Program-made: the position numbers and the translations under genes | Source: Streptomyces antibioticus | GTDB lineage: Bacteria; Actinomycetota; Actinomycetes; Streptomycetales; Streptomycetaceae | DNA: 64,000 bases | Direction: 5' to 3' | Assembly: GCF_001514065.1 (NCBI RefSeq) | Contig: NZ_KQ948425.1 | Span: forward strand, 364,067-428,066 | In this document: piece after piece, positions 1 through 64,000 of the stretch | Numbering within the stretch: position 1 is the first letter of the stretch | How the letters are laid out: every line of letters starts with the position of its first letter | Notes under the pieces: model-generated | What the model saw: the letters and a program-made list of their open reading frames with translations, nothing else | The model's database searches: none | Told to the model about the DNA's origin: nothing

Positions 1-312
1 CGCGAGCATCGCCTCGTAGCGCGGGTCCTCACCATGGCCGCGTCCCCGGCGGGCGATGTGCACGGCCAGCCGCAGTCCCCAGACAGCTGTCAGCGCGGTC
101 ATCAGCAACCGTCGTACGAGATCGCCCTCCCCGGCGGACACGGCGAGGCTGACGACGGCGACCGCGGTGAAGCCGATGCCCCAGGCGACATCCACGATCC
201 GGTGCAGGCCCGTGCGCACCGCGACGGCGAAGGTGACCAGCATGACCGCGAGGGCCGCGCCGGCGGCCCAGGCGAGGTTCGCCGCGAACGCCTCCCAGGC
301 GAACCCGTTCAC
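1..312 (-). CDS. DUF1295 / steroid 5-alpha-reductase-like membrane protein (C-terminus beyond window)
   Basis: The first 104 codons are visible. A GTG start overlaps the stop of the upstream methyltransferase gene (GTGA), so translation is probably coupled. The protein is hydrophobic, with likely membrane spans near residues 14-33, 44-62 and 74-90. It then shows the charged motif RGRGHGEDPRYEAML, which is characteristic of DUF1295 proteins related to steroid 5-alpha reductases and isoprenylcysteine methyltransferases. It is the last visible gene of an operon with two CFA-type methyltransferases, so a role in reducing or modifying an unusual lipid is a reasonable inference. The actual substrate is unknown. 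Confidence 0.8.
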   Translation of the reverse strand, partial: MNGFAWEAFAANLAWAAGAALAVMLVTFAVAVRTGLHRIVDVAWGIGFTAVAVVSLAVSAGEGDLVRRLLMTALTAVWGLRLAVHIARRGRGHGEDPRYEAMLA

Positions 313-1622
313 AGCCGCTCCAGCCCCTCGTACCACGGACGCGTGGTCATCGGCAGACCGCTGTCGCCCCCGGGGCCCGGCCGGGCGCTCAGGATCTGGT
401 CGACGCCCATCCGCCCCTCCTCGAAGGCCAGCGCCCCGCCGACCAGATAGAGCCGCCACACCCGCGCGGTCTCCTCCCCCACCATGCCGACGAACTCCTC
501 CCAGCGTTCCTCCAGCGTGTGGTGCCAGGCGCCGACGCTGCGGACGTAGTGCTCGCGCAGCGACTCGGTGTGCCGGACCTCCAGTCCCGCCTGCTCCAGC
601 AGGGCCACGGTCTGTCCGAGTGGACGCATGTGCATGTCCGGGGCGATGTACGCCTCGATGAAGGCACCGCCGCCGGGGGCGCCCGGGCCGCGTGACATCT
701 GCTGCACCAGTACGCGCCCGCACGGCCGGACGAGACGGTGCAGTGCGGCGGCGAAGGCCGGGTACTCGGCGTCGCCGACGTGCTCGCCCATCTCGATGGT
801 GGAGACGGCGTCGTAGCCGCCGCCCTTGATGTCCCGGTAGTCCTGGCAGACCACTTCCACCCGTTCGGTCAGCCCGCGTTCGCGCACCCGCTCGCGCACG
901 TACGCCGCCTGCTCCCGGGCCAGCGTCACGGCGGTGACGAGCGCCCCGTGCCGTTCGGCCGCGTGCAGGGTGAGCGAGCCCCAGCCGCAGCCGATGTCCA
1001 GCAGCCGGGCGCCGGGTTTCAGGGCGAGCTTGCGGCAGATCAGCTCCAGCTTGGCCCGCTGGGCGTCGGCGGGCGTGAAGCCGGGGTCGTCGACGGCCCA
1101 GTAGCCGCACGAGTAGGCCATCGTCTCGTCGAGGAGGAGGGCGTAGAAGTCGTTGGACAGGTCGTAGTGATGGCTGATGGCGGCCCGGTCGCGGGCCCGG
1201 CTGTGCAGTCCGCCGCGCAGGCGCGCCTGGGAGGCGGGGGCGGCGGGGCGGGGGCCGACCGCGCCGAGCCGTGCGGCGGTGGCCAGGGCGCGGACCCGGT
1301 CGACGGGGTTGAGGCGGGGCGGACGCAGGCCGCGCTCGCGCTGGGCGGCCCACACCGTCCGCAGACTCTGGGCGAGATCGCCCTCGAGGTCGAGTTCGCC
1401 GGTGACGTACGCCTGGGCCAGGCCCAGTTCGCCGGGCTGCCACAGGAGGCGGCGCAGCGCGCGCCGGGAGTGCAGGACGGCCACCGGAGCGTCGGCGGGG
1501 CCGGTCTCACTGCCGTCCCACGCCCGCAGCCGTACCGGCAGCGGGCCGCCGAGCAGGTCCTCGGCGAGGGCGGCGAGCCGGTGGGCGGCACCCGTGACCT
1601 TGCTGGGGGCGATGGTGCTCAT
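309..1622 (-). CDS. cyclopropane-fatty-acyl-phospholipid synthase-type SAM methyltransferase (second of two)
   Basis: 437 residues. ATG overlaps the stop of the preceding methyltransferase gene by ATGA, which fixes this start; a much longer open frame upstream is antisense-like noise. The family hallmarks are present: HHYDLSNDFYALLLD near residue 150 (fatty-acyl/bicarbonate region) and the SAM-binding LLDIGCGWGSL near residue 205, followed by the conserved EMGEHVG. Known CFA synthases transfer a methylene from SAM across a lipid double bond; relatives make methyl-branched or mycolic cyclopropanes. The paralogue just upstream is clearly diverged, so the two probably act on different steps or positions of one modified lipid. 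Confidence 0.88.
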   Translation of the reverse strand: MSTIAPSKVTGAAHRLAALAEDLLGGPLPVRLRAWDGSETGPADAPVAVLHSRRALRRLLWQPGELGLAQAYVTGELDLEGDLAQSLRTVWAAQRERGLRPPRLNPVDRVRALATAARLGAVGPRPAAPASQARLRGGLHSRARDRAAISHHYDLSNDFYALLLDETMAYSCGYWAVDDPGFTPADAQRAKLELICRKLALKPGARLLDIGCGWGSLTLHAAERHGALVTAVTLAREQAAYVRERVRERGLTERVEVVCQDYRDIKGGGYDAVSTIEMGEHVGDAEYPAFAAALHRLVRPCGRVLVQQMSRGPGAPGGGAFIEAYIAPDMHMRPLGQTVALLEQAGLEVRHTESLREHYVRSVGAWHHTLEERWEEFVGMVGEETARVWRLYLVGGALAFEEGRMGVDQILSARPGPGGDSGLPMTTRPWYEGLERL

Positions 1623-2995
1623 CGGTCGGGGTTCTCCTTCGTGAACAGGTACTGCTGGACGTCGAGGTAACCGGCCCGGAAACCGGCCTCGGAGTAGGCC
1701 AGATAGAAGGTCCACAGGCGGCGGAAGGTCTCGTCGAAGCCCAGCGCCTCCACATCCGGGGCACGTTCGGTGAAGCGTTCCCGCCACAGGCGCAGCGTCT
1801 CGGCGTAGTGCGCGCCGAAGGCGTCGCGGCGGGCGGGACGCAGGCGGGTGTGGTCGCGGACCGTCTCCTCGATCGCCTGGGTGGACGGGATGAGGCCGCC
1901 GGGGAAGACGTACTTGTGGATCCAGGTGAAGGTGTCCCGGGATGCGAGCATCCGCTCGTGCGGCATGGTGATGGTCTGGAGCGCGACCCGGCCCCCCGGT
2001 GCCAGTCGTGCGTCGAGCGTACGGAAGTACGTCGGCCAGAACTCCGCGCCGACCGCCTCGAGCATCTCCACGCTCACCACGGCGTCGTAGGTGCCGCGGG
2101 CTTCGCGGTAGTCGCACAGCTCGATCGAGACCCGGTCGTCGAGTCCCGCCGCGCGCACCCGTTCCAGGGCGAGGCTGCGCTGCTCGCGGGAGAGGGTGAG
2201 GGAGGTGACGCGGGCGCCGCGGGCGGCGGCCCGCAGGGCCAGTTCGCCCCAGCCGGTGCCGATCTCCAGCAGCCGGGTGCCCTCGCCGACGTCGGCCAGG
2301 TCGAGCAGCCGGTCGATCTTGCGGTGCTGGGCGGCGGCGAGCCGCTGCCGGCTCGCTGGGAAGCCCAGGAACACGGCCGAGGAGTAGGTGAGGGTGTCGT
2401 CGAGGAAGAGGGCGAACAGGTCGTTGGACAGGTCGTAGTGGCGGCTGATGTTGGAACGGGAGCCGTGGGGGGTGTTGCGCTCGTCGTGTGGATGGCGCAG
2501 CGCCCACAGGCGGCGCAGCCGCTGGAGCGGGGCGGGGACCAGGTCGGCGGCGTGCGCCGCGAGCACGGTCAGGACGGCGACCGGGTCGGGGGCGTCCCAC
2601 TCGCCTGCCATGTAGGACTCACCGAACCCGACCAGCCCGCCGGTGCCGACGCGGGCATGGAAGGCGGCCGGATCGTGTACGTCCAGCAGCGGGCCGCCCA
2701 GCCCCAGGGTGTCCCCGCCGGCGAACCGGACCCGCACCGGCAGCCCGCGCAGCGCTCTGCCCACGACGGCCTCGGTCACCTTCCGGCGCGGCCACGACGC
2801 CCGTGGCACCGCGGCGACGTCCGGCCAGCGGTTGGGGTCCACGGCGGTGGACCCGGAAGCGGGGCGCGTGGCGACGGACCCGGGGTCCGCGGCGGCGGCC
2901 TCGGAGCCGGGTGTCTCCGCGGTACCGGCCTCGGGGCCGGGGTTCTCCGCGATGGCGGGCTCGGGGGCGTCGGGGCGGGCGTCGGTTGTCCTCAT
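1619..2995 (-). CDS. cyclopropane-fatty-acyl-phospholipid synthase-type SAM methyltransferase (first of two)
   Basis: 458 residues. The start ATG overlaps the DUF1365 stop (ATGA). An Ala/Pro/Gly/Ser-rich, low-complexity N-terminal tail of roughly 60 residues precedes the catalytic region. Conserved elements are SRHYDLSNDLFALFLD near residue 190, the SAM loop LLEIGTGWGELAL near residue 245 and VSVEMLEAVG. It is the longer of the two adjacent CFA-like paralogues. Position two genes downstream of an FAD oxidoreductase and directly after DUF1365 matches widespread CFA gene sets, some of which are controlled by ECF sigma factors in other bacteria. Substrate and product cannot be read from sequence. 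Confidence 0.88.
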   Translation of the reverse strand: MRTTDARPDAPEPAIAENPGPEAGTAETPGSEAAAADPGSVATRPASGSTAVDPNRWPDVAAVPRASWPRRKVTEAVVGRALRGLPVRVRFAGGDTLGLGGPLLDVHDPAAFHARVGTGGLVGFGESYMAGEWDAPDPVAVLTVLAAHAADLVPAPLQRLRRLWALRHPHDERNTPHGSRSNISRHYDLSNDLFALFLDDTLTYSSAVFLGFPASRQRLAAAQHRKIDRLLDLADVGEGTRLLEIGTGWGELALRAAARGARVTSLTLSREQRSLALERVRAAGLDDRVSIELCDYREARGTYDAVVSVEMLEAVGAEFWPTYFRTLDARLAPGGRVALQTITMPHERMLASRDTFTWIHKYVFPGGLIPSTQAIEETVRDHTRLRPARRDAFGAHYAETLRLWRERFTERAPDVEALGFDETFRRLWTFYLAYSEAGFRAGYLDVQQYLFTKENPDR

Positions 2996-3726
2996 GTCGC
3001 TTTCTCCGGGGTGCGGTGGTTGTCGGGGCGGGGCTGCACGGGCAGTCCCCGCAGGTAGAGGCGTATGCCGTGGGCGCGGATCGCGGCCGACACGGCAAGG
3101 GTGGACAAGGGGTGACGCAGCGCCTGCCGCAGCAGTGCCGAGGCGGTCGCTCTCCTGCGGTGGCCGCGAACCGTCGCGGTGAAGGCCCGGCCGCCCTCGC
3201 GGTCCAGGTGCACGGTGAGGTCCAGCCGCTCGCCGGGACAGGGCACCCGCATGCGGTAGTGGCCGTCGACCGGGAAAAACGGCGAGACGTAGAAGTCCTT
3301 CTCGGTACGCGCGTTCCCGGCCGTGTCCGGGGTCAGCAGATAGGCGTGCCGGCCGCCGTACGTGTTGTGGACCTCCGCGACCACCCAGCGCGGCTCGCCG
3401 GCGGGGTCGTGGCACCAGTACAGGGTCAGCGGGTTGAAGACGTACCCGAAGACCCGGGCGTGGGTGAGCATCAGCACGCGTCCGCCGTCCAGCGACACCC
3501 CGTGCGCGGCGAGGAAGTCATCGAGGCCGGCGCGGATCGAGGGCAGGTCGCCGCCGAAGTGGTCTCGGGAGTCGAAGCGGGCGAGTGCCCGCAGCGGGCG
3601 CGGGAGCACGGGCAGGCGATCGAGGTCGACGAGCCACAGGTAGGTGCGGTGGCGCAGCGCGTACCGCCGCGGGCCGGTGCGCACATGCGCCACGGTGCAC
3701 GGATACAGGGCGGGTACGGCGCTCAC
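2992..3726 (-). CDS. DUF1365 domain-containing protein
   Basis: 244 residues. GTG overlaps the stop of the FAD oxidoreductase gene (GTGA). The whole protein matches the DUF1365 pattern: an N-terminal LYPCTVAHVRTGPRRYALRH, then VFGYVFNPLTLYWCHD and the VAEVHNTYGGRHAYLL region, with KDFYVSPFFPVDGHYRMR later. No predicted membrane spans stand out. DUF1365 proteins are almost always encoded beside an FAD amine-oxidase-like protein and a CFA synthase, as here. The biochemical role is not established to my knowledge; an accessory or catalytic role in modified fatty-acid formation is inferred from context. Confidence 0.87.
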   Translation of the reverse strand: MSAVPALYPCTVAHVRTGPRRYALRHRTYLWLVDLDRLPVLPRPLRALARFDSRDHFGGDLPSIRAGLDDFLAAHGVSLDGGRVLMLTHARVFGYVFNPLTLYWCHDPAGEPRWVVAEVHNTYGGRHAYLLTPDTAGNARTEKDFYVSPFFPVDGHYRMRVPCPGERLDLTVHLDREGGRAFTATVRGHRRRATASALLRQALRHPLSTLAVSAAIRAHGIRLYLRGLPVQPRPDNHRTPEKAT

Positions 3727-5036
3727 CAGCGCGCTCCCAGCGCCGCGGCGGCCTCGACACCGGAGCGGCAGCCGTCCTCGTGGAAACCCCAGCCGTGGTA
3801 GGCGCCGGCGAACGCGCAGACGGGGCTGGTCAATTCGTGCAGCCGCTGTTGCGCGGCCACCGACTCGGGTGTGTAGACGGGGTGTTCGTAGACCATACGG
3901 GCCAGCACCCGGCCGGGGTCGACTCGGTCCTCGCCGCCCAGGGTGACCACGAACGTCTCGGCGGCGTCCAGGCGTTGGAGCCGGTTCATGTCGTAGCTGA
4001 CCCGCACCCGGTCGGCGCCGGCCGTGCAGGAGGGCATCAGGTAGTTCCAGGATGCCCGGGCTCCGGTGGCGCGTGGCAGCAGCGCGGTGTCGGTGTGCAG
4101 GAGGGTGGCGTTGCGCGAGTAGCGGAAGGCGCCCAGCACGTCGCGTTCCCGCTCGGTGGCGTCGGCCAGCAGCCGCAGGGCCTGGTCCGGGTGGACGGCG
4201 ATCACGACGTCGTCGTACGACGCGCTCGTGCCGTCCTCGGCCGTGATGTCGACCCCGTGGGCGTGGCGCCGGACGGCCCGTACCGGAGTACCCGTGCGGA
4301 CTTCGGAGATCTGCTTGGCGATCCGGTCGACGTAGGCGTGCGAGCCGCCGCTGACCGTGCGCCACACCGGTGAGCCGCTCACCGACAGCATCCCGTGGTG
4401 GTCCAGGAACCTGAACAGGTAGGCGGCCGGGTAGCGCTGGGCGGTGACCGCGTCGCAGGACCAGACGGCCGACACGACCGGTGCCATGAAGTGGGAGCGG
4501 AAATAGGCGGAGAAGCCCTCGCGGTCCAGGAACTCGCCGAGAGTGAGCGGGTCCTCGGCGCCCTCCGCCAGCAGCCGCCGGGCCGCCCGGTGGAAGGCAG
4601 GCACCTCCGACAGCAGCCGGAGGTAGCGGCCGCGCAGCAGATTGCGAGGCTGGGCGAAGAGTCCGGCCGGGCCGCGCGCGCCGGCGTATTCGAGGCCGCA
4701 TCCCTCACACCGCACGGACATGCTCATCTCCGACTCCTGCGTGGCGACGCCGAGTTCGTCGAAGAGCCGCAGCAGGTTCGGGTAGGTGCGGCGGTTGTGC
4801 ACGATGAACCCGGAATCGACGCGGTGCACCCGGCCGTCATGGGGCGAGGTGAGCTCATGCGTGTGCGCATGGCCGCCGAGCCGGTCGTCGGCCTCGTACA
4901 GGGTGACGTGACGGCCTCGGCCCAGGATGTACGCGGCGGTCAGTCCCGCCACCCCGGAGCCCACCACGGCCGTCCGCCGCCGTGGTCCGGCCCGCCCCTC
5001 CGCGCCCTGCCCGGCACCCGTCGACGCCCACTCCAT
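3723..5036 (-). CDS. NAD(P)/FAD-dependent amine-oxidase-like protein, first gene of CFA operon
   Basis: 437 residues. ATG is preceded by a good Shine-Dalgarno (GGGAGGAAG). The N-terminal FAD-binding Rossmann motif GSGVAGLTAAYILGRG lies near residues 27-42, followed by LYEADDRLGGHAHTH. A Cys pair (CEGCG) is seen near residue 110. This is the flavin-containing amine oxidase-like family that accompanies DUF1365 and CFA synthases. It heads the five-gene operon reading to the left edge, and all junctions downstream overlap by four bases. It is divergent from the ECF sigma factor gene. A role in oxidising or desaturating a methylated lipid is plausible but inferred. Confidence 0.88.
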   Translation of the reverse strand: MEWASTGAGQGAEGRAGPRRRTAVVGSGVAGLTAAYILGRGRHVTLYEADDRLGGHAHTHELTSPHDGRVHRVDSGFIVHNRRTYPNLLRLFDELGVATQESEMSMSVRCEGCGLEYAGARGPAGLFAQPRNLLRGRYLRLLSEVPAFHRAARRLLAEGAEDPLTLGEFLDREGFSAYFRSHFMAPVVSAVWSCDAVTAQRYPAAYLFRFLDHHGMLSVSGSPVWRTVSGGSHAYVDRIAKQISEVRTGTPVRAVRRHAHGVDITAEDGTSASYDDVVIAVHPDQALRLLADATERERDVLGAFRYSRNATLLHTDTALLPRATGARASWNYLMPSCTAGADRVRVSYDMNRLQRLDAAETFVVTLGGEDRVDPGRVLARMVYEHPVYTPESVAAQQRLHELTSPVCAFAGAYHGWGFHEDGCRSGVEAAAALGARW

Positions 5037-5343
5037 CGCTTCCTCCCGCCCTTGGTGATCAGGGATCCGCGCGTAATCCGGAGCAGGTCGGGCGGTGGAT
5101 TGGTCACCTTCTCGATGATGTCGAGGCGGGTGTGCGTGCCGTACTTCAAGCCGGGCCCATCAACGAAGCAAAGAAGAGCAACAGGCGTTCCTGAGAAGCC
5201 GTTGTCGTACTGATCACGGTCCAGGCCGCCCCTCGTGTGATGGACGGACGCGGTTCTCCTGCGCCGCCTCGCGCGAAGACGCCCCCGCCCCTCCGGAGCC
5301 GCTGCTTATAGTGGCCACGAGTGGGGCGGTGAAGGGCGGGGGC
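5037..5343. promoter_or_regulatory. divergent intergenic region between CFA operon and ECF sigma gene
   Basis: 307 bases without a convincing gene. It must hold the promoters for both the leftward CFA operon and the rightward sigma factor gene. It also contains, at 5198-5220, one copy of a 23-base sequence repeated at 6832-6854. I could not confidently assign -35/-10 elements. Confidence 0.5.
5198..5220 (+). repeat. 23-base direct repeat, copy 1
   Basis: Begins GCCGTTGTCGTACTGA and ends TCACGGT. It matches 6832-6854 at 22 of 23 positions, in the same orientation. The two copies bracket the sigma factor and SnoaL-like genes. They may be ends or scars of a mobile segment. Confidence 0.7.
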
Positions 5344-6357
5344 ATGACTGCGAAGATCGAGGGCTTCGATCGCCTGATCGAACCGTTCCGGACAGAGCTG
5401 CTGGCGTACTGCTACCGGATGCTCGGCTCGGCTCACGACGCGGAGGACCTGGTCCAGGACACGTTCCTGAGGGCATGGCGGGCGCGGGAACAGTACGACG
5501 AGACCCGCAGCTCACTGCGCACCTGGCTGTACCGGATCGCGACCAACGTCTGCCTGACCGCCCTGGAGGTCCGCGGCCGTCGGCCGCTGCCGTCGGGACT
5601 GGTGGCCGCATCGGACCCGCTCGGACCCCTTGTCCGGGGCGACGCTCTCTGGCTCCAGCCTTTGCCGGACGCGCTGCTGGACGCGGGCGATCCGGCCGCG
5701 GCCGTCGTCGACCGCAGCAGCCTGCGGTTGGCGTTCGCCGCCGCTTTGCAACATCTGTCGGCGCGTCAGCGCGGAGCACTGATCCTGCGTGACGTGCTCG
5801 GCTTCTCCGCAGCCGAGGCGGCAGACATCCTCGGCGCCACCGTCGCCTCGGTGAACAGTTCCCTGCACCGGGCGCGTACCCGGGTACAGGAAGTCGAGGT
5901 CCAGCCGGAACGTCTCAGCGAGCCGTCCGCGGCCGAGCAGCGCGCCTGGGTCGACCGCTACATGAAGGCGTTCGAGCAGGCCGACGTCGAGGGCCTCAAG
6001 CAGCTGCTCACCGAGGACGTCATCATGGAGATGCCGCCGATGCTCAACTGGTTCGCCGGCCCCGGCAACTACGGCCTGTTCATGGAATGGGTCTTCCAGG
6101 CGGCCGGAACGGACTGGCGCCTCACCGCGGTCACGGCCAACGGCCAGCACGGGTTCGCCGCCTACCGTCGCGTCGGCGACGGATACGAACTGCACACCCT
6201 GCAGATCTTCACCGTCACCGCCGAGGGCATCAGCCGGAACTCGGTGTTCCAAGACTCCGCGGTCTTCGACTCCTTCGGTCTGACCGCCGAACTCGGTCCC
6301 GGAGAATTCGCCACCTCGGACGCGAACAGTTCCAGCCCGGCCGCCGGTATGTACTGA
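5344..6357 (+). CDS. ECF sigma factor with C-terminal SnoaL-like domain (TIGR02960/SigX5-like)
   Basis: 337 residues. Sigma region 2 is at the N-terminus (PFRTELLAYCYRMLGSAHDAEDLVQDTFLRAW, residues about 10-45). Region 4 contains LSARQRGALILRDVLGFSAAEAADILGATVASVNSSLHRAR. A C-terminal NTF2/SnoaL-like fold of roughly 130 residues follows (from WVDRYMKAFEQADVEGL). Such C-terminal domains usually replace an anti-sigma factor and modulate activity. ATG 5344 was chosen because homologues begin a few residues before the EPFR motif; an in-frame GTG exists 33 bases upstream. It is divergent from the CFA operon and may control it, which is inferred from position only. Confidence 0.9.
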   Translation: MTAKIEGFDRLIEPFRTELLAYCYRMLGSAHDAEDLVQDTFLRAWRAREQYDETRSSLRTWLYRIATNVCLTALEVRGRRPLPSGLVAASDPLGPLVRGDALWLQPLPDALLDAGDPAAAVVDRSSLRLAFAAALQHLSARQRGALILRDVLGFSAAEAADILGATVASVNSSLHRARTRVQEVEVQPERLSEPSAAEQRAWVDRYMKAFEQADVEGLKQLLTEDVIMEMPPMLNWFAGPGNYGLFMEWVFQAAGTDWRLTAVTANGQHGFAAYRRVGDGYELHTLQIFTVTAEGISRNSVFQDSAVFDSFGLTAELGPGEFATSDANSSSPAAGMY

Positions 6358-6404
6358 CGAGTTCGCCGGAGTACCCGGGCGAACCGCTCACAAGGGAGAC
6401 TCCG

Positions 6405-6815
6405 ATGTCAGACAACCGTGCGGCAGACGCGGCCGCCATCCAGGCCGTCCTGGTCGACTCCTACAAGGCGTGGGAGGCCGGCGACGCCGACGGCATGGTC
6501 GCTCACTACACCGCGGACGCGACCGCCATCATGACCGGCTCGCTGCGCGACAGCCGCGACGTCATCCGCGACAACATGGCCCTGGCCTTCGCCGGGCCCC
6601 TCAAGGACACCTCGACCTACAACAAGCAGCTCAGCCTGCGCTTCGTCGGCAGGGACGCCGCCATCGTCATCAGCGAGTCCGGCATCCTGTTCGCGGGCCA
6701 GACCGAGGTGCCGGACGCGGGCAAGGTGAACGCGACCTGGGTCTTCGAGAAGCGGGACGGCCAGTGGCTGATCGCCGCCTATCACAACAGCCCGATGCTG
6801 ACGCCAGGCAACTGA
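6405..6815 (+). CDS. SnoaL/DUF4440-like small protein (SgcJ/EcaC family)
   Basis: 136 residues. ATG has a clear ribosome site (AAGGGAG). The sequence has the NTF2-like pattern: an N-terminal helix (AIQAVLVDSYKAWEAGDADGMVAHYTADA), a middle strand region and a C-terminal ATWVFEKRDGQWLIAAYHNSP. It lies 47 bases downstream of the sigma factor, which itself carries a SnoaL-like domain, so co-transcription and shared ligand recognition are plausible. Members of this family include polyketide-tailoring and uncharacterised proteins. No catalytic residues can be assigned with confidence. Confidence 0.85.
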   Translation: MSDNRAADAAAIQAVLVDSYKAWEAGDADGMVAHYTADATAIMTGSLRDSRDVIRDNMALAFAGPLKDTSTYNKQLSLRFVGRDAAIVISESGILFAGQTEVPDAGKVNATWVFEKRDGQWLIAAYHNSPMLTPGN

Positions 6816-6831
6816 CCCTACGCTGCAAGCC

Positions 6832-6854
6832 GCCGTTGTCCTACTGATCACGGT
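6832..6854 (+). repeat. 23-base direct repeat, copy 2
   Basis: Matches 5198-5220 at 22 of 23 positions (one G/C difference). It lies 17 bases after the SnoaL-like gene. Confidence 0.7.
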
Positions 6855-6922
6855 GGGCAATGGTTCGAGGTTCGAACGGAGAGCCACGGTGGAGTGATCT
6901 CCGGTTCGTGTGCGCATGAAGG

Positions 6923-6976
6923 CAGGGCCTTCTGGTCAGCTCGGGATTGTCCAAGCCCGATGCCCAGGAGGCCCTG
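6923..6976 (+). other. long stem-loop in IS-like debris
   Basis: CAGGGCCTTCTGG (6923-6935) pairs with CCAGGAGGCCCTG (6964-6976) at 12 of 13 positions. A second inner stem lies between (TCGGG at 6941-6945 with CCCGA at 6956-6960). It could be a transposon-end or translation-control hairpin. Confidence 0.55.
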
Positions 6977-7579
6977 TGTTGACGTCGTGCGCTGTCTTGC
7001 CGGTGGAGTCCAACTGGGCCGCCCCGTCGTGAGATTGCCTCGCTGACCGCTGCGGGAATGTCGGCCGGGCAGGCACTGAGTACCGGGGATTCCCCAATCC
7101 CAGGAGGTCCGCCCCCGGAAGTCCAAGAGGTTACGGACGGACAGTCCGGTCTCCGCCGGTGCGGGGCGCGTGATCGCGCCGGTCGGGTCCGTCTGGCGCA
7201 GCTCCTGCCCTTCGGGACGGGCAAGGGCGAAGAACTCGTTGAACGGGGGCCTGTCCTCGCGGCGGTCGATGGGGCACCGCCGACGCGATGGCGGACTATC
7301 CCGCGAAGGGCGACAGCACACCCCGCCCATGCCCGAGCGCCATGCCCCGGTGCAGAGCCCGCCGCCCCGACTCAGCCGCCAGGCCGGGCAAACGGGTCCT
7401 GGGTTGTGGCCGCCGGATCACGGTCGGTCGACGGCGGTCCGGGGATGCTGGATCTGCTGCGCGGGGTGCGGCCCCGGCTCGCGCTGGAGTTGGGTGAGGA
7501 GCCGATGCTTCGCGTCCTCACCGAGAACCCCGGCCGGGCGTTCGCCATCGAGTGGCGCTGGGCACGAGAGCGGACCGCG

Positions 7580-8107
7580 TCAGCGGCAGAGCTTGTCCAG
7601 GTCCTCCGAGAACGAAGGGAACTCGGCCTGGGCCTCGCTGATGATGTCCCGGGCGGGACGGCGCACCGTGGTGGCGTGGCGCTCGGCGAGTTCGGTCAGT
7701 GCCGGGTTCGGTCGCGCTTCGCGCTGCTCGTACTCGACGACCTCCATCGGGCCGAGGCCGTCGGCCAGCAGCCACAGGAAGTCGGACAGATTTCCCGCCA
7801 CCACACCACGCTCGCCCTCCGAGCCCAGGAACACCACGGGCTGTTCGGCGAGGGACCGGCCCGGGCGCACACGCCACAGGGCGACGAGGCCGCCGGTGCC
7901 GTCCTGTCCGAAGACCCGGTAGGCGTCGCCGTCCAGTTCGTGGTTACCGGTCCAGTTGCGGATCCAGTCGGTGGTCTCCTCGGCGGAGTCGAAGGCGTCG
8001 TAGGGCTCGAAGTCCACACCCTCGCCGTCGTCGTAGTCGAACTCCACCTGGGCGACGGCGGCCAGGGCGGGCGGGAAGCGGCGGTCGTCGCCGGTCGTCT
8101 CGATCAC
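7580..8107 (-). CDS. conserved hypothetical protein, SMI1/KNR4 (SUKH)-like
   Basis: 175 residues starting at GTG; the ribosome site is weak. The protein is acidic, with the run FDYDDGEGVDFEPYDAFDSAEE near the start and the core YRVFGQDGTGGLVALWRVRPGR followed by VVFLGSEGERGVVAGNLSDFLWLLADG. The pattern of a cytosolic protein with a conserved 'VVFLGSEGE' strand and a 'FLWLLADG' helix is reminiscent of SMI1/KNR4 (SUKH) proteins, which often serve as immunity or scaffold proteins. I would not assign a function. No toxin gene is visible nearby. Confidence 0.7.
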   Translation of the reverse strand: MIETTGDDRRFPPALAAVAQVEFDYDDGEGVDFEPYDAFDSAEETTDWIRNWTGNHELDGDAYRVFGQDGTGGLVALWRVRPGRSLAEQPVVFLGSEGERGVVAGNLSDFLWLLADGLGPMEVVEYEQREARPNPALTELAERHATTVRRPARDIISEAQAEFPSFSEDLDKLCR

Positions 8108-8725
8108 GCCCGCAGGCTAGCCGCCGCCACTGACAACGGCCCTTGCCGACGGAGAGCGCGAGGAGAAGAACAGCATCGCGATCGCCTCCGGTTGAGGCCG
8201 GGCTTGGCCCGACGGCCAGTTGACCGACCGTCAGGCATGTGCGGCGCGGCGACGCTGACCCATGCTCGGCGGCCGCTCCTTGCAACTGCCGACTCAACAC
8301 CAGCGGCAGTGAAGCCAGTTGCAGCCCGCACCGCCGGGGCCGCCGACGCATAGCGGGCAGACATTCCATGTCTGGCCAAGGAGTAACGGTCGGATAGCTA
8401 TTGATAACGGCAGAAAAGGGCAGCCGGATGACAGTTTTCATCCCTGCACGCCCGTTGACATAGGCATGGCGCGTGCCGCAACTTCATGCGTGACATCACG
8501 CACACGCTGCGCAAGGTTCCCGAGATGCTCCGGGAGCCGAAAGAGTCATGCGGCGGTGCTGCCGTACGGGAACGGAGTGGGGACATGCCGTCGGGAAGCC
8601 TCCACCGCGAGTTCCCTCAAGTCCGCAGGCTCCGCCGCCGTTTGCAGCCGGTGACGCGCTTCTCGCCGACAAAAGTGCCGCCGGCGCCGGTCCTGGTCTC
8701 CCACAGCTATGACGGAGGTACCACC
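8108..8725. promoter_or_regulatory. long upstream region of the fucosidase gene
   Basis: About 620 bases with no supported gene. The segment 8385-8470 is locally AT-richer than its surroundings and contains a TTGACA at 8456-8461, so a promoter there is possible, although no good -10 at 17 bases was found. An open frame continuous with the fucosidase extends back to 8486, but it lacks a ribosome site and would place the Tat signal internally, so I treat it as untranslated leader. Confidence 0.4.
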
Positions 8726-10948
8726 ATGATCAACAGACGCCAGTTCCTGGCCGGCGCCACGGGTGTCGCGGCAGCAGCGGCCGCGGGCAACGTCCTCGCC
8801 GCCGGCACCGCCCGCGCCGCGACCACGTACACCCCCACGTGGGCCTCGGTCGATCAGCACAACGCGGCTCCCGAGTGGTTCAAGGACGCCAAGTTCGGTA
8901 TCTACTACCACTGGGGCGTGTTCAGCGTTCCGGCCTATGGGAACGAGTGGTACGGGCGCCGCATGTACATCAGCGGCGATGCGTGCAACCAGCACCACAT
9001 CGCCACGTACGGCGACCCGGCGGCATGGCCGTACCACAACTTCATCAACGGCGCGAACGACCTGAACGGCAACTTCAACAAGTTCGCCCCGAAGCTGAAG
9101 TCCGCAGGCGGAAACTTCGACCCGGACGAGTGGGCGCAGCTGTTCGTCGACGCCGGCGCCCGGTTCGCGGGCCCGGTCGCCGAGCACCACGACGGGTTCT
9201 CCATGTGGAACAGCTCGGCCAACGAGTGGAACTCGGTCGCGAAGGGCCCCCAGCTCAACCTGCTCCAGTTGTTCACCGACTCCATCCGCGCCAAGGGGCT
9301 GAAGCTCCTGGTGGCCATGCACCACGCGTTCAACTTCAACGGCTTCTACGACCACGCGCCCGCGCAGTCCGACCCGAGCCTGCAGAAGCTGTACGGGCAG
9401 TTGGGCACCACGGCCGAGAACCAGCTGTGGTACGACAAGCTCAAGGAGGTGATCGACCTCGCCAAGCCGGACATCATCTGGCAGGACTTCGACCTGAACA
9501 AGATCAACCAGACGCAGCAGTTGAACTTCCTGTCGTACTACTACAACCAGGCCGAGGCGTGGGGTCGCGAAGTCGTCGCCACCTACAAGGACGGCTTCAA
9601 CGGCCACGGCGAGGTCTTCGACTACGAGCGCGGCGGCCCCGGCGACATCACCGCCCCCTACTGGCTCACCGACGACAGCATCTCCAGCTCCAGCTGGTGC
9701 TACACGAACGGCATCGGCTACTACAGCGTCCAGCAGATGCTGCACGCGCTGCTCGACCGGGTCAGCAAGAACGGCAACATGCTGCTCAACATCGCCCCAA
9801 TGGCGGACGGTACGATCCCCCAGGCCCAGAAGGACATCCTCCTCGGCATCGGCGACTACCTGCGCCGCTTCGGCGAGTCGGTGTACTCGACCCGGGCCTG
9901 GACCACGTACGGCGAGGGCCCCACGCAGATGGGCGGCGGCGCCTTCACCGCCCCCAAGGTGGGTACGGCGCAGGACATCCGCTTCACCCGGAGCAAGAAC
10001 AACACCGTTCTCTACGCCACGGTCCTCGGCTGGCCGGGCAGCACCCTGAACATATCGACGCTCAACTCGGCCCGGATCAACGTCGGTTCCCTGGCCTCGG
10101 CGCAGCTGCTGAACCCCACCGCCGGCACGTACACGAACCTGCCCGCGCCGACGCAGGACTCGACCGGCCTGCATGTGACCCTGCCGTCGTCGTCGGCGCC
10201 GTTCTCCGCCCTCGCCTATGTCGTGAAGCTGACCTTCTCCGGCCCGATCCCCGCCCTGAAGCCCCTGTCCGGGGCCGTGGTCTACCAAGACGTCAACTAC
10301 CTGGGCGGCTCCTCCGTGCTCCAGGTCGGCTCCTACACCGCCGACCAGTTGTCGCTCGCCGGCCTGGCCGGCCGCAGTCTGTCCTCGCTGAAGCTGGCCC
10401 CCGGCTACCAGATCATCGGCTACTCCGGTGACAACTTCACCGGCACCGCCTGGACCTTCACCGCCGACAACGCCGACCTGCGGGTCACCGGCAACAACGA
10501 CGCCATCGTGTCGATGAAGGTGCAGCTCAACCCCTCGGCGTGGTTCAGGATCACCAATGTCGCCGACGGACTGGTGCTGGACAGCGGCGGCAACGTCCCC
10601 CGCGGCTCCAACCTCAAGCAGTGGACCTGGAACGGCAGCACCAACCTCCAGTGGCAGGCCGTCGAACTCGGCACCGGCTACTACAAGCTGGTCAACCGCG
10701 CCAACGGCATGGTCGCCGACGGCGGCGGTGCCACCACGAACGGCTCCCCCGCCCTGGAAGCTCCCTGGGACGGCGGCACCAAGCAGCAGTGGGCGCTCAG
10801 GTACCAAGGTGGCGGCAGATACTGGATCGTCAACCGCGCCACCGGCCTCGTCCTCGACGGCGGCGGCAACGTGCCCTCGGGCTCGGTGACCAAGCAGTGG
10901 TCAGGGAACAGCAGCACCAACGTGCAGTGGACCTTCACCGCGGTCTGA
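8726..10948 (+). CDS. secreted GH29 alpha-L-fucosidase with beta/gamma-crystallin-like and ricin-type lectin domains
   Basis: 740 residues; ATG follows a strong GACGGAGGT site. A Tat signal (NRRQFLAGATG, with cleavage after TARA) is followed by a GH29-type catalytic barrel. It has FKDAKFGIYYHWGVFSVPAYGNEWYGRRMY near residues 50-80, the histidine loop VAEHHDGFSMW, and PDIIWQDFDLN, in which the Asp is the likely nucleophile. A beta/gamma-crystallin-like module (VVYQDVNYLGGSSVLQVGSY to about residue 605) and a C-terminal ricin-type beta-trefoil with QW repeats (NLQWQAV, QQWALR, VQWTFTAV) follow. It probably releases alpha-L-fucose from plant, fungal or host glycans outside the cell. No sugar transporter is adjacent. 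Confidence 0.9.
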   Translation: MINRRQFLAGATGVAAAAAAGNVLAAGTARAATTYTPTWASVDQHNAAPEWFKDAKFGIYYHWGVFSVPAYGNEWYGRRMYISGDACNQHHIATYGDPAAWPYHNFINGANDLNGNFNKFAPKLKSAGGNFDPDEWAQLFVDAGARFAGPVAEHHDGFSMWNSSANEWNSVAKGPQLNLLQLFTDSIRAKGLKLLVAMHHAFNFNGFYDHAPAQSDPSLQKLYGQLGTTAENQLWYDKLKEVIDLAKPDIIWQDFDLNKINQTQQLNFLSYYYNQAEAWGREVVATYKDGFNGHGEVFDYERGGPGDITAPYWLTDDSISSSSWCYTNGIGYYSVQQMLHALLDRVSKNGNMLLNIAPMADGTIPQAQKDILLGIGDYLRRFGESVYSTRAWTTYGEGPTQMGGGAFTAPKVGTAQDIRFTRSKNNTVLYATVLGWPGSTLNISTLNSARINVGSLASAQLLNPTAGTYTNLPAPTQDSTGLHVTLPSSSAPFSALAYVVKLTFSGPIPALKPLSGAVVYQDVNYLGGSSVLQVGSYTADQLSLAGLAGRSLSSLKLAPGYQIIGYSGDNFTGTAWTFTADNADLRVTGNNDAIVSMKVQLNPSAWFRITNVADGLVLDSGGNVPRGSNLKQWTWNGSTNLQWQAVELGTGYYKLVNRANGMVADGGGATTNGSPALEAPWDGGTKQQWALRYQGGGRYWIVNRATGLVLDGGGNVPSGSVTKQWSGNSSTNVQWTFTAV

Positions 10949-11088
10949 GCGGCGGGAGGAGCGGAGCCGGGGCAGCAGCTCCGGCCGCTGCCGACGAGAA
11001 CACTCACCCGCGGTCGCCCGCCTCGGGCAACCCCCGTCTGCCGGCAGGAATTTGAGAGCACTGACCCCCTGAAACCGATGCAGCTGGA

Positions 11089-11122
11089 AGCCCGACCCCG
11101 CACACACGCGCGGGGCCGGGCT
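11089..11122. terminator. bidirectional hairpin terminator
   Basis: AGCCCGACCCCGC (11089-11101) pairs with GCGGGGCCGGGCT (11110-11122) with one mismatch and an 8-base loop. It lies between the convergent fucosidase and SDR genes. Confidence 0.8.
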
Positions 11123-11160
11123 TCTGGCGTCAGTACGTGTCACCTTGCCTGCTGGTCGGG

Positions 11161-11910
11161 TCACTTCGCCTGGGCGAGCCAGACCGCGTCGGGACCGGCC
11201 GGGAATCGCAGCTGGCCGGTCGTGTCGTGCACGGCCCGCCACACCGCCTCGGCGACATCGGTCTCCTTGGTGAACTGCTCCTGAGCTGTGAAGGAGTCCA
11301 TCACCTTCTTCGCCCACGGTGCGTACGGCGCCGGGACCAGCTCGTCCGGTGCGGTGTCGTGCGTCGCCCTGGCGGAGAAGTTCGTTGTCAGGCAGGCGCC
11401 CGGCTGGACCGTCTTCGCCCACACTCCGAAGGGCGCGAGTTCGAGCGCGAGGGACGAGGTGAACCCCTCGATCGCCATCTTGCTCGCCTTGTAGACGGCT
11501 GTGAGCGGCATGTGACCCAGCACCACGCTGGAGGTCACGTTGACCACCACGCCGGAGCCGCGCTCGCGGAACTGGGGCAGCACCGCCTGCGTGGTCGCCA
11601 TGACACCGAAGGTGTTGGTCTCGAACACCTCCCGTGCATGAGCCATGGAGGTGCCCTCGAACACGCCGATCGAGGGCACGCCCGCGTTGTTGACGAGGAC
11701 GTCGATGGGTCCCGCCGCCTCGAGCGCGGCCGTGATGCTCGCGGGCTCGGTCACGTCGAGTCCGACGACGCGCAGCCGGTCCGACTCGGGCAGGACGCCC
11801 GTACGGGGGGTGCGCATCGTGGCGATGACGTTCCACCCCTGCGCGTGGAAGTGGACGGCGGTCGCGCGGCCGTATCCGGACGACGTACCCGTGATCAGAA
11901 CGGTCTTCAT
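11161..11910 (-). CDS. short-chain dehydrogenase/reductase
   Basis: 249 residues. Classical SDR signatures are present: the cofactor loop TGTSSGYGRA near residue 7, VNNAGVP near 74, VTSSVV near 125, and the catalytic YKASK near 141. The protein is of the NADP-type 'SDR family oxidoreductase' commonly paired with AraC or TetR regulators. Its gene lies behind a 31-base element (11997-12027) that recurs, in the same orientation relative to the gene, upstream of the monooxygenase-like gene at 13118. Both are therefore probably controlled by the AraC protein encoded between them. Substrate unknown. Confidence 0.9.
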   Translation of the reverse strand: MKTVLITGTSSGYGRATAVHFHAQGWNVIATMRTPRTGVLPESDRLRVVGLDVTEPASITAALEAAGPIDVLVNNAGVPSIGVFEGTSMAHAREVFETNTFGVMATTQAVLPQFRERGSGVVVNVTSSVVLGHMPLTAVYKASKMAIEGFTSSLALELAPFGVWAKTVQPGACLTTNFSARATHDTAPDELVPAPYAPWAKKVMDSFTAQEQFTKETDVAEAVWRAVHDTTGQLRFPAGPDAVWLAQAK

Positions 11911-11996
11911 GGGGGCCCCTCGGCGATGTGGTGGGAGGTGCGGAACACTTGCGCTTTCCTGCTCCGCTGAAGAACTGACACTCCCATTGGATCGCT

Positions 11997-12027
11997 CTGA
12001 CCTGCGGGAACGATAGAACTATCCTCG
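11997..12027 (-). promoter_or_regulatory. putative AraC-family operator upstream of SDR gene
   Basis: A 31-base element that matches 13038-13068, read on the opposite strand, at 29 of 31 positions. Read toward the SDR gene, its core is GGATAGTTCTATCGTTC, an 8-base tandem (ATAGTTCT/ATCGTTCC). It ends 86 bases before the SDR start. Confidence 0.75.
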
Positions 12028-12067
12028 CTTCCCCTTGCCTGATCCTCCTGCGCGGTTGTCTTGGCGC

Positions 12068-12973
12068 TCAGGGCAGGACGCTGGTGGGGGTGCGTACGGA
12101 GGCGCGCAGCCGTACGGCGTCCCGGCTGGGCGGAGCGCCGAACTGGCGGCGGTACTCCCGGCTGAACTGGGAGGGGTTGTCGTACCCGACGCGCTGGCCG
12201 ACGCCGGTGACGTCACCGGGGTGAGTGGCGAGCAGCAGCCGGGCTTCCTGAAGCCGGATCTGCTTCTGGAACTGGATGGGGCTCATCGCCGTCACCGCCT
12301 GGAAGTTGCGGTAGAAGGCGGAAGGGCTCATGCCGGACCTCCGCGCCACGTCCTCAACACGGAAGGGCTGCGCGTAGTTCTCGCGGATCCAGCGCACGGC
12401 CCGGGAGACGTGGCTGAGGCTGCTGTCGGCGAGGCCGAGCTGGCGGACCGTCGCCCCCTGCTCGCTGGTGATGAGCCGCCAGAGGATCTCGCGTTTGACC
12501 AGGGGGGCCAGTACGGCCCGGTCGCGGGGCTCGTCGAGCAGCCGCAGCAGCCGGACCACGGCGTCGAGCAGCGCGGGCGGGGCATCACTGACGGCGATCG
12601 CCGAGGGCGCGCCCGCGCCGGTGCGCGGGGCGTCTCCGGGACCGGCCTGGAGAAGCAGCTCGGCGACGGCGGACGGATCCAGCGTGAGTCCGAAACCGAG
12701 GGCCGGCTCGTCGGGAGCGGCCTGGGTGAACTCCCCGGTGACGGGCAGGTCGACGGATGCGACCAGGAACTGCCCGGGACCGTACTCGTAGACCCGGTCG
12801 CCCAGAGCGAGTCGTTTGGCGCCTTGGGCGATGACAGCGAGCACCATGCCGGTCATGGACGGGGCCGGCGGATCGGGGCGGTCGACCCTGGAGACCAGGA
12901 CGCCCTCGATGGGGGTCGTCCAATCCGGCCCGGCGTGCCGGGCGAGCAGGGTTCGGAGCTCTTCGAGAGGCAT
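12068..12973 (-). CDS. AraC family transcriptional regulator (AraC_N cupin type)
   Basis: 301 residues. The N-terminal half has the AraC_N cupin pattern (MVLAVIAQGAKRLALGDRVYEYGPGQFLVASVDLPVTG). The C-terminal third holds two helix-turn-helix motifs: FRVEDVARRSGMSPSAFYRNFQAVTAMSPIQF and DVTGVGQRVGYDNPSQFSREYRRQFG. This type of regulator usually controls a neighbouring oxidoreductase. Two near-identical 31-base elements flank its gene, each directing away from it, one toward the SDR gene (minus strand) and one toward the small monooxygenase-like gene (plus strand). Those are the likely binding sites. Confidence 0.92.
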   Translation of the reverse strand: MPLEELRTLLARHAGPDWTTPIEGVLVSRVDRPDPPAPSMTGMVLAVIAQGAKRLALGDRVYEYGPGQFLVASVDLPVTGEFTQAAPDEPALGFGLTLDPSAVAELLLQAGPGDAPRTGAGAPSAIAVSDAPPALLDAVVRLLRLLDEPRDRAVLAPLVKREILWRLITSEQGATVRQLGLADSSLSHVSRAVRWIRENYAQPFRVEDVARRSGMSPSAFYRNFQAVTAMSPIQFQKQIRLQEARLLLATHPGDVTGVGQRVGYDNPSQFSREYRRQFGAPPSRDAVRLRASVRTPTSVLP

Positions 12974-13016
12974 GGTGCCATTGCAGCACCCTTATGGGCC
13001 ACGGCTCCCGCACTCG

Positions 13017-13068
13017 CGAGGATCGTGCAAGTGCGGACGAGGATCGTTCTATCGTTTCCGCAGGTCAG
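13017..13068 (+). promoter_or_regulatory. putative AraC operator between araC-type gene and monooxygenase-like gene
   Basis: 13038-13068 is the second copy of the 31-base element seen at 11997-12027. In addition CGAGGATCGT occurs at 13017-13026 and again at 13038-13047, a 21-base spacing (two helical turns), typical of tandem AraC sites. Confidence 0.78.
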
Positions 13069-13117
13069 GACGGTTGAATGGAGTCACTTCACTCCACCAC
13101 CGCCCGAAAGGACCGCC

Positions 13118-13444
13118 ATGATCGCCGCATACGGCTTCAGTGCCACCCTCACCGCCAAACCCACCCTGGGAGACCGGCTGATCGACCTGCTGCTGACCGG
13201 ACTGAACGAGGGCAGCCCCGGCGCGAGCGAACACTGCGTCGTCTACCTGGTCTCCCGCTCCGCGTCCGACCCCGACGTCGTCCATGTCGCCGAGGGCTGG
13301 ACCAGCGAGGACGACCATCACCGGATCTTCGCCGGTGACGCCGCTCAGGCCCTCGTGGCGCAGATCGGCCCGCTGCTGGCCCGGGAGCCCGAGTACACCG
13401 ACCACGTCCCCGTGGGCGGCAAAGCGGCACTCGTGACTCCCTGA
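13118..13444 (+). CDS. small antibiotic-biosynthesis-monooxygenase-like protein
   Basis: 108 residues; ATG has an upstream GAAAGGA site. The sequence follows the dimeric alpha/beta-barrel (ABM) pattern: IAAYGFSATLTAKPTLGDRLIDLLL, then VVYLVSRSASDPDVVHVAEGW and DDHHRIFAGDAAQALVAQIGPLL. The 'VxHVxExW' strand is typical of ABM proteins, which include quinone-forming monooxygenases and many of unknown substrate. It is transcribed away from the AraC gene behind the shared operator, and is followed at 85 bases by an esterase gene that may be co-transcribed. Confidence 0.8.
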   Translation: MIAAYGFSATLTAKPTLGDRLIDLLLTGLNEGSPGASEHCVVYLVSRSASDPDVVHVAEGWTSEDDHHRIFAGDAAQALVAQIGPLLAREPEYTDHVPVGGKAALVTP

Positions 13445-13529
13445 CCGGTCCCCCGCCCCCGGAACTCACCAGGCGCCCTTCCCCGCCCGACCGCCCGACC
13501 GCCCGACACCTCGACGAAAGACGACGATC

Positions 13530-14534
13530 ATGACCGTGGCACGCCCCGCCCTGGACCCCGAACTGCGTGAACTCCTCGCCGACATGCCTCTCATGTCCGA
13601 GCTCACCCCGGAGGTTCTCGCACAACTGCGCCAACTGCCCTCGACACCCGTCGAATCCCTACTTCAGCACCGGCAGGTCGACCGGCGCGAGATCACCGTG
13701 CCCGCCAAGGACGGTGCCCCGATTCCCCTGACGGTCCTCAGCCCCGCGCACACCGATCCCAGCGCAGCCGCCCTGTGCATCTACTGGATCCACGGCGGCG
13801 GGATGGTCATGGGCGACCGCTTCTCCCAGATCGACATCCCGCTGGAGTGGCTCGACCGGTTCGGCGCGGTCGTGGTCTCCGTGGACTACCGGCTCGCGCC
13901 GGAGGCCACCGGGACCGTCCTGGTCGACGACTGCTACCAGGGACTCCTCTGGGTCGCCGATCACGCCGCCGAACTGGGCATCGACCCCGCCCGGATCGTC
14001 GTCGCCGGCGCCAGCGCGGGAGGCGGACTCGCCGCCGGCGTCAGCCTGCTCGCCCGCGACCTGGGCGGCCCCACGATCGCCGCGCAGATGCTGATCTGCC
14101 CCATGCTCGACCACCGCAACGCCACCACCTCCAGCCGCCAGTACGCCGGCACCCCCGGCGTCTGGACCAGCGAGATGAACGCGTTCGGATGGGCCTCGGT
14201 CATCGGGGACCTCACCGACGCCGAGGTTCCCGCATACGTCTCGCCGGCAGTGGCCGAGGATCTCTCTGGCCTGCCGACCACCTACATCGACACCGGCTCC
14301 GCAGAGGTGTTCCGTGACGAGGACACCGACTACGCCACCCGCATCTGGGCAGCGGGCGGCCAGGCCGAACTCCACGTCTGGGCGGGCGGCTTCCACGGCT
14401 TCGACGCCCTCTACCCGCAGGCACACCTTTCCACCGCAGCCCGCCGAACCCGCACGGACTGGCTCGCCCGACTCCTGCAACCGCGCGCAGGTTCGCCCGC
14501 GCTCCACCTGGAACCTGCGAACTTTCCGGCTTGA
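13530..14534 (+). CDS. alpha/beta hydrolase of the hormone-sensitive-lipase type
   Basis: 334 residues. HSL-family marks are clear: the oxyanion motif HGGG in YWIHGGGMVMGD near residue 88, the nucleophile elbow GASAGGGLAAG near residue 157, and a late GGFHGFD near residue 289 carrying the catalytic His. The catalytic Asp is probably in the DTGSAEVFRDED segment. The enzyme is expected to hydrolyse carboxyl esters of small acyl chains in the cytosol; no signal peptide is present. It follows the ABM-like gene and is likely in the same AraC-responsive unit. Confidence 0.9.
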   Translation: MTVARPALDPELRELLADMPLMSELTPEVLAQLRQLPSTPVESLLQHRQVDRREITVPAKDGAPIPLTVLSPAHTDPSAAALCIYWIHGGGMVMGDRFSQIDIPLEWLDRFGAVVVSVDYRLAPEATGTVLVDDCYQGLLWVADHAAELGIDPARIVVAGASAGGGLAAGVSLLARDLGGPTIAAQMLICPMLDHRNATTSSRQYAGTPGVWTSEMNAFGWASVIGDLTDAEVPAYVSPAVAEDLSGLPTTYIDTGSAEVFRDEDTDYATRIWAAGGQAELHVWAGGFHGFDALYPQAHLSTAARRTRTDWLARLLQPRAGSPALHLEPANFPA

Positions 14535-14671
14535 GTTGGTTCCGTGCAGGAGGGCGCGGACTCCAGCGGTCATGCCAGTGGCCTGGCCCGGTGGTGAGGG
14601 CGACGACGTGCCGGCCACCGCGATCCGCGACCGGCTTCTCCCCCGCTGCGACGCAATCTCGGTCGACGGCC

Positions 14672-15244
14672 TCAGCGACGGACGCGGTAGCGGATGTGAG
14701 TGGCCTCCGGCGTGTCGATCACCCGGATGATCTCCAACTCGATCTGCGACGGCAACACGTCGAACAGGCGACGGCCCTCACCGAGCAGCACCGGGATCTG
14801 ATGGATCTGTACCTCGTCCAGCACCCCGGCCTCAAGCGCCCGTTGCGCCGTGTACGCGCCGCGCACCTGCACGTCCTTGTCCCCGGCGGCGGCCTTGGCC
14901 TGCGCCATGGCGCTTTCGATGCCGTCAGTCACGTAGGTCACCAACGGATAGCCCCAACGGGCGGCGGGGCCGGGCGGGCGATGACTGGGCACGAAGATCG
15001 GGAGACCACCGTGATCACCGCCCCAGTGATCCATGAGCTCGGCAGTGCGTCGTCCCGCGAGCACCGCACCCGCCGAGTTCCATTCGTCCTGGAATTGCGC
15101 GGCCGGCCCGGACAGCCGACCGGACTCGTCCTCCGGGCCGGCCCACTTGTGCAGTCGTTCGCCATCCTCGCCGCCCAGGAAATCGTTTGGATCGGCGATA
15201 TATCCGTCGAGTGACATCGACATGTCGAGCACTGATGCGGACAC
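14672..15244 (-). CDS. dihydrofolate reductase-like (RibD C-terminal) family protein
   Basis: 190 residues. I place the start at GTG 15244 because a near-perfect AGGAGGT lies just upstream; a longer frame to 15280 lacks one. The sequence begins with LDMSMSLDGYIADPND, the family's N-terminal strand and substrate loop. It continues with AGAVLAGRRTAELMDHWGG and ends with VLDEVQIHQIPVLLGEGRRLFD, the RibD-C signature. These proteins are NADPH-binding reductases related to RibD and DHFR; most Streptomyces copies are uncharacterised. It stands alone, convergent with the esterase gene. Confidence 0.88.
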   Translation of the reverse strand: MSASVLDMSMSLDGYIADPNDFLGGEDGERLHKWAGPEDESGRLSGPAAQFQDEWNSAGAVLAGRRTAELMDHWGGDHGGLPIFVPSHRPPGPAARWGYPLVTYVTDGIESAMAQAKAAAGDKDVQVRGAYTAQRALEAGVLDEVQIHQIPVLLGEGRRLFDVLPSQIELEIIRVIDTPEATHIRYRVRR

Positions 15245-15414
15245 TTCGACCTCCTGTGGTTCCGATCGAGACTGGTTCAACCGTGCTGTAGACCCGGCAT
15301 GGCGGCATTACTCATCGGGCATCGCAGCGGCAACAGCTCACGTGAGCCTGCTTGTCTTGTGAGTCGCCTTCGGCGACGAGGAGGGCTCCGCGGGAGGCGG
15401 CCAAGCTGATCCGC

Positions 15415-16002
15415 TCAGCTGCCTGCCTCACCCCCTCCGGTTCGCGTGTGTGTGGTCAGGCCGGTGAGGACCAGGCTGAGCCAGCGGGCGCGGGCGGCGG
15501 GTGGCTGGTCGGTGGGGGCTGTGGTGAAGAGCAGGTAGATGTCGTCGACGGTGACGTCCTGGTGGATGTCTCCGTCGGCTTGCCCCGCCTGGATCAGTGC
15601 GGCCAGAGCGGCGCCGGCGCGGGCTTCGGCATCCCGGTCCACGGGGTCGGCGCCGAGGGCACGGGCGGCGGCCTTGACGGCGTGATTGGTGGCGGTCGCC
15701 TCTGTGACGCGGGCGAGAAAGTCGCTGATCTCGTCGACGGCGCGGGAGCCGGTGGCAAGGCGTTCACGGGCGGCCTCGGCGGCCTCGGCCACGTGCGTGG
15801 TGTATTCGGCGATCACCGCGGCGACCAGGTCGGTCTTGGTGGGGAAGTGCCGGTACAGGGTGCCCACGGCCACGCCCGCCGCGGCGGCGATCTCGTCCAT
15901 TCCGGCGTCGGGGCCGTGCAGGGTGATCTGCTCGCGGGCGGCGTCGAGGATCTTCTTGCGGTTGCGGACCGCGTCGGCGCGCGGTGCTCGGGTCTGGGCC
16001 AT
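15415..16002 (-). CDS. TetR family transcriptional repressor
   Basis: 195 residues from ATG 16002, chosen for its GGAGAG site; an alternative start at 16035 adds 11 residues. The N-terminal HTH region reads RNRKKILDAAREQITLHGPDAGMDEIAAAAGVAVGTLYRHFPTKTDL, the canonical TetR pattern. The C-terminal domain is a helical ligand-binding domain. It is divergent from an SDR gene, and two inverted repeats of the form TGAACC-N2-GGTTCA fill the short intergenic region. Repression of both genes until an unknown ligand appears is the simplest reading. Confidence 0.92.
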   Translation of the reverse strand: MAQTRAPRADAVRNRKKILDAAREQITLHGPDAGMDEIAAAAGVAVGTLYRHFPTKTDLVAAVIAEYTTHVAEAAEAARERLATGSRAVDEISDFLARVTEATATNHAVKAAARALGADPVDRDAEARAGAALAALIQAGQADGDIHQDVTVDDIYLLFTTAPTDQPPAARARWLSLVLTGLTTHTRTGGGEAGS

Positions 16003-16040
16003 GGGCTCTCCAGCGGGTGGCGTCTCGGCTTGCATTAACG

Positions 16041-16078
16041 TGAACCGTGGTTCATGATGAATAGTGAACCGAAGTTCA
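16041..16078. promoter_or_regulatory. double TetR operator
   Basis: TGAACCGTGGTTCA (16041-16054) is a palindrome with a 2-base centre. TGAACCGAAGTTCA (16065-16078) is the same with one mismatch. Centres are 24 bases apart, between divergent TetR and SDR genes. Confidence 0.85.
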
Positions 16079-16101
16079 TCTTACTCCGACAGGAAGCCCC
16101 C

Positions 16102-16932
16102 ATGAACGCCAAGACCGCTCTCGTCACCGGTGCCTCTTCCGGCATCGGCGAGGCCACCGCCCTCAAGCTCCAGTCCCTGGGGTACACCGTCTACGGCGCC
16201 GCCCGCCGCACCGACCGCCTGCAGAAGCTGGCCGACCGTGGCATCCGCCCGCTGGCCATGGATGTCACCGACGACGACTCCATGCAGGCCGGCATCGACC
16301 GCGTCGTCGCCGAGACCGGCCGCATCGACGTGCTGGTCAACAACGCCGGTTACGGCTCCTACGGCGCCATCGAGGACGTCACCATGGACGAGGCCCGCCG
16401 CCAGTTCGAGGTCAACGTCTTCGGCGCCATGCGCCTGGCCCAGCTGGCCCTGCCGCACATGCGCGCCCAGCACTCCGGCACGATCGTCAACATCACCTCC
16501 ATGGGCGGCAAGATCTACACCCCGCTCGGCGGCTGGTACCACGGCACCAAGTTCGCCCTCGAAGCCCTCAGCGACTGCCTGCGCCTGGAGGCCAAGCCCT
16601 TCGGCATCGACGTCGTCGTCATCGAGCCCGGCGGCATCGCCACCGAGTGGGGCGCCATCGCCGCCGACCAGTTGGAGAAGTCCTCCGCCGACGGTGCCTA
16701 CGCCAAGCAGGCCGACGCCATGGCCTCCGCGCTGCGCTCCGAGGCCAACGCCAAGCGCAACTCCCCGCCCCAGGTCATCGCCGACGCGATCGGCAAGGCC
16801 GTCACCGCCCGCCGCCCCAGGACCCGCTACGCGACCGGCTTCGGCGCCCGCCCCCTCATCGCCCTGCGCCGCATCGTGTCCGACCGCGCCTTCGACACCG
16901 TCATCTCCCGCGCCACCGGCCTGCCCACCTGA
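16102..16932 (+). CDS. short-chain dehydrogenase/reductase (oxidoreductase, TetR-controlled)
   Basis: 276 residues from ATG 16102 with an AGGAAG site; an upstream in-frame ATG at 16054 falls inside the operator and is less likely. SDR signatures are TGASSGIGEA near residue 8, VNNAGYG near 80, ITSMGGK near 132 and the catalytic YHGTK near 148. The 'RRTDRLQKLADRGIRPLAMDVTDD' region is typical of the SDR group often labelled 'oxidoreductase/short-chain dehydrogenase' and paired with TetR regulators. The C-terminus (RPLIALRRIVSDRAFDTVISRATG) is also characteristic. Substrate unknown. Confidence 0.92.
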   Translation: MNAKTALVTGASSGIGEATALKLQSLGYTVYGAARRTDRLQKLADRGIRPLAMDVTDDDSMQAGIDRVVAETGRIDVLVNNAGYGSYGAIEDVTMDEARRQFEVNVFGAMRLAQLALPHMRAQHSGTIVNITSMGGKIYTPLGGWYHGTKFALEALSDCLRLEAKPFGIDVVVIEPGGIATEWGAIAADQLEKSSADGAYAKQADAMASALRSEANAKRNSPPQVIADAIGKAVTARRPRTRYATGFGARPLIALRRIVSDRAFDTVISRATGLPT

Positions 16933-17321
16933 CCCTCACCGGGCCCGCCTTCGTCAACAGCCCTGCGCCACGGCCTCCATGACGCGGAACGAGCCGGACC
17001 TCATGCCTTCACCACAGTCTGTACCGTGCCTTACCAGTACCCCGCCAGCAGGCGTCGTCCTCCCGCAGCGCCATCAGCCCTCATCTGCACCGCGACCCGC
17101 CCGCCCCATGGCCGCGCGTGCTGAATCGCTGATCCCCTGCCCCAGTCCTGCCTGGGACGCCGGACACCTCACGTCCCGCAGATACCGAACGGGTCAAGGC
17201 CGCCGCTCGGGCCCGGCGGCCGGCTCCTGCCCCGGTCCGCCGCCAGGGCCGGGCGGCCTGTCTCCTGCGGGCGGTAGCGTTCAGAGATCATTGCCAGCCC
17301 GGAACAGGTTTGCGGTTGCTG
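16933..17321. other. intergenic region without supported gene
   Basis: About 390 bases between convergent genes. I see no gene. An 8-base-pair GC stem (GGCCGCCG at 17198-17205 with CGGCGGCC at 17214-17221) could act as a terminator but has no T-tract. Confidence 0.4.
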
Positions 17322-18038
17322 TCACGCGAGCCAGTGACAGGGCAGGCGAAGGAGGGCGGCTGCTTCCGAGGCAACGAGGGCAGCGTGGGAAGGAATGCCT
17401 CCCTCGGCCAGGCCGCGGGTCAGGTGCAGGTGGAGCGACTGCAGTGTCGCCATCGTGTTGAACGCCCACGGCGGTACCGGGCCGTGGCCTCCGCCCTCCA
17501 GCGCCTTGGTGACCACGGTCAGCCATCCCGTGGCCTGCTCCGCCGAAAGACCGGGGATGAGCAGGATGCGGCTGATGGCACGGGCCAGACGGGCGTCCTC
17601 CAGCTGGACATACCGATAGTCGGCCGCAGCCGTCATCCGGCGGGCACACAGCTCCAGCAACTCCGCGCGGCGATCCGGCAAGGCTTGCGCGAACGCCGCG
17701 GCCGCGTCGGCACCATGGGCGACGGCGTGCAGCCAGCCCAACGAGTCGTCCCAGCCCCGCGTATCGCGCTCGGTCACATACCAGGCGGTGAACGGGGCGT
17801 ACCAGCGCTCAGCGGCGGCCTTCGGCACGGTGCCGGGCTCGGCCACGGCGCGCGCCAGCACACATCGCAGGACGAGCGGCGCGAACGTTCTCGCCTGGAT
17901 CTCGGGATGGGTAATGCGGTCCGCGGCTGTGTCCCCGAGGTACTCCAGGACCTCATCGAGCCGGCCGTCACCTATCCAGCGTGCGGCGGCGGTGTATGCC
18001 TGATCATCGCGAACCTTCGGGTCGGGGGAGACCAGCAT
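17322..18038 (-). CDS. DUF2785 domain-containing protein
   Basis: 238 residues from ATG 18038. The sequence has the helical-repeat character of DUF2785: SPDPKVRDDQAYTAAARWIGDG at the start, then FTAWYVTERDTRGWDDSLGWLHAVAHGADA and a C-terminal helical stretch. In-frame codons upstream of this ATG (about 18 residues, GFPFPEDVPASRLSDELSA) look like the expected family N-terminus, but they end at an in-frame TAG with no start codon. The gene may therefore have lost its original start or carry an N-terminal frameshift. Function unknown. Confidence 0.78.
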   Translation of the reverse strand: MLVSPDPKVRDDQAYTAAARWIGDGRLDEVLEYLGDTAADRITHPEIQARTFAPLVLRCVLARAVAEPGTVPKAAAERWYAPFTAWYVTERDTRGWDDSLGWLHAVAHGADAAAAFAQALPDRRAELLELCARRMTAAADYRYVQLEDARLARAISRILLIPGLSAEQATGWLTVVTKALEGGGHGPVPPWAFNTMATLQSLHLHLTRGLAEGGIPSHAALVASEAAALLRLPCHWLA

Positions 18039-18229
18039 GGCCGACAGCTCATCGCTGAGCCGGGATGCCGGAACGTCCTCAGGAAAGGGGAAGCCCCGCT
18101 ATTGGTGACCTTTGCGTTTCGCTGCCGGAGGGAAACTGTTCCTCGCAGTTCAGCATCCGTCTCCATCCCATGCGGCGTTCATCAGGGGCAGGTGCACCCC
18201 CCGGTACCGGGCGCGGGCAGACTACGCAC

Positions 18230-18613
18230 ATGCAGCTCCCCGCCGAAGCCGTAGCCACCGCTGTGTTGCTGGAGGTCGTAAGGATCTCCGAACTCCCGAC
18301 AAAGCGGGGTGCCCCGTATCCCGGCAGGGTGGGCACGCACTGGATCGGGAGCGAGGCAGCCGACGTCCTAGCCTTGATTCAGACCTTGCCAGGCAGCGAG
18401 CAGCATCGCTGTGGCTTCTCTCCGGGTTGGAGCATCCGGGCGTACACAGACGCTCTCGACCTCGCGCTGTTCGAGGCGGCGTTCTGCTTCAGCTGCCATG
18501 AAGTCCGCATGCATGGAACCGCTGTGCCAGGCGCACTGGCCACGCAGTTCTTCGACGCGGGTGCCCCGCAGGCGCACGCCCTCCTGGCCCTCTTCCGCGA
18601 GGCAGCCCCGTAG
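18230..18613 (+). CDS. hypothetical protein with central Cys pair
   Basis: 127 residues from ATG 18230; the ribosome site is weak. The protein has a predicted helical start (LPAEAVATAVLLEVVRISEL), a GWSIRAYTDA segment, and FEAAFCFSCHEVRMHG with two cysteines two residues apart, then a helical C-terminus. Similar Streptomyces hypotheticals share the 'F-C-F-x-C' core. A metal or redox role is possible, but no family assignment is made. It is convergent with the subtilase gene and separated from it by a strong terminator. Confidence 0.6.
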   Translation: MQLPAEAVATAVLLEVVRISELPTKRGAPYPGRVGTHWIGSEAADVLALIQTLPGSEQHRCGFSPGWSIRAYTDALDLALFEAAFCFSCHEVRMHGTAVPGALATQFFDAGAPQAHALLALFREAAP

Positions 18614-18732
18614 TCGGTCGGCCCCAGTCACAGGACATGAAACGGTGACCTGCGAAGTCCGGGACTAGACGGGGAACTTCACGTCGGTGAGTTCCTCTGA
18701 CAGGCGAGGGTGGAGTCCAGAACGTGAGCAAG

Positions 18733-18769
18733 CCGGTGGGGCGGGAGCCGTTCGGTCCCGCCCCACCGG
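18733..18769. terminator. strong bidirectional hairpin terminator
   Basis: A perfect 14-base-pair stem (CCGGTGGGGCGGGA with TCCCGCCCCACCGG) and a 9-base loop, located between convergent genes. Confidence 0.88.
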
Positions 18770-18805
18770 TCACTCGGGTAGCCGTGGCCCCCGGGGGTTA
18801 CCGCG

Positions 18806-21800
18806 TCACTGCCAGGAGTCCTGGGTCGTGGACACCAACTGGCCAGGAATCAGCTGCCCCTTGGTGCGCAACTCGGTGTACGCCCAGTACTCGAGGCCCT
18901 GCTTCAGCGGAGCGTCCGGCCGCAGTTTGTACGGCGGTGTCGTGCCGCGCTCCACTGCGGTCGGCAGTTCCAGCGTGGCCGGCCTGTAGTGGCCGTCACG
19001 GCTGAGGATGACGTGGCCCAGCCGGTAGTCGAGGACCGGGCCGCCGGCGTCCTGCGCGAAGACATACGCCGTGTACGTGCCCGATTCCGGCAGGAAAGCC
19101 CAGGCCCGCTCGGAGCTGCTCCAGCTGGCGGCGCTCCGGTAGACCAGCCTGTCGCCCTTGAACAACCAGAGGTCGAGGTTGGCGTCCGGGGCGTCGGTCT
19201 CGGCCCGCACGACGATTCCGGCGCTGCCCGCCGGCACCTTGAAGGAGTGCGCCCGCACCCCGAGGCCCTTCCGGTCGAAGACCCCACCGTGGACCCCGGT
19301 CGGCATCGAGTACGACTCCCACCGGAAGGGGACGTAACCGGTCGACCGGCCGGAGACCGGGCCGGTGAAGCCGGGCTCGAACATGCCGTAGGCGCCGTCG
19401 GCGAGCCGGCCGAACTCCTCCAGATTGTCGTCGTACTGCCGGGGCGAGATGCCCCACGGTCGCGCAGCCACCGGAATCCGCACCTGATGGGCGGTGCTGC
19501 GCCAGGTGATCGCGCCGGTGACGTAGCGGTCCCATGGTGCGCTGCCGCGCCGCAGGGTGATGGTGACCGAGGCGGTCTTGCCCGGTGCCACCGTCACCAC
19601 CGCTGGTGAGACGCTGACTTGCATGCCCTCCAGGCCGCTGGTCGAGGCACGGTACGTCTCCCGCTTGCTGCCGACGTTGGTCAGCTTGCGGGTCAACACG
19701 ACCGGCTTGGTCCCGTCGTACTCGCGCAGCGCGATCGACGGCAGGTTCAGCTCGCGACCGTCGGGCTGAACCTCCTCGCTGAAGGCGATCAGGCTTTTGA
19801 CGTCCGGCTCGATGACGAGCCCGGGATCGGCGGCCCGCTTCAGCGACGACAGCCCGCTGCCCTGGGCCAGGGGACTGGTGTTGGCCATGGTGTCAGCGGT
19901 GGTGTGGAGCGCGGAGGCGATCGCGCCGGGCGTCCAGTCGGGATGCTCGGCCCGCAGGATCGCGGCCTCACCGGCCACGTGCGGGGCCGCCATCGACGTA
20001 CCTGAGTACGCGTCGTACTGCCGGCCGAAGTTCCCCGGCGGGGAGACGGCCGCGATGATGTCGCTGCCGGGCGCGACCAGATCGGGCTTCATGAGCCCGG
20101 AGTGGTTCTTGTCCGGCCCCGTCGAGGAGTAGTCCGCAACGCTCGGCACTTTGGAGCCGTTGCTGCTGGAGGTCAGTCGTGCGGTGGCGTCGGCCGGATG
20201 CCTCATCAGGTAGTTGAAGAGCTGACCGGCCTGTTCCCTGGTGTTCAGGTAGAGCAGCGGGAAGTCGTACACGCTGTTGACCCTGAAGTTGCCGTCCGGG
20301 GCGAAGAGGACCATGGCCGCGGCGCCCTTGGCTCTGAGCTCGTTCACCGCGTCGTAGGGGTTGTCGAGGGCGCAGGCGACCACCTTACCCTTCACCTTCA
20401 CCGGGTCCAGGCTGCCGGGCAAGCAGTAGGCCGAGCCCTCCTCCAGCGTGCCGGCCTGCTCGCCGAAGACCAGCGGCAGGGCTCGGCCGCCGGGGAGCGC
20501 GTCCAGCGTGGCGCCGGTGAGCGACGTACCGTCACCCAGCCGGATCGTTCCCGCGTTGGCCTTGGTCACCGCCGCGCCGACCGTGGTGACCCATGGCTGG
20601 GTGTTGCTGACCGCGCTGCTGAAGCCGGTGTTGCCGGCCGCGGCCGTGACGAAGACTCCGGCGACCGTGGCGTTGAGGAAGGCGTTGCCGATGGGCGTGT
20701 TGGGCTCGGCGTCCCCCATCAGGGTCCCGATCGAGTAGTTCAGCACCTGTACGCCGTCGGCGACCGCCGCGTCGATGCCCGCGATGATGTCGGCGTCGTA
20801 CCCCATGCCGCCCCACAGGACCTTGTAGACGGCGATCTGCGCGTCCGGGGCCACACCGGCGATCGAACCGAAGTTCCGCCCCGCGATGGTGACGTCGTCG
20901 ACGGGCAGGCCGGCGGCGGTGGACGCCGTGTGCGAACCGTGCCCGCCCATGTCCCGGGGGGAGAGCACCTCGCCCTCGGGCAGCTCGCCATGGGCCGCGA
21001 GGAACGTGTCGGCGAAGTAACGGGCGCCGACTATTTTGCCGTTGCAGTGCTCGGCGACGAACCTGTCGCCGGTCTGGCACGTGCCGTGCCAGCCCGCCGG
21101 GGCGGACATCTTCCGGGCGAACGACGGGCTTTCCGGCCAGATGCCGGTGTCCAGGACGCCGATCACCATCCCTGCGCCGGTGCTTCGGCCCGGCTTCCGC
21201 GCGGCGGACTCCGGTGCACTGGTCGCCCGGGCGCCGGTTGCCGATGCCGCGGCCATGCCTGTCTCGGCTGTTCTGGCTGCGCCTGCCGCTGTGCCAGTCA
21301 CTGTGCCGGTCGCTGTGCCAGTCACTGTGCCGGTCGTCGACTGCGGCTTCGTGTCACCAAGGGACGCCTGGCTGAGGCTGACCATCCGGGACTCAGTGAC
21401 CGACCGGACCCGCTTGTCCGCCTTCAGTGCCTTGACCTGAGCGGAAGTCAGCGTGGCGGAGAACCCGTTGAAGGCCGTGGTGTACACCTCGTTGACCGTA
21501 ACGCCGGCTGCCTTGGCCACGGCCGTCCGCCGGGTGCCCAGGTGCTTCCGGTACGCCTTCGCCGCTCCCGACTGCGGTTCCAACTGCTCCCCCGGTGCCG
21601 GGCGGGTCCGGGCCAGCCCCGAGACCTTGCCCGCGTACGTCGTCACCGGATCCTCGGCGAGCTCCACGATGTACGGAGTGCGGCCGGCGGGCGTCTGCTT
21701 CTGCTCTGCCTCGGACTTACCGGTCCGGCCCGGTCTTAACCGGCCGGCGCCCCCGGTCAGATCGACCCGATCTCCTTCGGGTCGCAGGCCGGAGCTGACA

Positions 21801-21940
21801 CCGCTGCCTGCTGGAGGGTCCGGCTCGGCGGGTGCCGCCGTTGCCGTACCCCGGGTGGCGACCGTGCCGCCGCCGGCCAGGACGAGGGCCAGCAAGGGTA
21901 TCGCCAGCCTCCGTCGCAGGATTCGTGTGCTCGTAGCCAC
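18806..21940 (-). CDS. large secreted S8 (subtilisin-like) serine peptidase
   Basis: 1044 residues; GTG start with AAGGAG just upstream. A signal peptide (RRRLAIPLLALVLAGGG, cleavage near ATAAPA) and an I9-type propeptide (TPYIVELAEDPVTTYAG to VRSVTESRM, about residues 88-185) come first. A low-complexity Thr/Gly/Ala linker follows. The S8 domain has Asp in GVLDTGIWPESPSF, His in GGHGSHTAST, oxyanion Asn in AAAGNTG, and Ser in SGTSMAAPHVAG. An inserted PA-type domain lies between His and Ser (about GKVVACALDNPYDAVNELRAKGAAAMVLF), as in cucumisin-like subtilases. Fn3-like and beta-rich C-terminal domains complete it. It is probably an extracellular scavenging protease. A CebR-type operator precedes the gene. 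Confidence 0.93.
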   Translation of the reverse strand: MATSTRILRRRLAIPLLALVLAGGGTVATRGTATAAPAEPDPPAGSGVSSGLRPEGDRVDLTGGAGRLRPGRTGKSEAEQKQTPAGRTPYIVELAEDPVTTYAGKVSGLARTRPAPGEQLEPQSGAAKAYRKHLGTRRTAVAKAAGVTVNEVYTTAFNGFSATLTSAQVKALKADKRVRSVTESRMVSLSQASLGDTKPQSTTGTVTGTATGTVTGTAAGAARTAETGMAAASATGARATSAPESAARKPGRSTGAGMVIGVLDTGIWPESPSFARKMSAPAGWHGTCQTGDRFVAEHCNGKIVGARYFADTFLAAHGELPEGEVLSPRDMGGHGSHTASTAAGLPVDDVTIAGRNFGSIAGVAPDAQIAVYKVLWGGMGYDADIIAGIDAAVADGVQVLNYSIGTLMGDAEPNTPIGNAFLNATVAGVFVTAAAGNTGFSSAVSNTQPWVTTVGAAVTKANAGTIRLGDGTSLTGATLDALPGGRALPLVFGEQAGTLEEGSAYCLPGSLDPVKVKGKVVACALDNPYDAVNELRAKGAAAMVLFAPDGNFRVNSVYDFPLLYLNTREQAGQLFNYLMRHPADATARLTSSSNGSKVPSVADYSSTGPDKNHSGLMKPDLVAPGSDIIAAVSPPGNFGRQYDAYSGTSMAAPHVAGEAAILRAEHPDWTPGAIASALHTTADTMANTSPLAQGSGLSSLKRAADPGLVIEPDVKSLIAFSEEVQPDGRELNLPSIALREYDGTKPVVLTRKLTNVGSKRETYRASTSGLEGMQVSVSPAVVTVAPGKTASVTITLRRGSAPWDRYVTGAITWRSTAHQVRIPVAARPWGISPRQYDDNLEEFGRLADGAYGMFEPGFTGPVSGRSTGYVPFRWESYSMPTGVHGGVFDRKGLGVRAHSFKVPAGSAGIVVRAETDAPDANLDLWLFKGDRLVYRSAASWSSSERAWAFLPESGTYTAYVFAQDAGGPVLDYRLGHVILSRDGHYRPATLELPTAVERGTTPPYKLRPDAPLKQGLEYWAYTELRTKGQLIPGQLVSTTQDSWQ
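21291..21338 (-). repeat. 24-base tandem repeat inside the peptidase linker
   Basis: Two 24-base units, each made of two related 12-base units (GTGCCAGTCACT and GTGCCGGTCGCT/GTC). They encode a TVTGTATG-like linker between propeptide and catalytic domain. The repeat is probably length-variable between strains. Confidence 0.8.
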
Positions 21941-21961
21941 GAGACTCCTTCCAGTAACTTT

Positions 21962-21983
21962 CTCATGGGAGCGCTCCCATGAG
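21962..21983. promoter_or_regulatory. CebR/LacI-type operator upstream of S8 peptidase
   Basis: A perfect 22-base palindrome. Its central 14 bases, TGGGAGCGCTCCCA (21966-21979), are identical to the CebR binding-site consensus of streptomycetes. It lies 22-43 bases before the peptidase start, overlapping the expected promoter or leader. Confidence 0.85.
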
Positions 21984-22272
21984 CGCCTGCACTCCCTCCC
22001 GGGACGTAGGAGGGGAGCGCGGTCCTACCTAACGTGACGTCAGTTAATAGGAGGTTCACAGGTTGTTACTGATGTCCGCGGGGTCACGGAGGCTGCGCCT
22101 TTGCCGGCGAGGCCCGGCCCGCGTCGCGCCGGCACGCAAGGCGTTGACCAACGCCAACTCACGTGCGGCACCGATACGTTCATGGCGACCCGCGACCTCA
22201 ATACGCGTAAATACGTGTAGCGCCAGATACGGGCGCCTAGTTACGGGCGGCGCTCCTGAAGTTCCCGGCGAT
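21984..22272. other. intergenic region without supported gene
   Basis: About 290 bases between the divergent-facing operator and the end of the M56 gene. A minus-strand frame from 22056 (ending DPADISNNL) is open and has no start or match I recognise. I treat it as non-coding or debris. Confidence 0.35.
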
Positions 22273-23247
22273 CTAGTCCTCGAAGCAGAAGTCGGGCTCG
22301 CGCCGATGTTCGCCGACCGACGGTGCCGTCGCCGTGGCGGCATACGCGGCGCACTGCGCGCTGTCCACCATCTGATCGCTGTCGGATGCGGCGTTGACGA
22401 GGCTGGCGCAGCACGCGGCGAGCAGGAGGCCGCCGGCGACCAGGGGCAGGGTCCGGCGCGGCGGCGGCGGGGCCAGCAGGGCCCGCACTCGTTGCGGCAC
22501 CGCCCCGCCGGTCGCGGCCAGTGCGGCCGGGATTGAGGCACCGGCGGATGCCAGCGCGGCGCGCCCGACGGCGTGCGCGACGATCTTTCGGTCGCCGACG
22601 CGCTGCGCGGCCTCCTCGTCGGCCCAGCGTTCCAGGACGAAGCCGCCCGCGACGGCCAGGGGCCGCAGCAGGGGGTTCAAGGCCGCCGTGAGCCGCCACA
22701 GGATCTGGAAGAGGTGATGGCGGCAGCGCAGGTGAGCCCGCTCGTGTGCGAGGAGGGCCTCGCGCTCGCGGTCGGTGAGGCGGCGCAGCATTCCCCGGGA
22801 GACCACGATCCGGCCCGGCGACCCTGGCAACGCGAAGGCCGTCGGGGCGTCGTCGTCGAGCACGACCAGTTCGCTCTCCTGCGGCAGTCGGGCGCGCTCC
22901 CGCCGCGCCTGGACGAGGAGGCGGGCCTGCTTCCCCGCGGCCAGGCCCAGCGAGACGACGCCGGCGGCCAGCACGAGGGCACTGCCTGCCGCGACGACGA
23001 GGGAGACCGGGTCCTCGGCCTGCAGGGCGGACACGGACCAGCGGCCCCTCTCCGCGACTTCCGGAATCTGTGCCACGCCGGTGAAGGCGAGCAAGGAGAG
23101 GGCCCCCGCCCAGCCGATCGCGGTCACGAGCGCGGCGCAGGCCAGGGCCCAGGCAGCGCGGCGTGGGGGCAGCACGTGCGCCAGTCGGGGCGCGAGCACC
23201 GCGAGCACGGCCGTGACTGCGAAGGGGACGTAGACACTGATCAGCAC
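22273..23247 (-). CDS. M56 family (BlaR1-like) membrane metallopeptidase
   Basis: 324 residues; GTG start three bases after the BlaI stop. The N-terminal half has membrane spans (about residues 4-24, 33-57 and 80-102). The zinc-peptidase motif HERAH in LLAHERAHLRCRHH lies near residue 166, and a third-ligand Glu is probable in VLERWADEEAAQRVGD. A final span (LPLVAGGLLLAACCASLV) is followed by a short external tail with two cysteines. Unlike BlaR1 and MecR1 there is no penicillin-binding sensor domain, so the inducer is not necessarily a beta-lactam. It presumably cleaves or inactivates the co-encoded BlaI. Confidence 0.88.
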   Translation of the reverse strand: MLISVYVPFAVTAVLAVLAPRLAHVLPPRRAAWALACAALVTAIGWAGALSLLAFTGVAQIPEVAERGRWSVSALQAEDPVSLVVAAGSALVLAAGVVSLGLAAGKQARLLVQARRERARLPQESELVVLDDDAPTAFALPGSPGRIVVSRGMLRRLTDREREALLAHERAHLRCRHHLFQILWRLTAALNPLLRPLAVAGGFVLERWADEEAAQRVGDRKIVAHAVGRAALASAGASIPAALAATGGAVPQRVRALLAPPPPRRTLPLVAGGLLLAACCASLVNAASDSDQMVDSAQCAAYAATATAPSVGEHRREPDFCFED

Positions 23248-23250
23248 GGT

Positions 23251-23676
23251 TCACGCCCCCTCTGTCGGGCGATCATCTCCGGTGCGGGCGTCGTGCCCGG
23301 TCAGGAGCTGATGCAGCACGTGCTCGTCCTGCTCGGACAGTTCCGAGACGAAGCGGGCCAGGACCGCCTCGCGGTCGGAACCGCCGTCGAGCAGCGACCG
23401 CATGCGCTGGGCGGTGTGCGACGCCTCGTCCCGTACCGGCGCGTACGCGTAGCCGCGGCCCTCGCGGTGCCGGACGAGCATCTTCTTGTCGTACAGCCGG
23501 GACAGGATGGTCAGGACGGTCGTGTAGGCCAGGTCGCCCGGCAGCGCCTCACGGACCTGGCCGGCGGTCAGGGGGCCGTCGGCGGCCCAGAGCGCGGCGA
23601 GCACGTCGCTCTCCAGTTGGCCGCGGGCCCGCCTGCCGGACGCCTCGCGGGCGCCGCCGTCCCCTCGCTCCTGCAC
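23251..23676 (-). CDS. BlaI/MecI/CopY family repressor
   Basis: 141 residues from GTG 23676, chosen because GGAGG lies seven bases upstream; a longer frame reaches 23706. The winged-helix region is clear: RARGQLESDVLAALWAADGPLTAGQVREAL, then LAYTTVLTILSRLYDKKMLVRHREGRGYAYAP. A C-terminal dimerisation region (AVLARFVSELSEQDEHVLHQLL) completes it. Three copies of CTAC-N5-GTAG lie in the adjacent divergent intergenic region, so it probably represses both its own operon and the rightward DedA/PAP2 operon. Confidence 0.93.
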   Translation of the reverse strand: MQERGDGGAREASGRRARGQLESDVLAALWAADGPLTAGQVREALPGDLAYTTVLTILSRLYDKKMLVRHREGRGYAYAPVRDEASHTAQRMRSLLDGGSDREAVLARFVSELSEQDEHVLHQLLTGHDARTGDDRPTEGA

Positions 23677-23724
23677 CGGATGCCTCCGTTCACCGACCGT
23701 CCGCACAGCCTACCCGGCCACTTC

Positions 23725-23825
23725 CTACTAGTTGTAGGAGGTATGCTCCGAGCTTCGAATCACGAACTACTACAACTCGTAGACGTCACAGCCGTCATCC
23801 ACGGAGCATCTACTACATCTTGTAG
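23725..23825. promoter_or_regulatory. three BlaI-type operator boxes (CTAC-N5-GTAG)
   Basis: CTACTAGTTGTAG at 23725-23737, CTACAACTCGTAG at 23770-23782 and CTACATCTTGTAG at 23813-23825. The spacing is about 44 bases centre to centre. The first is nearest the repressor gene; the other two lead into the DedA gene. Confidence 0.85.
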
Positions 23826-23875
23826 ATGTAGGCTCGGTGAGAGCCGCAATCAGCTGCCGGAAAGGCCTCCCCGCC

Positions 23876-24544
23876 ATGCCCCCACCGATCCATCCGGCCT
23901 CACAGCTGGCCGTGAACGTGCTGGACGCGCATTCGCTGCTGGCGGCGTTCGGCGTGCTGGGCGTCGGAGTGGTGATGTTCGCCGAGACCGGGCTGCTGGT
24001 CGGGTTCTTCCTGCCGGGCGACTCGCTGCTCTTCACTGCCGGTCTGCTGTGCACGGGCTCGGCGGAGTCGAGGGTGCACCTGTCGCTGGGACCGCTCCTG
24101 GTCGCGGCGGGGGCCGGCGCCCTGGCGGGGGCGCAGTGCGGCTATCTGCTCGGCCGGAAGGCGGGTGGAGCACTGCTGGCCCGTAGCCGTTCGCCGCGTC
24201 TGCACCAGGGGGCGAAACGCGCCGAGGAACTGCTGGAGCGATACGGCCATGCGAAGGCGATCACGCTGGCCCGGTTCGTGCCGGTGGTGCGGACCGTGCT
24301 CAATCCGATGGCCGGCGCGCTGGGGGTTCCGGTGCGCACGTTCACTTTGTGGCAGATCGTCGGCGGCCTCGTGTGGAGCCTCGGGCTCGCCCTCGCGGGA
24401 TACGCGCTCGGCTCGTCGATCCCGAACGTCGACCGTTACCTGCTCCCGCTGGTGGCGTTGATCGTTCTCGTGTCGCTGATCCCCCTGGCCGCCGAGGTCT
24501 ACAGGGCGCGGCGGGACGGCCGGCCGGAGGGGGGACGCAAATGA
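23876..24544 (+). CDS. DedA family membrane protein
   Basis: 222 residues from ATG 23876 with GAAAGG upstream; an in-frame GTG at 23837 is possible. DedA marks are present: MFAETGLLVGFFLPGDSLLFTAGLL (re-entrant loop) near residues 35-60, GYLLGRKAGG, and ARFVPVVRTVLNPMAGALGVP with the conserved FxPxxR. Members of this family have been shown to return undecaprenyl phosphate across the membrane in other bacteria. The next two genes encode PAP2 phosphatases overlapping by four bases each, so the operon looks like a lipid-carrier recycling unit under BlaI control. Confidence 0.92.
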   Translation: MPPPIHPASQLAVNVLDAHSLLAAFGVLGVGVVMFAETGLLVGFFLPGDSLLFTAGLLCTGSAESRVHLSLGPLLVAAGAGALAGAQCGYLLGRKAGGALLARSRSPRLHQGAKRAEELLERYGHAKAITLARFVPVVRTVLNPMAGALGVPVRTFTLWQIVGGLVWSLGLALAGYALGSSIPNVDRYLLPLVALIVLVSLIPLAAEVYRARRDGRPEGGRK

Positions 24545-25146
24545 TCACGGCTTTCGGCGGGTCGTCCGTCGACGGCACCGCGTATCTGGACGTGGTGGCT
24601 GTGGCCCAGCATGCGCCGACCTGGCTCGACGCAGCGGTGTCGTTCTGGTCGACGTACGGGCTCGCGGTGTTCCCCCTGCTCGCGGTCCTGGGCTGGTGGC
24701 TCGCTCGACGAGGTGGGGATGCAGCTGCGGTGCGGGCGCTGGCCGTACCGGTGGTCGCGGTCGTCGCATATGGCGTGGATGCCCTGACGAAGCTGGCGGT
24801 GCGCGAGGACCGACCGTGTCAGAGCCTTCGGGTGAAGACCCTGGAGACGTGTCCGGCGCCCGGCGACTGGTCCTTCCCCAGCAACCACGCGGCGATCGCC
24901 GCAGCCGCCGCCGTAGCACTGCTCTTCGTCTCGCGTCGGCTGGGGGCGGTCGCGGCCGTGGCGGCTCTGGCGATGGCGGTCTCGCGGGTGTGGGTCGGCG
25001 TGCACTATCCGCACGATGTCCTGGCAGGCGTGCTGGTCGGTGCCCTCGTCGCGGTGACGGCGATGCTCGCGCTGCGACGGTGGTCGCGATCGCTGGCCCG
25101 GTGGATCGGCTCCGGCCGCCTGGGCCGGCTGCTGAGCGCCACATGA
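24541..25146 (+). CDS. PAP2-superfamily membrane phosphatase, copy 1
   Basis: 201 residues; ATG overlaps the DedA stop (ATGA). The three-part PAP2 signature is visible: KLAVREDRPC (KxxxxxxRP) near residue 82, PSNHAA (PSGH-like, with Asn instead of Gly) near 110, and SRVWVGVHYPHD (SRxxxxxHxxxD) near 147. Several hydrophobic spans surround them. Related enzymes dephosphorylate undecaprenyl pyrophosphate or phosphatidate on the outer face. It is co-transcribed with DedA and a second PAP2 protein. Confidence 0.9.
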   Translation: MITAFGGSSVDGTAYLDVVAVAQHAPTWLDAAVSFWSTYGLAVFPLLAVLGWWLARRGGDAAAVRALAVPVVAVVAYGVDALTKLAVREDRPCQSLRVKTLETCPAPGDWSFPSNHAAIAAAAAVALLFVSRRLGAVAAVAALAMAVSRVWVGVHYPHDVLAGVLVGALVAVTAMLALRRWSRSLARWIGSGRLGRLLSAT

Positions 25147-25874
25147 ATCGGCGCGACGCCGCCGACCTGGCCGGGACGGTCGGCCTGGGCGCCTGGGCGG
25201 CATTCGGCGTCCTCACGATGGTGGTGATCAGCCGGAACGGCGCACCACTGTGGTCGGACGACGCTTTCCTGAGATGGTCGCTCGGCCATCGGCCGGACGT
25301 CGCCAGGGCTCTGGCCCGAGGGGTCACTGACACCGGCAGCGGTGTCGTCCCTTACGTCCTCGCCGTGTTGGCCGGCATGGTCGCGGGACGGACCGTGCGG
25401 CGACGGATGGGGGCCGCCGCACTGGGCCTTGCCTGTCTGGGCATCGGTCAGGCGCTGCGCTACGGGGTGATGGAAGCCGTCCAACGGCCGCGTCCCGCCC
25501 CTGCCGACTGGGCGGCGTCCGCGGACGGTTGGGCGTTCCCCTCGGGACACAGCACCACGGCGGCCCTCACGGCCGGGCTGCTGATCGTCGCGGTCTCCCT
25601 GCGCGCCCCGCGCGGCGCCACCCCGCTCCGGGTCGTCATCGGGTGCTGGGGCGTGCTGGTGGGCCTGTCCCGGGTCTATCTCGGCGTGCACTGGTTCACC
25701 GACGTCATCGGCGGCTGGCTGTTCGCCACCGGATGGCTCGGAGTGTGCCTGTATGTGATGACCCGGTGGCTGCCCGCCTCGTTCGTCTCCGGTACGCCCC
25801 ATGCGCCGGACAGCCCGACGGAGGGCCACGCACCACAAGATCCTCATCGTCGAGGACGACCACGCCCTGCGTGA
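25143..25874 (+). CDS. PAP2-superfamily membrane phosphatase, copy 2
   Basis: 243 residues; ATG overlaps the preceding stop (ATGA). PAP2 motifs are VMEAVQRPRP near residue 118, FPSGHSTTA near 136 and SRVYLGVHWFTD near 179. Membrane spans precede and separate them. The last 25 or so residues (after VMTRWLPASFVSG) are hydrophilic and Arg/Pro-rich. They overlap, in another frame, a sequence that reads as the N-terminus of a response regulator, so this tail may not be original. The enzyme probably acts with DedA and copy 1 on a lipid pyrophosphate. Confidence 0.9.
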   Translation: MNRRDAADLAGTVGLGAWAAFGVLTMVVISRNGAPLWSDDAFLRWSLGHRPDVARALARGVTDTGSGVVPYVLAVLAGMVAGRTVRRRMGAAALGLACLGIGQALRYGVMEAVQRPRPAPADWAASADGWAFPSGHSTTAALTAGLLIVAVSLRAPRGATPLRVVIGCWGVLVGLSRVYLGVHWFTDVIGGWLFATGWLGVCLYVMTRWLPASFVSGTPHAPDSPTEGHAPQDPHRRGRPRPA

Positions 25875-25881
25875 CCTGCGC
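25831..25881 (+). pseudogene. fragment of a response-regulator receiver domain
   Basis: In the frame starting at 25801, codons 11-27 read HHKILIVEDDHALRDLR, an unmistakable receiver N-terminus (beta-1 strand plus acidic pair). Nothing receiver-like follows. The fragment overlaps the PAP2 C-terminus and abuts the end of the histidine kinase gene on the other strand. This suggests a deletion that removed a former two-component gene. Confidence 0.6.
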
Positions 25882-27404
25882 TACACCGCTTCACCTGGCC
25901 CGACGTCCTCGCCGCGCCCCTCGCCGCAGCGGTGTACGCCCCGCTCGTCCGCTGCCTCGGCAGGTCCCAGCCGCGAGCCGACCGCGGCCCGCCGGCGCTG
26001 GGCACCGTCGGGCTGCGCTGCCGCGGTGGGCAGACTTACGGTGACGAGGGCCCCGCCCGACGGGTGGTCGGCGAGGCTCACCCCACCGCCGTGGGCCGCA
26101 GCGATCATCCCGACGATGGGGAGGCCCAGCCCGCCGGAGGCCGCGTCGGGGCGCGGGTGCAGCGGCGGCCCGGTGACCATGTCGGGGGGAAAGCCCTGGC
26201 CTTCGTCATGCACGTACAAGTGCACGACGTCGTCCAGGTGTTCGGCGCCGAGGGTGATGCGGCGCGGTCCTGAGGGGCCGGAGTGGCGCAGGGCATTGTC
26301 GAGGAGGTTGTAAAGGACTTGGCGCAGCCGTACCGGATCGAGGTTGGCGGTCGATTCCCGGCTGCCCGCGCATTCCACGGTGATCGTCGAGCCGGCGGCG
26401 TTCGCGCGGGCGCGGAACGCCTCGGCCGTGTCGGTGAGCAGCCGCGGCAGGGACACCGGTTCGCGGCGCAGCGGGAGTCGGCCCTGTCGAGTACGGGCGA
26501 GGACGAGGAGATCCTCGGCGAGCCCGACGAGGCGGTCGGTCTCGGCGGCGGCGGAGCGTAGGGCGGCTTCGAGTTCGCAGCGGTCGCGCGGTCGCGACGT
26601 GGCCAGTTCGAGTTGGGCCCGCAGCAGGGTCAGCGGAGTGCGCAGTTCGTGTCCTGCGGTGTCGACGAAGCGGTGCTCACGTTCCAGCGCCTCCTGGAGG
26701 CGCGCGAGCATGGCGTTGAGGGTGTCCGCGAGACGGGCCAGTTCGTCCCCGGTCGGCGGGACGGTAAGGCGCCGTTCGGGCTCGGTCTCGGAGATCGCGG
26801 CGGCCTCCCGGCGGATGCGCTCGACCGGTCGCAGGGCCGCGCCGGCGAGCAGCCAGCCGACGTACGAAGACGCCGCCAGGGCGAGCGGGCCGCCGATGAG
26901 CAGCAGGAGCAGCAGCCGGTCCAGCGCCTCCGCACGGTCGCCGAGCGGTGCGCCGACGACGAGGACCGCGGGTTGTGCGACCGTCCCCGGCAGGCGAACA
27001 GGCAGGGCGAGCAGCCGGGCGGGGTCGTCGATGCCCACGACATGGCGGCTGAGGAAGACCGGCTTGGTGACGGTTCGTATGGTGTCCGGCGGCAGCATGG
27101 GCGCGGCCGCGACGGCCGGGGTCGTCTCGACGACGTCGCCGCGCGGCGTGAGGATCTGGCCGAACGACTCGTCGGGGTCGATGAGTCCGGGGCCCGCGTC
27201 CAGCGGTGCCCGTTCGCGCTGGGCCAGCGCGCTGACGGTGGCCGCGGCCCGTGCGCGCAGGTCGAGGTCGACGGCGCGGGTCAGCTCGGTACCCATCCGG
27301 ACGTAGAGGAAGGCACCCAGCGCGGTCAGCACCACCGCCATCGCCAGACCGAAAGCGAGCGTGAGGCGGAGCCGGACGGGGAGCCTAGCCAACGGGCCGC
27401 GCAT
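25881..27404 (-). CDS. sensor histidine kinase (OmpR-partner type)
   Basis: 507 residues. Two membrane spans (about residues 14-36 and 177-197) enclose an extracytoplasmic sensor domain. A HAMP region follows, then the phospho-acceptor FVDTAGHELRTPLTLLRAQ with H near residue 253, the N box LYNLLDNALRHSG, and G boxes DEGQGFPPD and GGLGLPIV. The start codon lies within the end of the response regulator gene (20-base overlap), so they are coupled. The C-terminal 50 residues after the last G box are unusually long and Arg/Ala-rich, and their coding end coincides with the response-regulator fragment on the other strand. They may have been acquired through that rearrangement. Confidence 0.92.
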   Translation of the reverse strand: MRGPLARLPVRLRLTLAFGLAMAVVLTALGAFLYVRMGTELTRAVDLDLRARAAATVSALAQRERAPLDAGPGLIDPDESFGQILTPRGDVVETTPAVAAAPMLPPDTIRTVTKPVFLSRHVVGIDDPARLLALPVRLPGTVAQPAVLVVGAPLGDRAEALDRLLLLLLIGGPLALAASSYVGWLLAGAALRPVERIRREAAAISETEPERRLTVPPTGDELARLADTLNAMLARLQEALEREHRFVDTAGHELRTPLTLLRAQLELATSRPRDRCELEAALRSAAAETDRLVGLAEDLLVLARTRQGRLPLRREPVSLPRLLTDTAEAFRARANAAGSTITVECAGSRESTANLDPVRLRQVLYNLLDNALRHSGPSGPRRITLGAEHLDDVVHLYVHDEGQGFPPDMVTGPPLHPRPDAASGGLGLPIVGMIAAAHGGGVSLADHPSGGALVTVSLPTAAAQPDGAQRRRAAVGSRLGPAEAADERGVHRCGEGRGEDVGPGEAV

Positions 27405-28092
27405 GATCCGCGTGCTCCCTGCGGTCGTCTCTCAGCCAGTAGCCGGCGCCCCGTGAGGTGCGCAGTGACTGTCGTCCGAAGGGACGGTCGATCTTCTGTC
27501 GCAGGTAACCGACGTACACCTCGACGACGTTCGAGTCCGCGTCGAAGGTGAAGTCCCATACATGCTCGATGAGTTCGGTCTTGGACAGCACCTGCCCGGG
27601 GCGCCGCATCAGGCACTCCAGCAGCGCGAACTCCTTGGCCGTCAGGACGACAGGAGTTCCGCCCCGGGCCACGGAGCGGGTCGCCGGATCGAGGGTGAGA
27701 TCGCCGACGGTGAGCACGGCGGGCCGTTCCCGGGCGCCCCGGCGCAGCAGCGCGCGCAACCGGGAGAGGAGTTCAGCCAATGCGAAGGGCTTGACGAGGT
27801 AGTCGTCCGCGCCCAGGTCCAGTCCGCGCACCCGATCCTCGACGGCGTCCAGCGCGGTCAGCAGCAGGACGGGCGCCCACCGGCCGGCGGCACGGATCTC
27901 ACGCAGCACGCCGAAACCGTCGATGCCCGGCAGCATCACATCCAGGACGATCACGTCGTAGTCGGTCTCCGTGGCGTACCAGAGGCCGTCCTCGCCGGTG
28001 GCGGCCACATCGACAGCAAAGCCGTTCTCCGCCAGACAGCGCCGCACCAGCTCGGCCATGGGCGCTTCGTCCTCGACCACGAGAATCCGCAT
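27385..28092 (-). CDS. OmpR/PhoB family response regulator
   Basis: 235 residues. The receiver has the acidic pocket VVEDE near residue 7, phospho-acceptor Asp in VIVLDVMLPGIDG near residue 51, and TALDA and KPFALAELL for the conserved Thr and Lys. The C-terminal winged helix is complete (VVLTAKEFALLECLMRRPGQVLSK to SLRTSRGAGYWLRDD). It is coupled to the downstream kinase gene. Repeated 15-base sites in the upstream region (28170-28184 and 28203-28217) may be its binding sites for both itself and the divergent lipoprotein gene. Confidence 0.94.
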   Translation of the reverse strand: MRILVVEDEAPMAELVRRCLAENGFAVDVAATGEDGLWYATETDYDVIVLDVMLPGIDGFGVLREIRAAGRWAPVLLLTALDAVEDRVRGLDLGADDYLVKPFALAELLSRLRALLRRGARERPAVLTVGDLTLDPATRSVARGGTPVVLTAKEFALLECLMRRPGQVLSKTELIEHVWDFTFDADSNVVEVYVGYLRQKIDRPFGRQSLRTSRGAGYWLRDDRREHADHARPVG

Positions 28093-28169
28093 GGTGCCTC
28101 CTCGCGGGGACCCGCTTGTTTCCAGCGTAGCCGGGGGTTTCTAAGGAGACGCTGAGTCCGTCCCGGGGG

Positions 28170-28217
28170 CCCCTCAGGGACTCGTGGCGACCGTTTCAGG
28201 GTCCCCTTAGGCACTCG
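28170..28217. promoter_or_regulatory. direct repeat, possible response-regulator sites
   Basis: CCCCTCAGGGACTCG (28170-28184) and CCCCTTAGGCACTCG (28203-28217) match at 13 of 15 positions and are spaced 33 bases (three helical turns). A related CTAAGGAGACGCTGAG lies at 28141-28156. All sit between divergent RR and lipoprotein genes. Confidence 0.6.
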
Positions 28218-28256
28218 CGAGCAGGCTCGGAAGCCACAGTCGACGAAGGAGTTCCG

Positions 28257-29003
28257 ATGATCGGCATAGGCGTGGCACGCAGAACACTGGTCCTCACCGT
28301 CGCCGTCGGCTGCACAGCCACGGCCGCACTGGCGGCCTGCTCGTCGAGTTCGGACCACCGGTCCGCGGCGGCCGCGACGACCACCCCGGTTCCCCGCAGC
28401 TTCTCAGCGACCGTCGACAACCCGTGGTTCCCGCTGCCGCCCGGCCGGACGCTGGTCTACAGCGGCACCAAGGACGGCGCCAAGTCCACGGAGTACCTCA
28501 CCGTCACCCGCGAGACCGAGAAGATCACCGGCATCCCCTGCCGGGTCGTCCAGGACCGTCTCTACACCGACGGCACCCTTCAGGAGGCCACCCGCGACTA
28601 CTACGCCCAGGACGCCGCCGGGAACGTCTGGTACTTCGGCGAGGACACCGCCGAACTCGATGCCCACGGCAACATGATCTCCACCGAGGGCACCTGGCGT
28701 GCCGGCCGTGACGGTGCCCGCCCGGGCATCTTCCTGCCCGCCCACCCCGTACCCGGTGCCACCGGACAGCAGGAGTACTACCCCGGTCAGGCCGAGGACC
28801 AATTCCAGATCCTGGACCTGACCTCCCGTGTGTCCGTCCCGTACAAGACCTTCACCGGGGCCCTGCGCACGAAGGAATGGACGCCGCTGGAACCGGGGGT
28901 CGTGGACAACAAGTACTACGTCAAGGGCATCGGCACGGTGAAGGAGGTCACGGTCAAGGGCGGCCCCTTCGAGGAGAACGTGCTGACCGCTGTCAGGGGC
29001 TAG
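28257..29003 (+). CDS. hypothetical lipoprotein
   Basis: 248 residues; ATG follows GAAGGAG. A signal with lipobox LAAC (Cys 28) precedes a Ser-rich linker. The mature domain begins VDNPWFPLPPGRTLVYSGTKDG and continues TEYLTVTRETEKITGIPCRVVQDRLY, EATRDYYAQDAAGNVWYFGEDT and a C-terminal VDNKYYVKGIGTVKEVTVKGG. This beta-rich pattern with NPWFPL and WYFGEDT is common among actinobacterial exported proteins of unknown function. It is divergent from the two-component system with direct repeats between, so it may be part of that regulon. Confidence 0.85.
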   Translation: MIGIGVARRTLVLTVAVGCTATAALAACSSSSDHRSAAAATTTPVPRSFSATVDNPWFPLPPGRTLVYSGTKDGAKSTEYLTVTRETEKITGIPCRVVQDRLYTDGTLQEATRDYYAQDAAGNVWYFGEDTAELDAHGNMISTEGTWRAGRDGARPGIFLPAHPVPGATGQQEYYPGQAEDQFQILDLTSRVSVPYKTFTGALRTKEWTPLEPGVVDNKYYVKGIGTVKEVTVKGGPFEENVLTAVRG

Positions 29004-29249
29004 GAGGCATCGAGCCGGCGGGACGTGTGGTGCAGTCGGTGGGTGGTGGCCAGTGCTTCGGTCAGGACGGGGCGAGGCCCGCCTCCGTGGGCGGATCAAC
29101 CACCGGCCGGAAACCGAGCGGGCCCGGCTGCGCGTCCGGCACATCGGCGTCCTGCTGCAGACCCGCAACCTGCTGCCCCACCTGAACGTGTCCCTCCCCC
29201 AGAGCGGTCGATTAGCCCGCATACACCGGGGTACACATCCGAAGAGTCT

Positions 29250-29270
29250 TATTGCACACTATTCGCAATA
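29250..29270. promoter_or_regulatory. inverted repeat before acetyltransferase gene
   Basis: TATTGC (29250-29255) and GCAATA (29265-29270) form a perfect inverted repeat with a 9-base centre in a local AT-rich patch, 27 bases before the acetyltransferase start. It could be an operator for an unlinked regulator. Confidence 0.5.
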
Positions 29271-29297
29271 ACAAACTCATGGCTACAAGGAGCGAGC

Positions 29298-29888
29298 ATG
29301 GGCTCTCCCCCGACCCTCGGCATCGCTATCCGCGTCTTCCGCGACAAGGATCTGCTGACACACGCCGAGGCCCTGCGCTCCGCGTACGCCGAAGCCTTTC
29401 GCGCCCCGCCCTGGAACGAGGACGAGGAGCAGGCGGTCGAGTTCGTCGGCCGGCTGGTGGACGACGTCCGGCGTCCCGGCTTCATCGCGGCGGTCGCCTT
29501 CGAAGGGGCGGACGTCGTCGCCTTCGCCACCGCCTGGACGACCGTGGTCCCCTTCCCCACCGACCGTTGCTATCCGCAGGTCGCCGCCGGCTTGGGACCG
29601 CAGCGCACGGTGCAGTGGCTGTGCGGCGCCCGCGAGATCGACGAACTCGCCGTCCGCCCGGCCGCCCGCGGCGCGGGCCTGGCCGCCCAACTGCTCGAAG
29701 CGGTCACCGAGGACGCCCCCGAAGGCCGCTCATGGCTGCTCACCTCCGTCCGCTCCCCGCGCGCCGTCGCGTTCTACCGCCGCCAGGGCTGGACCCAGGC
29801 CACCCACCCCGCACCAGAGGGCACGGGCATCGTCGTCTTCCTCGGCCCGCACCACCCAGCCCGCGCCCTCGCTGTCCTCCAGGCTTAG
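29298..29888 (+). CDS. GNAT family N-acetyltransferase
   Basis: 196 residues from ATG 29298 with AAGGAG five bases upstream. GNAT features are the N-terminal IAIRVFRDKDLLTHAEALRSAYAEAF, the acetyl-CoA loop EIDELAVRPAARGAGLAAQLLEAV near residue 115, and the C-terminal VAFYRRQGWTQ near 157. No substrate can be predicted. It is monocistronic, and convergent with the ABC ATPase gene whose stop lies 58 bases away. Confidence 0.88.
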   Translation: MGSPPTLGIAIRVFRDKDLLTHAEALRSAYAEAFRAPPWNEDEEQAVEFVGRLVDDVRRPGFIAAVAFEGADVVAFATAWTTVVPFPTDRCYPQVAAGLGPQRTVQWLCGAREIDELAVRPAARGAGLAAQLLEAVTEDAPEGRSWLLTSVRSPRAVAFYRRQGWTQATHPAPEGTGIVVFLGPHHPARALAVLQA

Positions 29889-29946
29889 AGAATCCAGACC
29901 TTCGGAAGGTCGGACGCGGTGCCGCGCCGCGTCCCGTCCACCGCGG

Positions 29947-31512
29947 TCAGCCGCCGAGCAGGGGCCCGGTGGCCAGTGCTGCGGTCACGGGGTGGGACGG
30001 TGAGGTGAACAGCCGGGCGGTGGGCCCCGATTCGATGGCCTGTCCCCCGGACATCACGAGCAGGGTGTCGGTGCGGTCGGCGACGAGGCGCAGGTCGTGG
30101 CTGACCAGGACGAGGGACAGGCCGCGCCGGACGCGGAGGTCCGACAGCAGGTTCATGACGGCGTCGGTGGTGTCCGCGTCGAGGGCCGAGGTGACCTCGT
30201 CGCAGATCAGTACGTCGGGGTCGGCCGCCAGAGCGCGGGCTATGGCGACGCGTTGACGCTGGCCGCCGGAGAGTTCGTGGGGGTAGCGGTCGGCGAAGGC
30301 TGCGGGCAGGCCGACCTGGTCCAGGAGTTCCAGGACGCGGTCGGCGACGTCGGCTCGCCCGGCCCGTCGATGCAGCAGGAGCGGGCGGCGCAGGGTGGCC
30401 CCGATGGTGCGGCTGGGATTGAGGGTGCCCAGGGGGTCCTGGGGTACGAGTTGGAGGCGGCGGCGTTGGTCGCGGGAGCGGCTGTGTGCGGCGGGGGCGA
30501 GGTGGGTGCCGTCCAGGCTGACGGTGCCGGCGGTGGCGCGGTGCAGGCCGACGAGGGTGCGCAGCAGGGTTGTCTTGCCGGAGCCGGAGGCGCCGACCAC
30601 GCCGAGGCTGGTTCCGGCGGGCAGGCTGAGGTCGATGCCGTGCAGTACGGGGATGCGGCGGCCGCGATGGAGGTGGGCGGCGTGCAGGCCGGACGCGGTG
30701 AGCGTGGCAGGGCGGTCGTCGGGTGCGGATGCCGGCCCGCGTGGGACGGGTGTGGCTGTGGGCTCGCGTGGGACGCGTGTCGTGCGTGCGGTGTCCCTCG
30801 GACGTGGGCCGGTCAGGTCTACGACATCGTCGGCGAGCCGGTCGACCAGGTCGGGGTCGTGGCAGGACAGGCCGATCGCTATGCGGTGGTCCTCCGCGAG
30901 GTGGCGCAGGAGGTCGGCGATCTCGTCGCGCAGTGCGGGGTCGAGTCCGGCGGTGGGTTCGTCGAGGAGAAGGACGGCGGGGCGGCGGGCCAGGGCGCGG
31001 GCGAGCGCGACCCGGCGTTGCTGGCCGCCCGACAGGCCGCTGATGCGACGGTCGGGCAGGCCGTCGTCGGTGGGCAGTCGGACTTCGGCGAGCTGTGCCC
31101 TGATCGCGTCGGGGCTTTTGTCCACGGCGACTTCGGCGAGCAGGCGGCGTACCTTCATGCGCGGGTTGAGGGCGGAGCCGGGGTCCTGGCCGACGTAGGC
31201 GAGGCGGTGGCGCCGCAGGGTGCGCAGGGCTGGTGCCGAGAGGGTGAAGGGGTCTTCGCCGACGACGGTGATGCTGCCCGTGGTGCGTTCGGTGTGCGGG
31301 GGCAGGGTGCCGGTCACGGCTCGCAGCAGTGTGGTCTTGCCGCAGCCGGAGGGGCCGACCACGGCGGTGACGCGGCCGGGGGCCAGTTCGAGGCCGGCCC
31401 GGTCGAGCAGGAGGCGGCCGTTCGGGGCGGTGACGGTCAGGTCGCGGACGCGGACCGCGCTCTCTGCGTCGGCTGCTTGGCTGTGCGAGTACCAGTGGGG
31501 CATGTGGTTCAC
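29947..31512 (-). CDS. ABC transporter double ATPase (DppDF/NikDE-like fused)
   Basis: 521 residues with two complete ABC cassettes. Cassette 1 has Walker A GPSGCGKTT near residue 40, signature LSGGQQRRV and Walker B VLLLDEPTAG. Cassette 2 has Walker A GASGSGKTT near 315, signature LSGGQRQRVAIA and Walker B VLICDEVTSALD. GTG overlaps the stop of the upstream permease gene (GTGA). It is the energising subunit of a four-component importer of the oligopeptide/nickel class, here in one polypeptide. The locus is divergent from a diaminopropionate-type biosynthetic operon, so uptake of the matching metal complex is the likely job. Confidence 0.93.
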   Translation of the reverse strand: MNHMPHWYSHSQAADAESAVRVRDLTVTAPNGRLLLDRAGLELAPGRVTAVVGPSGCGKTTLLRAVTGTLPPHTERTTGSITVVGEDPFTLSAPALRTLRRHRLAYVGQDPGSALNPRMKVRRLLAEVAVDKSPDAIRAQLAEVRLPTDDGLPDRRISGLSGGQQRRVALARALARRPAVLLLDEPTAGLDPALRDEIADLLRHLAEDHRIAIGLSCHDPDLVDRLADDVVDLTGPRPRDTARTTRVPREPTATPVPRGPASAPDDRPATLTASGLHAAHLHRGRRIPVLHGIDLSLPAGTSLGVVGASGSGKTTLLRTLVGLHRATAGTVSLDGTHLAPAAHSRSRDQRRRLQLVPQDPLGTLNPSRTIGATLRRPLLLHRRAGRADVADRVLELLDQVGLPAAFADRYPHELSGGQRQRVAIARALAADPDVLICDEVTSALDADTTDAVMNLLSDLRVRRGLSLVLVSHDLRLVADRTDTLLVMSGGQAIESGPTARLFTSPSHPVTAALATGPLLGG

Positions 31513-32363
31513 AGTGCGGGTACCGCCTTCCGGCCGGTCGCGGGGACGAGGGCGGCGGCTGCCAGGTTGACGCTCATGGCGAGCAGGCCGATGGCGATGC
31601 TGGGGGCGAGGACGGCCCAGGGGTTGAGGACGATGCCGGCGGAGTTCTCCCGGATCATCAACGCCCAGTCGGCGGCGGGGGGTTGGGGGCCGACCTGGAG
31701 GAAGCCGGCGGTGGCGACGAGGTAGACGGCGGCGACGAAGCGCAGTCCGAACAGGGCCAGCAGGGTGGCCCGAAGGTTGGGGAGCACCTCCCGGACCACG
31801 AGGTACCCCAGTCGCTCGCCGCCGACGGCCGCCGCCTCCACGTACCCGGAGGCCGCCACGGGCGCGGCGGCCCCGGCGACCAGGCGCACGGCGTAGGGGA
31901 CGCCGAGGACGACGGACGCGGTGACGACGGCGAGGCGTCCGCCGTCCGGCCAGGACAGGGTGACCAGCAGGATGCCGAGCACGGCCGGCAGGAGCATGAG
32001 CACGTCGGCCGTGCGCTCGACGATCCGTCCGATGGCCGGGCGCAGGGCGCTGACCGCGCCGAGCACGGCGGCCACGGCGGTGACCAGGACGGCGACGAGG
32101 AGTGAGGTGACGACGAGCTCGCGTCCGCCGGCGAGGAGCCGGCTGAGCACGTCGCGGCCCAACTGGTCGCCGCCGAGCGGGGCGTCGCCGCCGGGTTCCG
32201 CGTACGGGGCGGTGACCGGGGCGTCGATGGCGTGCGGGGCGAGCCAGGGTCCGGCCAGGGCGAGGGCGGTGAGCAGTACGGCCGGGAGCACCCGCAGGGC
32301 TGTCCGGCGCCGGGTACGACGCGAGGCCGGTGCCGTCTTCGCGTCGGCGGTGGTCGCGGTCAT
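31509..32363 (-). CDS. ABC transporter permease (DppC/NikC-like)
   Basis: 284 residues; ATG overlaps the stop of the first permease gene (ATGA). An N-terminal span (VLPAVLLTALALAGPWLAP) is followed by the family loop APLGGDQLGRDVLSRLLAGG. Four or five further spans surround the EAA-like region GYVEAAAVGGERLGYLVVREVLPNL near residue 180. The PLGTDxxGRD-type motif is diagnostic of the DppC/OppC/NikC group. It works with the neighbouring permease, ATPase and binding protein. Confidence 0.92.
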   Translation of the reverse strand: MTATTADAKTAPASRRTRRRTALRVLPAVLLTALALAGPWLAPHAIDAPVTAPYAEPGGDAPLGGDQLGRDVLSRLLAGGRELVVTSLLVAVLVTAVAAVLGAVSALRPAIGRIVERTADVLMLLPAVLGILLVTLSWPDGGRLAVVTASVVLGVPYAVRLVAGAAAPVAASGYVEAAAVGGERLGYLVVREVLPNLRATLLALFGLRFVAAVYLVATAGFLQVGPQPPAADWALMIRENSAGIVLNPWAVLAPSIAIGLLAMSVNLAAAALVPATGRKAVPAL

Positions 32364-33367
32364 GTCCGGCCTCCCGAGGCCCAGGCGCGTACGAGGTCGG
32401 CGAGCAGCAGCACACCGGTGATGACGGCACCGGTGACGGCGACCACTCCGGCGATCACGGGGCTGTCCCGGTCGGCGACCGCGCCCGCGAGGACGGAGCC
32501 GATGCCGGGGTAGTTGAAGATGGTCTCCACCACGACCGCACCGCCCAGCAGCATGCCGGTGGAGGTGGCGATGCCGGCCGCGATGGTCGGCAGCGCGCCG
32601 GGCAGCAGGTGGTGGGTGAGGATCCGGCGCCGGGGCAGTCCGTCGAGGACCGCGGTCTCGATGTGCGCGGCCGTGGCCTCGTCGGCGAGCGCCGCCCGCA
32701 CGATCCGGGTGTTCCAGCCGATCTGCGGGACGGCCAGGGCGAGGACGGGCAGGACGAGCATCCGCCAGGAGGCGGGCGAGCCGTCGGCGTCGGTCAGGGT
32801 GACGGCGGGCAGCCAGTCGGCCCACAGCGCGAAGACGAGGACGAGGGCGACCGCGACGACGAACTCGGGCAGCGCGAGGATGCCGGTGGCGCTCGCCGAG
32901 ACCGCCCGGTCGAGCGGGCTTCCCGGTTTGGCCGCCGCCCAGCAGCCGAGGGCGACCGAGGCGACGAGGGTGAGCAGCAGTGCGAGCCCGCCGAGCAGGA
33001 GGGTGTTGGGGAACGGGTGGGCGAGCAGGTCCGCGACCGGCTCGCCACGGGCGGAGGTGCCCAGGTCGCCGGTGGGCAGGCCGGTCATCCAGTCCCAGAA
33101 CCGTTCCGCCACCGGCCGGTCCAGGCCCAGCAGATGGCGTCGCCGGGCGAGGTCGGCCGCGCTCTCGCCGCGTTCGGAGGTGGCGTCGGCCGCGTCACCC
33201 GGCAGGAGTTCGACGGCGGCGAAGACGGCGGCGAGCAGCCCGGCCAGCAGCAGGATCCGGCGTGCGAGCACACCGGCCGCGTACCAGACCGTACGTATCA
33301 CGGCAGGAACCGGCCGGGGCACGACGGTGCCCTCGGCCGGTTCGTCCCGGGTCAGCGAGCCAGCCAT
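32360..33367 (-). CDS. ABC transporter permease (DppB/NikB-like)
   Basis: 335 residues from ATG 33367, which lies 16 bases inside the end of the binding-protein gene; longer frames upstream overlap that gene entirely and are rejected. An N-terminal span (ILLLAGLLAAVFAAVELLPGDAAD) and the family stretch RRHLLGLDRPVAERFWDWMTGLPTGDLGTS mark a DppB/NikB-type permease. Later spans enclose HIETAVLDGLPRRRILTHHLLPGALP, the ATPase-coupling EAA loop. It pairs with the DppC-like permease encoded immediately downstream. Confidence 0.92.
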   Translation of the reverse strand: MAGSLTRDEPAEGTVVPRPVPAVIRTVWYAAGVLARRILLLAGLLAAVFAAVELLPGDAADATSERGESAADLARRRHLLGLDRPVAERFWDWMTGLPTGDLGTSARGEPVADLLAHPFPNTLLLGGLALLLTLVASVALGCWAAAKPGSPLDRAVSASATGILALPEFVVAVALVLVFALWADWLPAVTLTDADGSPASWRMLVLPVLALAVPQIGWNTRIVRAALADEATAAHIETAVLDGLPRRRILTHHLLPGALPTIAAGIATSTGMLLGGAVVVETIFNYPGIGSVLAGAVADRDSPVIAGVVAVTGAVITGVLLLADLVRAWASGGRT

Positions 33368-34905
33368 GCCTGCTCGAGCTGCACGCGGCCGTAGCCGGGC
33401 AGGGTCGGCAGGTTGCGCACGGCGGCACCCGCGAGGTCGATGCCGTCGGCCATGCCCCACAGCAGGTAGCCGGACTCGTCGTACTCGATCCGCTGGAGCT
33501 CGTGGAGGACCTCGGTGCGGGCCGCCGGGTCCTTGGTGGCCATGGCCTTCCGGTAGGCGGCGTCGAACTCCTTGTTCTTCCAACCGGCCTCGTTCTGACC
33601 GGAGTCGGACACCATGGTCTTGCTGGCGAAGAACACCACGGAGTCGTTGGTGCCCCAGTAGGTGGTGTACAGGTCGCCCTTGAGCCAGGTCTTGTCCCAG
33701 AACGTGGCCGACTCCTGCTTGACCACCTCCACCTTCACCCCGGCCTCACGGACCTGGGTGGCGAACAGGGTGGCGGACTCGGCGAGGCCCGCGATGTCCT
33801 CGGTGGTGAGCAGCTTGTACGTCTTCGACGTGTCGAAGCCTGCTTCCTTCAGCAACTGCTTGGCCTTGGCCAGGTCGCGCCCCCGCTGCGGGAGGTCCTT
33901 GGCGTAGGCGGGGTCGCCGGTGCCGAGGATGTCGTTGGCGACGGTGCCGTAGCCGGACAGCACCTGCTTGACCATGGCCTCGCGGTCCACGGCCAGGCGC
34001 AGCGCCTCGCGCACCTTCGCGTCCGCGAACGGTCCGTCGGCGGTCCGCATGACGATCGGCATCGCCATGTCGTTGGGGCGGCGCACGATCTGGATGTCGT
34101 CGCGCTTCTCGGCCGTACGGGCCGCGACCGCGCCCACGTTGGAGGCGACGTCGATCTGCCCGGCGAGCAGCGCGTTGCCCATCGCCTGGGGGCTTTCGAA
34201 GATCTTCACCTCGATGGCGTCGAGGTACACGTCCCCGCCGTACCAGTCGTCGTTGCGCACCAGGCGGGCGTTGCCGGAGCGGAACCAGTCCAGCTTGAAC
34301 GGGCCCGTGCCGGGCGCCTTGGCGAGGTCCTTGTCCGCCGTGTCCTTCTTCAGGACGAACGTCGTCAGGCGGGTCAGCAGGGGCAGTTCGGCGTTGGCGT
34401 AGTCGGAGACCAGGACGACCGCGTCGTCGCCCTCCGCCCTGATGTTCTCGGCCTTGATGCCGGGCAGCCGGGAGGCGCCGGCGGGGGTGTTGCGCAGTCG
34501 CTTCAGCGACCATACGACGTCCTCGGCGGTCACCGGCGTGCCGTCGTGGAACTTCGCACCCTTGGCGAGCGTGAAGCGCCAGGTCTTCAGGTCGTCCGAC
34601 GCCTGCCAGTTCGCGGCGAGGCGCGGGACGGTGTTGGGCTTGGTGCCGGGAACGGTGAGGGTGTCGTAGACCAGCGAGATGATCAGGTAGTCGCTCTCGT
34701 TGGCCTGCGTGCCGTGCGGATCGCGGGTGATGGCCGAGGCGCGGCCCAGGGCTCCGACCCGGAGGGTGCCGCCGGGCCGGGGCTTCTCGTTCGCCCTCGC
34801 CGGCGACTTGGCCGAGGTCTCGTCACCTCCGCCGCAGGCGGCAAGCAGCACGGCCGCGCCTATTCCGCCGCCGGCCCACAGCACTTGTCGTCTGTTCAGG
34901 TTCAC
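33352..34905 (-). CDS. ABC transporter substrate-binding lipoprotein, family 5 (NikA/DppA/CntA type)
   Basis: 517 residues; start set at GTG 34905, where a signal peptide begins. NRRQVLW is followed by a hydrophobic run and lipobox LLAAC (Cys 24), compatible with Tat export. The mature protein shows the SBP_bac_5 layout, with GTLRVGALGRASAITRDPHGTQANE at the start, LAKGAKFHDGTPVTAEDVVWSLKRL in the middle and YDESGYLLWGMADGIDLAG near the end. This class includes NikA and CntA, which bind metal chelates. Iron-box-like sites upstream and the divergent biosynthetic operon suggest a metallophore complex as ligand. Confidence 0.93.
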   Translation of the reverse strand: MNLNRRQVLWAGGGIGAAVLLAACGGGDETSAKSPARANEKPRPGGTLRVGALGRASAITRDPHGTQANESDYLIISLVYDTLTVPGTKPNTVPRLAANWQASDDLKTWRFTLAKGAKFHDGTPVTAEDVVWSLKRLRNTPAGASRLPGIKAENIRAEGDDAVVLVSDYANAELPLLTRLTTFVLKKDTADKDLAKAPGTGPFKLDWFRSGNARLVRNDDWYGGDVYLDAIEVKIFESPQAMGNALLAGQIDVASNVGAVAARTAEKRDDIQIVRRPNDMAMPIVMRTADGPFADAKVREALRLAVDREAMVKQVLSGYGTVANDILGTGDPAYAKDLPQRGRDLAKAKQLLKEAGFDTSKTYKLLTTEDIAGLAESATLFATQVREAGVKVEVVKQESATFWDKTWLKGDLYTTYWGTNDSVVFFASKTMVSDSGQNEAGWKNKEFDAAYRKAMATKDPAARTEVLHELQRIEYDESGYLLWGMADGIDLAGAAVRNLPTLPGYGRVQLEQAWLAR

Positions 34906-34942
34906 GTCGTACGACCTCGTTCCACTCACTTCGGCATGTTGC

Positions 34943-34961
34943 TTAGGTGTGCCTACCCTAA
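34943..34961. promoter_or_regulatory. iron-box-like site (DmdR/IdeR type), copy A
   Basis: TTAGGTGTGCCTACCCTAA, 19 bases with symmetrical TTAGG/CCTAA-like ends, 38 bases upstream of the binding-protein gene start. It matches the published streptomycete iron box at about 14 of 19 positions. Confidence 0.7.
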
Positions 34962-35087
34962 GAAATCTCTGTGCGCAAGGTATACCGAGGGCGCTCCCGA
35001 TCTCTGTCGGTGCGTCAACTCGGCGCACGGGAGCACGAATCGGCGCACGTGAGGCGGGTAGAGCCCGAGAGGAGCATAGAGCATAAG

Positions 35088-35106
35088 TAAGGGTTGCCTA
35101 ACCTAA
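35088..35106. promoter_or_regulatory. iron-box-like site (DmdR/IdeR type), copy B
   Basis: TAAGGGTTGCCTAACCTAA, 16 of 19 to the symmetrical iron box TTAGGTTAGSCTAACCTAA, 120 bases before the oxygenase start. With copy A it puts both divergent operons under probable iron repression. Confidence 0.78.
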
Positions 35107-35225
35107 GTGTGACTGATACGTTTCCGCAGCGATCACCCAGCCGACCCACACGAAACTCACAGGTCGGCGTTCCGAGCTCCACCGCACCCGCACCCCCCAC
35201 CCACCCCGAAAGGGATGTCTGCGCC

Positions 35226-36218
35226 ATGCCCACGGGAGCCGCACCCGTCCGACAGCTCGACTCGCACGCCGTCGAGGAGCTGACCGAGACCGCCCACAAG
35301 ATCCTTGCCGACGTCGGCAGTTCGGCCGCCGGGCCGGAACTCCTGCGCCGCGTCGCGACCTCCGCCGGCCGACTAGGGGAAACGATTCAGCAAGCGTGTC
35401 GCCCGGTCGACACCGACGACGGCCTGTACGTCCTGCGCGGCCTGTCGGTCGACGACGGCGGAATCGGCCCCACACCCGGCAGTTGGGCCACCGCCGGTGA
35501 CCGCGCCGCCGCCTGGGACGTGACCCTGCTGCTGCTCGCCACCGTCATGGGCCACCCGATCGCCTGGGAGGGGCAGCAGGAGGGCCGCTTCGTGCACAAC
35601 ATCGTGCCCGCGCCCGGCCACGAGGCAGAACAGACCGGCGCGAGCAGCGCCGTGCTGCTCAGCCCGCACACCGAGGACGCCTTCCACCCCGGCCGCGCCC
35701 ACCTGCTGCTGCTCGGCTGCATGCGCAACCACGACGCCGTCGCCACCACCGCCGCCAGCATCCGCAAGGTCCGCCTCAGCGCGGGCGACGCCGACCTGCT
35801 GGCCCGCCCGGTGCTGCCGATCCTCCCCGACGACGCCTACGCCGAGGCCCAGTCCTTCACGGGCCAGGAGCCGCCGAAGGTCCCCGTCCTGTGGCAGACC
35901 GAGAACGGCCCGACCCTGCGCTACGACCCCGCCTACACCCCGCTCGACGAGGCGCCCGCCGACTACCGGGCCGCCTACGACCGGCTCACCGCCGAACTGA
36001 AACGCGTCTCGGTCGCCGTCGCCCTGGAGCCCGGCGACGTCCTGGTCGTCGACAACGACCTGGTCGTGCACGGCCGGGTGCCGTTCACAGCCCGCTACGA
36101 CGGCACCGACCGCTGGCTCAAGCGCGCCTCGGTGCGCGTTCCCGGCCGCCGCAGCCGCCCACTCGCCGAGGCTGACGAACACGGCTACGGGCAGTCCGCC
36201 CTCGTGGCCCTGATCTGA
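35226..36218 (+). CDS. clavaminate-synthase-like Fe(II)/2-oxoglutarate oxygenase
   Basis: 330 residues from ATG 35226 with GAAAGGGA upstream. The iron ligands appear as HTE in LLSPHTEDAFHPGRAHLLLLGCMRN near residue 145, the HxE variant used by clavaminate synthase, AsnO and VioC rather than HxD. A distal His lies in VVDNDLVVHGRVPF, and a 2-oxoglutarate-binding Arg in RWLKRASVRV. Such enzymes hydroxylate free or bound amino acids. As first gene of the iron-box operon it may hydroxylate an amino acid precursor or the finished chelator; which one is not readable. Confidence 0.9.
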   Translation: MPTGAAPVRQLDSHAVEELTETAHKILADVGSSAAGPELLRRVATSAGRLGETIQQACRPVDTDDGLYVLRGLSVDDGGIGPTPGSWATAGDRAAAWDVTLLLLATVMGHPIAWEGQQEGRFVHNIVPAPGHEAEQTGASSAVLLSPHTEDAFHPGRAHLLLLGCMRNHDAVATTAASIRKVRLSAGDADLLARPVLPILPDDAYAEAQSFTGQEPPKVPVLWQTENGPTLRYDPAYTPLDEAPADYRAAYDRLTAELKRVSVAVALEPGDVLVVDNDLVVHGRVPFTARYDGTDRWLKRASVRVPGRRSRPLAEADEHGYGQSALVALI

Positions 36219-36312
36219 TCCCCCGTCAACCTCCCCCACCGAACCCCCTGGCCCGGTAATCCCCGGCCCGGAAATCCCCTGGTCCGAACCCCTGGCACGA
36301 AAGGGAACCGCC

Positions 36313-37344
36313 GTGACCGGCACCTCCGCACGCACGGACAACACCCCGTCCGACATGTCCGCGGACGACAAGACCCTGCGCATCCTGAGCACCAGCGACC
36401 TCGCGGGCATCGACATCTCCCTCACCGACGTGGTCGACGTGGTCGAGCAGGCGTACCGCACCCTCGCCGCCGGCAAGTCGGCCAACCCGCGCAAGCTCAC
36501 CGTCAAGCCCGAGGACGGCCACTCCGTCTCGTACGCCATGCTCGGCCGCGACGGTGTCCGCGAGGTCGTGGCGATCAAGACGTCGTACAAGCACGGCCTG
36601 GACCGCTCGCGTGACGAGCAGCACTACTACACGGCTCTGACCCTCTACGACGACGTCACCGGACTGCCGGTCGCGATGATGGACTGCGGCCGCATCGGCT
36701 CCCTGCGCACTCCCGCCGTCTCCGCGCTGCTCGCCCGCGAGTGCGCGCCGCCGAACAGCCGCAGCGCCCTCGTCATCGGCACCGGGACACAGGGCCGCCT
36801 CGCACTGCCGTTCCTGCTCACCACGCTGCCGGACCTGGACCGGCTCATGGTCCACGGCACCCACCCCGACGGCCTCGCCGCCGTCCGCGAACGGCTTCAC
36901 CACCACTTCCCCGACCGGGAGGTGGAGATCGTCGACGACGTACGGGCTGCCGCGGCCGACGCCGATGTCGTGGTCGCCACCGCGGGCCAGCACACCCCGG
37001 CCGCCGTCGAGTCCGACGACCTGAAGCCGGGCGCCCTGTCCATCCTGGTGGGCCACGGCATCGCGCCCTCCACGCTCCAGCGAGCGGACCGGGTCATCGC
37101 GACCAGCGAGGCGCAGATGAAGGTCACCGGCACGGACATGGCCGACAAGGACGGCAACTTCCCAGCCGTGGACGCCGAGTTCCCCGAGGTGCTGGCGGGC
37201 CGCGCGCGTGGCCGGCAGTCACCGGACGAGCGGATCTTCGCGTACAACAGCGGGCTCGTCGTCACCGACATCGCGCTCGGCCACCGTTTCGCGCAGCTGG
37301 CCATCGAACAGGGGCTGGGGACGCGGGTGTCGCTGTGGCACTGA
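36313..37344 (+). CDS. SbnB-like N-(1-amino-1-carboxyethyl)-glutamate dehydrogenase / ornithine cyclodeaminase family
   Basis: 343 residues; GTG with GAAAGGG upstream. The family N-terminus is GIDISLTDVVDVVEQAYRTLAAGK, followed by YAMLGRDGVREVVAIKTSYKHG and ALTLYDDVTGLPVAMMDCGRIGSLRTPAVSALLA. The NAD-binding GTGTQGRLALPFL lies near residue 160. In staphyloferrin B synthesis SbnB oxidatively cleaves the SbnA product to release L-2,3-diaminopropionate and 2-oxoglutarate. An SbnA-like gene two positions downstream supports the same chemistry here. Plain ornithine cyclodeaminase is the alternative, but the pairing argues against it. Confidence 0.85.
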   Translation: MTGTSARTDNTPSDMSADDKTLRILSTSDLAGIDISLTDVVDVVEQAYRTLAAGKSANPRKLTVKPEDGHSVSYAMLGRDGVREVVAIKTSYKHGLDRSRDEQHYYTALTLYDDVTGLPVAMMDCGRIGSLRTPAVSALLARECAPPNSRSALVIGTGTQGRLALPFLLTTLPDLDRLMVHGTHPDGLAAVRERLHHHFPDREVEIVDDVRAAAADADVVVATAGQHTPAAVESDDLKPGALSILVGHGIAPSTLQRADRVIATSEAQMKVTGTDMADKDGNFPAVDAEFPEVLAGRARGRQSPDERIFAYNSGLVVTDIALGHRFAQLAIEQGLGTRVSLWH

Positions 37345-38681
37345 CCGACCCGACGGCGGCCCCGCCGCTGCCGGCCCACCCGGATCCGCAGCTCGACGCG
37401 GTACTGGCCGGCTCGCTTCCCCACGAGCTGTCGTACGCGATCGGCGGCCCCTTCCATCTGCTGCTGCCCGACCGCTTCGACGCCAACGCCGCCGCCTTCA
37501 CGGCGGTGCTCGACGAGTTCGGCGTCGAGGGGTACGTGTACTACGCGAAGAAGGCGAACAAGGCCGCCGCGTGGATCGAGCGGTGCGCCCTGTCGGGTCT
37601 AGGCGTCGACGTCGCCAGCGCCGGTGAACTGCGGGACGCGCTCGGGCACGGAGTGCGCGGCGAGCACATAGCGGTCACCGGGCCCGCCAAGGCGGACGCC
37701 CTGCTGCGCGTCGCCGTGCTCCAGGGCTGTCTGATCGCAGTGGACGCCCTCGACGAACTGGACCGGGTCATCGCGCAGGCACGGTCGGCCGGACGTCCGG
37801 CGCGGGTGCTGTTGCGGCGGCTTCCGCCCGCCCAGCCGCACAGCCGATTCGGCATGGACGACGGGGAGTTGGAGACCGCGCTCGTACGGTGCCGGGAAGC
37901 CGACGTCACGATGGAGGGATTCTCCTTCCACCTCTCCGGCTACGACCCGCTGATGCGGGCCCGGCTCGCCGCCGAACTGGTCGACCTGTGCCTCAAGGCG
38001 AGGGCGCTGGGCCTGCGCGCCGACCGGATCAGCATCGGCGGCGGGTTCGCCGTCGACTACACCGGCGCCGAGCACTGGGAACGCTTCCTGCGCGAGCAGC
38101 GGCCCGAGCACTATCACGCGGGCAAGTCATTCGGCCCGGCCGACTTCTACCCGTACCACTCGCCGCTGGCGGGCCCCGACGCCCTGCGTGCGGTCCTCAC
38201 CACGGACTCTCTCGCCGAGCGTCTGCGCGAGGCGGGCGTGATGCTCCTGATGGAGCCGGGGCGGGCGCTGCTGGACCGGGCCGGCTGCACGGTCTTCCGG
38301 ATCCAGGGCGTCAAGGACCGGTCTTCCGGATACGGCATCGTCACCGTGGACGGCAGCAGCCTCAGCCTGTCCGAGCAGTGGTTCAACAGCGAGTACCTGC
38401 CGGATCCGGTGCTGCTGCCCGCCCAGGAGTCCGCAAGCGAGCCGTACGCCGCCTGTGTCGGCGGCGCCACCTGCCTGGAGTCCGACATGGTCACCTGGCG
38501 CAAGGTGCGGTTCCCCACCCGTCCCGCCGTCGGCGACCTGCTCGTCTACCCCAACACCGCCGGGTACCAGATGGACTCCAACGAGTCCCCCTTCCACGAG
38601 CTTCCGCTTCCCCCGAAGGTCGTCCTCGACACCGCCGGCCGCTCGACCCGCTGGCGGTTCGACCGCCCTCCACTCGCCTGA
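37335..38681 (+). CDS. PLP-dependent type III decarboxylase (SbnH/DAPDC/ODC-like)
   Basis: 448 residues. GTG 37335 lies ten bases inside the SbnB-like gene, so translation is coupled. The fold-type III marks are the PLP lysine in YVYYAKKANKAAA near residue 71, the phosphate loop ISIGGGFAVDY near residue 236, EPGRALLDRAG near 307, and the substrate Cys/Asp motif GGATCLESDMV near 377. SbnH in staphyloferrin B synthesis decarboxylates a citryl-diaminopropionate; related enzymes act on lysine, ornithine or diaminopimelate. Here no citrate-condensing enzyme is encoded, so the substrate may be a diaminopropionate adduct. Confidence 0.87.
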   Translation: MALTDPTAAPPLPAHPDPQLDAVLAGSLPHELSYAIGGPFHLLLPDRFDANAAAFTAVLDEFGVEGYVYYAKKANKAAAWIERCALSGLGVDVASAGELRDALGHGVRGEHIAVTGPAKADALLRVAVLQGCLIAVDALDELDRVIAQARSAGRPARVLLRRLPPAQPHSRFGMDDGELETALVRCREADVTMEGFSFHLSGYDPLMRARLAAELVDLCLKARALGLRADRISIGGGFAVDYTGAEHWERFLREQRPEHYHAGKSFGPADFYPYHSPLAGPDALRAVLTTDSLAERLREAGVMLLMEPGRALLDRAGCTVFRIQGVKDRSSGYGIVTVDGSSLSLSEQWFNSEYLPDPVLLPAQESASEPYAACVGGATCLESDMVTWRKVRFPTRPAVGDLLVYPNTAGYQMDSNESPFHELPLPPKVVLDTAGRSTRWRFDRPPLA

Positions 38682-38709
38682 CTCTTCCCCGAGAACCTGG
38701 AGCCATCCG

Positions 38710-39738
38710 ATGGACAAGGCGCTTTCGCGTCCCGCCGTGGTCAGCCGCGTCTCCGACCTCATAGGCCACACCCCGCTCCTCGAAGTGTGCCGCACCGACA
38801 CCGGCAGCCGCCTCCTGCTCAAACTCGAACAGTTCAACCCCACCGGAACCGCGAAGATCCGCATGGCCCGGCAGATGGTCCTCGACGCCGAGGAGCGCGG
38901 ACTGCTGCGCCCCGGCGGCCGTATCGTCGAGTCCACCTCCGGCAACACCGGCCTCGGCCTCGCCGTCATCGCCGCCGAGCGCGGCTACACCTTCACCGCC
39001 GTCGTCGACCATCACGCCGCCGCCGACAAACTGCGCGGCATGAAGGCGCTCGGCACCGAACTCGTCTATGTCGCCGAGGACGGAGACGAGGAACTCGCCA
39101 CCGCCGCCCGCGAGGAGTTCGCCGAGAAACTGGCGGCCGAGAGCGACAACGCCTACTTCACCGAACAGCACAACAACCCCGCCAACGGCGACGGTTACCG
39201 TCCCGTGGCGCATGAACTCGACGCCGCGCTCGACGGCCGTATCGACATCCTGATAGGCGCCGTCGGCACCGGCGGAGGACTCTTCGGGACCGGCGGGGAA
39301 CTGCGCAAGACCGTGCCCGGCGTGCGGATCGTCGGCGTCGAACCGAAGGGCTCGATCGCCTTCGGGCCGCCCGCCCACGACTACTACCAGTCCGGCACGG
39401 GCACCCCCGAGGGCGCCACCATCGGCGCCATGGTCGACTACGACCTGCTCGACGAGGGCGCAAAGGTCGGCGACGTCGAGGCGTTCGCCACCGCACGCGT
39501 GCTGGCCCGCCGGATCGGCCTCCTCATCGGCGGCTCCGCGGGCGGGGTCGTGTACGAGGCTCTGACCCGGATGTCCTCGCTCCCGCCGGGCACGACTATG
39601 GTCGCGCTGGTCAACGACGGAGGCGAGAAGTACATGGACACCGTCTTCAACGACGACTGGATGAACGCCCGCCATCTCATCGACCCGGCCGTCGAGCGCG
39701 AAATCGACGAGCTGCTGACCAAACTCCGCGGGAACTGA
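38710..39738 (+). CDS. SbnA-like PLP-dependent beta-replacement enzyme (cysteine-synthase family)
   Basis: 342 residues from ATG 38710. The cysteine-synthase fold shows VSDLIGHTPLLEV at the start, the PLP lysine in QFNPTGTAKIRMARQM near residue 47, ESTSGNTGLGLA near 76, and the phosphate loop GAVGTGGGLFGTGG near 184. The Lys motif reads TAKIR rather than the SxKDR of housekeeping cysteine synthases, fitting an SbnA-type role. SbnA joins O-phosphoserine to glutamate to make the substrate of SbnB. Aspartate as amine donor is a possibility for aminopolycarboxylate products. Confidence 0.86.
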   Translation: MDKALSRPAVVSRVSDLIGHTPLLEVCRTDTGSRLLLKLEQFNPTGTAKIRMARQMVLDAEERGLLRPGGRIVESTSGNTGLGLAVIAAERGYTFTAVVDHHAAADKLRGMKALGTELVYVAEDGDEELATAAREEFAEKLAAESDNAYFTEQHNNPANGDGYRPVAHELDAALDGRIDILIGAVGTGGGLFGTGGELRKTVPGVRIVGVEPKGSIAFGPPAHDYYQSGTGTPEGATIGAMVDYDLLDEGAKVGDVEAFATARVLARRIGLLIGGSAGGVVYEALTRMSSLPPGTTMVALVNDGGEKYMDTVFNDDWMNARHLIDPAVEREIDELLTKLRGN

Positions 39739-39786
39739 CCCGATGCCGACACCACTTCGCGAGAACTGACACCGATGCCGACACCG
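39724..39786 (+). repeat. tandem duplication across the SbnA/MATE junction
   Basis: Unit 1 (39724-39754, 31 bases) and unit 2 (39755-39786, 32 bases) match at about 28 positions. Each contains the end of the upstream reading frame, a stop and an ATGCCGACACC start. The first start yields a nine-codon frame (MPTPLREN, stop), so the real MATE start is the second, at 39775. Confidence 0.85.
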
Positions 39787-41178
39787 CTCACCACCCTGCT
39801 CCGCGACAGCCGCGCCCTGGCGACCCTGGCCGTACCGCTCGCCCTGACCCAGCTCGCCCAAGTCGCCCTCACCACCACCGACACCGTGATGATGGGCCTG
39901 ATGAGCGCCGAGGCCCTGGCCGGCGGCGGCCTGGCGATGGTCATCTTCAACCAGCTGCGCACCATGGGCGTCGGCCTGGTCACCGCCGTGGGCAACCAGG
40001 TGTCCGCCGCCTCCGCCCGCGCCGACGAGGACGACGAACTCAGCGAGACGGCGCAGGAGGAGGTCCGCGACGTGGTCCGTGCCGCGCTGGCGCTGGCCAC
40101 CCTGGCCGGCATCGTCGGCGCCCTCGTCATCCTGCTGATCGGCCGGGCCGTGACCTACCTGGGCCAGGACCCCGAGGTCGTGGACACCGCCTGGCCGGTG
40201 CTGCTCGCCCTCGCTCCCGGCCTGATCCCTTGCCTGTGGTTCCAGGCGATCCGACAGTTCACCGTCGGAATGCGCCGCCCGCAGGCACTGCTGCAGATCA
40301 CGATCGCCTCCGTCGCGGTCAACGCGGGCCTCAACTGGGTCCTCATACACGGCACTTGGGTGTTCCCCGAGTGGGGCCTGCCCGGTATCGGCATCGCCAC
40401 ATCGCTGGTCTACCTGCTGACCTGCGTCGCCCTGTACGCCTCCGCCCACCGCGACGCCCGGCTCGCCCCGCTGCTGGACGTCCGGATCTGGAAGGCCCGC
40501 CCGGCCACGCTGCGCCGCCTGACCGGCCTGGGTGTGCCCATCGCCGCCACCTACGGCTCCGAGGCCGGGTTCTTCTCCGTCGTCGCTCTGCTGATCGGCA
40601 CCTTCGGCAGCGCCGCGCTGGCCGCGCACACAGCCGTCAACCAGCTGATCTACATCGTCTTCCAGATCGCCGTCGGTCTGTCCCACGCCGCGTCCCTCAA
40701 CGTGAGCCGTGAACTCGCCCTGGACCGGATCGACGTGGCCCGGCGGATCAAGAACACGGCACTGGCCTGTGCGGCGGCCGTGATGACCGTCGTCGGCGTC
40801 GTCTACGTCACCGTCCCCGGGCTGGTGTTGCGCCCCTTCCTCGACCCGTCGTCCGCCGACGGGCGCAGCGCGACGGACATCGCCACCAACCTGCTCCTGG
40901 TCGCGGCCGTTCTGCAGTTCTTCGACTGCACCCAGAACATCGGCGTCGGCCTGTTGCGCGGCCTGGACGACACCAAGAGCGGTTTCCGGATCACGCTCGT
41001 GGGCTACTGGCTGATCGGCCTGCCCGCCGCCTGGCTCTTCGGGAGCCTCGCCGGCCTGGACACCCTAGGCGTCTGGCTCGGCCTGCTCACCGGCCTCGCC
41101 GCCACCGCCCTGCTCCTGCTGCGCCGCTACCGCCAAGCACTGTCCCTGCACGCGACCGCACAGCCGGCCGTCGTCTGA
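39775..41178 (+). CDS. MATE family efflux transporter
   Basis: 467 residues with about 12 hydrophobic spans. MATE marks include ALTQLAQVALTTTDTVMMGLMSAEALAGGGLA in the first helices and GLGVPIAATYGSEAGFFSVVALLIGTFGSAALAAHTAVNQL at the start of the second half. As last gene of the iron-box operon it is the likely exporter of the product made by the four upstream enzymes. MATE proteins use Na+ or H+ gradients. Its start region has been duplicated in tandem (see repeat). Confidence 0.92.
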   Translation: MPTPLTTLLRDSRALATLAVPLALTQLAQVALTTTDTVMMGLMSAEALAGGGLAMVIFNQLRTMGVGLVTAVGNQVSAASARADEDDELSETAQEEVRDVVRAALALATLAGIVGALVILLIGRAVTYLGQDPEVVDTAWPVLLALAPGLIPCLWFQAIRQFTVGMRRPQALLQITIASVAVNAGLNWVLIHGTWVFPEWGLPGIGIATSLVYLLTCVALYASAHRDARLAPLLDVRIWKARPATLRRLTGLGVPIAATYGSEAGFFSVVALLIGTFGSAALAAHTAVNQLIYIVFQIAVGLSHAASLNVSRELALDRIDVARRIKNTALACAAAVMTVVGVVYVTVPGLVLRPFLDPSSADGRSATDIATNLLLVAAVLQFFDCTQNIGVGLLRGLDDTKSGFRITLVGYWLIGLPAAWLFGSLAGLDTLGVWLGLLTGLAATALLLLRRYRQALSLHATAQPAVV

Positions 41179-41382
41179 AGCGCACCGCGTCACCCGGGAC
41201 CTCTCCTCGGGACGTGGCGGGCCGGACACCGACGGGTAGGCGGATCCGGAGGGAGCGGCTTCGATCCGTCGGTGTGCCGACGTCATTCGGTCGCCTCTCC
41301 CCCGCCCGCTCCAACGTCCATACACCCAGGGGAGGTTGCTCTACGGAGACAAGGGATGACACACATCCCGATCCAAGTTCCG

Positions 41383-41751
41383 CTACGCCCCCGGCTCGGC
41401 GGCGGGCTGCCACAGTTCGATCCGATGGCCCTCGGGATCGGTGACCCAGCCGAACCGTCCGACACCGTCCAAGTCCTGGGTCTCCGCGGCCACATCCGCT
41501 CCCCTGGCGCGCAACTGCGCGAGCATCGCGTCCAGGTCGCGGACCCGGAAGTTGAGCATGGACTGCTGGGCGCGGGACCCGAAGTAGTCGGTCTCGGAGT
41601 CAAACGCCGCGAACACCGTCGGCCCGGCTTCCGGATGCCACAGCCCGTGCTCGTCGGTGTCCAGGCCCAGACAGTCGCGGTACCACGCACTCAGGGCCGC
41701 CGGGTCGGCGGCGCGCCTGAAGTATCCGCCGATTCCAAGTACACGTTCCAT
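41383..41751 (-). CDS. VOC family protein (glyoxalase/bleomycin-resistance-like)
   Basis: 122 residues. The VOC pattern is a first half with GIGGYFRRAADPAALSAWYRDCLGLD and a second half with MLNFRVRDLDAMLAQLRARGADV and WVTDPEGHRIELWQP, the last carrying the typical metal-binding Glu. The dimeric fold could detoxify an aldehyde or bind a drug; the substrate is not predictable. It is a single gene, convergent with the MATE gene. Confidence 0.87.
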   Translation of the reverse strand: MERVLGIGGYFRRAADPAALSAWYRDCLGLDTDEHGLWHPEAGPTVFAAFDSETDYFGSRAQQSMLNFRVRDLDAMLAQLRARGADVAAETQDLDGVGRFGWVTDPEGHRIELWQPAAEPGA

Positions 41752-41849
41752 GCGGCCATAGTGGCAGGGCCGCCTTCGAGGGGGCCGCTGCCACGCCCTC
41801 GCCCGGTCACCGGTACTCGCCGGGTGCGGTAATATTGATCAAGAGCTGG

Positions 41850-41983
41850 CCACCGCAACTCAGGGTGGTTGTGCACGCGTTGGTGGTCCAAGGAAAGACG
41901 CCCCACTTCCTGTGGGGAAATGCAGGTGCAAGGCCTGCCCGGCGCTCCAACTGGGGCCTGTCCGCACCGCCGGACAGGCCCCA
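41850..41983 (+). ncRNA. candidate structured RNA: five consecutive stem-loops
   Basis: In a region without genes, five stems follow each other: CCACC/GGTGG (41850-41868), GCG-TTGG/CCAA-CGC (41877-41901), CCCCAC/GTGGGG (41901-41917), GCAGG/CCTGC with a 7-base loop TGCAAGG (41922-41938), and a perfect 13-base-pair stem (41952-41983) that looks like a terminator. The third and fourth recall parts of known structured RNAs (GGGGAA before a GGTGCAA loop, as in cobalamin riboswitch P4, or a tRNA T-arm), but the remaining conserved elements are missing. High GC content makes chance hairpins common, so this is a candidate only. Confidence 0.35.
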
Positions 41984-42095
41984 CGCGCTTTCTCGGTTCA
42001 GCCCCTGAGGAAGCTGGTGTCGGTCCATAACCGAGGTCAACACCGACCCCGGAAGCGGCGGGCGTCGACTCGAACACGGCCTGCCATTCGCGCCG

Positions 42096-42347
42096 ATGGT
42101 ATGGAGGTACGCCGAACTCCTCGGGCGGACCTGGCTCGGGGCTACCCGCACTGCGAGACTGGCGCCGGCCTTGGTGGCCTTCCGAGCCACCGCAGCCTTC
42201 ACCTCACTTGCCTCTCCGGCCATGGCTGCGTCCATGCCCTGGGAGACCAGCAGGACCCCTACGTCCACCACCCCTCACACCGCCTCCACTGCGGCCGGCG
42301 ACATCGGCACGGTCACCGTGCTGTGCGCCAACGGCTGCTACCGGTAG
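42096..42347 (+). CDS. possible small secreted protein
   Basis: 83 residues. The first half could be an export signal (RLAPALVAFRATAAFTSLASPAMA followed by ASMPWETSR), and the mature part would be Thr/Ser/Pro-rich, ending VLCANGCYR with two cysteines. Third codon positions are GC-rich at roughly 80 percent. No ribosome site is evident, and overlapping frames on the other strand are also open. Low confidence. Confidence 0.3.
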   Translation: MVWRYAELLGRTWLGATRTARLAPALVAFRATAAFTSLASPAMAASMPWETSRTPTSTTPHTASTAAGDIGTVTVLCANGCYR

Positions 42348-42660
42348 ACGGCCACAGATCCGACGCCGCGTCCTCCCGCACGTCCTCGCGTGCCGTGGGG
42401 TCTTCGAGGAGGCGTTCGAGCAGCACCGCGCGTTCCTCGTCCGGGATCTCCGGATCGCTCCACACCGAGCCCAGCGTCGAGACCGGTGCTGCTGCTCCTC
42501 GCCACTGTTGTCGCGTACGACGTCCACGATGTGGCGACGCCGCCCGGGCGGAGGTCGGCAGTGGGGCCTGCCGCCGATCGCGCTCGCCCTTGCCGAATCG
42601 ACAGCTCCGCGCGGCCGACCCAACCGGCCGGTGCATGAGCGTCCGCCGCAACACACGCAA
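42313..42660 (-). pseudogene. possible decayed gene
   Basis: The C-terminal half of this frame reads like a real protein segment (LGSVWSDPEIPDEERAVLLE and on to AREDVREDAASDLW), but the N-terminal half is low-complexity Arg-rich. A different frame gives a protein-like segment upstream (HIVDVVRDNSGEEQQHR). One frameshift near 42490 would join them. No family recognised. Confidence 0.25.
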
Positions 42661-42690
42661 CGTCGAACGCCTTCACCAGTACTCCGAAGC

Positions 42691-42725
42691 GCGAGGGCCA
42701 GTCAGAAAAGCCGACGGGCCCTCGC
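42691..42725 (-). terminator. hairpin downstream of the small peptide gene
   Basis: GCGAGGGCC (42691-42699) pairs perfectly with GGCCCTCGC (42717-42725), 30 bases after the stop of the 39-residue peptide gene. Confidence 0.55.
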
Positions 42726-42754
42726 TACAAGATCGCACCCTCGGCGAGCACTTC

Positions 42755-42874
42755 TCAAAACTTCGGGTTCGGCCCGCAGCAGGCGACCGTCTCGCTCTGG
42801 TCGGCGCTGGCAAGCGGCACTACGGCGAGTACCGCCGCCAGGGCCACGAACAAGCCGAGTACGGCATTACGCAC
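42755..42874 (-). CDS. 39-residue secreted Cys-containing peptide
   Basis: GTG start six bases after an AGGAG(GA) ribosome site. The first 24 residues form a textbook signal peptide (MRNAVLGLFVALAAVLAVVP, then LASA). The predicted mature peptide is only 15 residues, DQSETVACCGPNPKF, with adjacent cysteines. A hairpin terminator follows. Codons are G/C-ending as expected for the host. No neighbour suggests a function; a signalling peptide, a small toxin or a processed lipopeptide-like product are all possible. Confidence 0.6.
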   Translation of the reverse strand: MRNAVLGLFVALAAVLAVVPLASADQSETVACCGPNPKF

Positions 42875-43087
42875 TGTGTCCTCCTGTTTGCCGGAATCAG
42901 GTGCCGCTCAACGCGGCACATCCTCACACTCCGACAGCAGCGCCCCAGGTTGCACGGCAACTGTGCCTCTTCCATGCCGGACCCCAGCGCCCCCGAATCA
43001 CACCCCAGACGGGGTCACAGCCCCTCAGAACCACTCATTCCTGAGTAGGCAGTTGGGTGTAGATGCGGGCATGGCAGTATCGCGGCC

Positions 43088-43957
43088 ATGCCCCTCAGCG
43101 TTCCCCGCCTCCGCATCGGCTCGACCGAGATCATCGCGCTCACCGACGGCGAGGGGCCGTTCTTCTCCCCGCGCGCCGAGGCCTTCCCCGAGGCCACGGC
43201 CGCGCAGTGGGCCGAGGCCGACCGATACGACCCGGGTGCGGTGGACGCGGAGGGCCGCTGGTGGCTCCAGTTCCGCGCGTACGCGATCCGTAGCGCCAAG
43301 GGCCTCACCCTCGTGGACGCCGGGATCGGTCCCGCGGACAGTCCGGCCGGCTCGTGGGCGCCCGTGCCCGGCGCGCTCCCCCAGGCGCTCGCCGCCGCAG
43401 GCATCGACCCGGCGGAGGTCGACACCGTGGTGCTCACACATCTGCACACCGACCACGTCGGGTGGGCAGTCGTCACCGAGGCGGCCGCCCCACCAGCAGG
43501 CGACCACCTGGACGGCAACGCCTCGACCGACAGTGCGACCAGTGGGCGCCGCCCCTACTTCCCGAACGCCGAATACCTGCTCCAGCGAGCCGAGTACGAC
43601 GCCCTCGACGCCCTCAACCCCCAGCTTCGCGAGACCCTCACCGACCCGCTCGCAGCGGCCGGCCGGCTCCGGCTCCTCGACGGGGACACGCCGCTGCGCG
43701 CCGGGCGCGCGGTCGCCACGCCCGGCCACACACCCGGCCACCAGAGCGTGCTGATCGCCGACCGGCGTGAGCTGGTGCTCATCACCGGGGACCTCCTCGT
43801 GCATGCGCTCCAGCTGCTCAACCTCGAACTCGCCTATGCGCACGAGAACGACCCTGAGGCGGCCAGGCACGCTAGGAAGCGCATGCTCACCCATGCACCC
43901 GGCGCCACGCTGCACCTGGCGACGCCGCATCTGACGCAGCCGTTCATCTCGGCGTGA
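43088..43957 (+). CDS. MBL-fold metallo-hydrolase
   Basis: 289 residues. The metallo-beta-lactamase motif HLHTDHVGW lies near residue 118, with the further ligands in TPGHTPGHQSVL near 218, ITGDLLVHALQ near 238 and a last His near the C-terminus (TPHLTQPF). The N-terminus reads LRIGSTEIIALTDGEGPFFSP, typical of the lactonase/AHL-type subfamily. Hydrolysis of a lactone or ester is likely; quorum-signal lactonase activity is possible but unproven. It stands alone, convergent with the P450 gene. Confidence 0.88.
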   Translation: MPLSVPRLRIGSTEIIALTDGEGPFFSPRAEAFPEATAAQWAEADRYDPGAVDAEGRWWLQFRAYAIRSAKGLTLVDAGIGPADSPAGSWAPVPGALPQALAAAGIDPAEVDTVVLTHLHTDHVGWAVVTEAAAPPAGDHLDGNASTDSATSGRRPYFPNAEYLLQRAEYDALDALNPQLRETLTDPLAAAGRLRLLDGDTPLRAGRAVATPGHTPGHQSVLIADRRELVLITGDLLVHALQLLNLELAYAHENDPEAARHARKRMLTHAPGATLHLATPHLTQPFISA

Positions 43958-44025
43958 TCGCGGCCGTTCGACGCCGGTGAAGCCGCGAGGACCGGTCAGG
44001 TCCGGCGGGATCTTTGTTTTCCCTC

Positions 44026-45420
44026 TCAGGCAGTTCCGAAGGCCATGGCCAGTCGGTCCGGCTTGACGGTGATGGCCGTCTCGGGGCGGGGCGGGCGGGA
44101 GGCGAGACGGAACCGGGGCCAGGCCTCCAGGACGGTCGCGAGGATGATCTGCATCTCGACCCAGGCGAAGCTCTCCCCGATGCACTTGCGGCGGCCGTCC
44201 CCGAAGGCGAAGAACGAGTCACGGGTCGAGGGCATACGGCCATCGGCCCAGCGGTCGGGGTCGAAAGCGTCGGGGTCGGGGAAGTGGGCGGGGTCGTTCT
44301 GGTGGAGGTACGGGCTCCACACGACGTCGGCGCCCTGCGGGATGCGGTGCCCGCCCAGCTCGACGTCCCGGATGGCGGTCCGGGTCACCATCCAGGCCGG
44401 CCCGTATTTGCGGACACCTTCCTGGAGGACCTGCCGGGCGTAGGAGAGCTGGTCGAGGTCTTCCTCGCGCAGGGGACGTCCGGCGCAGACCGCGGCCAGT
44501 TCGGCACGCAGCCGTTCTTCGATCTCGGGGTGCCGGGTGAGCTCGTACAGGGTCCAGGCGAGAGCGGTGGCGGTCGTCTCGATCGCCGCGTTCATCAGGG
44601 TGATGGCCTCGTCCTGGAGCTGCTCGCGGGTGAACTGGTCCTCGGCCGCCCTCAGCGTCTCGAACAGTCCGGCCTGTTCGGCGTGGGCGGCGGCCTGGTG
44701 GGGGCATCCCGTTGCCCCGGCCTCTTCAGCGGGCGTTTCCGCCGCCCGGGTGCACCTGTGGTCGATGGCCTGGTCCATGAGGGCGCGCAGCCGGGCGATC
44801 CCGCGGGCCTGGGCGCGGTTCGCGGGCAACGGGAGCCGGGTCACCCACGGCGGCAGCACGGTCTGCCGGATGGCCCCCTTCATCAGCGCGGGCATGAGGG
44901 TGGTGAACTCCCTCTGCAAGTGCGCAGGGAGGTCCGCACCGAAGAGCGCGACGAGGAAGGCGGCGAGCGTGACGTCGTTCATGTCCGCGAACGTGTCGCG
45001 GGATTGACCCTCCTCCCACCCTCCGACCATGACCCTGGCCTGCTCGATCATGGCGGTGCGGCGGGTGGCGATGTGAGCCTTGTTGAACATGGGCTGCATC
45101 AGGCGGCGGTTGCGCAGATGGGTGTCGCCGTCGCCGATCGTGGCCAGACCGTCGCCGAAGACACCCCGCAGGACGTCGAAGATCTTTCCCCCCTTGGCGA
45201 AGTGCGCTGCCTCGGTGACCAGTACGGTGCGCGTGAGCAGGGGATCGGTGACGACGTAGGCGGGGGTCGGCCCCAGACGTATTCGGACGACGCTGCCGTG
45301 ATCGCGCAGCGATGAGATGAACGGCAGCGGGGTGCGCACCAGATGATGGGCGTGCCCGATCAACGGGAGCCCGCCAGGGGCGGTCGGCACGGGGGCGAGT
45401 ACGGCAGGGGAGGCATTCAC
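44026..45420 (-). CDS. cytochrome P450
   Basis: 464 residues from GTG 45420, where GAGGAG lies ten bases upstream and the Pro-rich entrance APVPTAPGGLPLIGHAHHL follows; the open frame extends further but loses similarity. P450 landmarks are the I-helix AAIETTATALAW, the ExxR in LQEGVRKYGP, and the heme-binding loop FAFGDGRRKCIG with the thiolate Cys near residue 406. Length and sequence style (full 460-residue, 'FISSLRDHGSVVRIRLGP' opening) resemble the CYP group containing terpenoid and fatty-acid oxidases rather than short macrolide-type P450s. No ferredoxin or reductase gene is adjacent. Confidence 0.9.
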   Translation of the reverse strand: MNASPAVLAPVPTAPGGLPLIGHAHHLVRTPLPFISSLRDHGSVVRIRLGPTPAYVVTDPLLTRTVLVTEAAHFAKGGKIFDVLRGVFGDGLATIGDGDTHLRNRRLMQPMFNKAHIATRRTAMIEQARVMVGGWEEGQSRDTFADMNDVTLAAFLVALFGADLPAHLQREFTTLMPALMKGAIRQTVLPPWVTRLPLPANRAQARGIARLRALMDQAIDHRCTRAAETPAEEAGATGCPHQAAAHAEQAGLFETLRAAEDQFTREQLQDEAITLMNAAIETTATALAWTLYELTRHPEIEERLRAELAAVCAGRPLREEDLDQLSYARQVLQEGVRKYGPAWMVTRTAIRDVELGGHRIPQGADVVWSPYLHQNDPAHFPDPDAFDPDRWADGRMPSTRDSFFAFGDGRRKCIGESFAWVEMQIILATVLEAWPRFRLASRPPRPETAITVKPDRLAMAFGTA

Positions 45421-45766
45421 AGCTTGGGCACTCCTCGTGTGGACGTCGATGCGGGCGAGTGTCTTCCCCACATCCACCCGCGGAATGCCTGAAGTGATCT
45501 TTGCGTCAGTTACGCGGCCCCTTCGCACTGGCCAGGACTGCCACGGTGAGCGTCGCTGACCGTATCGGTCCGGCAGGCCGTGGACTTCCTCCAGGATGCT
45601 TGCACTGATCGAACCCCGTCGGACGGATCCGCGACTCACTCCGCAAACGCATCCGCCACGAGATGGGGCGGGCCACAGAGCGCTCGCCACTACGAACGTC
45701 TCCCCCGCCTGCCGGCCCACCGCTCGGACAGCGACAGGCTCGGAGCACGTCCACTGACATCGCGCG
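45421..45766. other. upstream region of the P450 gene, no supported gene
   Basis: About 350 bases between the P450 start and the end of the next minus-strand gene. Frames are open here but show no protein features. The P450 promoter should lie here; none assigned. Confidence 0.4.
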
Positions 45767-46618
45767 TCACTGTGAGCCTGTGGCCACCAGTCTCGCGGTG
45801 ATGGGTTCGAGCTCGGTGATCAGTTCGTCGAGTTCGGCGGGGGTCAGGCAGTCGTACGGCGAGGCGGCCAGCTCGTCAGTGAGGGTTTCGATGCGCTGCT
45901 TGGTCGCGCGGCCCGCGTCGGTGAAGTGGCCGTCGGCGTCGATGAGTCCGCGTTCGCGCAGGCCGTCCATCACCGCGGCCAGGCGCTCTTTCGGCAGGTG
46001 ATGAATACGTCCGAACGACTGCGCGGGATGAATGCCCATGTCCAGCGCGGAGAGCACGTGCGCCTCCGTGCCGCCGATGCCTGCCCCGAGGAGCGCGGCG
46101 ATGTGCCCGTCACCGCGGTGCTCGCGAAGCATCGTCGCGCAGTGCCACAGCCGGGCGACGGGGTCGCTCGGCACCGCGAGGGTGCGCATCCCGGCGTACA
46201 TCACCCGGCCTTCCGTCGGCGCGCTCGTAGCGGCCATGGCGATCAGATCGGCGGCGCGCACCAGCCCTGGGGATTTGGCCAGCTCATCGCCGAGGATCCG
46301 CCGCAGCGAGGCGGTGCTGCCCCGTTCCCGTGCCGCGAGGGACGCCTCGGGCGGGATCGTCTCCCAGGCGCTGGGGATGTGCCGTGCGGCTTCCCCGTCG
46401 GCGAAGCTGTAGAACGCGGCGTGCACGACCTCGGCCGGCACCCGTCCCAGCGGGGCTGCGCGGCTGGCGAAGTAGCCGTCCCAGTAGGTGCGGTGGCCGA
46501 GCGCGGCCAGTTCCTCGTTGCACTCGTCCGCGAAGTAGGTGACCAGGCAGATCGGCTCCCAGAGCTCGTACATGCGACGGGCGATGTGAGTCGTCGAGTC
46601 CGTGCGCGCCTTACCCAT
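45767..46618 (-). CDS. SCO6745-family protein (SalK-like)
   Basis: 283 residues from ATG 46618 with GGAGAA upstream. The sequence shows RRMYELWEPICLVTYFADECNEELAALGHRTYWDGYFASRAAPLGRV, then a long helical region, and a C-terminal winged-helix-like part (LPKERLAAVMDGLRERGLIDADGHFTDAGRATKQRIETLTD). This combination matches the actinobacterial family named after S. coelicolor SCO6745, sometimes annotated as SalK. The C-terminal part suggests DNA or effector binding, but function is unknown. The gene is solitary. Confidence 0.82.
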   Translation of the reverse strand: MGKARTDSTTHIARRMYELWEPICLVTYFADECNEELAALGHRTYWDGYFASRAAPLGRVPAEVVHAAFYSFADGEAARHIPSAWETIPPEASLAARERGSTASLRRILGDELAKSPGLVRAADLIAMAATSAPTEGRVMYAGMRTLAVPSDPVARLWHCATMLREHRGDGHIAALLGAGIGGTEAHVLSALDMGIHPAQSFGRIHHLPKERLAAVMDGLRERGLIDADGHFTDAGRATKQRIETLTDELAASPYDCLTPAELDELITELEPITARLVATGSQ

Positions 46619-46750
46619 CGGGTTCTCCTCGTTTGTCAGGTGTGCCGACTTGGACCGTGCCGTACACCCAAACTCATCGGTGACCGAGAGCACTCGCGCC
46701 GCGCGGGCGCTGGCTGATCCGAGCGGGGCCCCCGCCAAGTGGTGCCGGAT

Positions 46751-46779
46751 GGCGTGGCGGGGAATGGTCCCGCCACGCC
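46751..46779. terminator. hairpin terminator of the SapA-like gene
   Basis: A perfect 11-base-pair stem, GGCGTGGCGGG with CCCGCCACGCC, and a 7-base loop, 13 bases past the SapA-like stop. Confidence 0.85.
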
Positions 46780-46792
46780 CACAGCCCTCAGC

Positions 46793-47233
46793 TCACGGAC
46801 ACAGGCCACGGTCGGAGTTGTAGTAGATGTCGATCGAACCGCTCCAGGTCATGCACTGGCCCGGCTCGGGGAGGTCCTTGTACACCGGGCCGGCGTAGGT
46901 CGTGTACGAGCCGGCGTCCCTCGCGGTGGAGCCGCTGGTCGGCCAGGTGTCCAGGGTGACCTCCATGAACACGCGGGCGCCGGGCTTGTTGCGTACGGTG
47001 ACGGCGCACCACTGCTTGTCCGCGGAGCTGTAGGCCACGTAGGTGGTGGCTGCCACGGTGGTCCGCGACGAGTTGATCGGCGTCGACATGAAGACCTCGT
47101 ACCCCGTGCCGCACGCCCCGTTGTAGGCGCCGGCGGTGGAGGCCGAGGCCGGAGCGGTCGCGGCGAGCGTGCCGCCCAGTGCCAGGACGGCGAGGGCGCC
47201 GGCGGTGGCTGCCTTGTGGCGGATCGACTTCAT
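46793..47233 (-). CDS. spore-associated protein A-like secreted protein
   Basis: 146 residues from ATG 47233. A signal peptide (AATAGALAVLALGGTLAATAPASA) is followed by TAGAYNGACGTGYEVFMSTPI, VAYSSADKQWCAVTVRN, YTTYAGPVYKDLPEPGQCMTWSGSI and a final DRGLCP. The 'GAYNGACGxGY', 'YxxYAGPVY' and four-cysteine pattern match spore-associated protein A (SapA) of Streptomyces. SapA is found with spores but its role is unknown. The gene has its own strong terminator. Confidence 0.82.
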   Translation of the reverse strand: MKSIRHKAATAGALAVLALGGTLAATAPASASTAGAYNGACGTGYEVFMSTPINSSRTTVAATTYVAYSSADKQWCAVTVRNKPGARVFMEVTLDTWPTSGSTARDAGSYTTYAGPVYKDLPEPGQCMTWSGSIDIYYNSDRGLCP

Positions 47234-47560
47234 GGTGTTCCCCCTGGTGGATGTCGTGGCGGGACGGCCGGTCGTTGCCGTCCACGCGGAGTGAGACCGG
47301 CAAGCCCCACTGACAGTTGTGGGCTCCTTTGTCGCGGTCCTGCCACTGCTGTCACAAGCGTCGTTACACATGGGCTGCGGCCTCATCCGCCGGCAGCGAC
47401 TCAAGAAGGCCGGGGCCGTAATCACGCTACGAGCGAACTCATAGGATGACCGCGGTGTTCCCGTGTGATCCATAGCGTCTCCAGGTGACTGGACGGCGGC
47501 GGCCTTTCAGGTGCGCCGGAGGAACAGGACAGACGCAACGACTGCCATGGCGGTGATTTT

Positions 47561-48451
47561 GTGCCCTCGCGCATAGCCCTCGTCGGTGCCGGCCGAATGG
47601 GGACACCTCTGTGTGGACGCTTCGTTGCGGCGGGGCACACGGTGATCGTTTCCGATCTGCGTCCCGAACGCGAAGAAGCCGTACGTTCGTTGGGCGCGGA
47701 CTGGGCGCCCTCCGCCGCGACCGCCGCAGCCGGGGCGGACGTACTGGTCACCGTGGTTCCGGGACCCGATGAGGCTGCGGCAGCTCTTCCGGATGCCGTG
47801 TTCGCCGCCCTGGCCCCCGGCGCGGTCTGGATCGACATGACGAGCAACGCCCCCGCAGCCGCGCGGAAGCTGCGGGAACGAGCCGGGGCCCACGGCGTCG
47901 ATGTCCTCGAGGCACCCATGGGTGGCAGTCCGGACGACGCCGAACACGGACGCCTGCGGCTGTTCGTGGGCAGTTCCGCCGAAGTCCTCGACCGGTGCAG
48001 GCCGCTGTTGGAGGCCGTGGCGACACCGGACCGGATCCGCCACATGGGCGGCCCGGGAACCGGCTACACGACGAAACTCCTCATCAACCTCCTCTGGTTC
48101 GGGCAGGCCGCGGCAACAGCCGAGGCCCTGCTGCTCGGACGCCGTGCAGGCATCGGTCTGGCCGCCCTGCACGACACGCTGGCCGACAGCGCCGCGGGCA
48201 GCGACTTCATCCGCCGGGACCTGCCGGCCCTGTTCGCCGGGGACTACCTCCGCTCCTACGGCCTCGACCGCATCCACGACCAGCTCGAGGTCATCACCGG
48301 TGAAGCCCAAGTCCTCGGCACCCCGCACGAGATGGCCGACACCGTGTTGCGCCTCCACCGGCTGGCCCTGGAGCGCTTCGGACCTGTGGACGGCGAACTC
48401 CTTGCCGTAGCCCTGTTGGAGGAGGCCGCCGGTACCCTGCTGCGGCCCTGA
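47561..48451 (+). CDS. NAD(P)-dependent dehydrogenase of the beta-hydroxyacid (HIBADH/6PGDH-like) family
   Basis: 296 residues; GTG start with a weak ribosome site. The NAD-binding loop is IALVGAGRMGTPLCGRF at the N-terminus. Further conserved elements are VWIDMTSNAPAAARKL near residue 95, LEAPMGGSPDDAEHGRLRLFVGS near 125, and the catalytic Lys region GPGTGYTTKLLINLLWFGQ near 175. The family reduces or oxidises small beta-hydroxy acids or imines. Which substrate applies is not predictable; no partner genes are adjacent. Confidence 0.88.
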   Translation: MPSRIALVGAGRMGTPLCGRFVAAGHTVIVSDLRPEREEAVRSLGADWAPSAATAAAGADVLVTVVPGPDEAAAALPDAVFAALAPGAVWIDMTSNAPAAARKLRERAGAHGVDVLEAPMGGSPDDAEHGRLRLFVGSSAEVLDRCRPLLEAVATPDRIRHMGGPGTGYTTKLLINLLWFGQAAATAEALLLGRRAGIGLAALHDTLADSAAGSDFIRRDLPALFAGDYLRSYGLDRIHDQLEVITGEAQVLGTPHEMADTVLRLHRLALERFGPVDGELLAVALLEEAAGTLLRP

Positions 48452-48595
48452 CCGGTCGGCTACCGGTTTCGGCCCTGCTGACCGTTCGGGCCGGGCCGGC
48501 AGCGGTGGTCCGATCCGCGCCCACAAGTCGTCGTCCACGATCCACGGCCGACCAGGGCACTTCAGGAGCTCTTGGCCACACTGCCGGCGCGCGAA

Positions 48596-49537
48596 TCAGA
48601 GGGGGTTACGGCCGCGGAAGGCGCTGGGGCTCACGCCCCGGTGGCGTTTGAAGGCGGCGCTGAAGCCGAAGGCGTCGGCGTAGCCGACGGACTTGGCGAT
48701 CTGGGCGATGGAGGAGTCGGTGTCGGACAGCAGCGCCTCGGCCTCGTCCATACGGCATTCGGTGAGGTAGGTCAGTGGCGGGCGGCCCATGACCTTGGTG
48801 AAGCGTTTGGCGAACAGCGCTCGCGAGACACCGGCTTCGGTGGCGAGCGCCTCTACCGTCCAGCTCCTGGAGGGCCGGGCGTTGAAGGCTTCGAGAGCGG
48901 GGGCCAGGATCGGGTCGGCCAGGCCGCGATACCAGGCGGGGGCTTCCGCGCCTGCCTGGTCGAACCAGGTGCGCAGCGTGCACACCAAGGCCCAGTCCAG
49001 CAGTCGGTCCATCAGAGCCTGAGAGCCGGCCGAGCGCAGGGCGGCGTCGGCGGCGGCCGTCTCCAGCCAGGAGCAGACCTCAGTGTCCTCGTTGATCACG
49101 AGTACGGGCGGCAACGCACGCAGCAGTCGTTCATGGCGATGCCCCGAGGCGCGGTATGCGCCCACGATCAGCGCGGTTGCTTCGTCCGGTTCGTTGCCCC
49201 AGTGGATGCCGCCGAGGTCTTCGACGGCGCACTCGGCATCCGCTGCGAAGCACGCGATTTCGTACTCGGCGTGCGGACGGTCGAGGGTGGCCGACTGGTC
49301 CACGAGGTGGAACGGGTCGGGGCCGCGCACGATGACCGTGTCGCCGACGCCGACCGCCAGTTCGGCGCCGTCGGGCAGCAGCAGGAGGCCACCGCCCCGC
49401 AGCACAGTGACCATCGTGAGCGGGGCGCCGTCCACGAAGCGGATGCTCCAGGGTGCTTCCAGCACGGCGTGGCATACGACAGAGCCCTCGGCCCGGATGC
49501 CACTGAGCAGCTCACTCAACGGATCCACAGACGCCAT
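48596..49537 (-). CDS. AraC family transcriptional regulator (cupin_6 type)
   Basis: 313 residues from ATG 49537 with AGGAG upstream. The N-terminal cupin (MVTVLRGGGLLLLPDGAELAVGVGDTVIVRGPDPFHLVD) is of the 'AraC_binding_2/cupin_6' type. The C-terminus has both HTH motifs (WTVEALATEAGVSRALFAKRFTKVMGRPPLTYLTECRMDEA and SIAQIAKSVGYADAFGFSAAFKRHRG). It is divergent from an NAD(P)H oxidoreductase gene; a short ATGGATC direct repeat (49574 and 49586) lies between. It probably activates that gene. Confidence 0.93.
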   Translation of the reverse strand: MASVDPLSELLSGIRAEGSVVCHAVLEAPWSIRFVDGAPLTMVTVLRGGGLLLLPDGAELAVGVGDTVIVRGPDPFHLVDQSATLDRPHAEYEIACFAADAECAVEDLGGIHWGNEPDEATALIVGAYRASGHRHERLLRALPPVLVINEDTEVCSWLETAAADAALRSAGSQALMDRLLDWALVCTLRTWFDQAGAEAPAWYRGLADPILAPALEAFNARPSRSWTVEALATEAGVSRALFAKRFTKVMGRPPLTYLTECRMDEAEALLSDTDSSIAQIAKSVGYADAFGFSAAFKRHRGVSPSAFRGRNPL

Positions 49538-49641
49538 CGTAGACGAACTCCTATGCAATGGAGCGTTTCCCCTATGGATCGTCTAATGGATCACGGGTGT
49601 ACTGGACTGGTCGAAGTGACCGAGACCAGCCAGGAGAAGAC

Positions 49642-50319
49642 GTGTCGCACCGCAGCAGCGCTGCCAGGACCGCACTTGTGGTCGTCGCACACCATCGGGC
49701 CGATTCCCTCACCGCGGACACCGCCCGCCGTACCGCCGCGCGACTCGAGGCCGCCGGATACGGCGTCGACCTGCTCGACCTGCACGCCGAGGGGTTCGAC
49801 CCGCGGATGAACGTGGCGGACCAGCCGGACTGGGGCAACCGGGAGAAGCCGTACTCGGACGAAGTCCAGGCCCATATGCAGCGCGTTCTCGACGCGGAGG
49901 TCATCGTCGCCGTGTTCCCCGTGTACTGGCAGAGCGTGCCCGCCCTCCTCAAGGGCTGGATCGACCGCGTGTGGAACTACGGCTTCGCCTACGGCCGCAG
50001 CACGTCACGCCTGGCGGGCAAGCGCATCCTGTGGATGGGCCTGGCCGGCGCCACCTCCGATGACCCCGTCACCGAGGGAATGCAGGCCCTGCTGGAGACC
50101 AACCTCAGCGAGGGCATCGCCTACTACTGCGGGTTCTCCCACTCCTCCGTCGCGCTGCTCCCCGACGCCGAGGAGCGCCCGCAGCGCGTCGACGCCGAGG
50201 GCAATCTGCTGGTCGGCGACGCGGTTGCGGGAGCCGAGCGCGAGGCGCAGTATGCCGAGTTCGACCGCCGCGCGCAGAAGGCCGTGGAAGAGTTCCTCGC
50301 AGCGGAACTGGCGGCCTGA
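49642..50319 (+). CDS. NAD(P)H oxidoreductase, flavodoxin-like fold (MdaB/NQO type)
   Basis: 225 residues from GTG 49642 with CAGGAG upstream. The flavodoxin-like start is TALVVVAHHRADSLTADTARRTAARL. The substrate/FAD region is VFPVYWQSVPALLKGWIDRVWNYGFAYG near residue 93, and RILWMGLAGATSDDP precedes the helical C-terminus. Members reduce quinones with two electrons. It is divergent from an AraC regulator that likely senses the substrate. Confidence 0.9.
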   Translation: MSHRSSAARTALVVVAHHRADSLTADTARRTAARLEAAGYGVDLLDLHAEGFDPRMNVADQPDWGNREKPYSDEVQAHMQRVLDAEVIVAVFPVYWQSVPALLKGWIDRVWNYGFAYGRSTSRLAGKRILWMGLAGATSDDPVTEGMQALLETNLSEGIAYYCGFSHSSVALLPDAEERPQRVDAEGNLLVGDAVAGAEREAQYAEFDRRAQKAVEEFLAAELAA

Positions 50320-50397
50320 GGGCGGACGCAGACTGCTCACGCCCCGCCCTGTTCGACAAGACGGCGTGCCCGCTCCGCCGGGAAGCGTTCAGCGGCG

Positions 50398-50742
50398 TCA
50401 GTCCTGGCCTGTGGAGGCGATGAGATCCAGCAGGCCGGGGAAACGCCGGTTGAGGTCGTCGACCCGGAGGCGGCTGCGTCGCTCCAGCCCGTACTGCCTC
50501 TGGTGGATCACACCGGCTTCGCGGAGGACCTTGAAGTGGTGAGTGAGGCTGGACTTCGGGCGATCGAAGCCGAACCAGCCACAGGGGTGGTCGAACTCAT
50601 CGGAGTCCAGCAGGAGTTTGCGCGCCACGGTCATGCGCAGCGGCTCGGCGAGCGCACCCATCACAACCTCCAGCCGTAGCGCATCAGCGGGCGGCTCCGG
50701 CAGGAGTGGCGGCCTCTCGGACTCGGTCACGGCGTCAGGCAT
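50398..50742 (-). CDS. ArsR/SmtB family repressor
   Basis: 114 residues. The winged helix is clear: VVMGALAEPLRMTVARKLLL, then FGFDRPKSSLTHHFKVLREAGVIHQRQYGLERRSRLRVDDLNRRFPGLL. The metal-binding ELCVCDL-type box is absent, so the inducer is probably an organic compound; a single Cys is present (HPCGW). It is divergent from an MFS gene, and two perfect GTACGAG-N4-CTCGTAC palindromes occupy the intergenic region. Confidence 0.92.
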   Translation of the reverse strand: MPDAVTESERPPLLPEPPADALRLEVVMGALAEPLRMTVARKLLLDSDEFDHPCGWFGFDRPKSSLTHHFKVLREAGVIHQRQYGLERRSRLRVDDLNRRFPGLLDLIASTGQD

Positions 50743-50761
50743 GCGGCCATCGTAGCCGGTT

Positions 50762-50809
50762 GTACGAGAAATCTCGTACTGCTACGGTCCTGTACGAGTT
50801 TTCTCGTAC
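50762..50809. promoter_or_regulatory. double operator for the ArsR-type repressor
   Basis: GTACGAGAAATCTCGTAC (50762-50779) and GTACGAGTTTTCTCGTAC (50792-50809) have identical 7-base arms and 4-base centres, with 30-base centre spacing. They sit between the divergent repressor and MFS genes. Confidence 0.9.
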
Positions 50810-50822
50810 AGGGAGGTTGACG

Positions 50823-52025
50823 GTGGCGGTGGTTCAGGAGCTCCCGGTGCGGTCCGGGACGGGATGGCAGCTCGTCAGGGCGGCATGGGCGGTGACGGCC
50901 GTGTTCGCCCTGTCCAACGCACCAACCCCGCTGTACGTGTACTGGCAGCACGAGTTGGGCTTCTCCTCGGGCACCCTGACGGTCGTCTTCGCCGCCTATA
51001 TCGCGGGCCTGGTGGTGACGCTGCTCGTCGCGGGACGCGCGGCCGACCGGTACGGCCGCAAGCCGGTGGTCGTACCGGGAATCCTGATCGCGTTGGTCTC
51101 GGCCGTGCTGTTCATGACCGCGGCCAGCGTCGCGGCCCTGGTCGTGGCGCGGCTGCTCGTCGGTGTCGCCGTCGGCATCGTGGTGTCCGCCGGCATGGCC
51201 GCAGTCGTTGACCTCGGCGGGGAGGAGCGCCGTCACATGACGTCGACGCTGGCCTCGATCGCCATGGTCTTCGGCGCCGGCCTCGGGCCACTCCTGGGTG
51301 GAATCGTCTACCAGGCCACGCCGCGACCTGTCGGCTGGGTCTTCACCGTGAACATCGTGCTGTTGGTCGTCGCCTTGCTCGGATACATCGGATTGCCGCT
51401 GGAACGTCCGTCGAGCGGGGCCGAAGGGTTCCTGTGGCCGCGCCTCCCCCGTGTGCCCGCGTGGAACCGTGTGCAGATCGCCAGCGGCGCGGCGGTCTTC
51501 GCCCCCGGCCTGACCGCCACGTCGTTCGTGCTGTCCCTCGGCCCCTCCCTGCTGGTGCTCGCGGTCGGAAGCACCTCACCGCTCCTGGCCGGCGGCGCGG
51601 CATGCGTGATGTTCCTCGCCGCCACCGGATCACAGATCGCCCTCACCAAGCTCGCCGTACCTCGCCTGTTCGCCCTGGGGACCGCCGGCACCGTCCTCGC
51701 GATGACCGCCGTCGTGCTCACTCTCTTCACCAAGAACCCGGCGCTCTTCCTGGCCTCGGCCGTCCTCGCAGGCAGCGGGCAAGGACTCGGCCAGCTCGGC
51801 GGCCTCCGGCTCATCGCCCACCACGTCGAGGGCAACCGGCGCGCCGAGGCCAACGCAGCACTGAACATCAGCGCCTACCTCCCCGCCGCGATCCTCACCG
51901 TCGCCACGGGATACGCCGTCAACGGGTTCGGCATGCGCCCTGCGGCCTTGACCCTCGCGGCCACCCTGGCGGTTCTCGGACTGCTCCTCGGCGTGGCCGC
52001 CTACCGCGCCGGTGCGCACCAATAA
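50823..52025 (+). CDS. MFS transporter
   Basis: 400 residues from GTG 50823 with GGGAGG upstream, directly after the second operator. Twelve hydrophobic segments are visible. The MFS loop 2-3 motif is GRAADRYGRKPVVVPG near residue 70, and helix 5 has AMVFGAGLGPLLGGIVY. It resembles drug/sugar-efflux MFS proteins (YfcJ/Bcr-like). The ArsR-type repressor encoded divergently probably controls its expression. Confidence 0.92.
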   Translation: MAVVQELPVRSGTGWQLVRAAWAVTAVFALSNAPTPLYVYWQHELGFSSGTLTVVFAAYIAGLVVTLLVAGRAADRYGRKPVVVPGILIALVSAVLFMTAASVAALVVARLLVGVAVGIVVSAGMAAVVDLGGEERRHMTSTLASIAMVFGAGLGPLLGGIVYQATPRPVGWVFTVNIVLLVVALLGYIGLPLERPSSGAEGFLWPRLPRVPAWNRVQIASGAAVFAPGLTATSFVLSLGPSLLVLAVGSTSPLLAGGAACVMFLAATGSQIALTKLAVPRLFALGTAGTVLAMTAVVLTLFTKNPALFLASAVLAGSGQGLGQLGGLRLIAHHVEGNRRAEANAALNISAYLPAAILTVATGYAVNGFGMRPAALTLAATLAVLGLLLGVAAYRAGAHQ

Positions 52026-52264
52026 CTGGCCCACGCCCCATGACGCACCGCAGTGCCCGCATCCACGAGGAATGGCTCCGCACCGGCGACAACAACCTCG
52101 CCCTCCGGCGCGGCCAGGCCGCCACCGGGCAGATCATCACGGCCGTCGCGATCACTGGTGTCTGCCCAAGGCGATCGACCGGGTCCTCCCCCGCGTCTGC
52201 GTCGAGGGACCCGTCGATACGCCGGCCGTGGCGAACGTGCCCACGCCTCGGCCCTGTTCGACCA

Positions 52265-52654
52265 TCAGCCGAGGTAGTCCGCGCGCCCCTCGTCGTCCAG
52301 CTCGAAGGGGCCCTCGGGGATGACGCAGAACTCGTTGCCCTCGGGGTCCGCCATCACCAGGAACCCGCCGTCGGCGTACTCCTCCAGCCTGCGCCCGCCG
52401 AGCGCCTCGATCCGTTGCTGTTCGGCAGCGGGATCTGAAGCGGTGACGTCGAAGTGCATCCGGTTCTTGCCCGATTTGGGTTCGGAGGTCCGCTGAAAGC
52501 CCAGACCCAGTTCGTTCTCCCGCCGCAGCCACACATAGGGGCCCATGCGGGCCACGACCGGCCTGCCGAGCAGCTCGGACCAGAAAGCAGCGAGCCTTTC
52601 GGGGTCCGAGGCATCGATGATGAGGGCATTGATCTGCAGGGATGAGTCCGCCAT
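52265..52654 (-). CDS. VOC family protein
   Basis: 129 residues; ATG follows GAGAGGATCGAGG. The glyoxalase-like pattern is INALIIDASDPERLAAFWSELLGRPV in the first half and MHFDVTASDPAAEQQRIEALGG with MADPEGNEFCVIP in the second. The latter is typical of the 'VOC family' relatives of pterin dehydratase-like/glyoxalase_6 proteins. No substrate can be assigned. Confidence 0.88.
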   Translation of the reverse strand: MADSSLQINALIIDASDPERLAAFWSELLGRPVVARMGPYVWLRRENELGLGFQRTSEPKSGKNRMHFDVTASDPAAEQQRIEALGGRRLEEYADGGFLVMADPEGNEFCVIPEGPFELDDEGRADYLG

Positions 52655-52690
52655 GCCTCGATCCTCTCAAAGGAGAGGCTCAACAGCCCG

Positions 52691-53803
52691 TCAGGTGCGC
52701 CCGGATTCCTTGGCGCCCCTCAGCTGAGAGCCGTAGAACGCCAGATGGCGTTCCGCGGCGGTGGTCCAGGTGTGGCGGGCGGCGAGTCGGCGGCCCCTCT
52801 CCCGGCGCGCGGGGCTGTCGTCCGTCAGCGCGGCGCCGAGTTCGGCGGCCAGGTCCTGGTGGGTGGTCGCGAAACGGGCGGCGCTGTCGAACACCTCGCG
52901 CAGTACTGGAAGATCGCGTACGACCAGAGGAACTCCCGCAGCGAGTGCCTCCATTGCGGCGAGGCCGAAGCCCTCCTTGACGGAGGGGAAGGCGAAAGCG
53001 GAGGCGGCCGCCACCAAGGGCGGCAGCTCGTCCTCGGCCACCTGGCCCAACACGACCGGCTCGACGCCGAGTTCGGCCGCACGCGCCTCCCAGCGGGCCC
53101 GGTAGTCGCGATAGTCGAAGAGGGTCTCACCGCCCGCGATCACCAGCCGTACATCCGGGTGTGCGGAACGCAGCAGGGCGAACGCCTCCAGCAGGTCGAG
53201 GGAGCCCTTGCGGGGTTCGATGCCGCCGACGGTGAGGACGTAACGGCCCAGCCGGGCACGCCAGTTCGCGCGGGCGGCCGGGTCGGTGGTGGCGAAACGG
53301 TCGTAGGCCACGCCGTTGGGGATGACGGCCGCCTTGATGCCCCAGCCGTCGGCCAGTTCCATGGCGACGGCCGCCGACACGCAGACGTGGGCGGACGGCT
53401 CGACGATGGCCCGCTCGTGGCAGGCGGCCAGTTCGGGGGTGGTGAAGTGGTCGATGTGGTGGACCGTGCGGATGCAGCGGCCGCCGACCGCGTTGGCGCT
53501 GATGCAGTCCTGGGCGTGGACGATGTCGTACGCCGCCGCGGAGAGTGCGAAAGCCTCGCCCAGGACGGCGATGGAGCGCAGGATGCGTTCGCCGACCGTC
53601 TCCTCCGGCGGGCCGTCCGGAAACGGCACGATCCGCAGCCGTACGGCGGGGTCGACCGGCCGGAAGAAGCCCGCGTCCCCGCCACGGCCCAGCGTCCACA
53701 CCGTGACGTCCTGCCCGGTCGCGGCGAGCGCCTCGGCGAGGGCGAGGGTGTGGACGACGCCGCCGCGCGGCTTGGTGGAGTAGCTCAGCAGAGCGATCTT
53801 CAC
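52691..53803 (-). CDS. MSMEG_0565-family glycosyltransferase (Nit1C cluster)
   Basis: 370 residues; GTG overlaps the stop of the preceding nitrilase-like gene (GTGA). GT4-type features are the N-terminal KIALLSYSTKPRGGVVHTLALAEAL, the donor-binding TVGGIEPRKGSLDLLEAFALL near residue 190, and the E-x7-E motif in FPSVKEGFGLAAMEALAAGVPL near 285. It matches the glycosyltransferase family named after MSMEG_0565, found beside the nitrilase cluster. A glycosylated product of the pathway is thus implied, but unidentified. It is the last gene of the nine-gene operon. Confidence 0.9.
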   Translation of the reverse strand: MKIALLSYSTKPRGGVVHTLALAEALAATGQDVTVWTLGRGGDAGFFRPVDPAVRLRIVPFPDGPPEETVGERILRSIAVLGEAFALSAAAYDIVHAQDCISANAVGGRCIRTVHHIDHFTTPELAACHERAIVEPSAHVCVSAAVAMELADGWGIKAAVIPNGVAYDRFATTDPAARANWRARLGRYVLTVGGIEPRKGSLDLLEAFALLRSAHPDVRLVIAGGETLFDYRDYRARWEARAAELGVEPVVLGQVAEDELPPLVAAASAFAFPSVKEGFGLAAMEALAAGVPLVVRDLPVLREVFDSAARFATTHQDLAAELGAALTDDSPARRERGRRLAARHTWTTAAERHLAFYGSQLRGAKESGRT

Positions 53804-54636
53804 GACGGATTCTCCCGGTAGGCGTCGGGGCGGCGTTCGTCGAGGTGGCGCAGGATGCGGCGGGCGCGGTCGATCTCCTCGGCGACGTCGATCTCGGCGA
53901 CCGCGAGGCCGGCCTTGGACCAGGTGCGGGCGAGGATGTCACCGCCCGGGCCGACCACCTTGGACTGGCCGAGGAACCGCATGCCGCCCATGGCGCCGGT
54001 CTGGTTGGAGGAGGCGAGGACGACCTGGTTCTCGGCGGCGCGGGCCTGGTCGTAGAGGTCGAAGAGCTTGGCCTGGCGGTCCTGGGCCATGCGCGGGGCG
54101 CGGTTGGTGATGGACGTGGGCCAGGCGGAGAGGCAGGCGAGGATCTCGGCGCCGTCCAACGCCAGCGAACGGGCCGACTCGGGGAACGTCTTGTCGTAGT
54201 CGATGAGCATGCCGACGCGGCCGACGGGGGTGTCGAAGGCGTCGAAACGGTCACCGGGCGCGTAGGCGGCGACCTCGCCGGCCGGCAGGTGGACCTTGCG
54301 GTGACGGCCGAGGACTCCGTCGCCGCTGACGCACACCGCGGCGTTGTAGCGCTCGTCGCCGCCGTCCTCGCAGTAGCCGAGGCAGACCACCATCTCGGCG
54401 GCCAGGCGGGCGACTTGGAGGATCAGCGGGTCGTCCGGCTTCAGGGCCGGCGGCAGCGCGTCCGGGTCGGGATGGCGCAGGTCGGCGAGGTAGCCGCCGA
54501 GCGCGGCGTCGGGCAGGACCAGCAGTCCGGCCCCCTCGCGCCGAGCGTCGTCGATGAGCTTCCCGATACGGGCGAGGTCGAACTCCAGGTCGCGGCCGAA
54601 GTGGGCGGCCGCGGCCGCGATCCGGATCGTGCTCAT
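53800..54636 (-). CDS. nitrilase-superfamily paralogue lacking catalytic Cys (probable pseudo-enzyme)
   Basis: 278 residues; ATG overlaps the stop of the active paralogue (ATGA). The overall fold matches the upstream nitrilase, but two of three catalytic residues differ. The Glu in LLALPEACLGGY of the paralogue is Asp here (LLVLPDAALGGY), and the nucleophile Cys in GMMICYDKAFPE is Asp here (GMLIDYDKTFPE). The Lys (GRHRKVHLP) is kept. It probably cannot hydrolyse nitriles or amides by the usual thiol route and may instead be a regulatory or structural partner of its paralogue. Confidence 0.9.
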   Translation of the reverse strand: MSTIRIAAAAAHFGRDLEFDLARIGKLIDDARREGAGLLVLPDAALGGYLADLRHPDPDALPPALKPDDPLILQVARLAAEMVVCLGYCEDGGDERYNAAVCVSGDGVLGRHRKVHLPAGEVAAYAPGDRFDAFDTPVGRVGMLIDYDKTFPESARSLALDGAEILACLSAWPTSITNRAPRMAQDRQAKLFDLYDQARAAENQVVLASSNQTGAMGGMRFLGQSKVVGPGGDILARTWSKAGLAVAEIDVAEEIDRARRILRHLDERRPDAYRENPS

Positions 54637-55484
54637 GTGCTGACTGCTCCTGTGGGTATGTCGTAGGTCTCGGGCCGCCGGTCGCGCAGGTGGCCCATCG
54701 ACCGCCGGGCGGTCTCCAGTGCCTGTGCGACGTCCAGTTCGGCGACGGCGACGCCGGCGGCGACGCCCGTGTCGGCGAGGATCTCGCCACCGGGGTCGAC
54801 GACCTTGGCGCTGCCGACGAAGCGTAGCGACCCGAACGTGCCCGCCTGGTTGGCCGACAGCCACACGATCTGGTTCTCCAGCGCGCGGGCCCGGTCGAAG
54901 AGGTCGAAGCGGCGTTTCCAGCGGTCGTTGACGAGGTCGGTGGCCGCGTTCGTACGGGATCCCGGCCAGGCGGAGACACAGACCCCGATCTCGGCGCCGT
55001 CGAGCGCGAGCGCGCGGGCGGATTCCGGGAACGCCTTGTCGTAGCAGATCATCATGCCGATACGGCCGACCGGTGTGTCGAAGGCATGGAAGCGGTCACC
55101 GGAGGCGTAGCTGGCGTCCTCGCTGAGGGGCTGGTGGACCTTGCGGTGGTTGCCGAGGACGCCGTCGCCGGTGACGCAGACGACGCTGTTGTAGCGGGCT
55201 TCTCCGGCCGCTTCGCAGTACCCGGCGACGACCGTCATCTCCCCCGCCAGGGAGGCCAGTCGACGGATCTCGGGGCCGTCGAGGGCGAGCGCGGGCGGGC
55301 CCTCGTCGAGTTCGGTGGAGTCGTCGAGGCTGAGCAGATACCCGCCGAGGCACGCCTCGGGCAGCGCCAGCAGGCGTACGCCCTCCTCCCGGGCTTCCTT
55401 GATCAGCCGTTCGGCGATCTGGAAGTCCTCCTCCAGGTCGCGGCCGAACTCGGCGGCGACAGCGGCCATGCGCAGGGTGGTCAT
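54633..55484 (-). CDS. Nit1C-type nitrilase (carbon-nitrogen hydrolase)
   Basis: 283 residues; ATG overlaps the stop of the AIR-synthase-like gene (ATGA). The catalytic triad is intact: Glu in LLALPEACLGGY near residue 47, Lys in GNHRKVHQPLSE near 120, and Cys in GMMICYDKAFPESARAL near 153. In cyanobacteria (Nit6803) and pseudomonads the matching nitrilase hydrolyses nitriles, and the cluster is required for growth on cyanide in one pseudomonad. It is expected to act on a small nitrile formed within the pathway. Confidence 0.9.
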   Translation of the reverse strand: MTTLRMAAVAAEFGRDLEEDFQIAERLIKEAREEGVRLLALPEACLGGYLLSLDDSTELDEGPPALALDGPEIRRLASLAGEMTVVAGYCEAAGEARYNSVVCVTGDGVLGNHRKVHQPLSEDASYASGDRFHAFDTPVGRIGMMICYDKAFPESARALALDGAEIGVCVSAWPGSRTNAATDLVNDRWKRRFDLFDRARALENQIVWLSANQAGTFGSLRFVGSAKVVDPGGEILADTGVAAGVAVAELDVAQALETARRSMGHLRDRRPETYDIPTGAVST

Positions 55485-56920
55485 GCGGTCCCCATCCCGG
55501 TCACGGTGGACATGACCGCTTCGGTGATCTCTCCGTCGGGCCAGCGCAGCCCGACGCCTACTCCTTCGGTGAGCTCCCCGCACACCGCGCCCGTGGCGGG
55601 TCCGGCGGGCACGGGCGGTGCTCCCGGTTCGTCGGCCGTGAGCATCGCGAAGCCCGGGAAACAGGTGAACCAGTCCCCCACCGTCGCGGCCTCCGGCCGG
55701 GGCACGGCGGCCACATCAAGCACCGCGCGGCAGCCGCTCGCCTCCGCGAGCATGCCGAGGGTGCCGGCGATGCCCGCCATCGACACGTCCTTGGCGGCGG
55801 CGGGCTGTGCGGCGGCCACCGCACCGGTCATGGTGCGCAGTTCATTTGTACGGCGGTGGCTGGTCGAGTCCCATTGGCGGCCCCGGTAGCCCGGGCGCCA
55901 GCTCCCGCCGAGGTCGGCGGTGAGGCGTACGGCGTGTCCGGGGCGGCCGCCACCGCCTGGCACCGGCCGGTCCGTGCGACCGAGCGCGGTCACCGACAGG
56001 GCGGCCGGGACGCCGAGTTGTGTGTGTCCGCCGAGCACCGGGATGTCGTACGCCTGTGCCGCCCGGGCCAGTCCGGCCAGGATCCGGGCGGCGTGAGCGG
56101 CGTCGCGGGCGCCGACCGCGTCCAGCAGGCCGAGCGGTGCTGCACCCATCGCGGCGAGGTCGTTGACGTTCACGAGGACCGCGCACCAACCCGCCCACTC
56201 GGGGTCCCGTTCGACCATGGACGGCACGATCGCGTCACAGGCCGCGATGACGTCGGTGCCGGGGACGGGGGCGCCGTCGTCACCGACGAAGCCCGGGGGC
56301 GATGCCAGCGCGGTGAGGAGCGGTCCGAGAGGGGACTTCGTGGCCGCCGCGAGGGCGGCGATGCGGCCGATCGGCCAGCGCATCAGGACGTGCGGCGCGC
56401 CCGCGACCGTCGTGTCCCGCACTCGCTGCCAGCCGAGGCGCCGGAACAGCACCTCGTTGCGCGTCTGGACCGTCGCGTCGAACCGCAGCACGCCCTCCGC
56501 CTCGGCGCGGGCGCAGGCGGCCCGGACGAGCGCCGCGCCGACGCCGTGCGGGCCGCGGGCCCGGCGGGCGACGACCAGGCGGCCGCCCTGCCACCAGCCG
56601 AGGTCGGGGCCGTCGTCGACCGGGCCGAGGCGCACCCCGCCGATCACGGTTCCCTCGGGGTCCTTCGCGACCAGGACGACGGTGCGTGGGTCGGTGTCGT
56701 GGTCGTCCAGGTCGTGGTGAGCGAAGAGTTCCTGCTCCTGGACGAAGGCGGCGCGGCGCAGCTCCCGGTAGGCGGCCATGTCCGCCGTGCCGTCCGCCTC
56801 CTCGATGTGGAAGGCGGGACGGCGGGCGAGCGTGTTGCGGTCGCCCAGCAGGGCCAGGATGTCCTGCGGATCGTCCACGACCGGAACGGCCACGGAACCG
56901 TCGAGGTTCACGGCGCTCAC
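55481..56920 (-). CDS. MSMEG_0567/Sll0787-type fusion: GNAT domain plus AIR-synthase-like domain
   Basis: 479 residues from GTG 56920, overlapping the radical SAM stop (GTGA). Residues about 25-185 are an acetyltransferase-like domain (FVQEQELFAHHDLDDHDTD, GGRLVVARRARGPHGVGAALVRAACARAEAEG, LFRRLGWQRV). The rest is PurM/AIR-synthase-like (CDAIVPSMVERDPEWAGWCAVLVNVNDLAAMGAAPLGLLDAV, VLGGHTQLGVPAALSVTALG, KDVSMAGIAGTLGMLAEASG). Separate genes sll0786 and sll0787 encode these halves in Synechocystis. An ATP-dependent step on an amide or nitrile precursor is inferred. Confidence 0.9.
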   Translation of the reverse strand: MSAVNLDGSVAVPVVDDPQDILALLGDRNTLARRPAFHIEEADGTADMAAYRELRRAAFVQEQELFAHHDLDDHDTDPRTVVLVAKDPEGTVIGGVRLGPVDDGPDLGWWQGGRLVVARRARGPHGVGAALVRAACARAEAEGVLRFDATVQTRNEVLFRRLGWQRVRDTTVAGAPHVLMRWPIGRIAALAAATKSPLGPLLTALASPPGFVGDDGAPVPGTDVIAACDAIVPSMVERDPEWAGWCAVLVNVNDLAAMGAAPLGLLDAVGARDAAHAARILAGLARAAQAYDIPVLGGHTQLGVPAALSVTALGRTDRPVPGGGGRPGHAVRLTADLGGSWRPGYRGRQWDSTSHRRTNELRTMTGAVAAAQPAAAKDVSMAGIAGTLGMLAEASGCRAVLDVAAVPRPEAATVGDWFTCFPGFAMLTADEPGAPPVPAGPATGAVCGELTEGVGVGLRWPDGEITEAVMSTVTGMGTA

Positions 56921-58008
56921 CCGCCCGCCGTCTGGAGCACGCTGCACGCCCCGCAGGCCGCGCAGCCGGCCTTCTGATCGGCGCCGCTCATCCCGGCGGC
57001 GCGCAGTTTCGCGGCGACGCCCTCGGTGACGTACGTCAGGAGTTCCGCGCCCGGTGCCGCGACGCCGTCGCGGGCGGCGAGGGTGCCGCTCATCGGGCGG
57101 AACGGGACGACGAACGGATACACCCCCCGGTCGATCAACTCGCCCGCGCCCGCGATCAGTTCGTCGGGATCCTCACCGAGTCCGACGAGGAGGTAGGTGG
57201 AGACGCGGTTGGGTCCGAAGACGCGCACCGCCTCGTCCCACGCGGCCTCGTACTCGGCCAGCGGGACCGTCGACTTGCCGGGCATCCAGCGTCGGCGCAC
57301 CTCGTCGTCGAGGGACTCGACGTGGATGCCGATGGCGGTGGCTCCGGCGTCGTGCAGGGCGCGGATCCAGGCGAGGTCGCCGGGTGGTTCGCACTGCACC
57401 TGGATCGGCAGACCGGGCACGGCCGCCAGTACGGCCCGGACCGAGCGCACCAGGGTGCGGGCGCCGCGGTCGGGTCCGGTGGTGGTGCCGGTGGTCATCA
57501 CCATCTGCCGTACGCCATCGAGCCGTACGGCGGCCTCGGCGACCTCGGCGAGCTGCGCCGGGGTCTTGGCGGCCACGGTGGCGCCGGAGCGCAGTGACTC
57601 CTCGATGGTGCAGAAGCGGCAGCGGTCGGGCTCGGCGTAGCGGATGCAGGTCTGTACGACGGTGGTGGCCAGGACGTCCGAGCCGTGCAGGCGGGCGATC
57701 TGCTCGTAGCGGATGCCGTCGGCCGTGGTCAGGTCGTAGAACTGCGGTCGCCGGACGGGGGTGAGGGAGATTCCGGTGTCCTCGTCGCCGAGCCACACCT
57801 TGCCGTCGCGCACGGAGTAGGGGCTGTGGGGGTTGCGTGGGAGCGCGGCGTTGGCACCGTCGACGAGGACGTGTCCGTCGTCGCTGGGGCCCGCGCCGTC
57901 CGGCCGCCGCACGGGCGTGTCCGACGCGACGCCGCGCAGGGCGAGTTCGGCGCGGGTCATGATCCGCACGTCCACCGCCGTACCGCTGTTTCCGGTGCCA
58001 ACGCTCAC
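56917..58008 (-). CDS. MSMEG_0568-family radical SAM protein
   Basis: 363 residues; GTG with AGGGAG upstream. The iron-sulfur cluster site is CIRYAEPDRCRFC near residue 115, with a wider first spacing (C-x8-C-x2-C) than the classical C-x3-C-x2-C. VMTTGTTTGPDRGARTLVRSV and GIHVESLDDEVRRRWMPGK belong to the partial TIM barrel. The C-terminus carries further cysteines (AGCAACGACSV), possibly for an auxiliary cluster. It is a constant member of Nit1C clusters; the reaction is not established to my knowledge. Confidence 0.92.
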   Translation of the reverse strand: MSVGTGNSGTAVDVRIMTRAELALRGVASDTPVRRPDGAGPSDDGHVLVDGANAALPRNPHSPYSVRDGKVWLGDEDTGISLTPVRRPQFYDLTTADGIRYEQIARLHGSDVLATTVVQTCIRYAEPDRCRFCTIEESLRSGATVAAKTPAQLAEVAEAAVRLDGVRQMVMTTGTTTGPDRGARTLVRSVRAVLAAVPGLPIQVQCEPPGDLAWIRALHDAGATAIGIHVESLDDEVRRRWMPGKSTVPLAEYEAAWDEAVRVFGPNRVSTYLLVGLGEDPDELIAGAGELIDRGVYPFVVPFRPMSGTLAARDGVAAPGAELLTYVTEGVAAKLRAAGMSGADQKAGCAACGACSVLQTAGG

Positions 58009-58018
58009 GTCGTGCTCC

Positions 58019-58549
58019 CTACAGCTGGTAGGTGGAGTTGATGATGGCGCCCTTGCGCGCGTAGTGGATCAGCGCGTCCTGGACGTCCAGGGGGTGGGTG
58101 GGGATGACGCCCTCGATGAGGTCCTCCTCGCGGGCGCCGTGGAGGGACAGGCCGAAGCGGCAGCAGTAGACCTTGCCGCCCTCGGCGATGAACGTCTTCA
58201 GCTGGTTGTTGATGTTGTGCTCGCCCGGGAAGGCGGAGTTGCCGGTGGTCGGGAAACCTCGGGTGGCGAGGCAGTTGAGGGAGCCGGGGCCGTAGAAGTA
58301 GATGGCGGTCTCGAAGCCCTTGCGCAGGGCGCGGGTCGCCTGGAGGACGGCGACGAAGGAGACCGAGGACTCGTGGGCGATGCCGTGGACGAGGGTGAAG
58401 TAGGTCTCGCCGTTCTCGGCCTGGTAGTCGGGGAAGACCTTGGTGGAGCCGTAGATGCTGGTGCCCTCGGGGAGCGAGGGGTGCGGGATCTCGTCGAGGG
58501 ACTTCTGCTCGACGTCGGAGAGTTCGGCGGTGACGACGGATTCGGACAT
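58019..58549 (-). CDS. MSMEG_0572/Sll0783-family nitrogen starvation response protein
   Basis: 176 residues; ATG with AAGGAG upstream. The protein shows DYQAENGETYFTLVHGIAHESSVSFVAVLQATRALRKGFETAIYFYGPGSLNCLATRGFP and AEGGKVYCCRFGLSLHGAREEDLIEG. It matches the family of Synechocystis Sll0783, which is induced by nitrogen starvation and needed for normal PHB accumulation, and resembles DsrE-like folds. Conserved cysteines (LNCLATRG and VYCCRFG) may be functional. It is placed between the amidohydrolase and radical SAM genes. Confidence 0.9.
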   Translation of the reverse strand: MSESVVTAELSDVEQKSLDEIPHPSLPEGTSIYGSTKVFPDYQAENGETYFTLVHGIAHESSVSFVAVLQATRALRKGFETAIYFYGPGSLNCLATRGFPTTGNSAFPGEHNINNQLKTFIAEGGKVYCCRFGLSLHGAREEDLIEGVIPTHPLDVQDALIHYARKGAIINSTYQL

Positions 58550-58600
58550 GGCTGTCTCCTTGTGCTCCTGGTGCGTACGGGAAGGGAGTGGGGGTCGGGG

Positions 58601-59416
58601 TCAGTCGTAGAGCGCGGCGAACGTGTCGCGGAAGACCAGGTCGCCGAGTTCGCCGCCGCCGGTGGCTTCGGCGAGGCGGGCGTACTCGCCGGTGAAGTCG
58701 CCCCACGGCTGGTCGCTGGCGAAGAGCACCCGGTCGTGGCCGATGCCGCGGCGCTCGATCTCCTGGGCCAGCCAGCGGGGAGTGAAGCCGATGGCCCAGG
58801 AGAGATCGGTGTAGACGCGCTTGCCGGCGCTGATCCAGTCGAAGAACCGGGAGCCGACGAGCTTGATGTGGCCGCTCATCCCGCCGCCGAAGTGCACGAG
58901 GTGGACGGGCACTTGGTCGGCGTACCAGTCGACGAGGTGGCCGACCTCGTCGATGTCGGAGGCGGCGCCGGGAGAGGTGTGGACGTGGACGACGAGGCCG
59001 TGCCGGGCGGCTTCGGCGAAGATGCGGTCGAGTTGGCGGCGGCAGGCGGGGTCGGTGGGGCGGCCGCCCAGGAGGAAGCTCAGCTTGAGGGCCTTGACCT
59101 CGGGCTCGCCCGCCAACTGGAGGGCCGCTTCAGTGCGTTGGGCGTCCTCCGGGCGTGGGGACACCCACAGCCCGGCTCGGATGCGGTCGTCGCTCTGCGC
59201 TGCTTCCAGTGCCAGTTCGTTGAAGGAGAAGGCGATCGCGGGGTCCGGGACGCCGTAGTTGGGGATGACCAGGGCCCGTTCGGTGCCCTCCGCGTCCAGG
59301 TCGGCGATGAGCTGCTTGACGGTGGCGCGGGCGGTGGTGTCCGGGTTGACGGGTGGGCCGCCGTAGAAGGGGTAGGCGGGCAGGACGCCGATGTGGCGGT
59401 GTGCGTCGTGGACCAT
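58601..59416 (-). CDS. amidohydrolase-family protein (Nit1C cluster)
   Basis: 271 residues. The metal-binding HxH is DAHRHIG at the very N-terminus, and further ligands are likely in VVHVHTSPG near residue 145, HLVHFGGGMSG near 172 and FASDQPWGDF near 236. This is the amidohydrolase_2 (TIM-type hydrolase or decarboxylase) group. It sits between the flavin oxidoreductase and Sll0783-type genes, an addition not present in the minimal six- or seven-gene Nit1C set I know. Its start is preceded by tandem copies of the ribosome-site region. Confidence 0.88.
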   Translation of the reverse strand: MVHDAHRHIGVLPAYPFYGGPPVNPDTTARATVKQLIADLDAEGTERALVIPNYGVPDPAIAFSFNELALEAAQSDDRIRAGLWVSPRPEDAQRTEAALQLAGEPEVKALKLSFLLGGRPTDPACRRQLDRIFAEAARHGLVVHVHTSPGAASDIDEVGHLVDWYADQVPVHLVHFGGGMSGHIKLVGSRFFDWISAGKRVYTDLSWAIGFTPRWLAQEIERRGIGHDRVLFASDQPWGDFTGEYARLAEATGGGELGDLVFRDTFAALYD

Positions 59417-59421
59417 GGTGT

Positions 59422-59469
59422 GGTTCCTCTACCGCGTGGTGTGGTTCCTCAGCCGGATGGTGGTTCCTC
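59422..59469 (-). repeat. triplicated ribosome-site element between flavoprotein and amidohydrolase genes
   Basis: GGTTCCTC occurs at 59422-59429, 59443-59450 and 59462-59469 (spacings 21 and 19). On the coding strand these read GAGGAACC, each next to a stop codon (TGA, TGA-like, TAG). The copy nearest the amidohydrolase start is the probable Shine-Dalgarno. Confidence 0.75.
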
Positions 59470-60823
59470 AGCCGATCGGGAGGGCGGAGGCGAGTTCGCT
59501 GGGGGCTCCGGTGAGTGTGCCGCACACGTCGGCCAGGCGGCGCGAGGCGTCGATGTGGTCCGCGAGAAACTCGGCGTCCCGGCCCACCGCCTCGAAGCGG
59601 CCCGAGCCCCACGAGTACTGCCAGGGCAGACCGAGGAAGTGCAGGCCGGGTGTGCTGGTGGCGCCGCGCCAGTGCATGGGGTAGCCGCGGCCGTCGAAAA
59701 CGGGGGTCTCGATCCACCGGTGGTCGCGCCTGAAGCCTGTCGACCAGATCACCGAGGTGATGCCGGCGGCCTCCAGGTCCAGTGTGCGCGGCTGCTCGTT
59801 CGGCTCCCAGACGGGAACGTAGCGGGGCTCGGTCGGAGCGTCGATGCCGTGCGCGGTGATGTGGGCGTCGATGGCGTCCTTGATGCCCTCGGCGACGGCG
59901 TCGGCGTGGTCGAGGTTCACCTTCAGGTCGTCGGCGAACTCCAGGTCGGTGCCGGTGATCGCGGTGAGCCGCCCGTAGAGCCGCATGCCGTCGCGGGCGA
60001 AGGCGCGCAGGTCGATGTCGCGGCCGCCGTCGCGTCCGGTGACGTAGTGGTTGACCCGCATGCGCACGGCGCCGGCGTCGCCGAACTCGTCGATGGACTT
60101 GTCGTAGTGGCCCATGTCGTCGAGCCAGGCCACGCAGTCGCGGCTGCGGTAGAAGCGGGCCACCCGAGGGGCACTGCCGACGGCCAGGTGCACCTGGCGC
60201 CCGGCGAGGTGGAGGTCCTCGGCGATCTGGCAGCCGGACTGGCCGGTGCCGACCACGAGGACGGCGCCTTCGGGGAGTTGGTCGGGGCTGCGGTAGCGGG
60301 AGGAGTGGACCTGGGTGAGGCCGTCGGGCAGGCGCTGGGCCATCGGCGGGACGGACGGCGTGTGGTAGGGGCCGGTGGCGACCACCACCTGCTCGGCGGT
60401 GAAGTCCCCGGCGGTGGTGGAGAGTTCGAACACTCCGCCCGGCGTGCGCCGCAGCCGGGTGACCGCCACCCCCTCCACCAGGGGCGGCCGGAAGAAGGAG
60501 ACATAGTCCTCCAGGTACCGGACGATCTCGTCACGGACCATGAACCCGTCCGGATCGTCGCCCTGATACGGGTAACCAGGCAGCCTGCACTGCCAGTTGG
60601 GGGTCACCAGGCAGAAGGAGTCCCAGCGCCGCTCGCGCCACTCGTGCCCGACCCGGTTCGCCTCGAGGACGACATGCTCGACACCGCGTCGGCCGAGGCA
60701 GTAGCTCATCGACAGCCCCGCCTGACCGCCGCCGACCACGACCACCGGGATCGGGGAACTTCCCCTGCCCGTCAGGCTGGAGGGGAGGACGCCGGCCGGC
60801 CGTATCGCCGGAGCCGAACTCAC
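59468..60823 (-). CDS. MSMEG_0569-family flavin-dependent oxidoreductase
   Basis: 451 residues; GTG overlaps the stop of the upstream small gene (GTGA). The FAD loop is VVVVGGGQAGLSMSYCLGRRG near residue 25, the NADP loop VVGTGQSGCQIAEDLHLAGRQ near 185, and VIWSTGFRRDHRWIE near 338 is typical of flavoprotein monooxygenases. It is the NitH-type member of the cluster. Oxygenation of an amine or aldoxime-like intermediate on the way to a nitrile is a reasonable but unproven role. Confidence 0.9.
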   Translation of the reverse strand: MSSAPAIRPAGVLPSSLTGRGSSPIPVVVVGGGQAGLSMSYCLGRRGVEHVVLEANRVGHEWRERRWDSFCLVTPNWQCRLPGYPYQGDDPDGFMVRDEIVRYLEDYVSFFRPPLVEGVAVTRLRRTPGGVFELSTTAGDFTAEQVVVATGPYHTPSVPPMAQRLPDGLTQVHSSRYRSPDQLPEGAVLVVGTGQSGCQIAEDLHLAGRQVHLAVGSAPRVARFYRSRDCVAWLDDMGHYDKSIDEFGDAGAVRMRVNHYVTGRDGGRDIDLRAFARDGMRLYGRLTAITGTDLEFADDLKVNLDHADAVAEGIKDAIDAHITAHGIDAPTEPRYVPVWEPNEQPRTLDLEAAGITSVIWSTGFRRDHRWIETPVFDGRGYPMHWRGATSTPGLHFLGLPWQYSWGSGRFEAVGRDAEFLADHIDASRRLADVCGTLTGAPSELASALPIG

Positions 60824-61125
60824 CGCGTGCTCCCGTCGGCGCCGGTCAGGGCTTCGACCGTGACCTTGGCATCGCTGACGGTGGCGTACGCGGCGGCGGT
60901 CCGCTCGATCTGCGCGAGCTGGTCGGAGGCGCCCGTACAGAAGAAGCCGAACTTCTCCTTCACGCGCTCCCCTGCGATACCGAGAGCCGTACGGCTGCGC
61001 TCTACGAAATCCACAAGTGCGTACTGGCTGCCGGGAACGAAATAGTCCTCGACTACCGTGGAGGGCGAATAGCAGCGCTGGGTCATGCCATCGGGCCAGC
61101 GCACATGAAAATACATCTCGGGCAT
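60820..61125 (-). CDS. MSMEG_0570-family nitrogen starvation response protein
   Basis: 101 residues from ATG 61125 with GGAGG six bases upstream. It begins MPEMYFHVRWPDGMTQRCYSPSTVVEDYF and continues YALVDFVERSRTALGIAGERVKEKFGFFCTGASDQLAQIE. This matches the small family typified by MSMEG_0570, found with nitrilase clusters. Two cysteines (QRCYSP and FFCTGA) are conserved in the family as I recall it. It is the first gene of the nine-gene operon; function unknown. Confidence 0.9.
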   Translation of the reverse strand: MPEMYFHVRWPDGMTQRCYSPSTVVEDYFVPGSQYALVDFVERSRTALGIAGERVKEKFGFFCTGASDQLAQIERTAAAYATVSDAKVTVEALTGADGSTR

Positions 61126-61268
61126 GACATCCTCCATGCCGGGCGCCGAGGTCTCGACACCTCGCCGCTGTCCGTGGAGACCAACTCCAGCCCTCGGGGA
61201 TTTCCGAACCAAGTCATCCGGAATAAAGGGGAGTTGCCAAGACCTCACGCGGGTGGAACGGAAAATGC

Positions 61269-61787
61269 TCAGAGGTCGCAGTGCTCCTGCCAGCCGCACG
61301 AGCCGCAGACGACGAGCCGTAGGGCACGGTCGTCGTGGTGGTCGACGGTGACGTAGGGACGCAGCCGGTCACTGCCGACACCGCACCGGGGACACGTCTC
61401 GTACTGGCCCAGGGGGCCGAAGTCGCCGACGACCAAAGGGAGTTCGGGTTCGGGAGCCTCGTCGTCGGGGGGCGAGTCGGTCAGGGCGAGGCGCACGATC
61501 GCGGCCGCTGCGGTGTCCGTCACGCCGACGGCCAGGCGCACCTGGGGCAGACGGCTCAGCAGGGGCGGCAGAGGGCAGTCGTCGAGGCGGACGGGTACGA
61601 CGCGTTCGCCTTCCGCCGCGCCGCCAACCCCGGCGGCCTGGGCGGCGTACGACCACAGCAGGACGACGGCGTCCGTCCCGGCTGCGTCGGCACTGGGGAC
61701 GACATCGGCACCGGCTCGCGACAGGGCGGCGGCGAGGGATGAGGCCTGGCGCTCATCCTTGGGCTGGTAGGAGAGTTGAGCACGCAC
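61269..61787 (-). CDS. TIR-like domain plus C-terminal zinc ribbon protein
   Basis: 172 residues from GTG 61787; the start is uncertain because the AGGAG at 61806-61810 is 18 bases away and better spaced for an ATG in another frame. The N-terminal 100 residues have TIR_2 character: ERQASSLAAALSRAGADVV, then AVVLLWSYAAQAAGV and VVPVRLDDCPLPPLLSRLPQVRL, where 'IPVRLD-CPLPPLL' is typical of bacterial TIR proteins. The C-terminal CPRCG and CGSCGW form a likely zinc ribbon. The TIR catalytic Glu is not obvious. It is located just upstream of the Nit1C operon on the same strand. Confidence 0.65.
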   Translation of the reverse strand: MRAQLSYQPKDERQASSLAAALSRAGADVVPSADAAGTDAVVLLWSYAAQAAGVGGAAEGERVVPVRLDDCPLPPLLSRLPQVRLAVGVTDTAAAAIVRLALTDSPPDDEAPEPELPLVVGDFGPLGQYETCPRCGVGSDRLRPYVTVDHHDDRALRLVVCGSCGWQEHCDL

Positions 61788-61808
61788 GATCTCATCATGC
61801 GCCAACTC

Positions 61809-63083
61809 CTATTTGGTGCCGACCGTGCGCAGCGTGGCGAGCACCAGTGCCCGGGTGACGGTGACGATGTCGCTCACGCGGACCTGTTCCTGCGGGCCGT
61901 GTGCGAGGCGTACGTCGCCGGGGCCGTACTGCAGCGTGGGGATGCCCGCCCCGGCGTACAGGCGCAGGTCGCTTCCGTAGGGGGCGCCTCGCTCGGCAGG
62001 TCGCGGGCCGCCGGTGACGTCGGCGTGCGCGTCGGCGACCCGGGCCGCGAGGGGATGCCCGGCCGGGAGCCGTCCACTGGCGAACTGTCCGCCGGGCCAC
62101 GTCACCGTGGCGGGGTGGGAGCGCAGCCAGGGGTCGGCCGCGCAGGCTTCGGCCACGCACGCCTCCAGTTCGGCGCGTGCCTGGGCCGGATCCTCGCCCA
62201 GCCGGACGCCCAGTCTTCCCTCGGCCACCAGCAGGTCGGGCACGCTGCTGGCCCAGTCACCGGAGTGGACCGTACCGACGGACAGCGGGTAGGGAACGGG
62301 GTATTCGGACATGAGCGGGTCGGCGCCGACGTTGCGGCGGGCTTCGAGACGGGCGAGCGCGCGGTGGATGGGCAGGTAGGCGTCGATGGCGCTCACTCCC
62401 ACGTATCTCGTGCTGCCGTGGGTGGCCCGGCCGGGTACGTGGATGCGAAACGTCAGGGCGCCGGCGTTCGCCGTCATGACCGCGCCGCTGGTCGGTTCGG
62501 TGATGATGCAGGCGTCGCCGGTGTGGCCGCGTTGGAGGGTGCCGAACGCCCCGAGTCCCCCGTCCTCTTCACTGACGACGAAATGCGCGGACACCTGGCC
62601 GCGCAGCCTTGCGCCCGCCTCCCGTATCGCGGCCAGGGCGGCGAGTATCGCCACCACCCCCGCCTTCATGTCGCACGCTCCTCGTGCGTGCACCACGTCC
62701 CCGGTGACCCGGGGGCGGAAGGGGTCACCGTCCCAACGCGCCAGGTCTCCGGACGGGACGACGTCGACGTGTCCCTGGAGGATCAGGTGCGGCCCGTCGC
62801 TCTCGGGTGCGGTGTCGCCCACCAGGCCCCATGCCTCGGTGCGCGGGGCCTCGCTGCCGGGAAAACGGGGATGGTCACGTAGCTCGGGCAGGTTCATGGA
62901 CCACAGGTCGACATCAAGGTCCATCCGCCTCAGATGCCGGGCCAGCAGGTGCTGCATCTCCGACTCCGCGGCGCTCCCCGTCACGCTCGGAACAGCGAGA
63001 AGTTCCAGCAGCAACCGGGCGGTGGCCGCCTCGTCCACCGCGGCGAGGGCCGAGGCTTCCACAGCGTTCAGGCTTGCCGTCAT
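61809..63083 (-). CDS. M20 family metallopeptidase / deacylase (ArgE/DapE-like)
   Basis: 424 residues from ATG 63083; the frame is open further up. M20 residues are His in LILQGHVDVVPSG near residue 98, the bridging Asp in HARGACDMKAGV near 131, and the Glu pair in HFVVSEEDGGLG near 167. A final His lies in VRLAHGPQEQV near the C-terminus. ArgE/DapE-type enzymes remove acyl groups from amino acids. It is divergent from an Lrp/AsnC regulator gene, implying amino-acid-linked control. Confidence 0.9.
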   Translation of the reverse strand: MTASLNAVEASALAAVDEAATARLLLELLAVPSVTGSAAESEMQHLLARHLRRMDLDVDLWSMNLPELRDHPRFPGSEAPRTEAWGLVGDTAPESDGPHLILQGHVDVVPSGDLARWDGDPFRPRVTGDVVHARGACDMKAGVVAILAALAAIREAGARLRGQVSAHFVVSEEDGGLGAFGTLQRGHTGDACIITEPTSGAVMTANAGALTFRIHVPGRATHGSTRYVGVSAIDAYLPIHRALARLEARRNVGADPLMSEYPVPYPLSVGTVHSGDWASSVPDLLVAEGRLGVRLGEDPAQARAELEACVAEACAADPWLRSHPATVTWPGGQFASGRLPAGHPLAARVADAHADVTGGPRPAERGAPYGSDLRLYAGAGIPTLQYGPGDVRLAHGPQEQVRVSDIVTVTRALVLATLRTVGTK

Positions 63084-63143
63084 CTCACCACTGCTCCCAG
63101 CACGTGACATCAGGACAAGCCGGAGACTATGTTCGGCGGACAA

Positions 63144-63190
63144 TTGCAAGCAATCGCCATTTGCTGCTGCCTACCGTCGTTTTCTTGCAA
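63144..63190. promoter_or_regulatory. TTGCAA-containing region between M20 and Lrp genes
   Basis: TTGCAAGCAA (63144-63153) and TTGCAA (63185-63190) lie in the short divergent intergenic region. They may be Lrp binding sites; spacing 41 bases. Confidence 0.45.
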
Positions 63191-63253
63191 TCACAGCAGG
63201 CCTATGGCTATTTCTTGCGCCGGGCCGCGACTTCCGACGTCTGGAGTGAGGTC

Positions 63254-63691
63254 ATGGACGCCATCGATCAAGCGATCATCCGGTACGTGCTGCACGACGC
63301 GCGGGCCACGTACGCCCAGATCGGCAAGGCGTGCGGGCTGTCCGCGCCCGCCGCCAAGCGGCGTCTCGACCGCTTGGTGGCCACGGGCGCGATCCGCGGT
63401 TTCACCGCTCTCGTCGATCCCCAGGCGTTGGCCTGGCACACCGAGGCTTTCGTCGAGGTCTACTGCACCGGCAATCCCACCCCCGCCGAACTGCGCCAAG
63501 CCCTGGAGGCCATCCCCGAGGTCGTCGAAGCGTGTACGGTCTCGGGCGCCGCGGACGCGGTTGTCCACCTGCTCGCAGAAGACATCCCCCACCTTGAACG
63601 AGCCATCCAACGCGTGCGCGCCACCGCTCCTGTGGAACGGACCGAGAGCGCCATCGTGCTCTCCCGGCTGCTGAACCGGCCTCGCATGTGA
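63254..63691 (+). CDS. Lrp/AsnC family transcriptional regulator
   Basis: 145 residues from ATG 63254 with GTGAGG upstream. The AsnC HTH is MDAIDQAIIRYVLHDARATYAQIGKACGLSAPAAKRRLDRLVATGAIRGFTALVDPQALAW. The C-terminal RAM domain contains EAFVEVYCTGNPTPAELRQALEAIPEVVEACTVSGAADAVVHLLAEDIPHLE. The RAM domain would bind an amino acid or derivative. It is divergent from the M20 peptidase gene, which it probably controls. Confidence 0.93.
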   Translation: MDAIDQAIIRYVLHDARATYAQIGKACGLSAPAAKRRLDRLVATGAIRGFTALVDPQALAWHTEAFVEVYCTGNPTPAELRQALEAIPEVVEACTVSGAADAVVHLLAEDIPHLERAIQRVRATAPVERTESAIVLSRLLNRPRM

Positions 63692-63900
63692 TCGACACCG
63701 TGGGACCACGACCGCGAGGGCCGAGGCCGGCGCAGCAGACCGACGCCCGCCCCGGTGTCGTGCCCGTCGGCGATTCCACGAACCCCGCTGCCTCTGAAAG
63801 TTCGGGGCTTGCCTACCAGACCCCTGTGCCCGACGGTGAAGAACCGCCAACGGCGCTGCCACATAGGCGAGTTGACGAGACACACGGGAGGGGACGTCTC

Positions 63901-64000
63901 ATGACACTGGGCAAGCCGACCGCATGGTTGTTTGCCGCGGCCGCCATCGCGACCTCAGTGCTCGGGCTCGACGGTACGGCCGCCGCCCACACCGACAGCG
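63901..64000 (+). CDS. secreted protein, N-terminus only (continues beyond window)
   Basis: 33 codons are visible. ATG 63901 follows GGGAGGGG. The start MTLGKPTAWLFAAAAIATSV, then LGLDGTAAAHTDS, reads as a signal peptide with cleavage near TAAAH. The rest of the protein is outside the window, so no function can be given. Confidence 0.6.
   Translation, partial: MTLGKPTAWLFAAAAIATSVLGLDGTAAAHTDS

Follow-up and report, generated by a model that had tools for sequence, protein, structure and literature searches.

The divergent nine-gene locus described here is very probably the EDHA (ethylenediaminesuccinic acid hydroxyarginine) siderophore locus of a Streptomyces, a cluster type that is already known. 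It occupies positions 29947-41178 of the window, the whole 64,000-nucleotide stretch of DNA that was analysed. Five plus-strand genes point away from a minus-strand operon of four genes encoding a NikA-type importer, and two iron boxes lie between them. The features are the following, where several gene starts are inferred start codons:

29947-31503, minus strand: fused two-domain ABC ATPase of the Dpp/Nik type (NikDE-like), energiser of the importer; two ABC_tran stretches; predicted start
31509-32363, minus strand: NikC-type permease; PF00528, 4.2e-15; ATGA overlap with the NikB-type gene
32360-~33367, minus strand: NikB-type permease; PF00528, 7.8e-30; predicted start
33352-34905, minus strand: family-5 solute-binding lipoprotein (SBP_bac_5; NikA/CntA/DppA superfamily); PF00496, 4.9e-80; lipobox LLAAC
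34943-34961, plus strand: iron box 1, TTAGGTGTGCCTACCCTAA, 19-mer upstream of the importer operon; match to the iron-box pattern, conserved in relatives
35088-35106, minus strand: iron box 2, TTAGGTTAGGCAACCCTTA, 19-mer upstream of the biosynthetic operon; match to the iron-box pattern, conserved in relatives
35226-36218, plus strand: Fe(II)/2-oxoglutarate oxygenase of the TauD/VioC/OrfP/GntD type; PF02668
36313-37344, plus strand: OCD/mu-crystallin-family dehydrogenase, SbnB-like; PF02423, 2.5e-29
37335-38681, plus strand: fold-III PLP decarboxylase (Orn/DAP/Arg), LysA/SbnH-like; PF02784, 6.8e-22; 10-base overlap with the SbnB-like gene
38710-39738, plus strand: fold-II PLP beta-substitution enzyme (PALP), SbnA/CysK-like; PF00291, 4.2e-61
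39775-41178, plus strand: MATE exporter; PF01554, 1.5e-31; TIGR00797 (matE) above cut-off

Correspondence to the probable S. scabiei EDHA cluster

All nine genes are collinear, in the same order and on the same strands, with a block at 589,750-600,781 of the potato-scab species Streptomyces scabiei 87.22 (NC_013929). Protein identity ranges from 62.6 to 85.9%; it is 85.9% for the SbnA-like protein, 83.3% for the binding protein, 81.0% (over 263 aa) for the NikC-type permease, 75.8% for the MATE protein, 70.5% for the decarboxylase and 70.0% for the oxygenase. In S. scabiei itself, the profile scores of the oxygenase and of the SbnB-, SbnH- and SbnA-like proteins lie below cut-off in a similar way to those in the locus.

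The EDHA cluster of S. scabiei, deposited as MIBiG BGC0002567, is given as scab_5231-5311 with a length of 11 kb in PMC8914351, which places it between the clusters for 2-MIB (SCAB_4951-5131) and isorenieratene (SCAB_5421-5511). The range corresponds to nine tags at steps of ten. We tied the tags to the coordinates of NC_013929 by gene count, length and neighbours. A match to the phytoene synthase family at 612,083, about 11 kb downstream of the nine-gene block, fits this placement, as such a gene is expected for the isorenieratene cluster. By these comparisons, the block at 589,750-600,781 is most probably the published cluster. An origin of the window from S. scabiei itself is not supported, given that identity over the nine proteins is limited to 62.6-85.9% and that none of the 20 flanking window proteins scanned resembles terpene or carotenoid genes. 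From its name we derive the formula C12H23N5O7 for EDHA, with [M+H]+ at 350.167 and the ferric complex near 403.08.

Biosynthetic enzymes and transport

The SbnA- and SbnB-like proteins score far below the equivalog cut-offs of the NCBI curated models, with 223 bits against 349.95 for TIGR03945 and 110.5 bits against 326.9 for TIGR03944, respectively. They are therefore relatives of the L-2,3-diaminopropionate (Dap) enzymes and stand outside those curated families. The best solved chain for the SbnB-like protein is 4m54 (E 1.1e-18). For the SbnH-like decarboxylase, the LysA model reaches 100.2 bits against a cut-off of 297.9. Its KKxNK and CLxSD residues are kept across 81 aligned rows, and ESTSGNTG and the lysine of NPTGTAKIR are kept across 77 rows in the SbnA-like protein.

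The oxygenase scores 259.2 bits with the GntD model (cut-off 345) and 213.4 bits with the VioC model (cut-off 418.6), below both equivalog cut-offs. Its nearest solved chain is 4m23, an L-arginine beta-hydroxylase that we take to be OrfP (E 3.7e-53). The HTED segment, the distal histidine, the DPAYTP segment and several arginines are conserved in 77 aligned rows. The alignment with 4m23 and this conservation place the protein, with the metal residues H-x-E ... H and the arginines downstream of them, in the arginine hydroxylase group. The oxygenase is probably a beta-hydroxylase of arginine or of an arginyl adduct. Compared with S. scabiei, it is among the less conserved proteins of the locus.

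On the importer side, the top models of the fused ATPase are the dipeptide-type ATPase NF008453 and NikE, and the permeases match Opp1C/NikC and Opp2B/NikB models, respectively, all below cut-off. The family-5 lipoprotein is the presumed receptor of ferric EDHA, and the MATE protein the presumed siderophore exporter.

The gene content of the original prediction, namely plus-strand genes for an oxygenase, SbnB-, SbnH- and SbnA-like enzymes and a MATE protein opposite a minus-strand family-5 ABC importer, is reproduced on these strands by the profile matches (PF00496, PF00528 and ABC_tran for the importer). The two iron-box-like 19-mers it placed between the operons are recovered at 34943-34961 and 35088-35106. 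Its statement that the locus lacks an NRPS or NIS synthetase holds for the entire contig C4, on which the window lies, including the surroundings outside the window where such a gene would have counted against it. Genome-wide, the ligase search covered the IucA/IucC and condensation-domain families: PF04183 gives four matches (contigs C2, C15 and, twice, C7) and PF00668 gives ten (C12, C17, C2 and C1), with none on C4 for either family.

Iron boxes

With a search pattern built on what we take to be the iron-box consensus, the whole 10.1 Mb genome holds 12 forward and 12 reverse matches at up to 3 mismatches, and these include both iron boxes of the window. The reversed control pattern gives 1 match in each orientation. 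The genome encodes a single Fe_dep_repr_C protein (DmdR/IdeR type). In 68 of 75 loci an iron box is present at up to 3 mismatches of 16 scored positions, and the other seven each show a site once 4 or 5 mismatches are allowed. The boxes are concentrated between the operons: intergenic stretches totalling 26.9 kb hold 116 of them, compared with 4 in 1,356 kb elsewhere, and five shuffles gave none. The predicted iron control of both operons belongs to a reading that is well supported as a whole.

Distribution in relatives

Orthologous loci are found in 21 of 199 sampled genomes of the genus, and in 19 of these 21 the binding protein adjoins the locus. A scan based on the decarboxylase yielded 299 loci, of which the best 80 were named; these are mostly from Streptomyces and are not independent of each other. 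All nine genes are present in 59 of the 80 when matches must not overlap and in 63 when overlap is allowed, as four further loci miss NikB solely through the overlap filter. L074 is left out of the 59 because its NikB-like match (34%) belongs to a second transporter. The arginine-hydroxylase-group oxygenase occurs in 78 of these best 80 loci, and the two misses (L061 and L108) are truncated where their contigs end a short way upstream. Other gaps concern transport: the adjacent binding protein is missing in three full-length loci (L101, L107 and L134), L097 has a binding protein of only 51% identity and no permease or ATPase match, L132 has no NikC match and L135 no MATE match. L051 and L052 carry no importer either. 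Three of the named genomes have two copies of the cluster. By title, no Amycolatopsis record is among the best 80 of 299. Five loci (L055-L059) with diverged SbnH/SbnA pairs (33-35% and 29-30%) were treated as another cluster type and set aside. In the sibling cluster L054, an aminotransferase and a FecCD importer replace the oxygenase and the NikA-type importer. Over 75 loci, the pathway genes usually travel with the importer and the iron boxes.

Discussion

For the pathway we favour a proposed route of SbnA-like condensation, SbnH-like decarboxylation, SbnB-like reductive amination and hydroxylation of arginine by the oxygenase. Under iron starvation, a DmdR1/IdeR-type repressor would leave both iron boxes and both operons would be switched on. 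The SbnA-like enzyme would take a three-carbon unit from O-phospho- or O-acetylserine and place it on the alpha-amine of aspartate or arginine, and the SbnH-like enzyme would remove the serine-derived carboxylate to give an N-(2-aminoethyl) amino acid. Reductive amination with a 2-oxo acid, catalysed by the SbnB-like dehydrogenase, would add the second arm, and the VioC/OrfP-like oxygenase would hydroxylate the arginine side chain. The chelator would leave through the MATE protein and its iron complex would return through the NikA-type ABC importer. Since each of the two junctions is a C-N bond to an alpha-amine, the route would work without a ligase. We advance more tentatively, as a possibility somewhat short of probable, that the SbnB-like OCD-family enzyme acts in the reductive, opine-forming direction, that three enzymes (SbnA-, SbnH- and SbnB-like) make two C-N bonds with no ligase, and that this is a modular scheme in which sibling clusters such as L054 exchange amino acid, hydroxylase and importer. 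This C-N bond-forming enzymology is the part most worth testing.

The SbnA- and SbnB-like pair could instead supply free Dap, as in staphyloferrin B, to a synthetase elsewhere in the genome, with the SbnH-like enzyme decarboxylating that product. The SbnA and SbnB families are indeed among the best curated relatives of the two proteins, and IucA/IucC and NRPS genes are present elsewhere in the genome. We reject this reading as highly improbable because the curated cut-offs are missed by far and the contig has no IucA/IucC or condensation-domain match; in addition, the nine-gene block recurs in relatives and holds no such synthetase, and PMC8914351 links the orthologous S. scabiei cluster to EDHA. 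Equally slight is the chance that the locus makes a chelator for zinc, either [S,S]-EDDS itself or a compound very similar to it. The same enzyme class, as named in the original prediction, and the several metals that NikA/CntA-type binding proteins presumably carry would speak for it. The conserved arginine-hydroxylase-type oxygenase, found in 78 of the best 80 of 299 loci, and the iron boxes in the promoter region argue against it, the latter in contrast to the Zur/zinc control of EDDS described in PMC9252823.

There is a small chance that the product is a variant of EDHA, with the same backbone and another hydroxylation or another second amino acid. The lower identity to S. scabiei of oxygenase and decarboxylase compared with the SbnA-like protein points in this direction; at 70.0% identity of the oxygenase, hydroxylation site or substrate could differ, and the two cluster copies in three named genomes invite divergence. 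Against a variant stand the full synteny with S. scabiei and the conservation of HTED, the distal histidine and DPAYTP across 77 rows. The small, ligase-free, iron-controlled aminopolycarboxylate or ethylenediamine-type metallophore with an added hydroxylase that the original prediction foresaw agrees with the EDHA reported for the orthologous S. scabiei cluster in PMC8914351. The novelty it implied is not supported, as the same text shows the cluster type to have been published in 2018 and counted in 24 genera, and MIBiG lists it. The divergent locus is now tied to a named siderophore pathway, which for specialists is a widely sampled confirmation and no surprise.

The known systems share different parts with the locus. 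The staphyloferrin B locus (sbn) has SbnA-, SbnB- and SbnH-type enzymes in common with it and differs in that here no IucA/IucC synthetase is near and the SbnA/SbnB equivalog cut-offs are unmet. [S,S]-EDDS (aes) of Amycolatopsis japonica, compared by description, is by name an aminopolycarboxylate with an ethylenediamine bridge like EDHA, whereas its zinc/Zur control (PMC9252823) contrasts with the iron boxes here. The nickel and opine importers NikABCDE and CntABCDF likewise consist of a family-5 binding protein, two permeases and two ATPase domains; in the locus the ATPase domains are fused in one protein, and all four importer proteins fall below the Nik/Cnt equivalog cut-offs shown. The arginine beta-hydroxylases OrfP, VioC, CmnC and GntD, the best solved relatives, share fold family and conserved residues with the oxygenase, which scores below cut-off for VioC and GntD. 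The closest named relative is neither EDDS nor staphyloferrin B, the comparators of the original prediction, but the EDHA cluster of S. scabiei, which has the same nine genes, order, strands and two iron-box-like sites in the intergenic region, spaced by 70 bp compared with 145 bp in the window.

Gene content and surroundings

The locus very probably belongs to a system that is already known, that of ethylenediaminesuccinic acid hydroxyarginine (EDHA), a siderophore with a cluster described in Streptomyces scabiei. The genome carrying the window comprises 10.1 Mb in 29 contigs, with the window at C4:364067-428066. ORF listing, Pfam and NCBIfam confirm the gene content and strands of the original prediction, the start codons of several genes being predicted ones; the two iron boxes come from a sequence scan:

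29947-34905, minus strand: binding protein, two permeases, fused double ATPase
34943, plus strand: intergenic iron box, TTAGGTGTGCCTACCCTAA
35088-35106, minus strand: intergenic iron box, TTAGGTTAGGCAACCCTTA
35226-41178, plus strand: oxygenase, OCD-family dehydrogenase (SbnB-like), fold-III PLP decarboxylase (SbnH-like), fold-II PLP enzyme (SbnA-like), MATE exporter, in this order

The MATE gene is followed, after about 0.7 kb, by a tRNA-Gly (tcc) at 41877-41949. Also downstream, at 52691-60823 on the minus strand, genes of the MSMEG_0565 to MSMEG_0572 families (glycosyltransferase, nitrilases, GNAT/AIR-synthase-like, radical SAM, flavin oxidoreductase) form a cluster known as Nit1C, which has no evident siderophore link. 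An alpha-L-fucosidase with ricin-type lectin domains is found at 8486-10948.

Within the window the locus has flanks of 29.9 kb and 22.8 kb. The predicted lack of an NRPS or NIS synthetase holds for the rest of contig C4 as well, where a genome-wide search for two classical kinds (IucA/IucC and condensation domain, as distinct from, e.g., ATP-grasp) found neither. All four IucA/IucC matches are on C2, C15 and C7 (two), and all ten condensation domains on C12, C17, C2 and C1.

Distribution among relatives

Among 199 genus genomes the decarboxylase was matched at E <= 1e-50 in 26, and 21 of these, the window's genome included, hold an orthologous cassette as judged by neighbourhood; the remaining five have only diverged pairs or a sibling cluster. 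With two copies in one genome (G018), this gives 21 relatives' loci. The oxygenase is present in all 21 (in pieces in L053) and the binding protein adjoins the cassette in 19, the importer being missing from L051 and L052. At class level, the decarboxylase was matched (E <= 1e-60) in 12 of 394 genomes and 3 of 137 genera.

A scan of named genome contigs gave 299 relatives, of which the best 80 were taken as named loci. All nine genes occur in 59 of these 80 by non-overlapping matches and in 63 with overlapping matches allowed, L074 being excluded because its NikB-like match belongs to a second transporter. Sixteen other named loci of the best 80 are incomplete; ten end at a contig edge on the side of the missing genes and six do not. 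Of these six, L097 has a binding protein at 51% and no permease or ATPase match, L132 has no NikC match and L135 no MATE match; in L101, L107 and L134 an adjacent binding protein is missing. A NikA-type binding-protein match is not adjacent to the biosynthetic genes, with the locus uncut there, in L101 (S. buecherae), L107 (S. chattanoogensis), L134 (Pseudonocardia spinosispora), L051 and L052; uptake may be encoded elsewhere or proceed by another route.

Besides Streptomyces, the best 80 of 299 include Nocardia, Nonomuraea, Pseudonocardia, Streptosporangium, Sphaerisporangium and Streptantibioticus. This spread fits the accessible part of the GATOR-GC preprint, which counts 1,450 windows of the EDHA family across 24 genera, with Streptomyces contributing 597 (PMC11888242). 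The EDHA-type cluster is present in two diverged copies each in S. cinnamoneus JCM 4633 (L086 and L121), Streptomyces sp. SAJ15 (L072 and L076) and Streptomyces sp. DSM 15324 (L062 and L074).

Iron boxes

The scans used an iron-box consensus. Genome-wide, at up to 3 mismatches, it gave 12 forward and 12 reverse matches versus 1 and 1 with a reversed control, and both iron-box-like 19-mers predicted between the operons are among these matches. Two further sites, C2:861758 and C2:863922, lie close to the IucA/IucC match at C2:867633, as would be the case in a genuine iron regulon. The genome encodes one protein with an Fe_dep_repr_C domain (DmdR/IdeR type).

The survey covered 75 loci: the window's own and those 74 named loci, out of 80, in which binding-protein and oxygenase genes are both present. 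At up to 3 mismatches of 16 scored positions, 68 of 75 contain at least one iron box; 116 boxes fall within 26,923 bp of intergenic DNA versus 4 within the remaining 1,355,615 bp, counts that are not independent because the loci are related. No box arose in five shuffles of the intergenic bases. All seven loci without a box do have a site with 4 or 5 mismatches.

Enzymes and proposed route

Among solved structures, the oxygenase comes nearest to L-arginine beta-hydroxylases (4m23, E 3.7e-53). Across 77 aligned rows it retains the HTED segment, the distal His and several Arg residues. Both observations fit a hydroxyarginine product. Conserved as well are the PLP-lysine and C-L-x-S-D motifs of the SbnH-like decarboxylase (81 rows) and the PLP lysine and ESTSGNTG loop of the SbnA-like enzyme (77 rows). 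The four enzymes of the window and of S. scabiei alike score below the SbnA, SbnB, LysA, VioC and GntD cut-offs, which suggests, from sequence, subfamilies of their own. The name EDHA, read as a structure, places succinate on one nitrogen of ethylenediamine and hydroxyarginine on the other. On that basis the simplest route would start with transfer of a serine-derived C3 unit onto Asp or Arg by the SbnA-like enzyme, followed by SbnH-like decarboxylation and, as a presumed third step, reductive amination by the SbnB-like enzyme.

A sibling cluster without oxygenase (L054, G188:C136) lies at a contig end. It encodes SbnH-like (49%), SbnB-like (45%), MATE (44%) and SbnA-like (62%) proteins and a class I/II aminotransferase, with a Peripla_BP_2 binding protein, FecCD permease and ABC ATPase (the latter read by eye); no iron box was found in it at up to 4 mismatches. 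Its product is possibly another ligase-free aminopolycarboxylate. Five Streptomyces-group genomes (L055-L059) carry diverged pairs, SbnH-like (33-35%) and SbnA-like (29-30%), one of which (L056) adjoins an apparent rhodanese domain and class V aminotransferase, read by eye. The synteny and iron-box sampling, the sibling cluster L054 and the enzymology may be of remaining use.

Relation to the S. scabiei EDHA cluster

S. scabiei 87.22 (NC_013929) is among the best 80 of 299 loci, as L075. At 589,750-600,781 (stop-to-stop frames) its nine genes match those of the window in order and strand, and the intergenic region holds two iron boxes with 3 mismatches each.

Protein identity, window versus S. 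scabiei
Fused ATPase: 62.6%
NikC: 81.0%
NikB: 74.2%
Binding protein: 83.3%
Oxygenase: 70.0%
SbnB-like: 76.1%
SbnH-like: 70.5%
SbnA-like: 85.9%
MATE: 75.8%

The title of Spohn et al. 2018 (Metallomics 10:722) speaks of an aminopolycarboxylic acid siderophore gene cluster. In its accessible part, PMC8914351 cites this paper for an association between EDHA production and scab_5231 to scab_5311, a cluster of 11 kb, and lists tags 5421-5511 as isorenieratene in a table. A phytoene-synthase-family match lies at 612,083-612,871, about 11 kb downstream of the nine-gene locus. We assigned the scab_ tags to 589,750-600,781 from three features, the number of genes (nine tags, ten apart), the 11.0 kb length and the neighbouring genes; since these agree, this locus is most probably the published cluster. 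The MIBiG entry for EDHA is BGC0002567, and the accessible part of PMC11705897 reports a BGC with 100% antiSMASH similarity to EDHA in another Streptomyces. The small aminopolycarboxylate or ethylenediamine-type metallophore of the original prediction, a system already known, comes close to the published EDHA answer.
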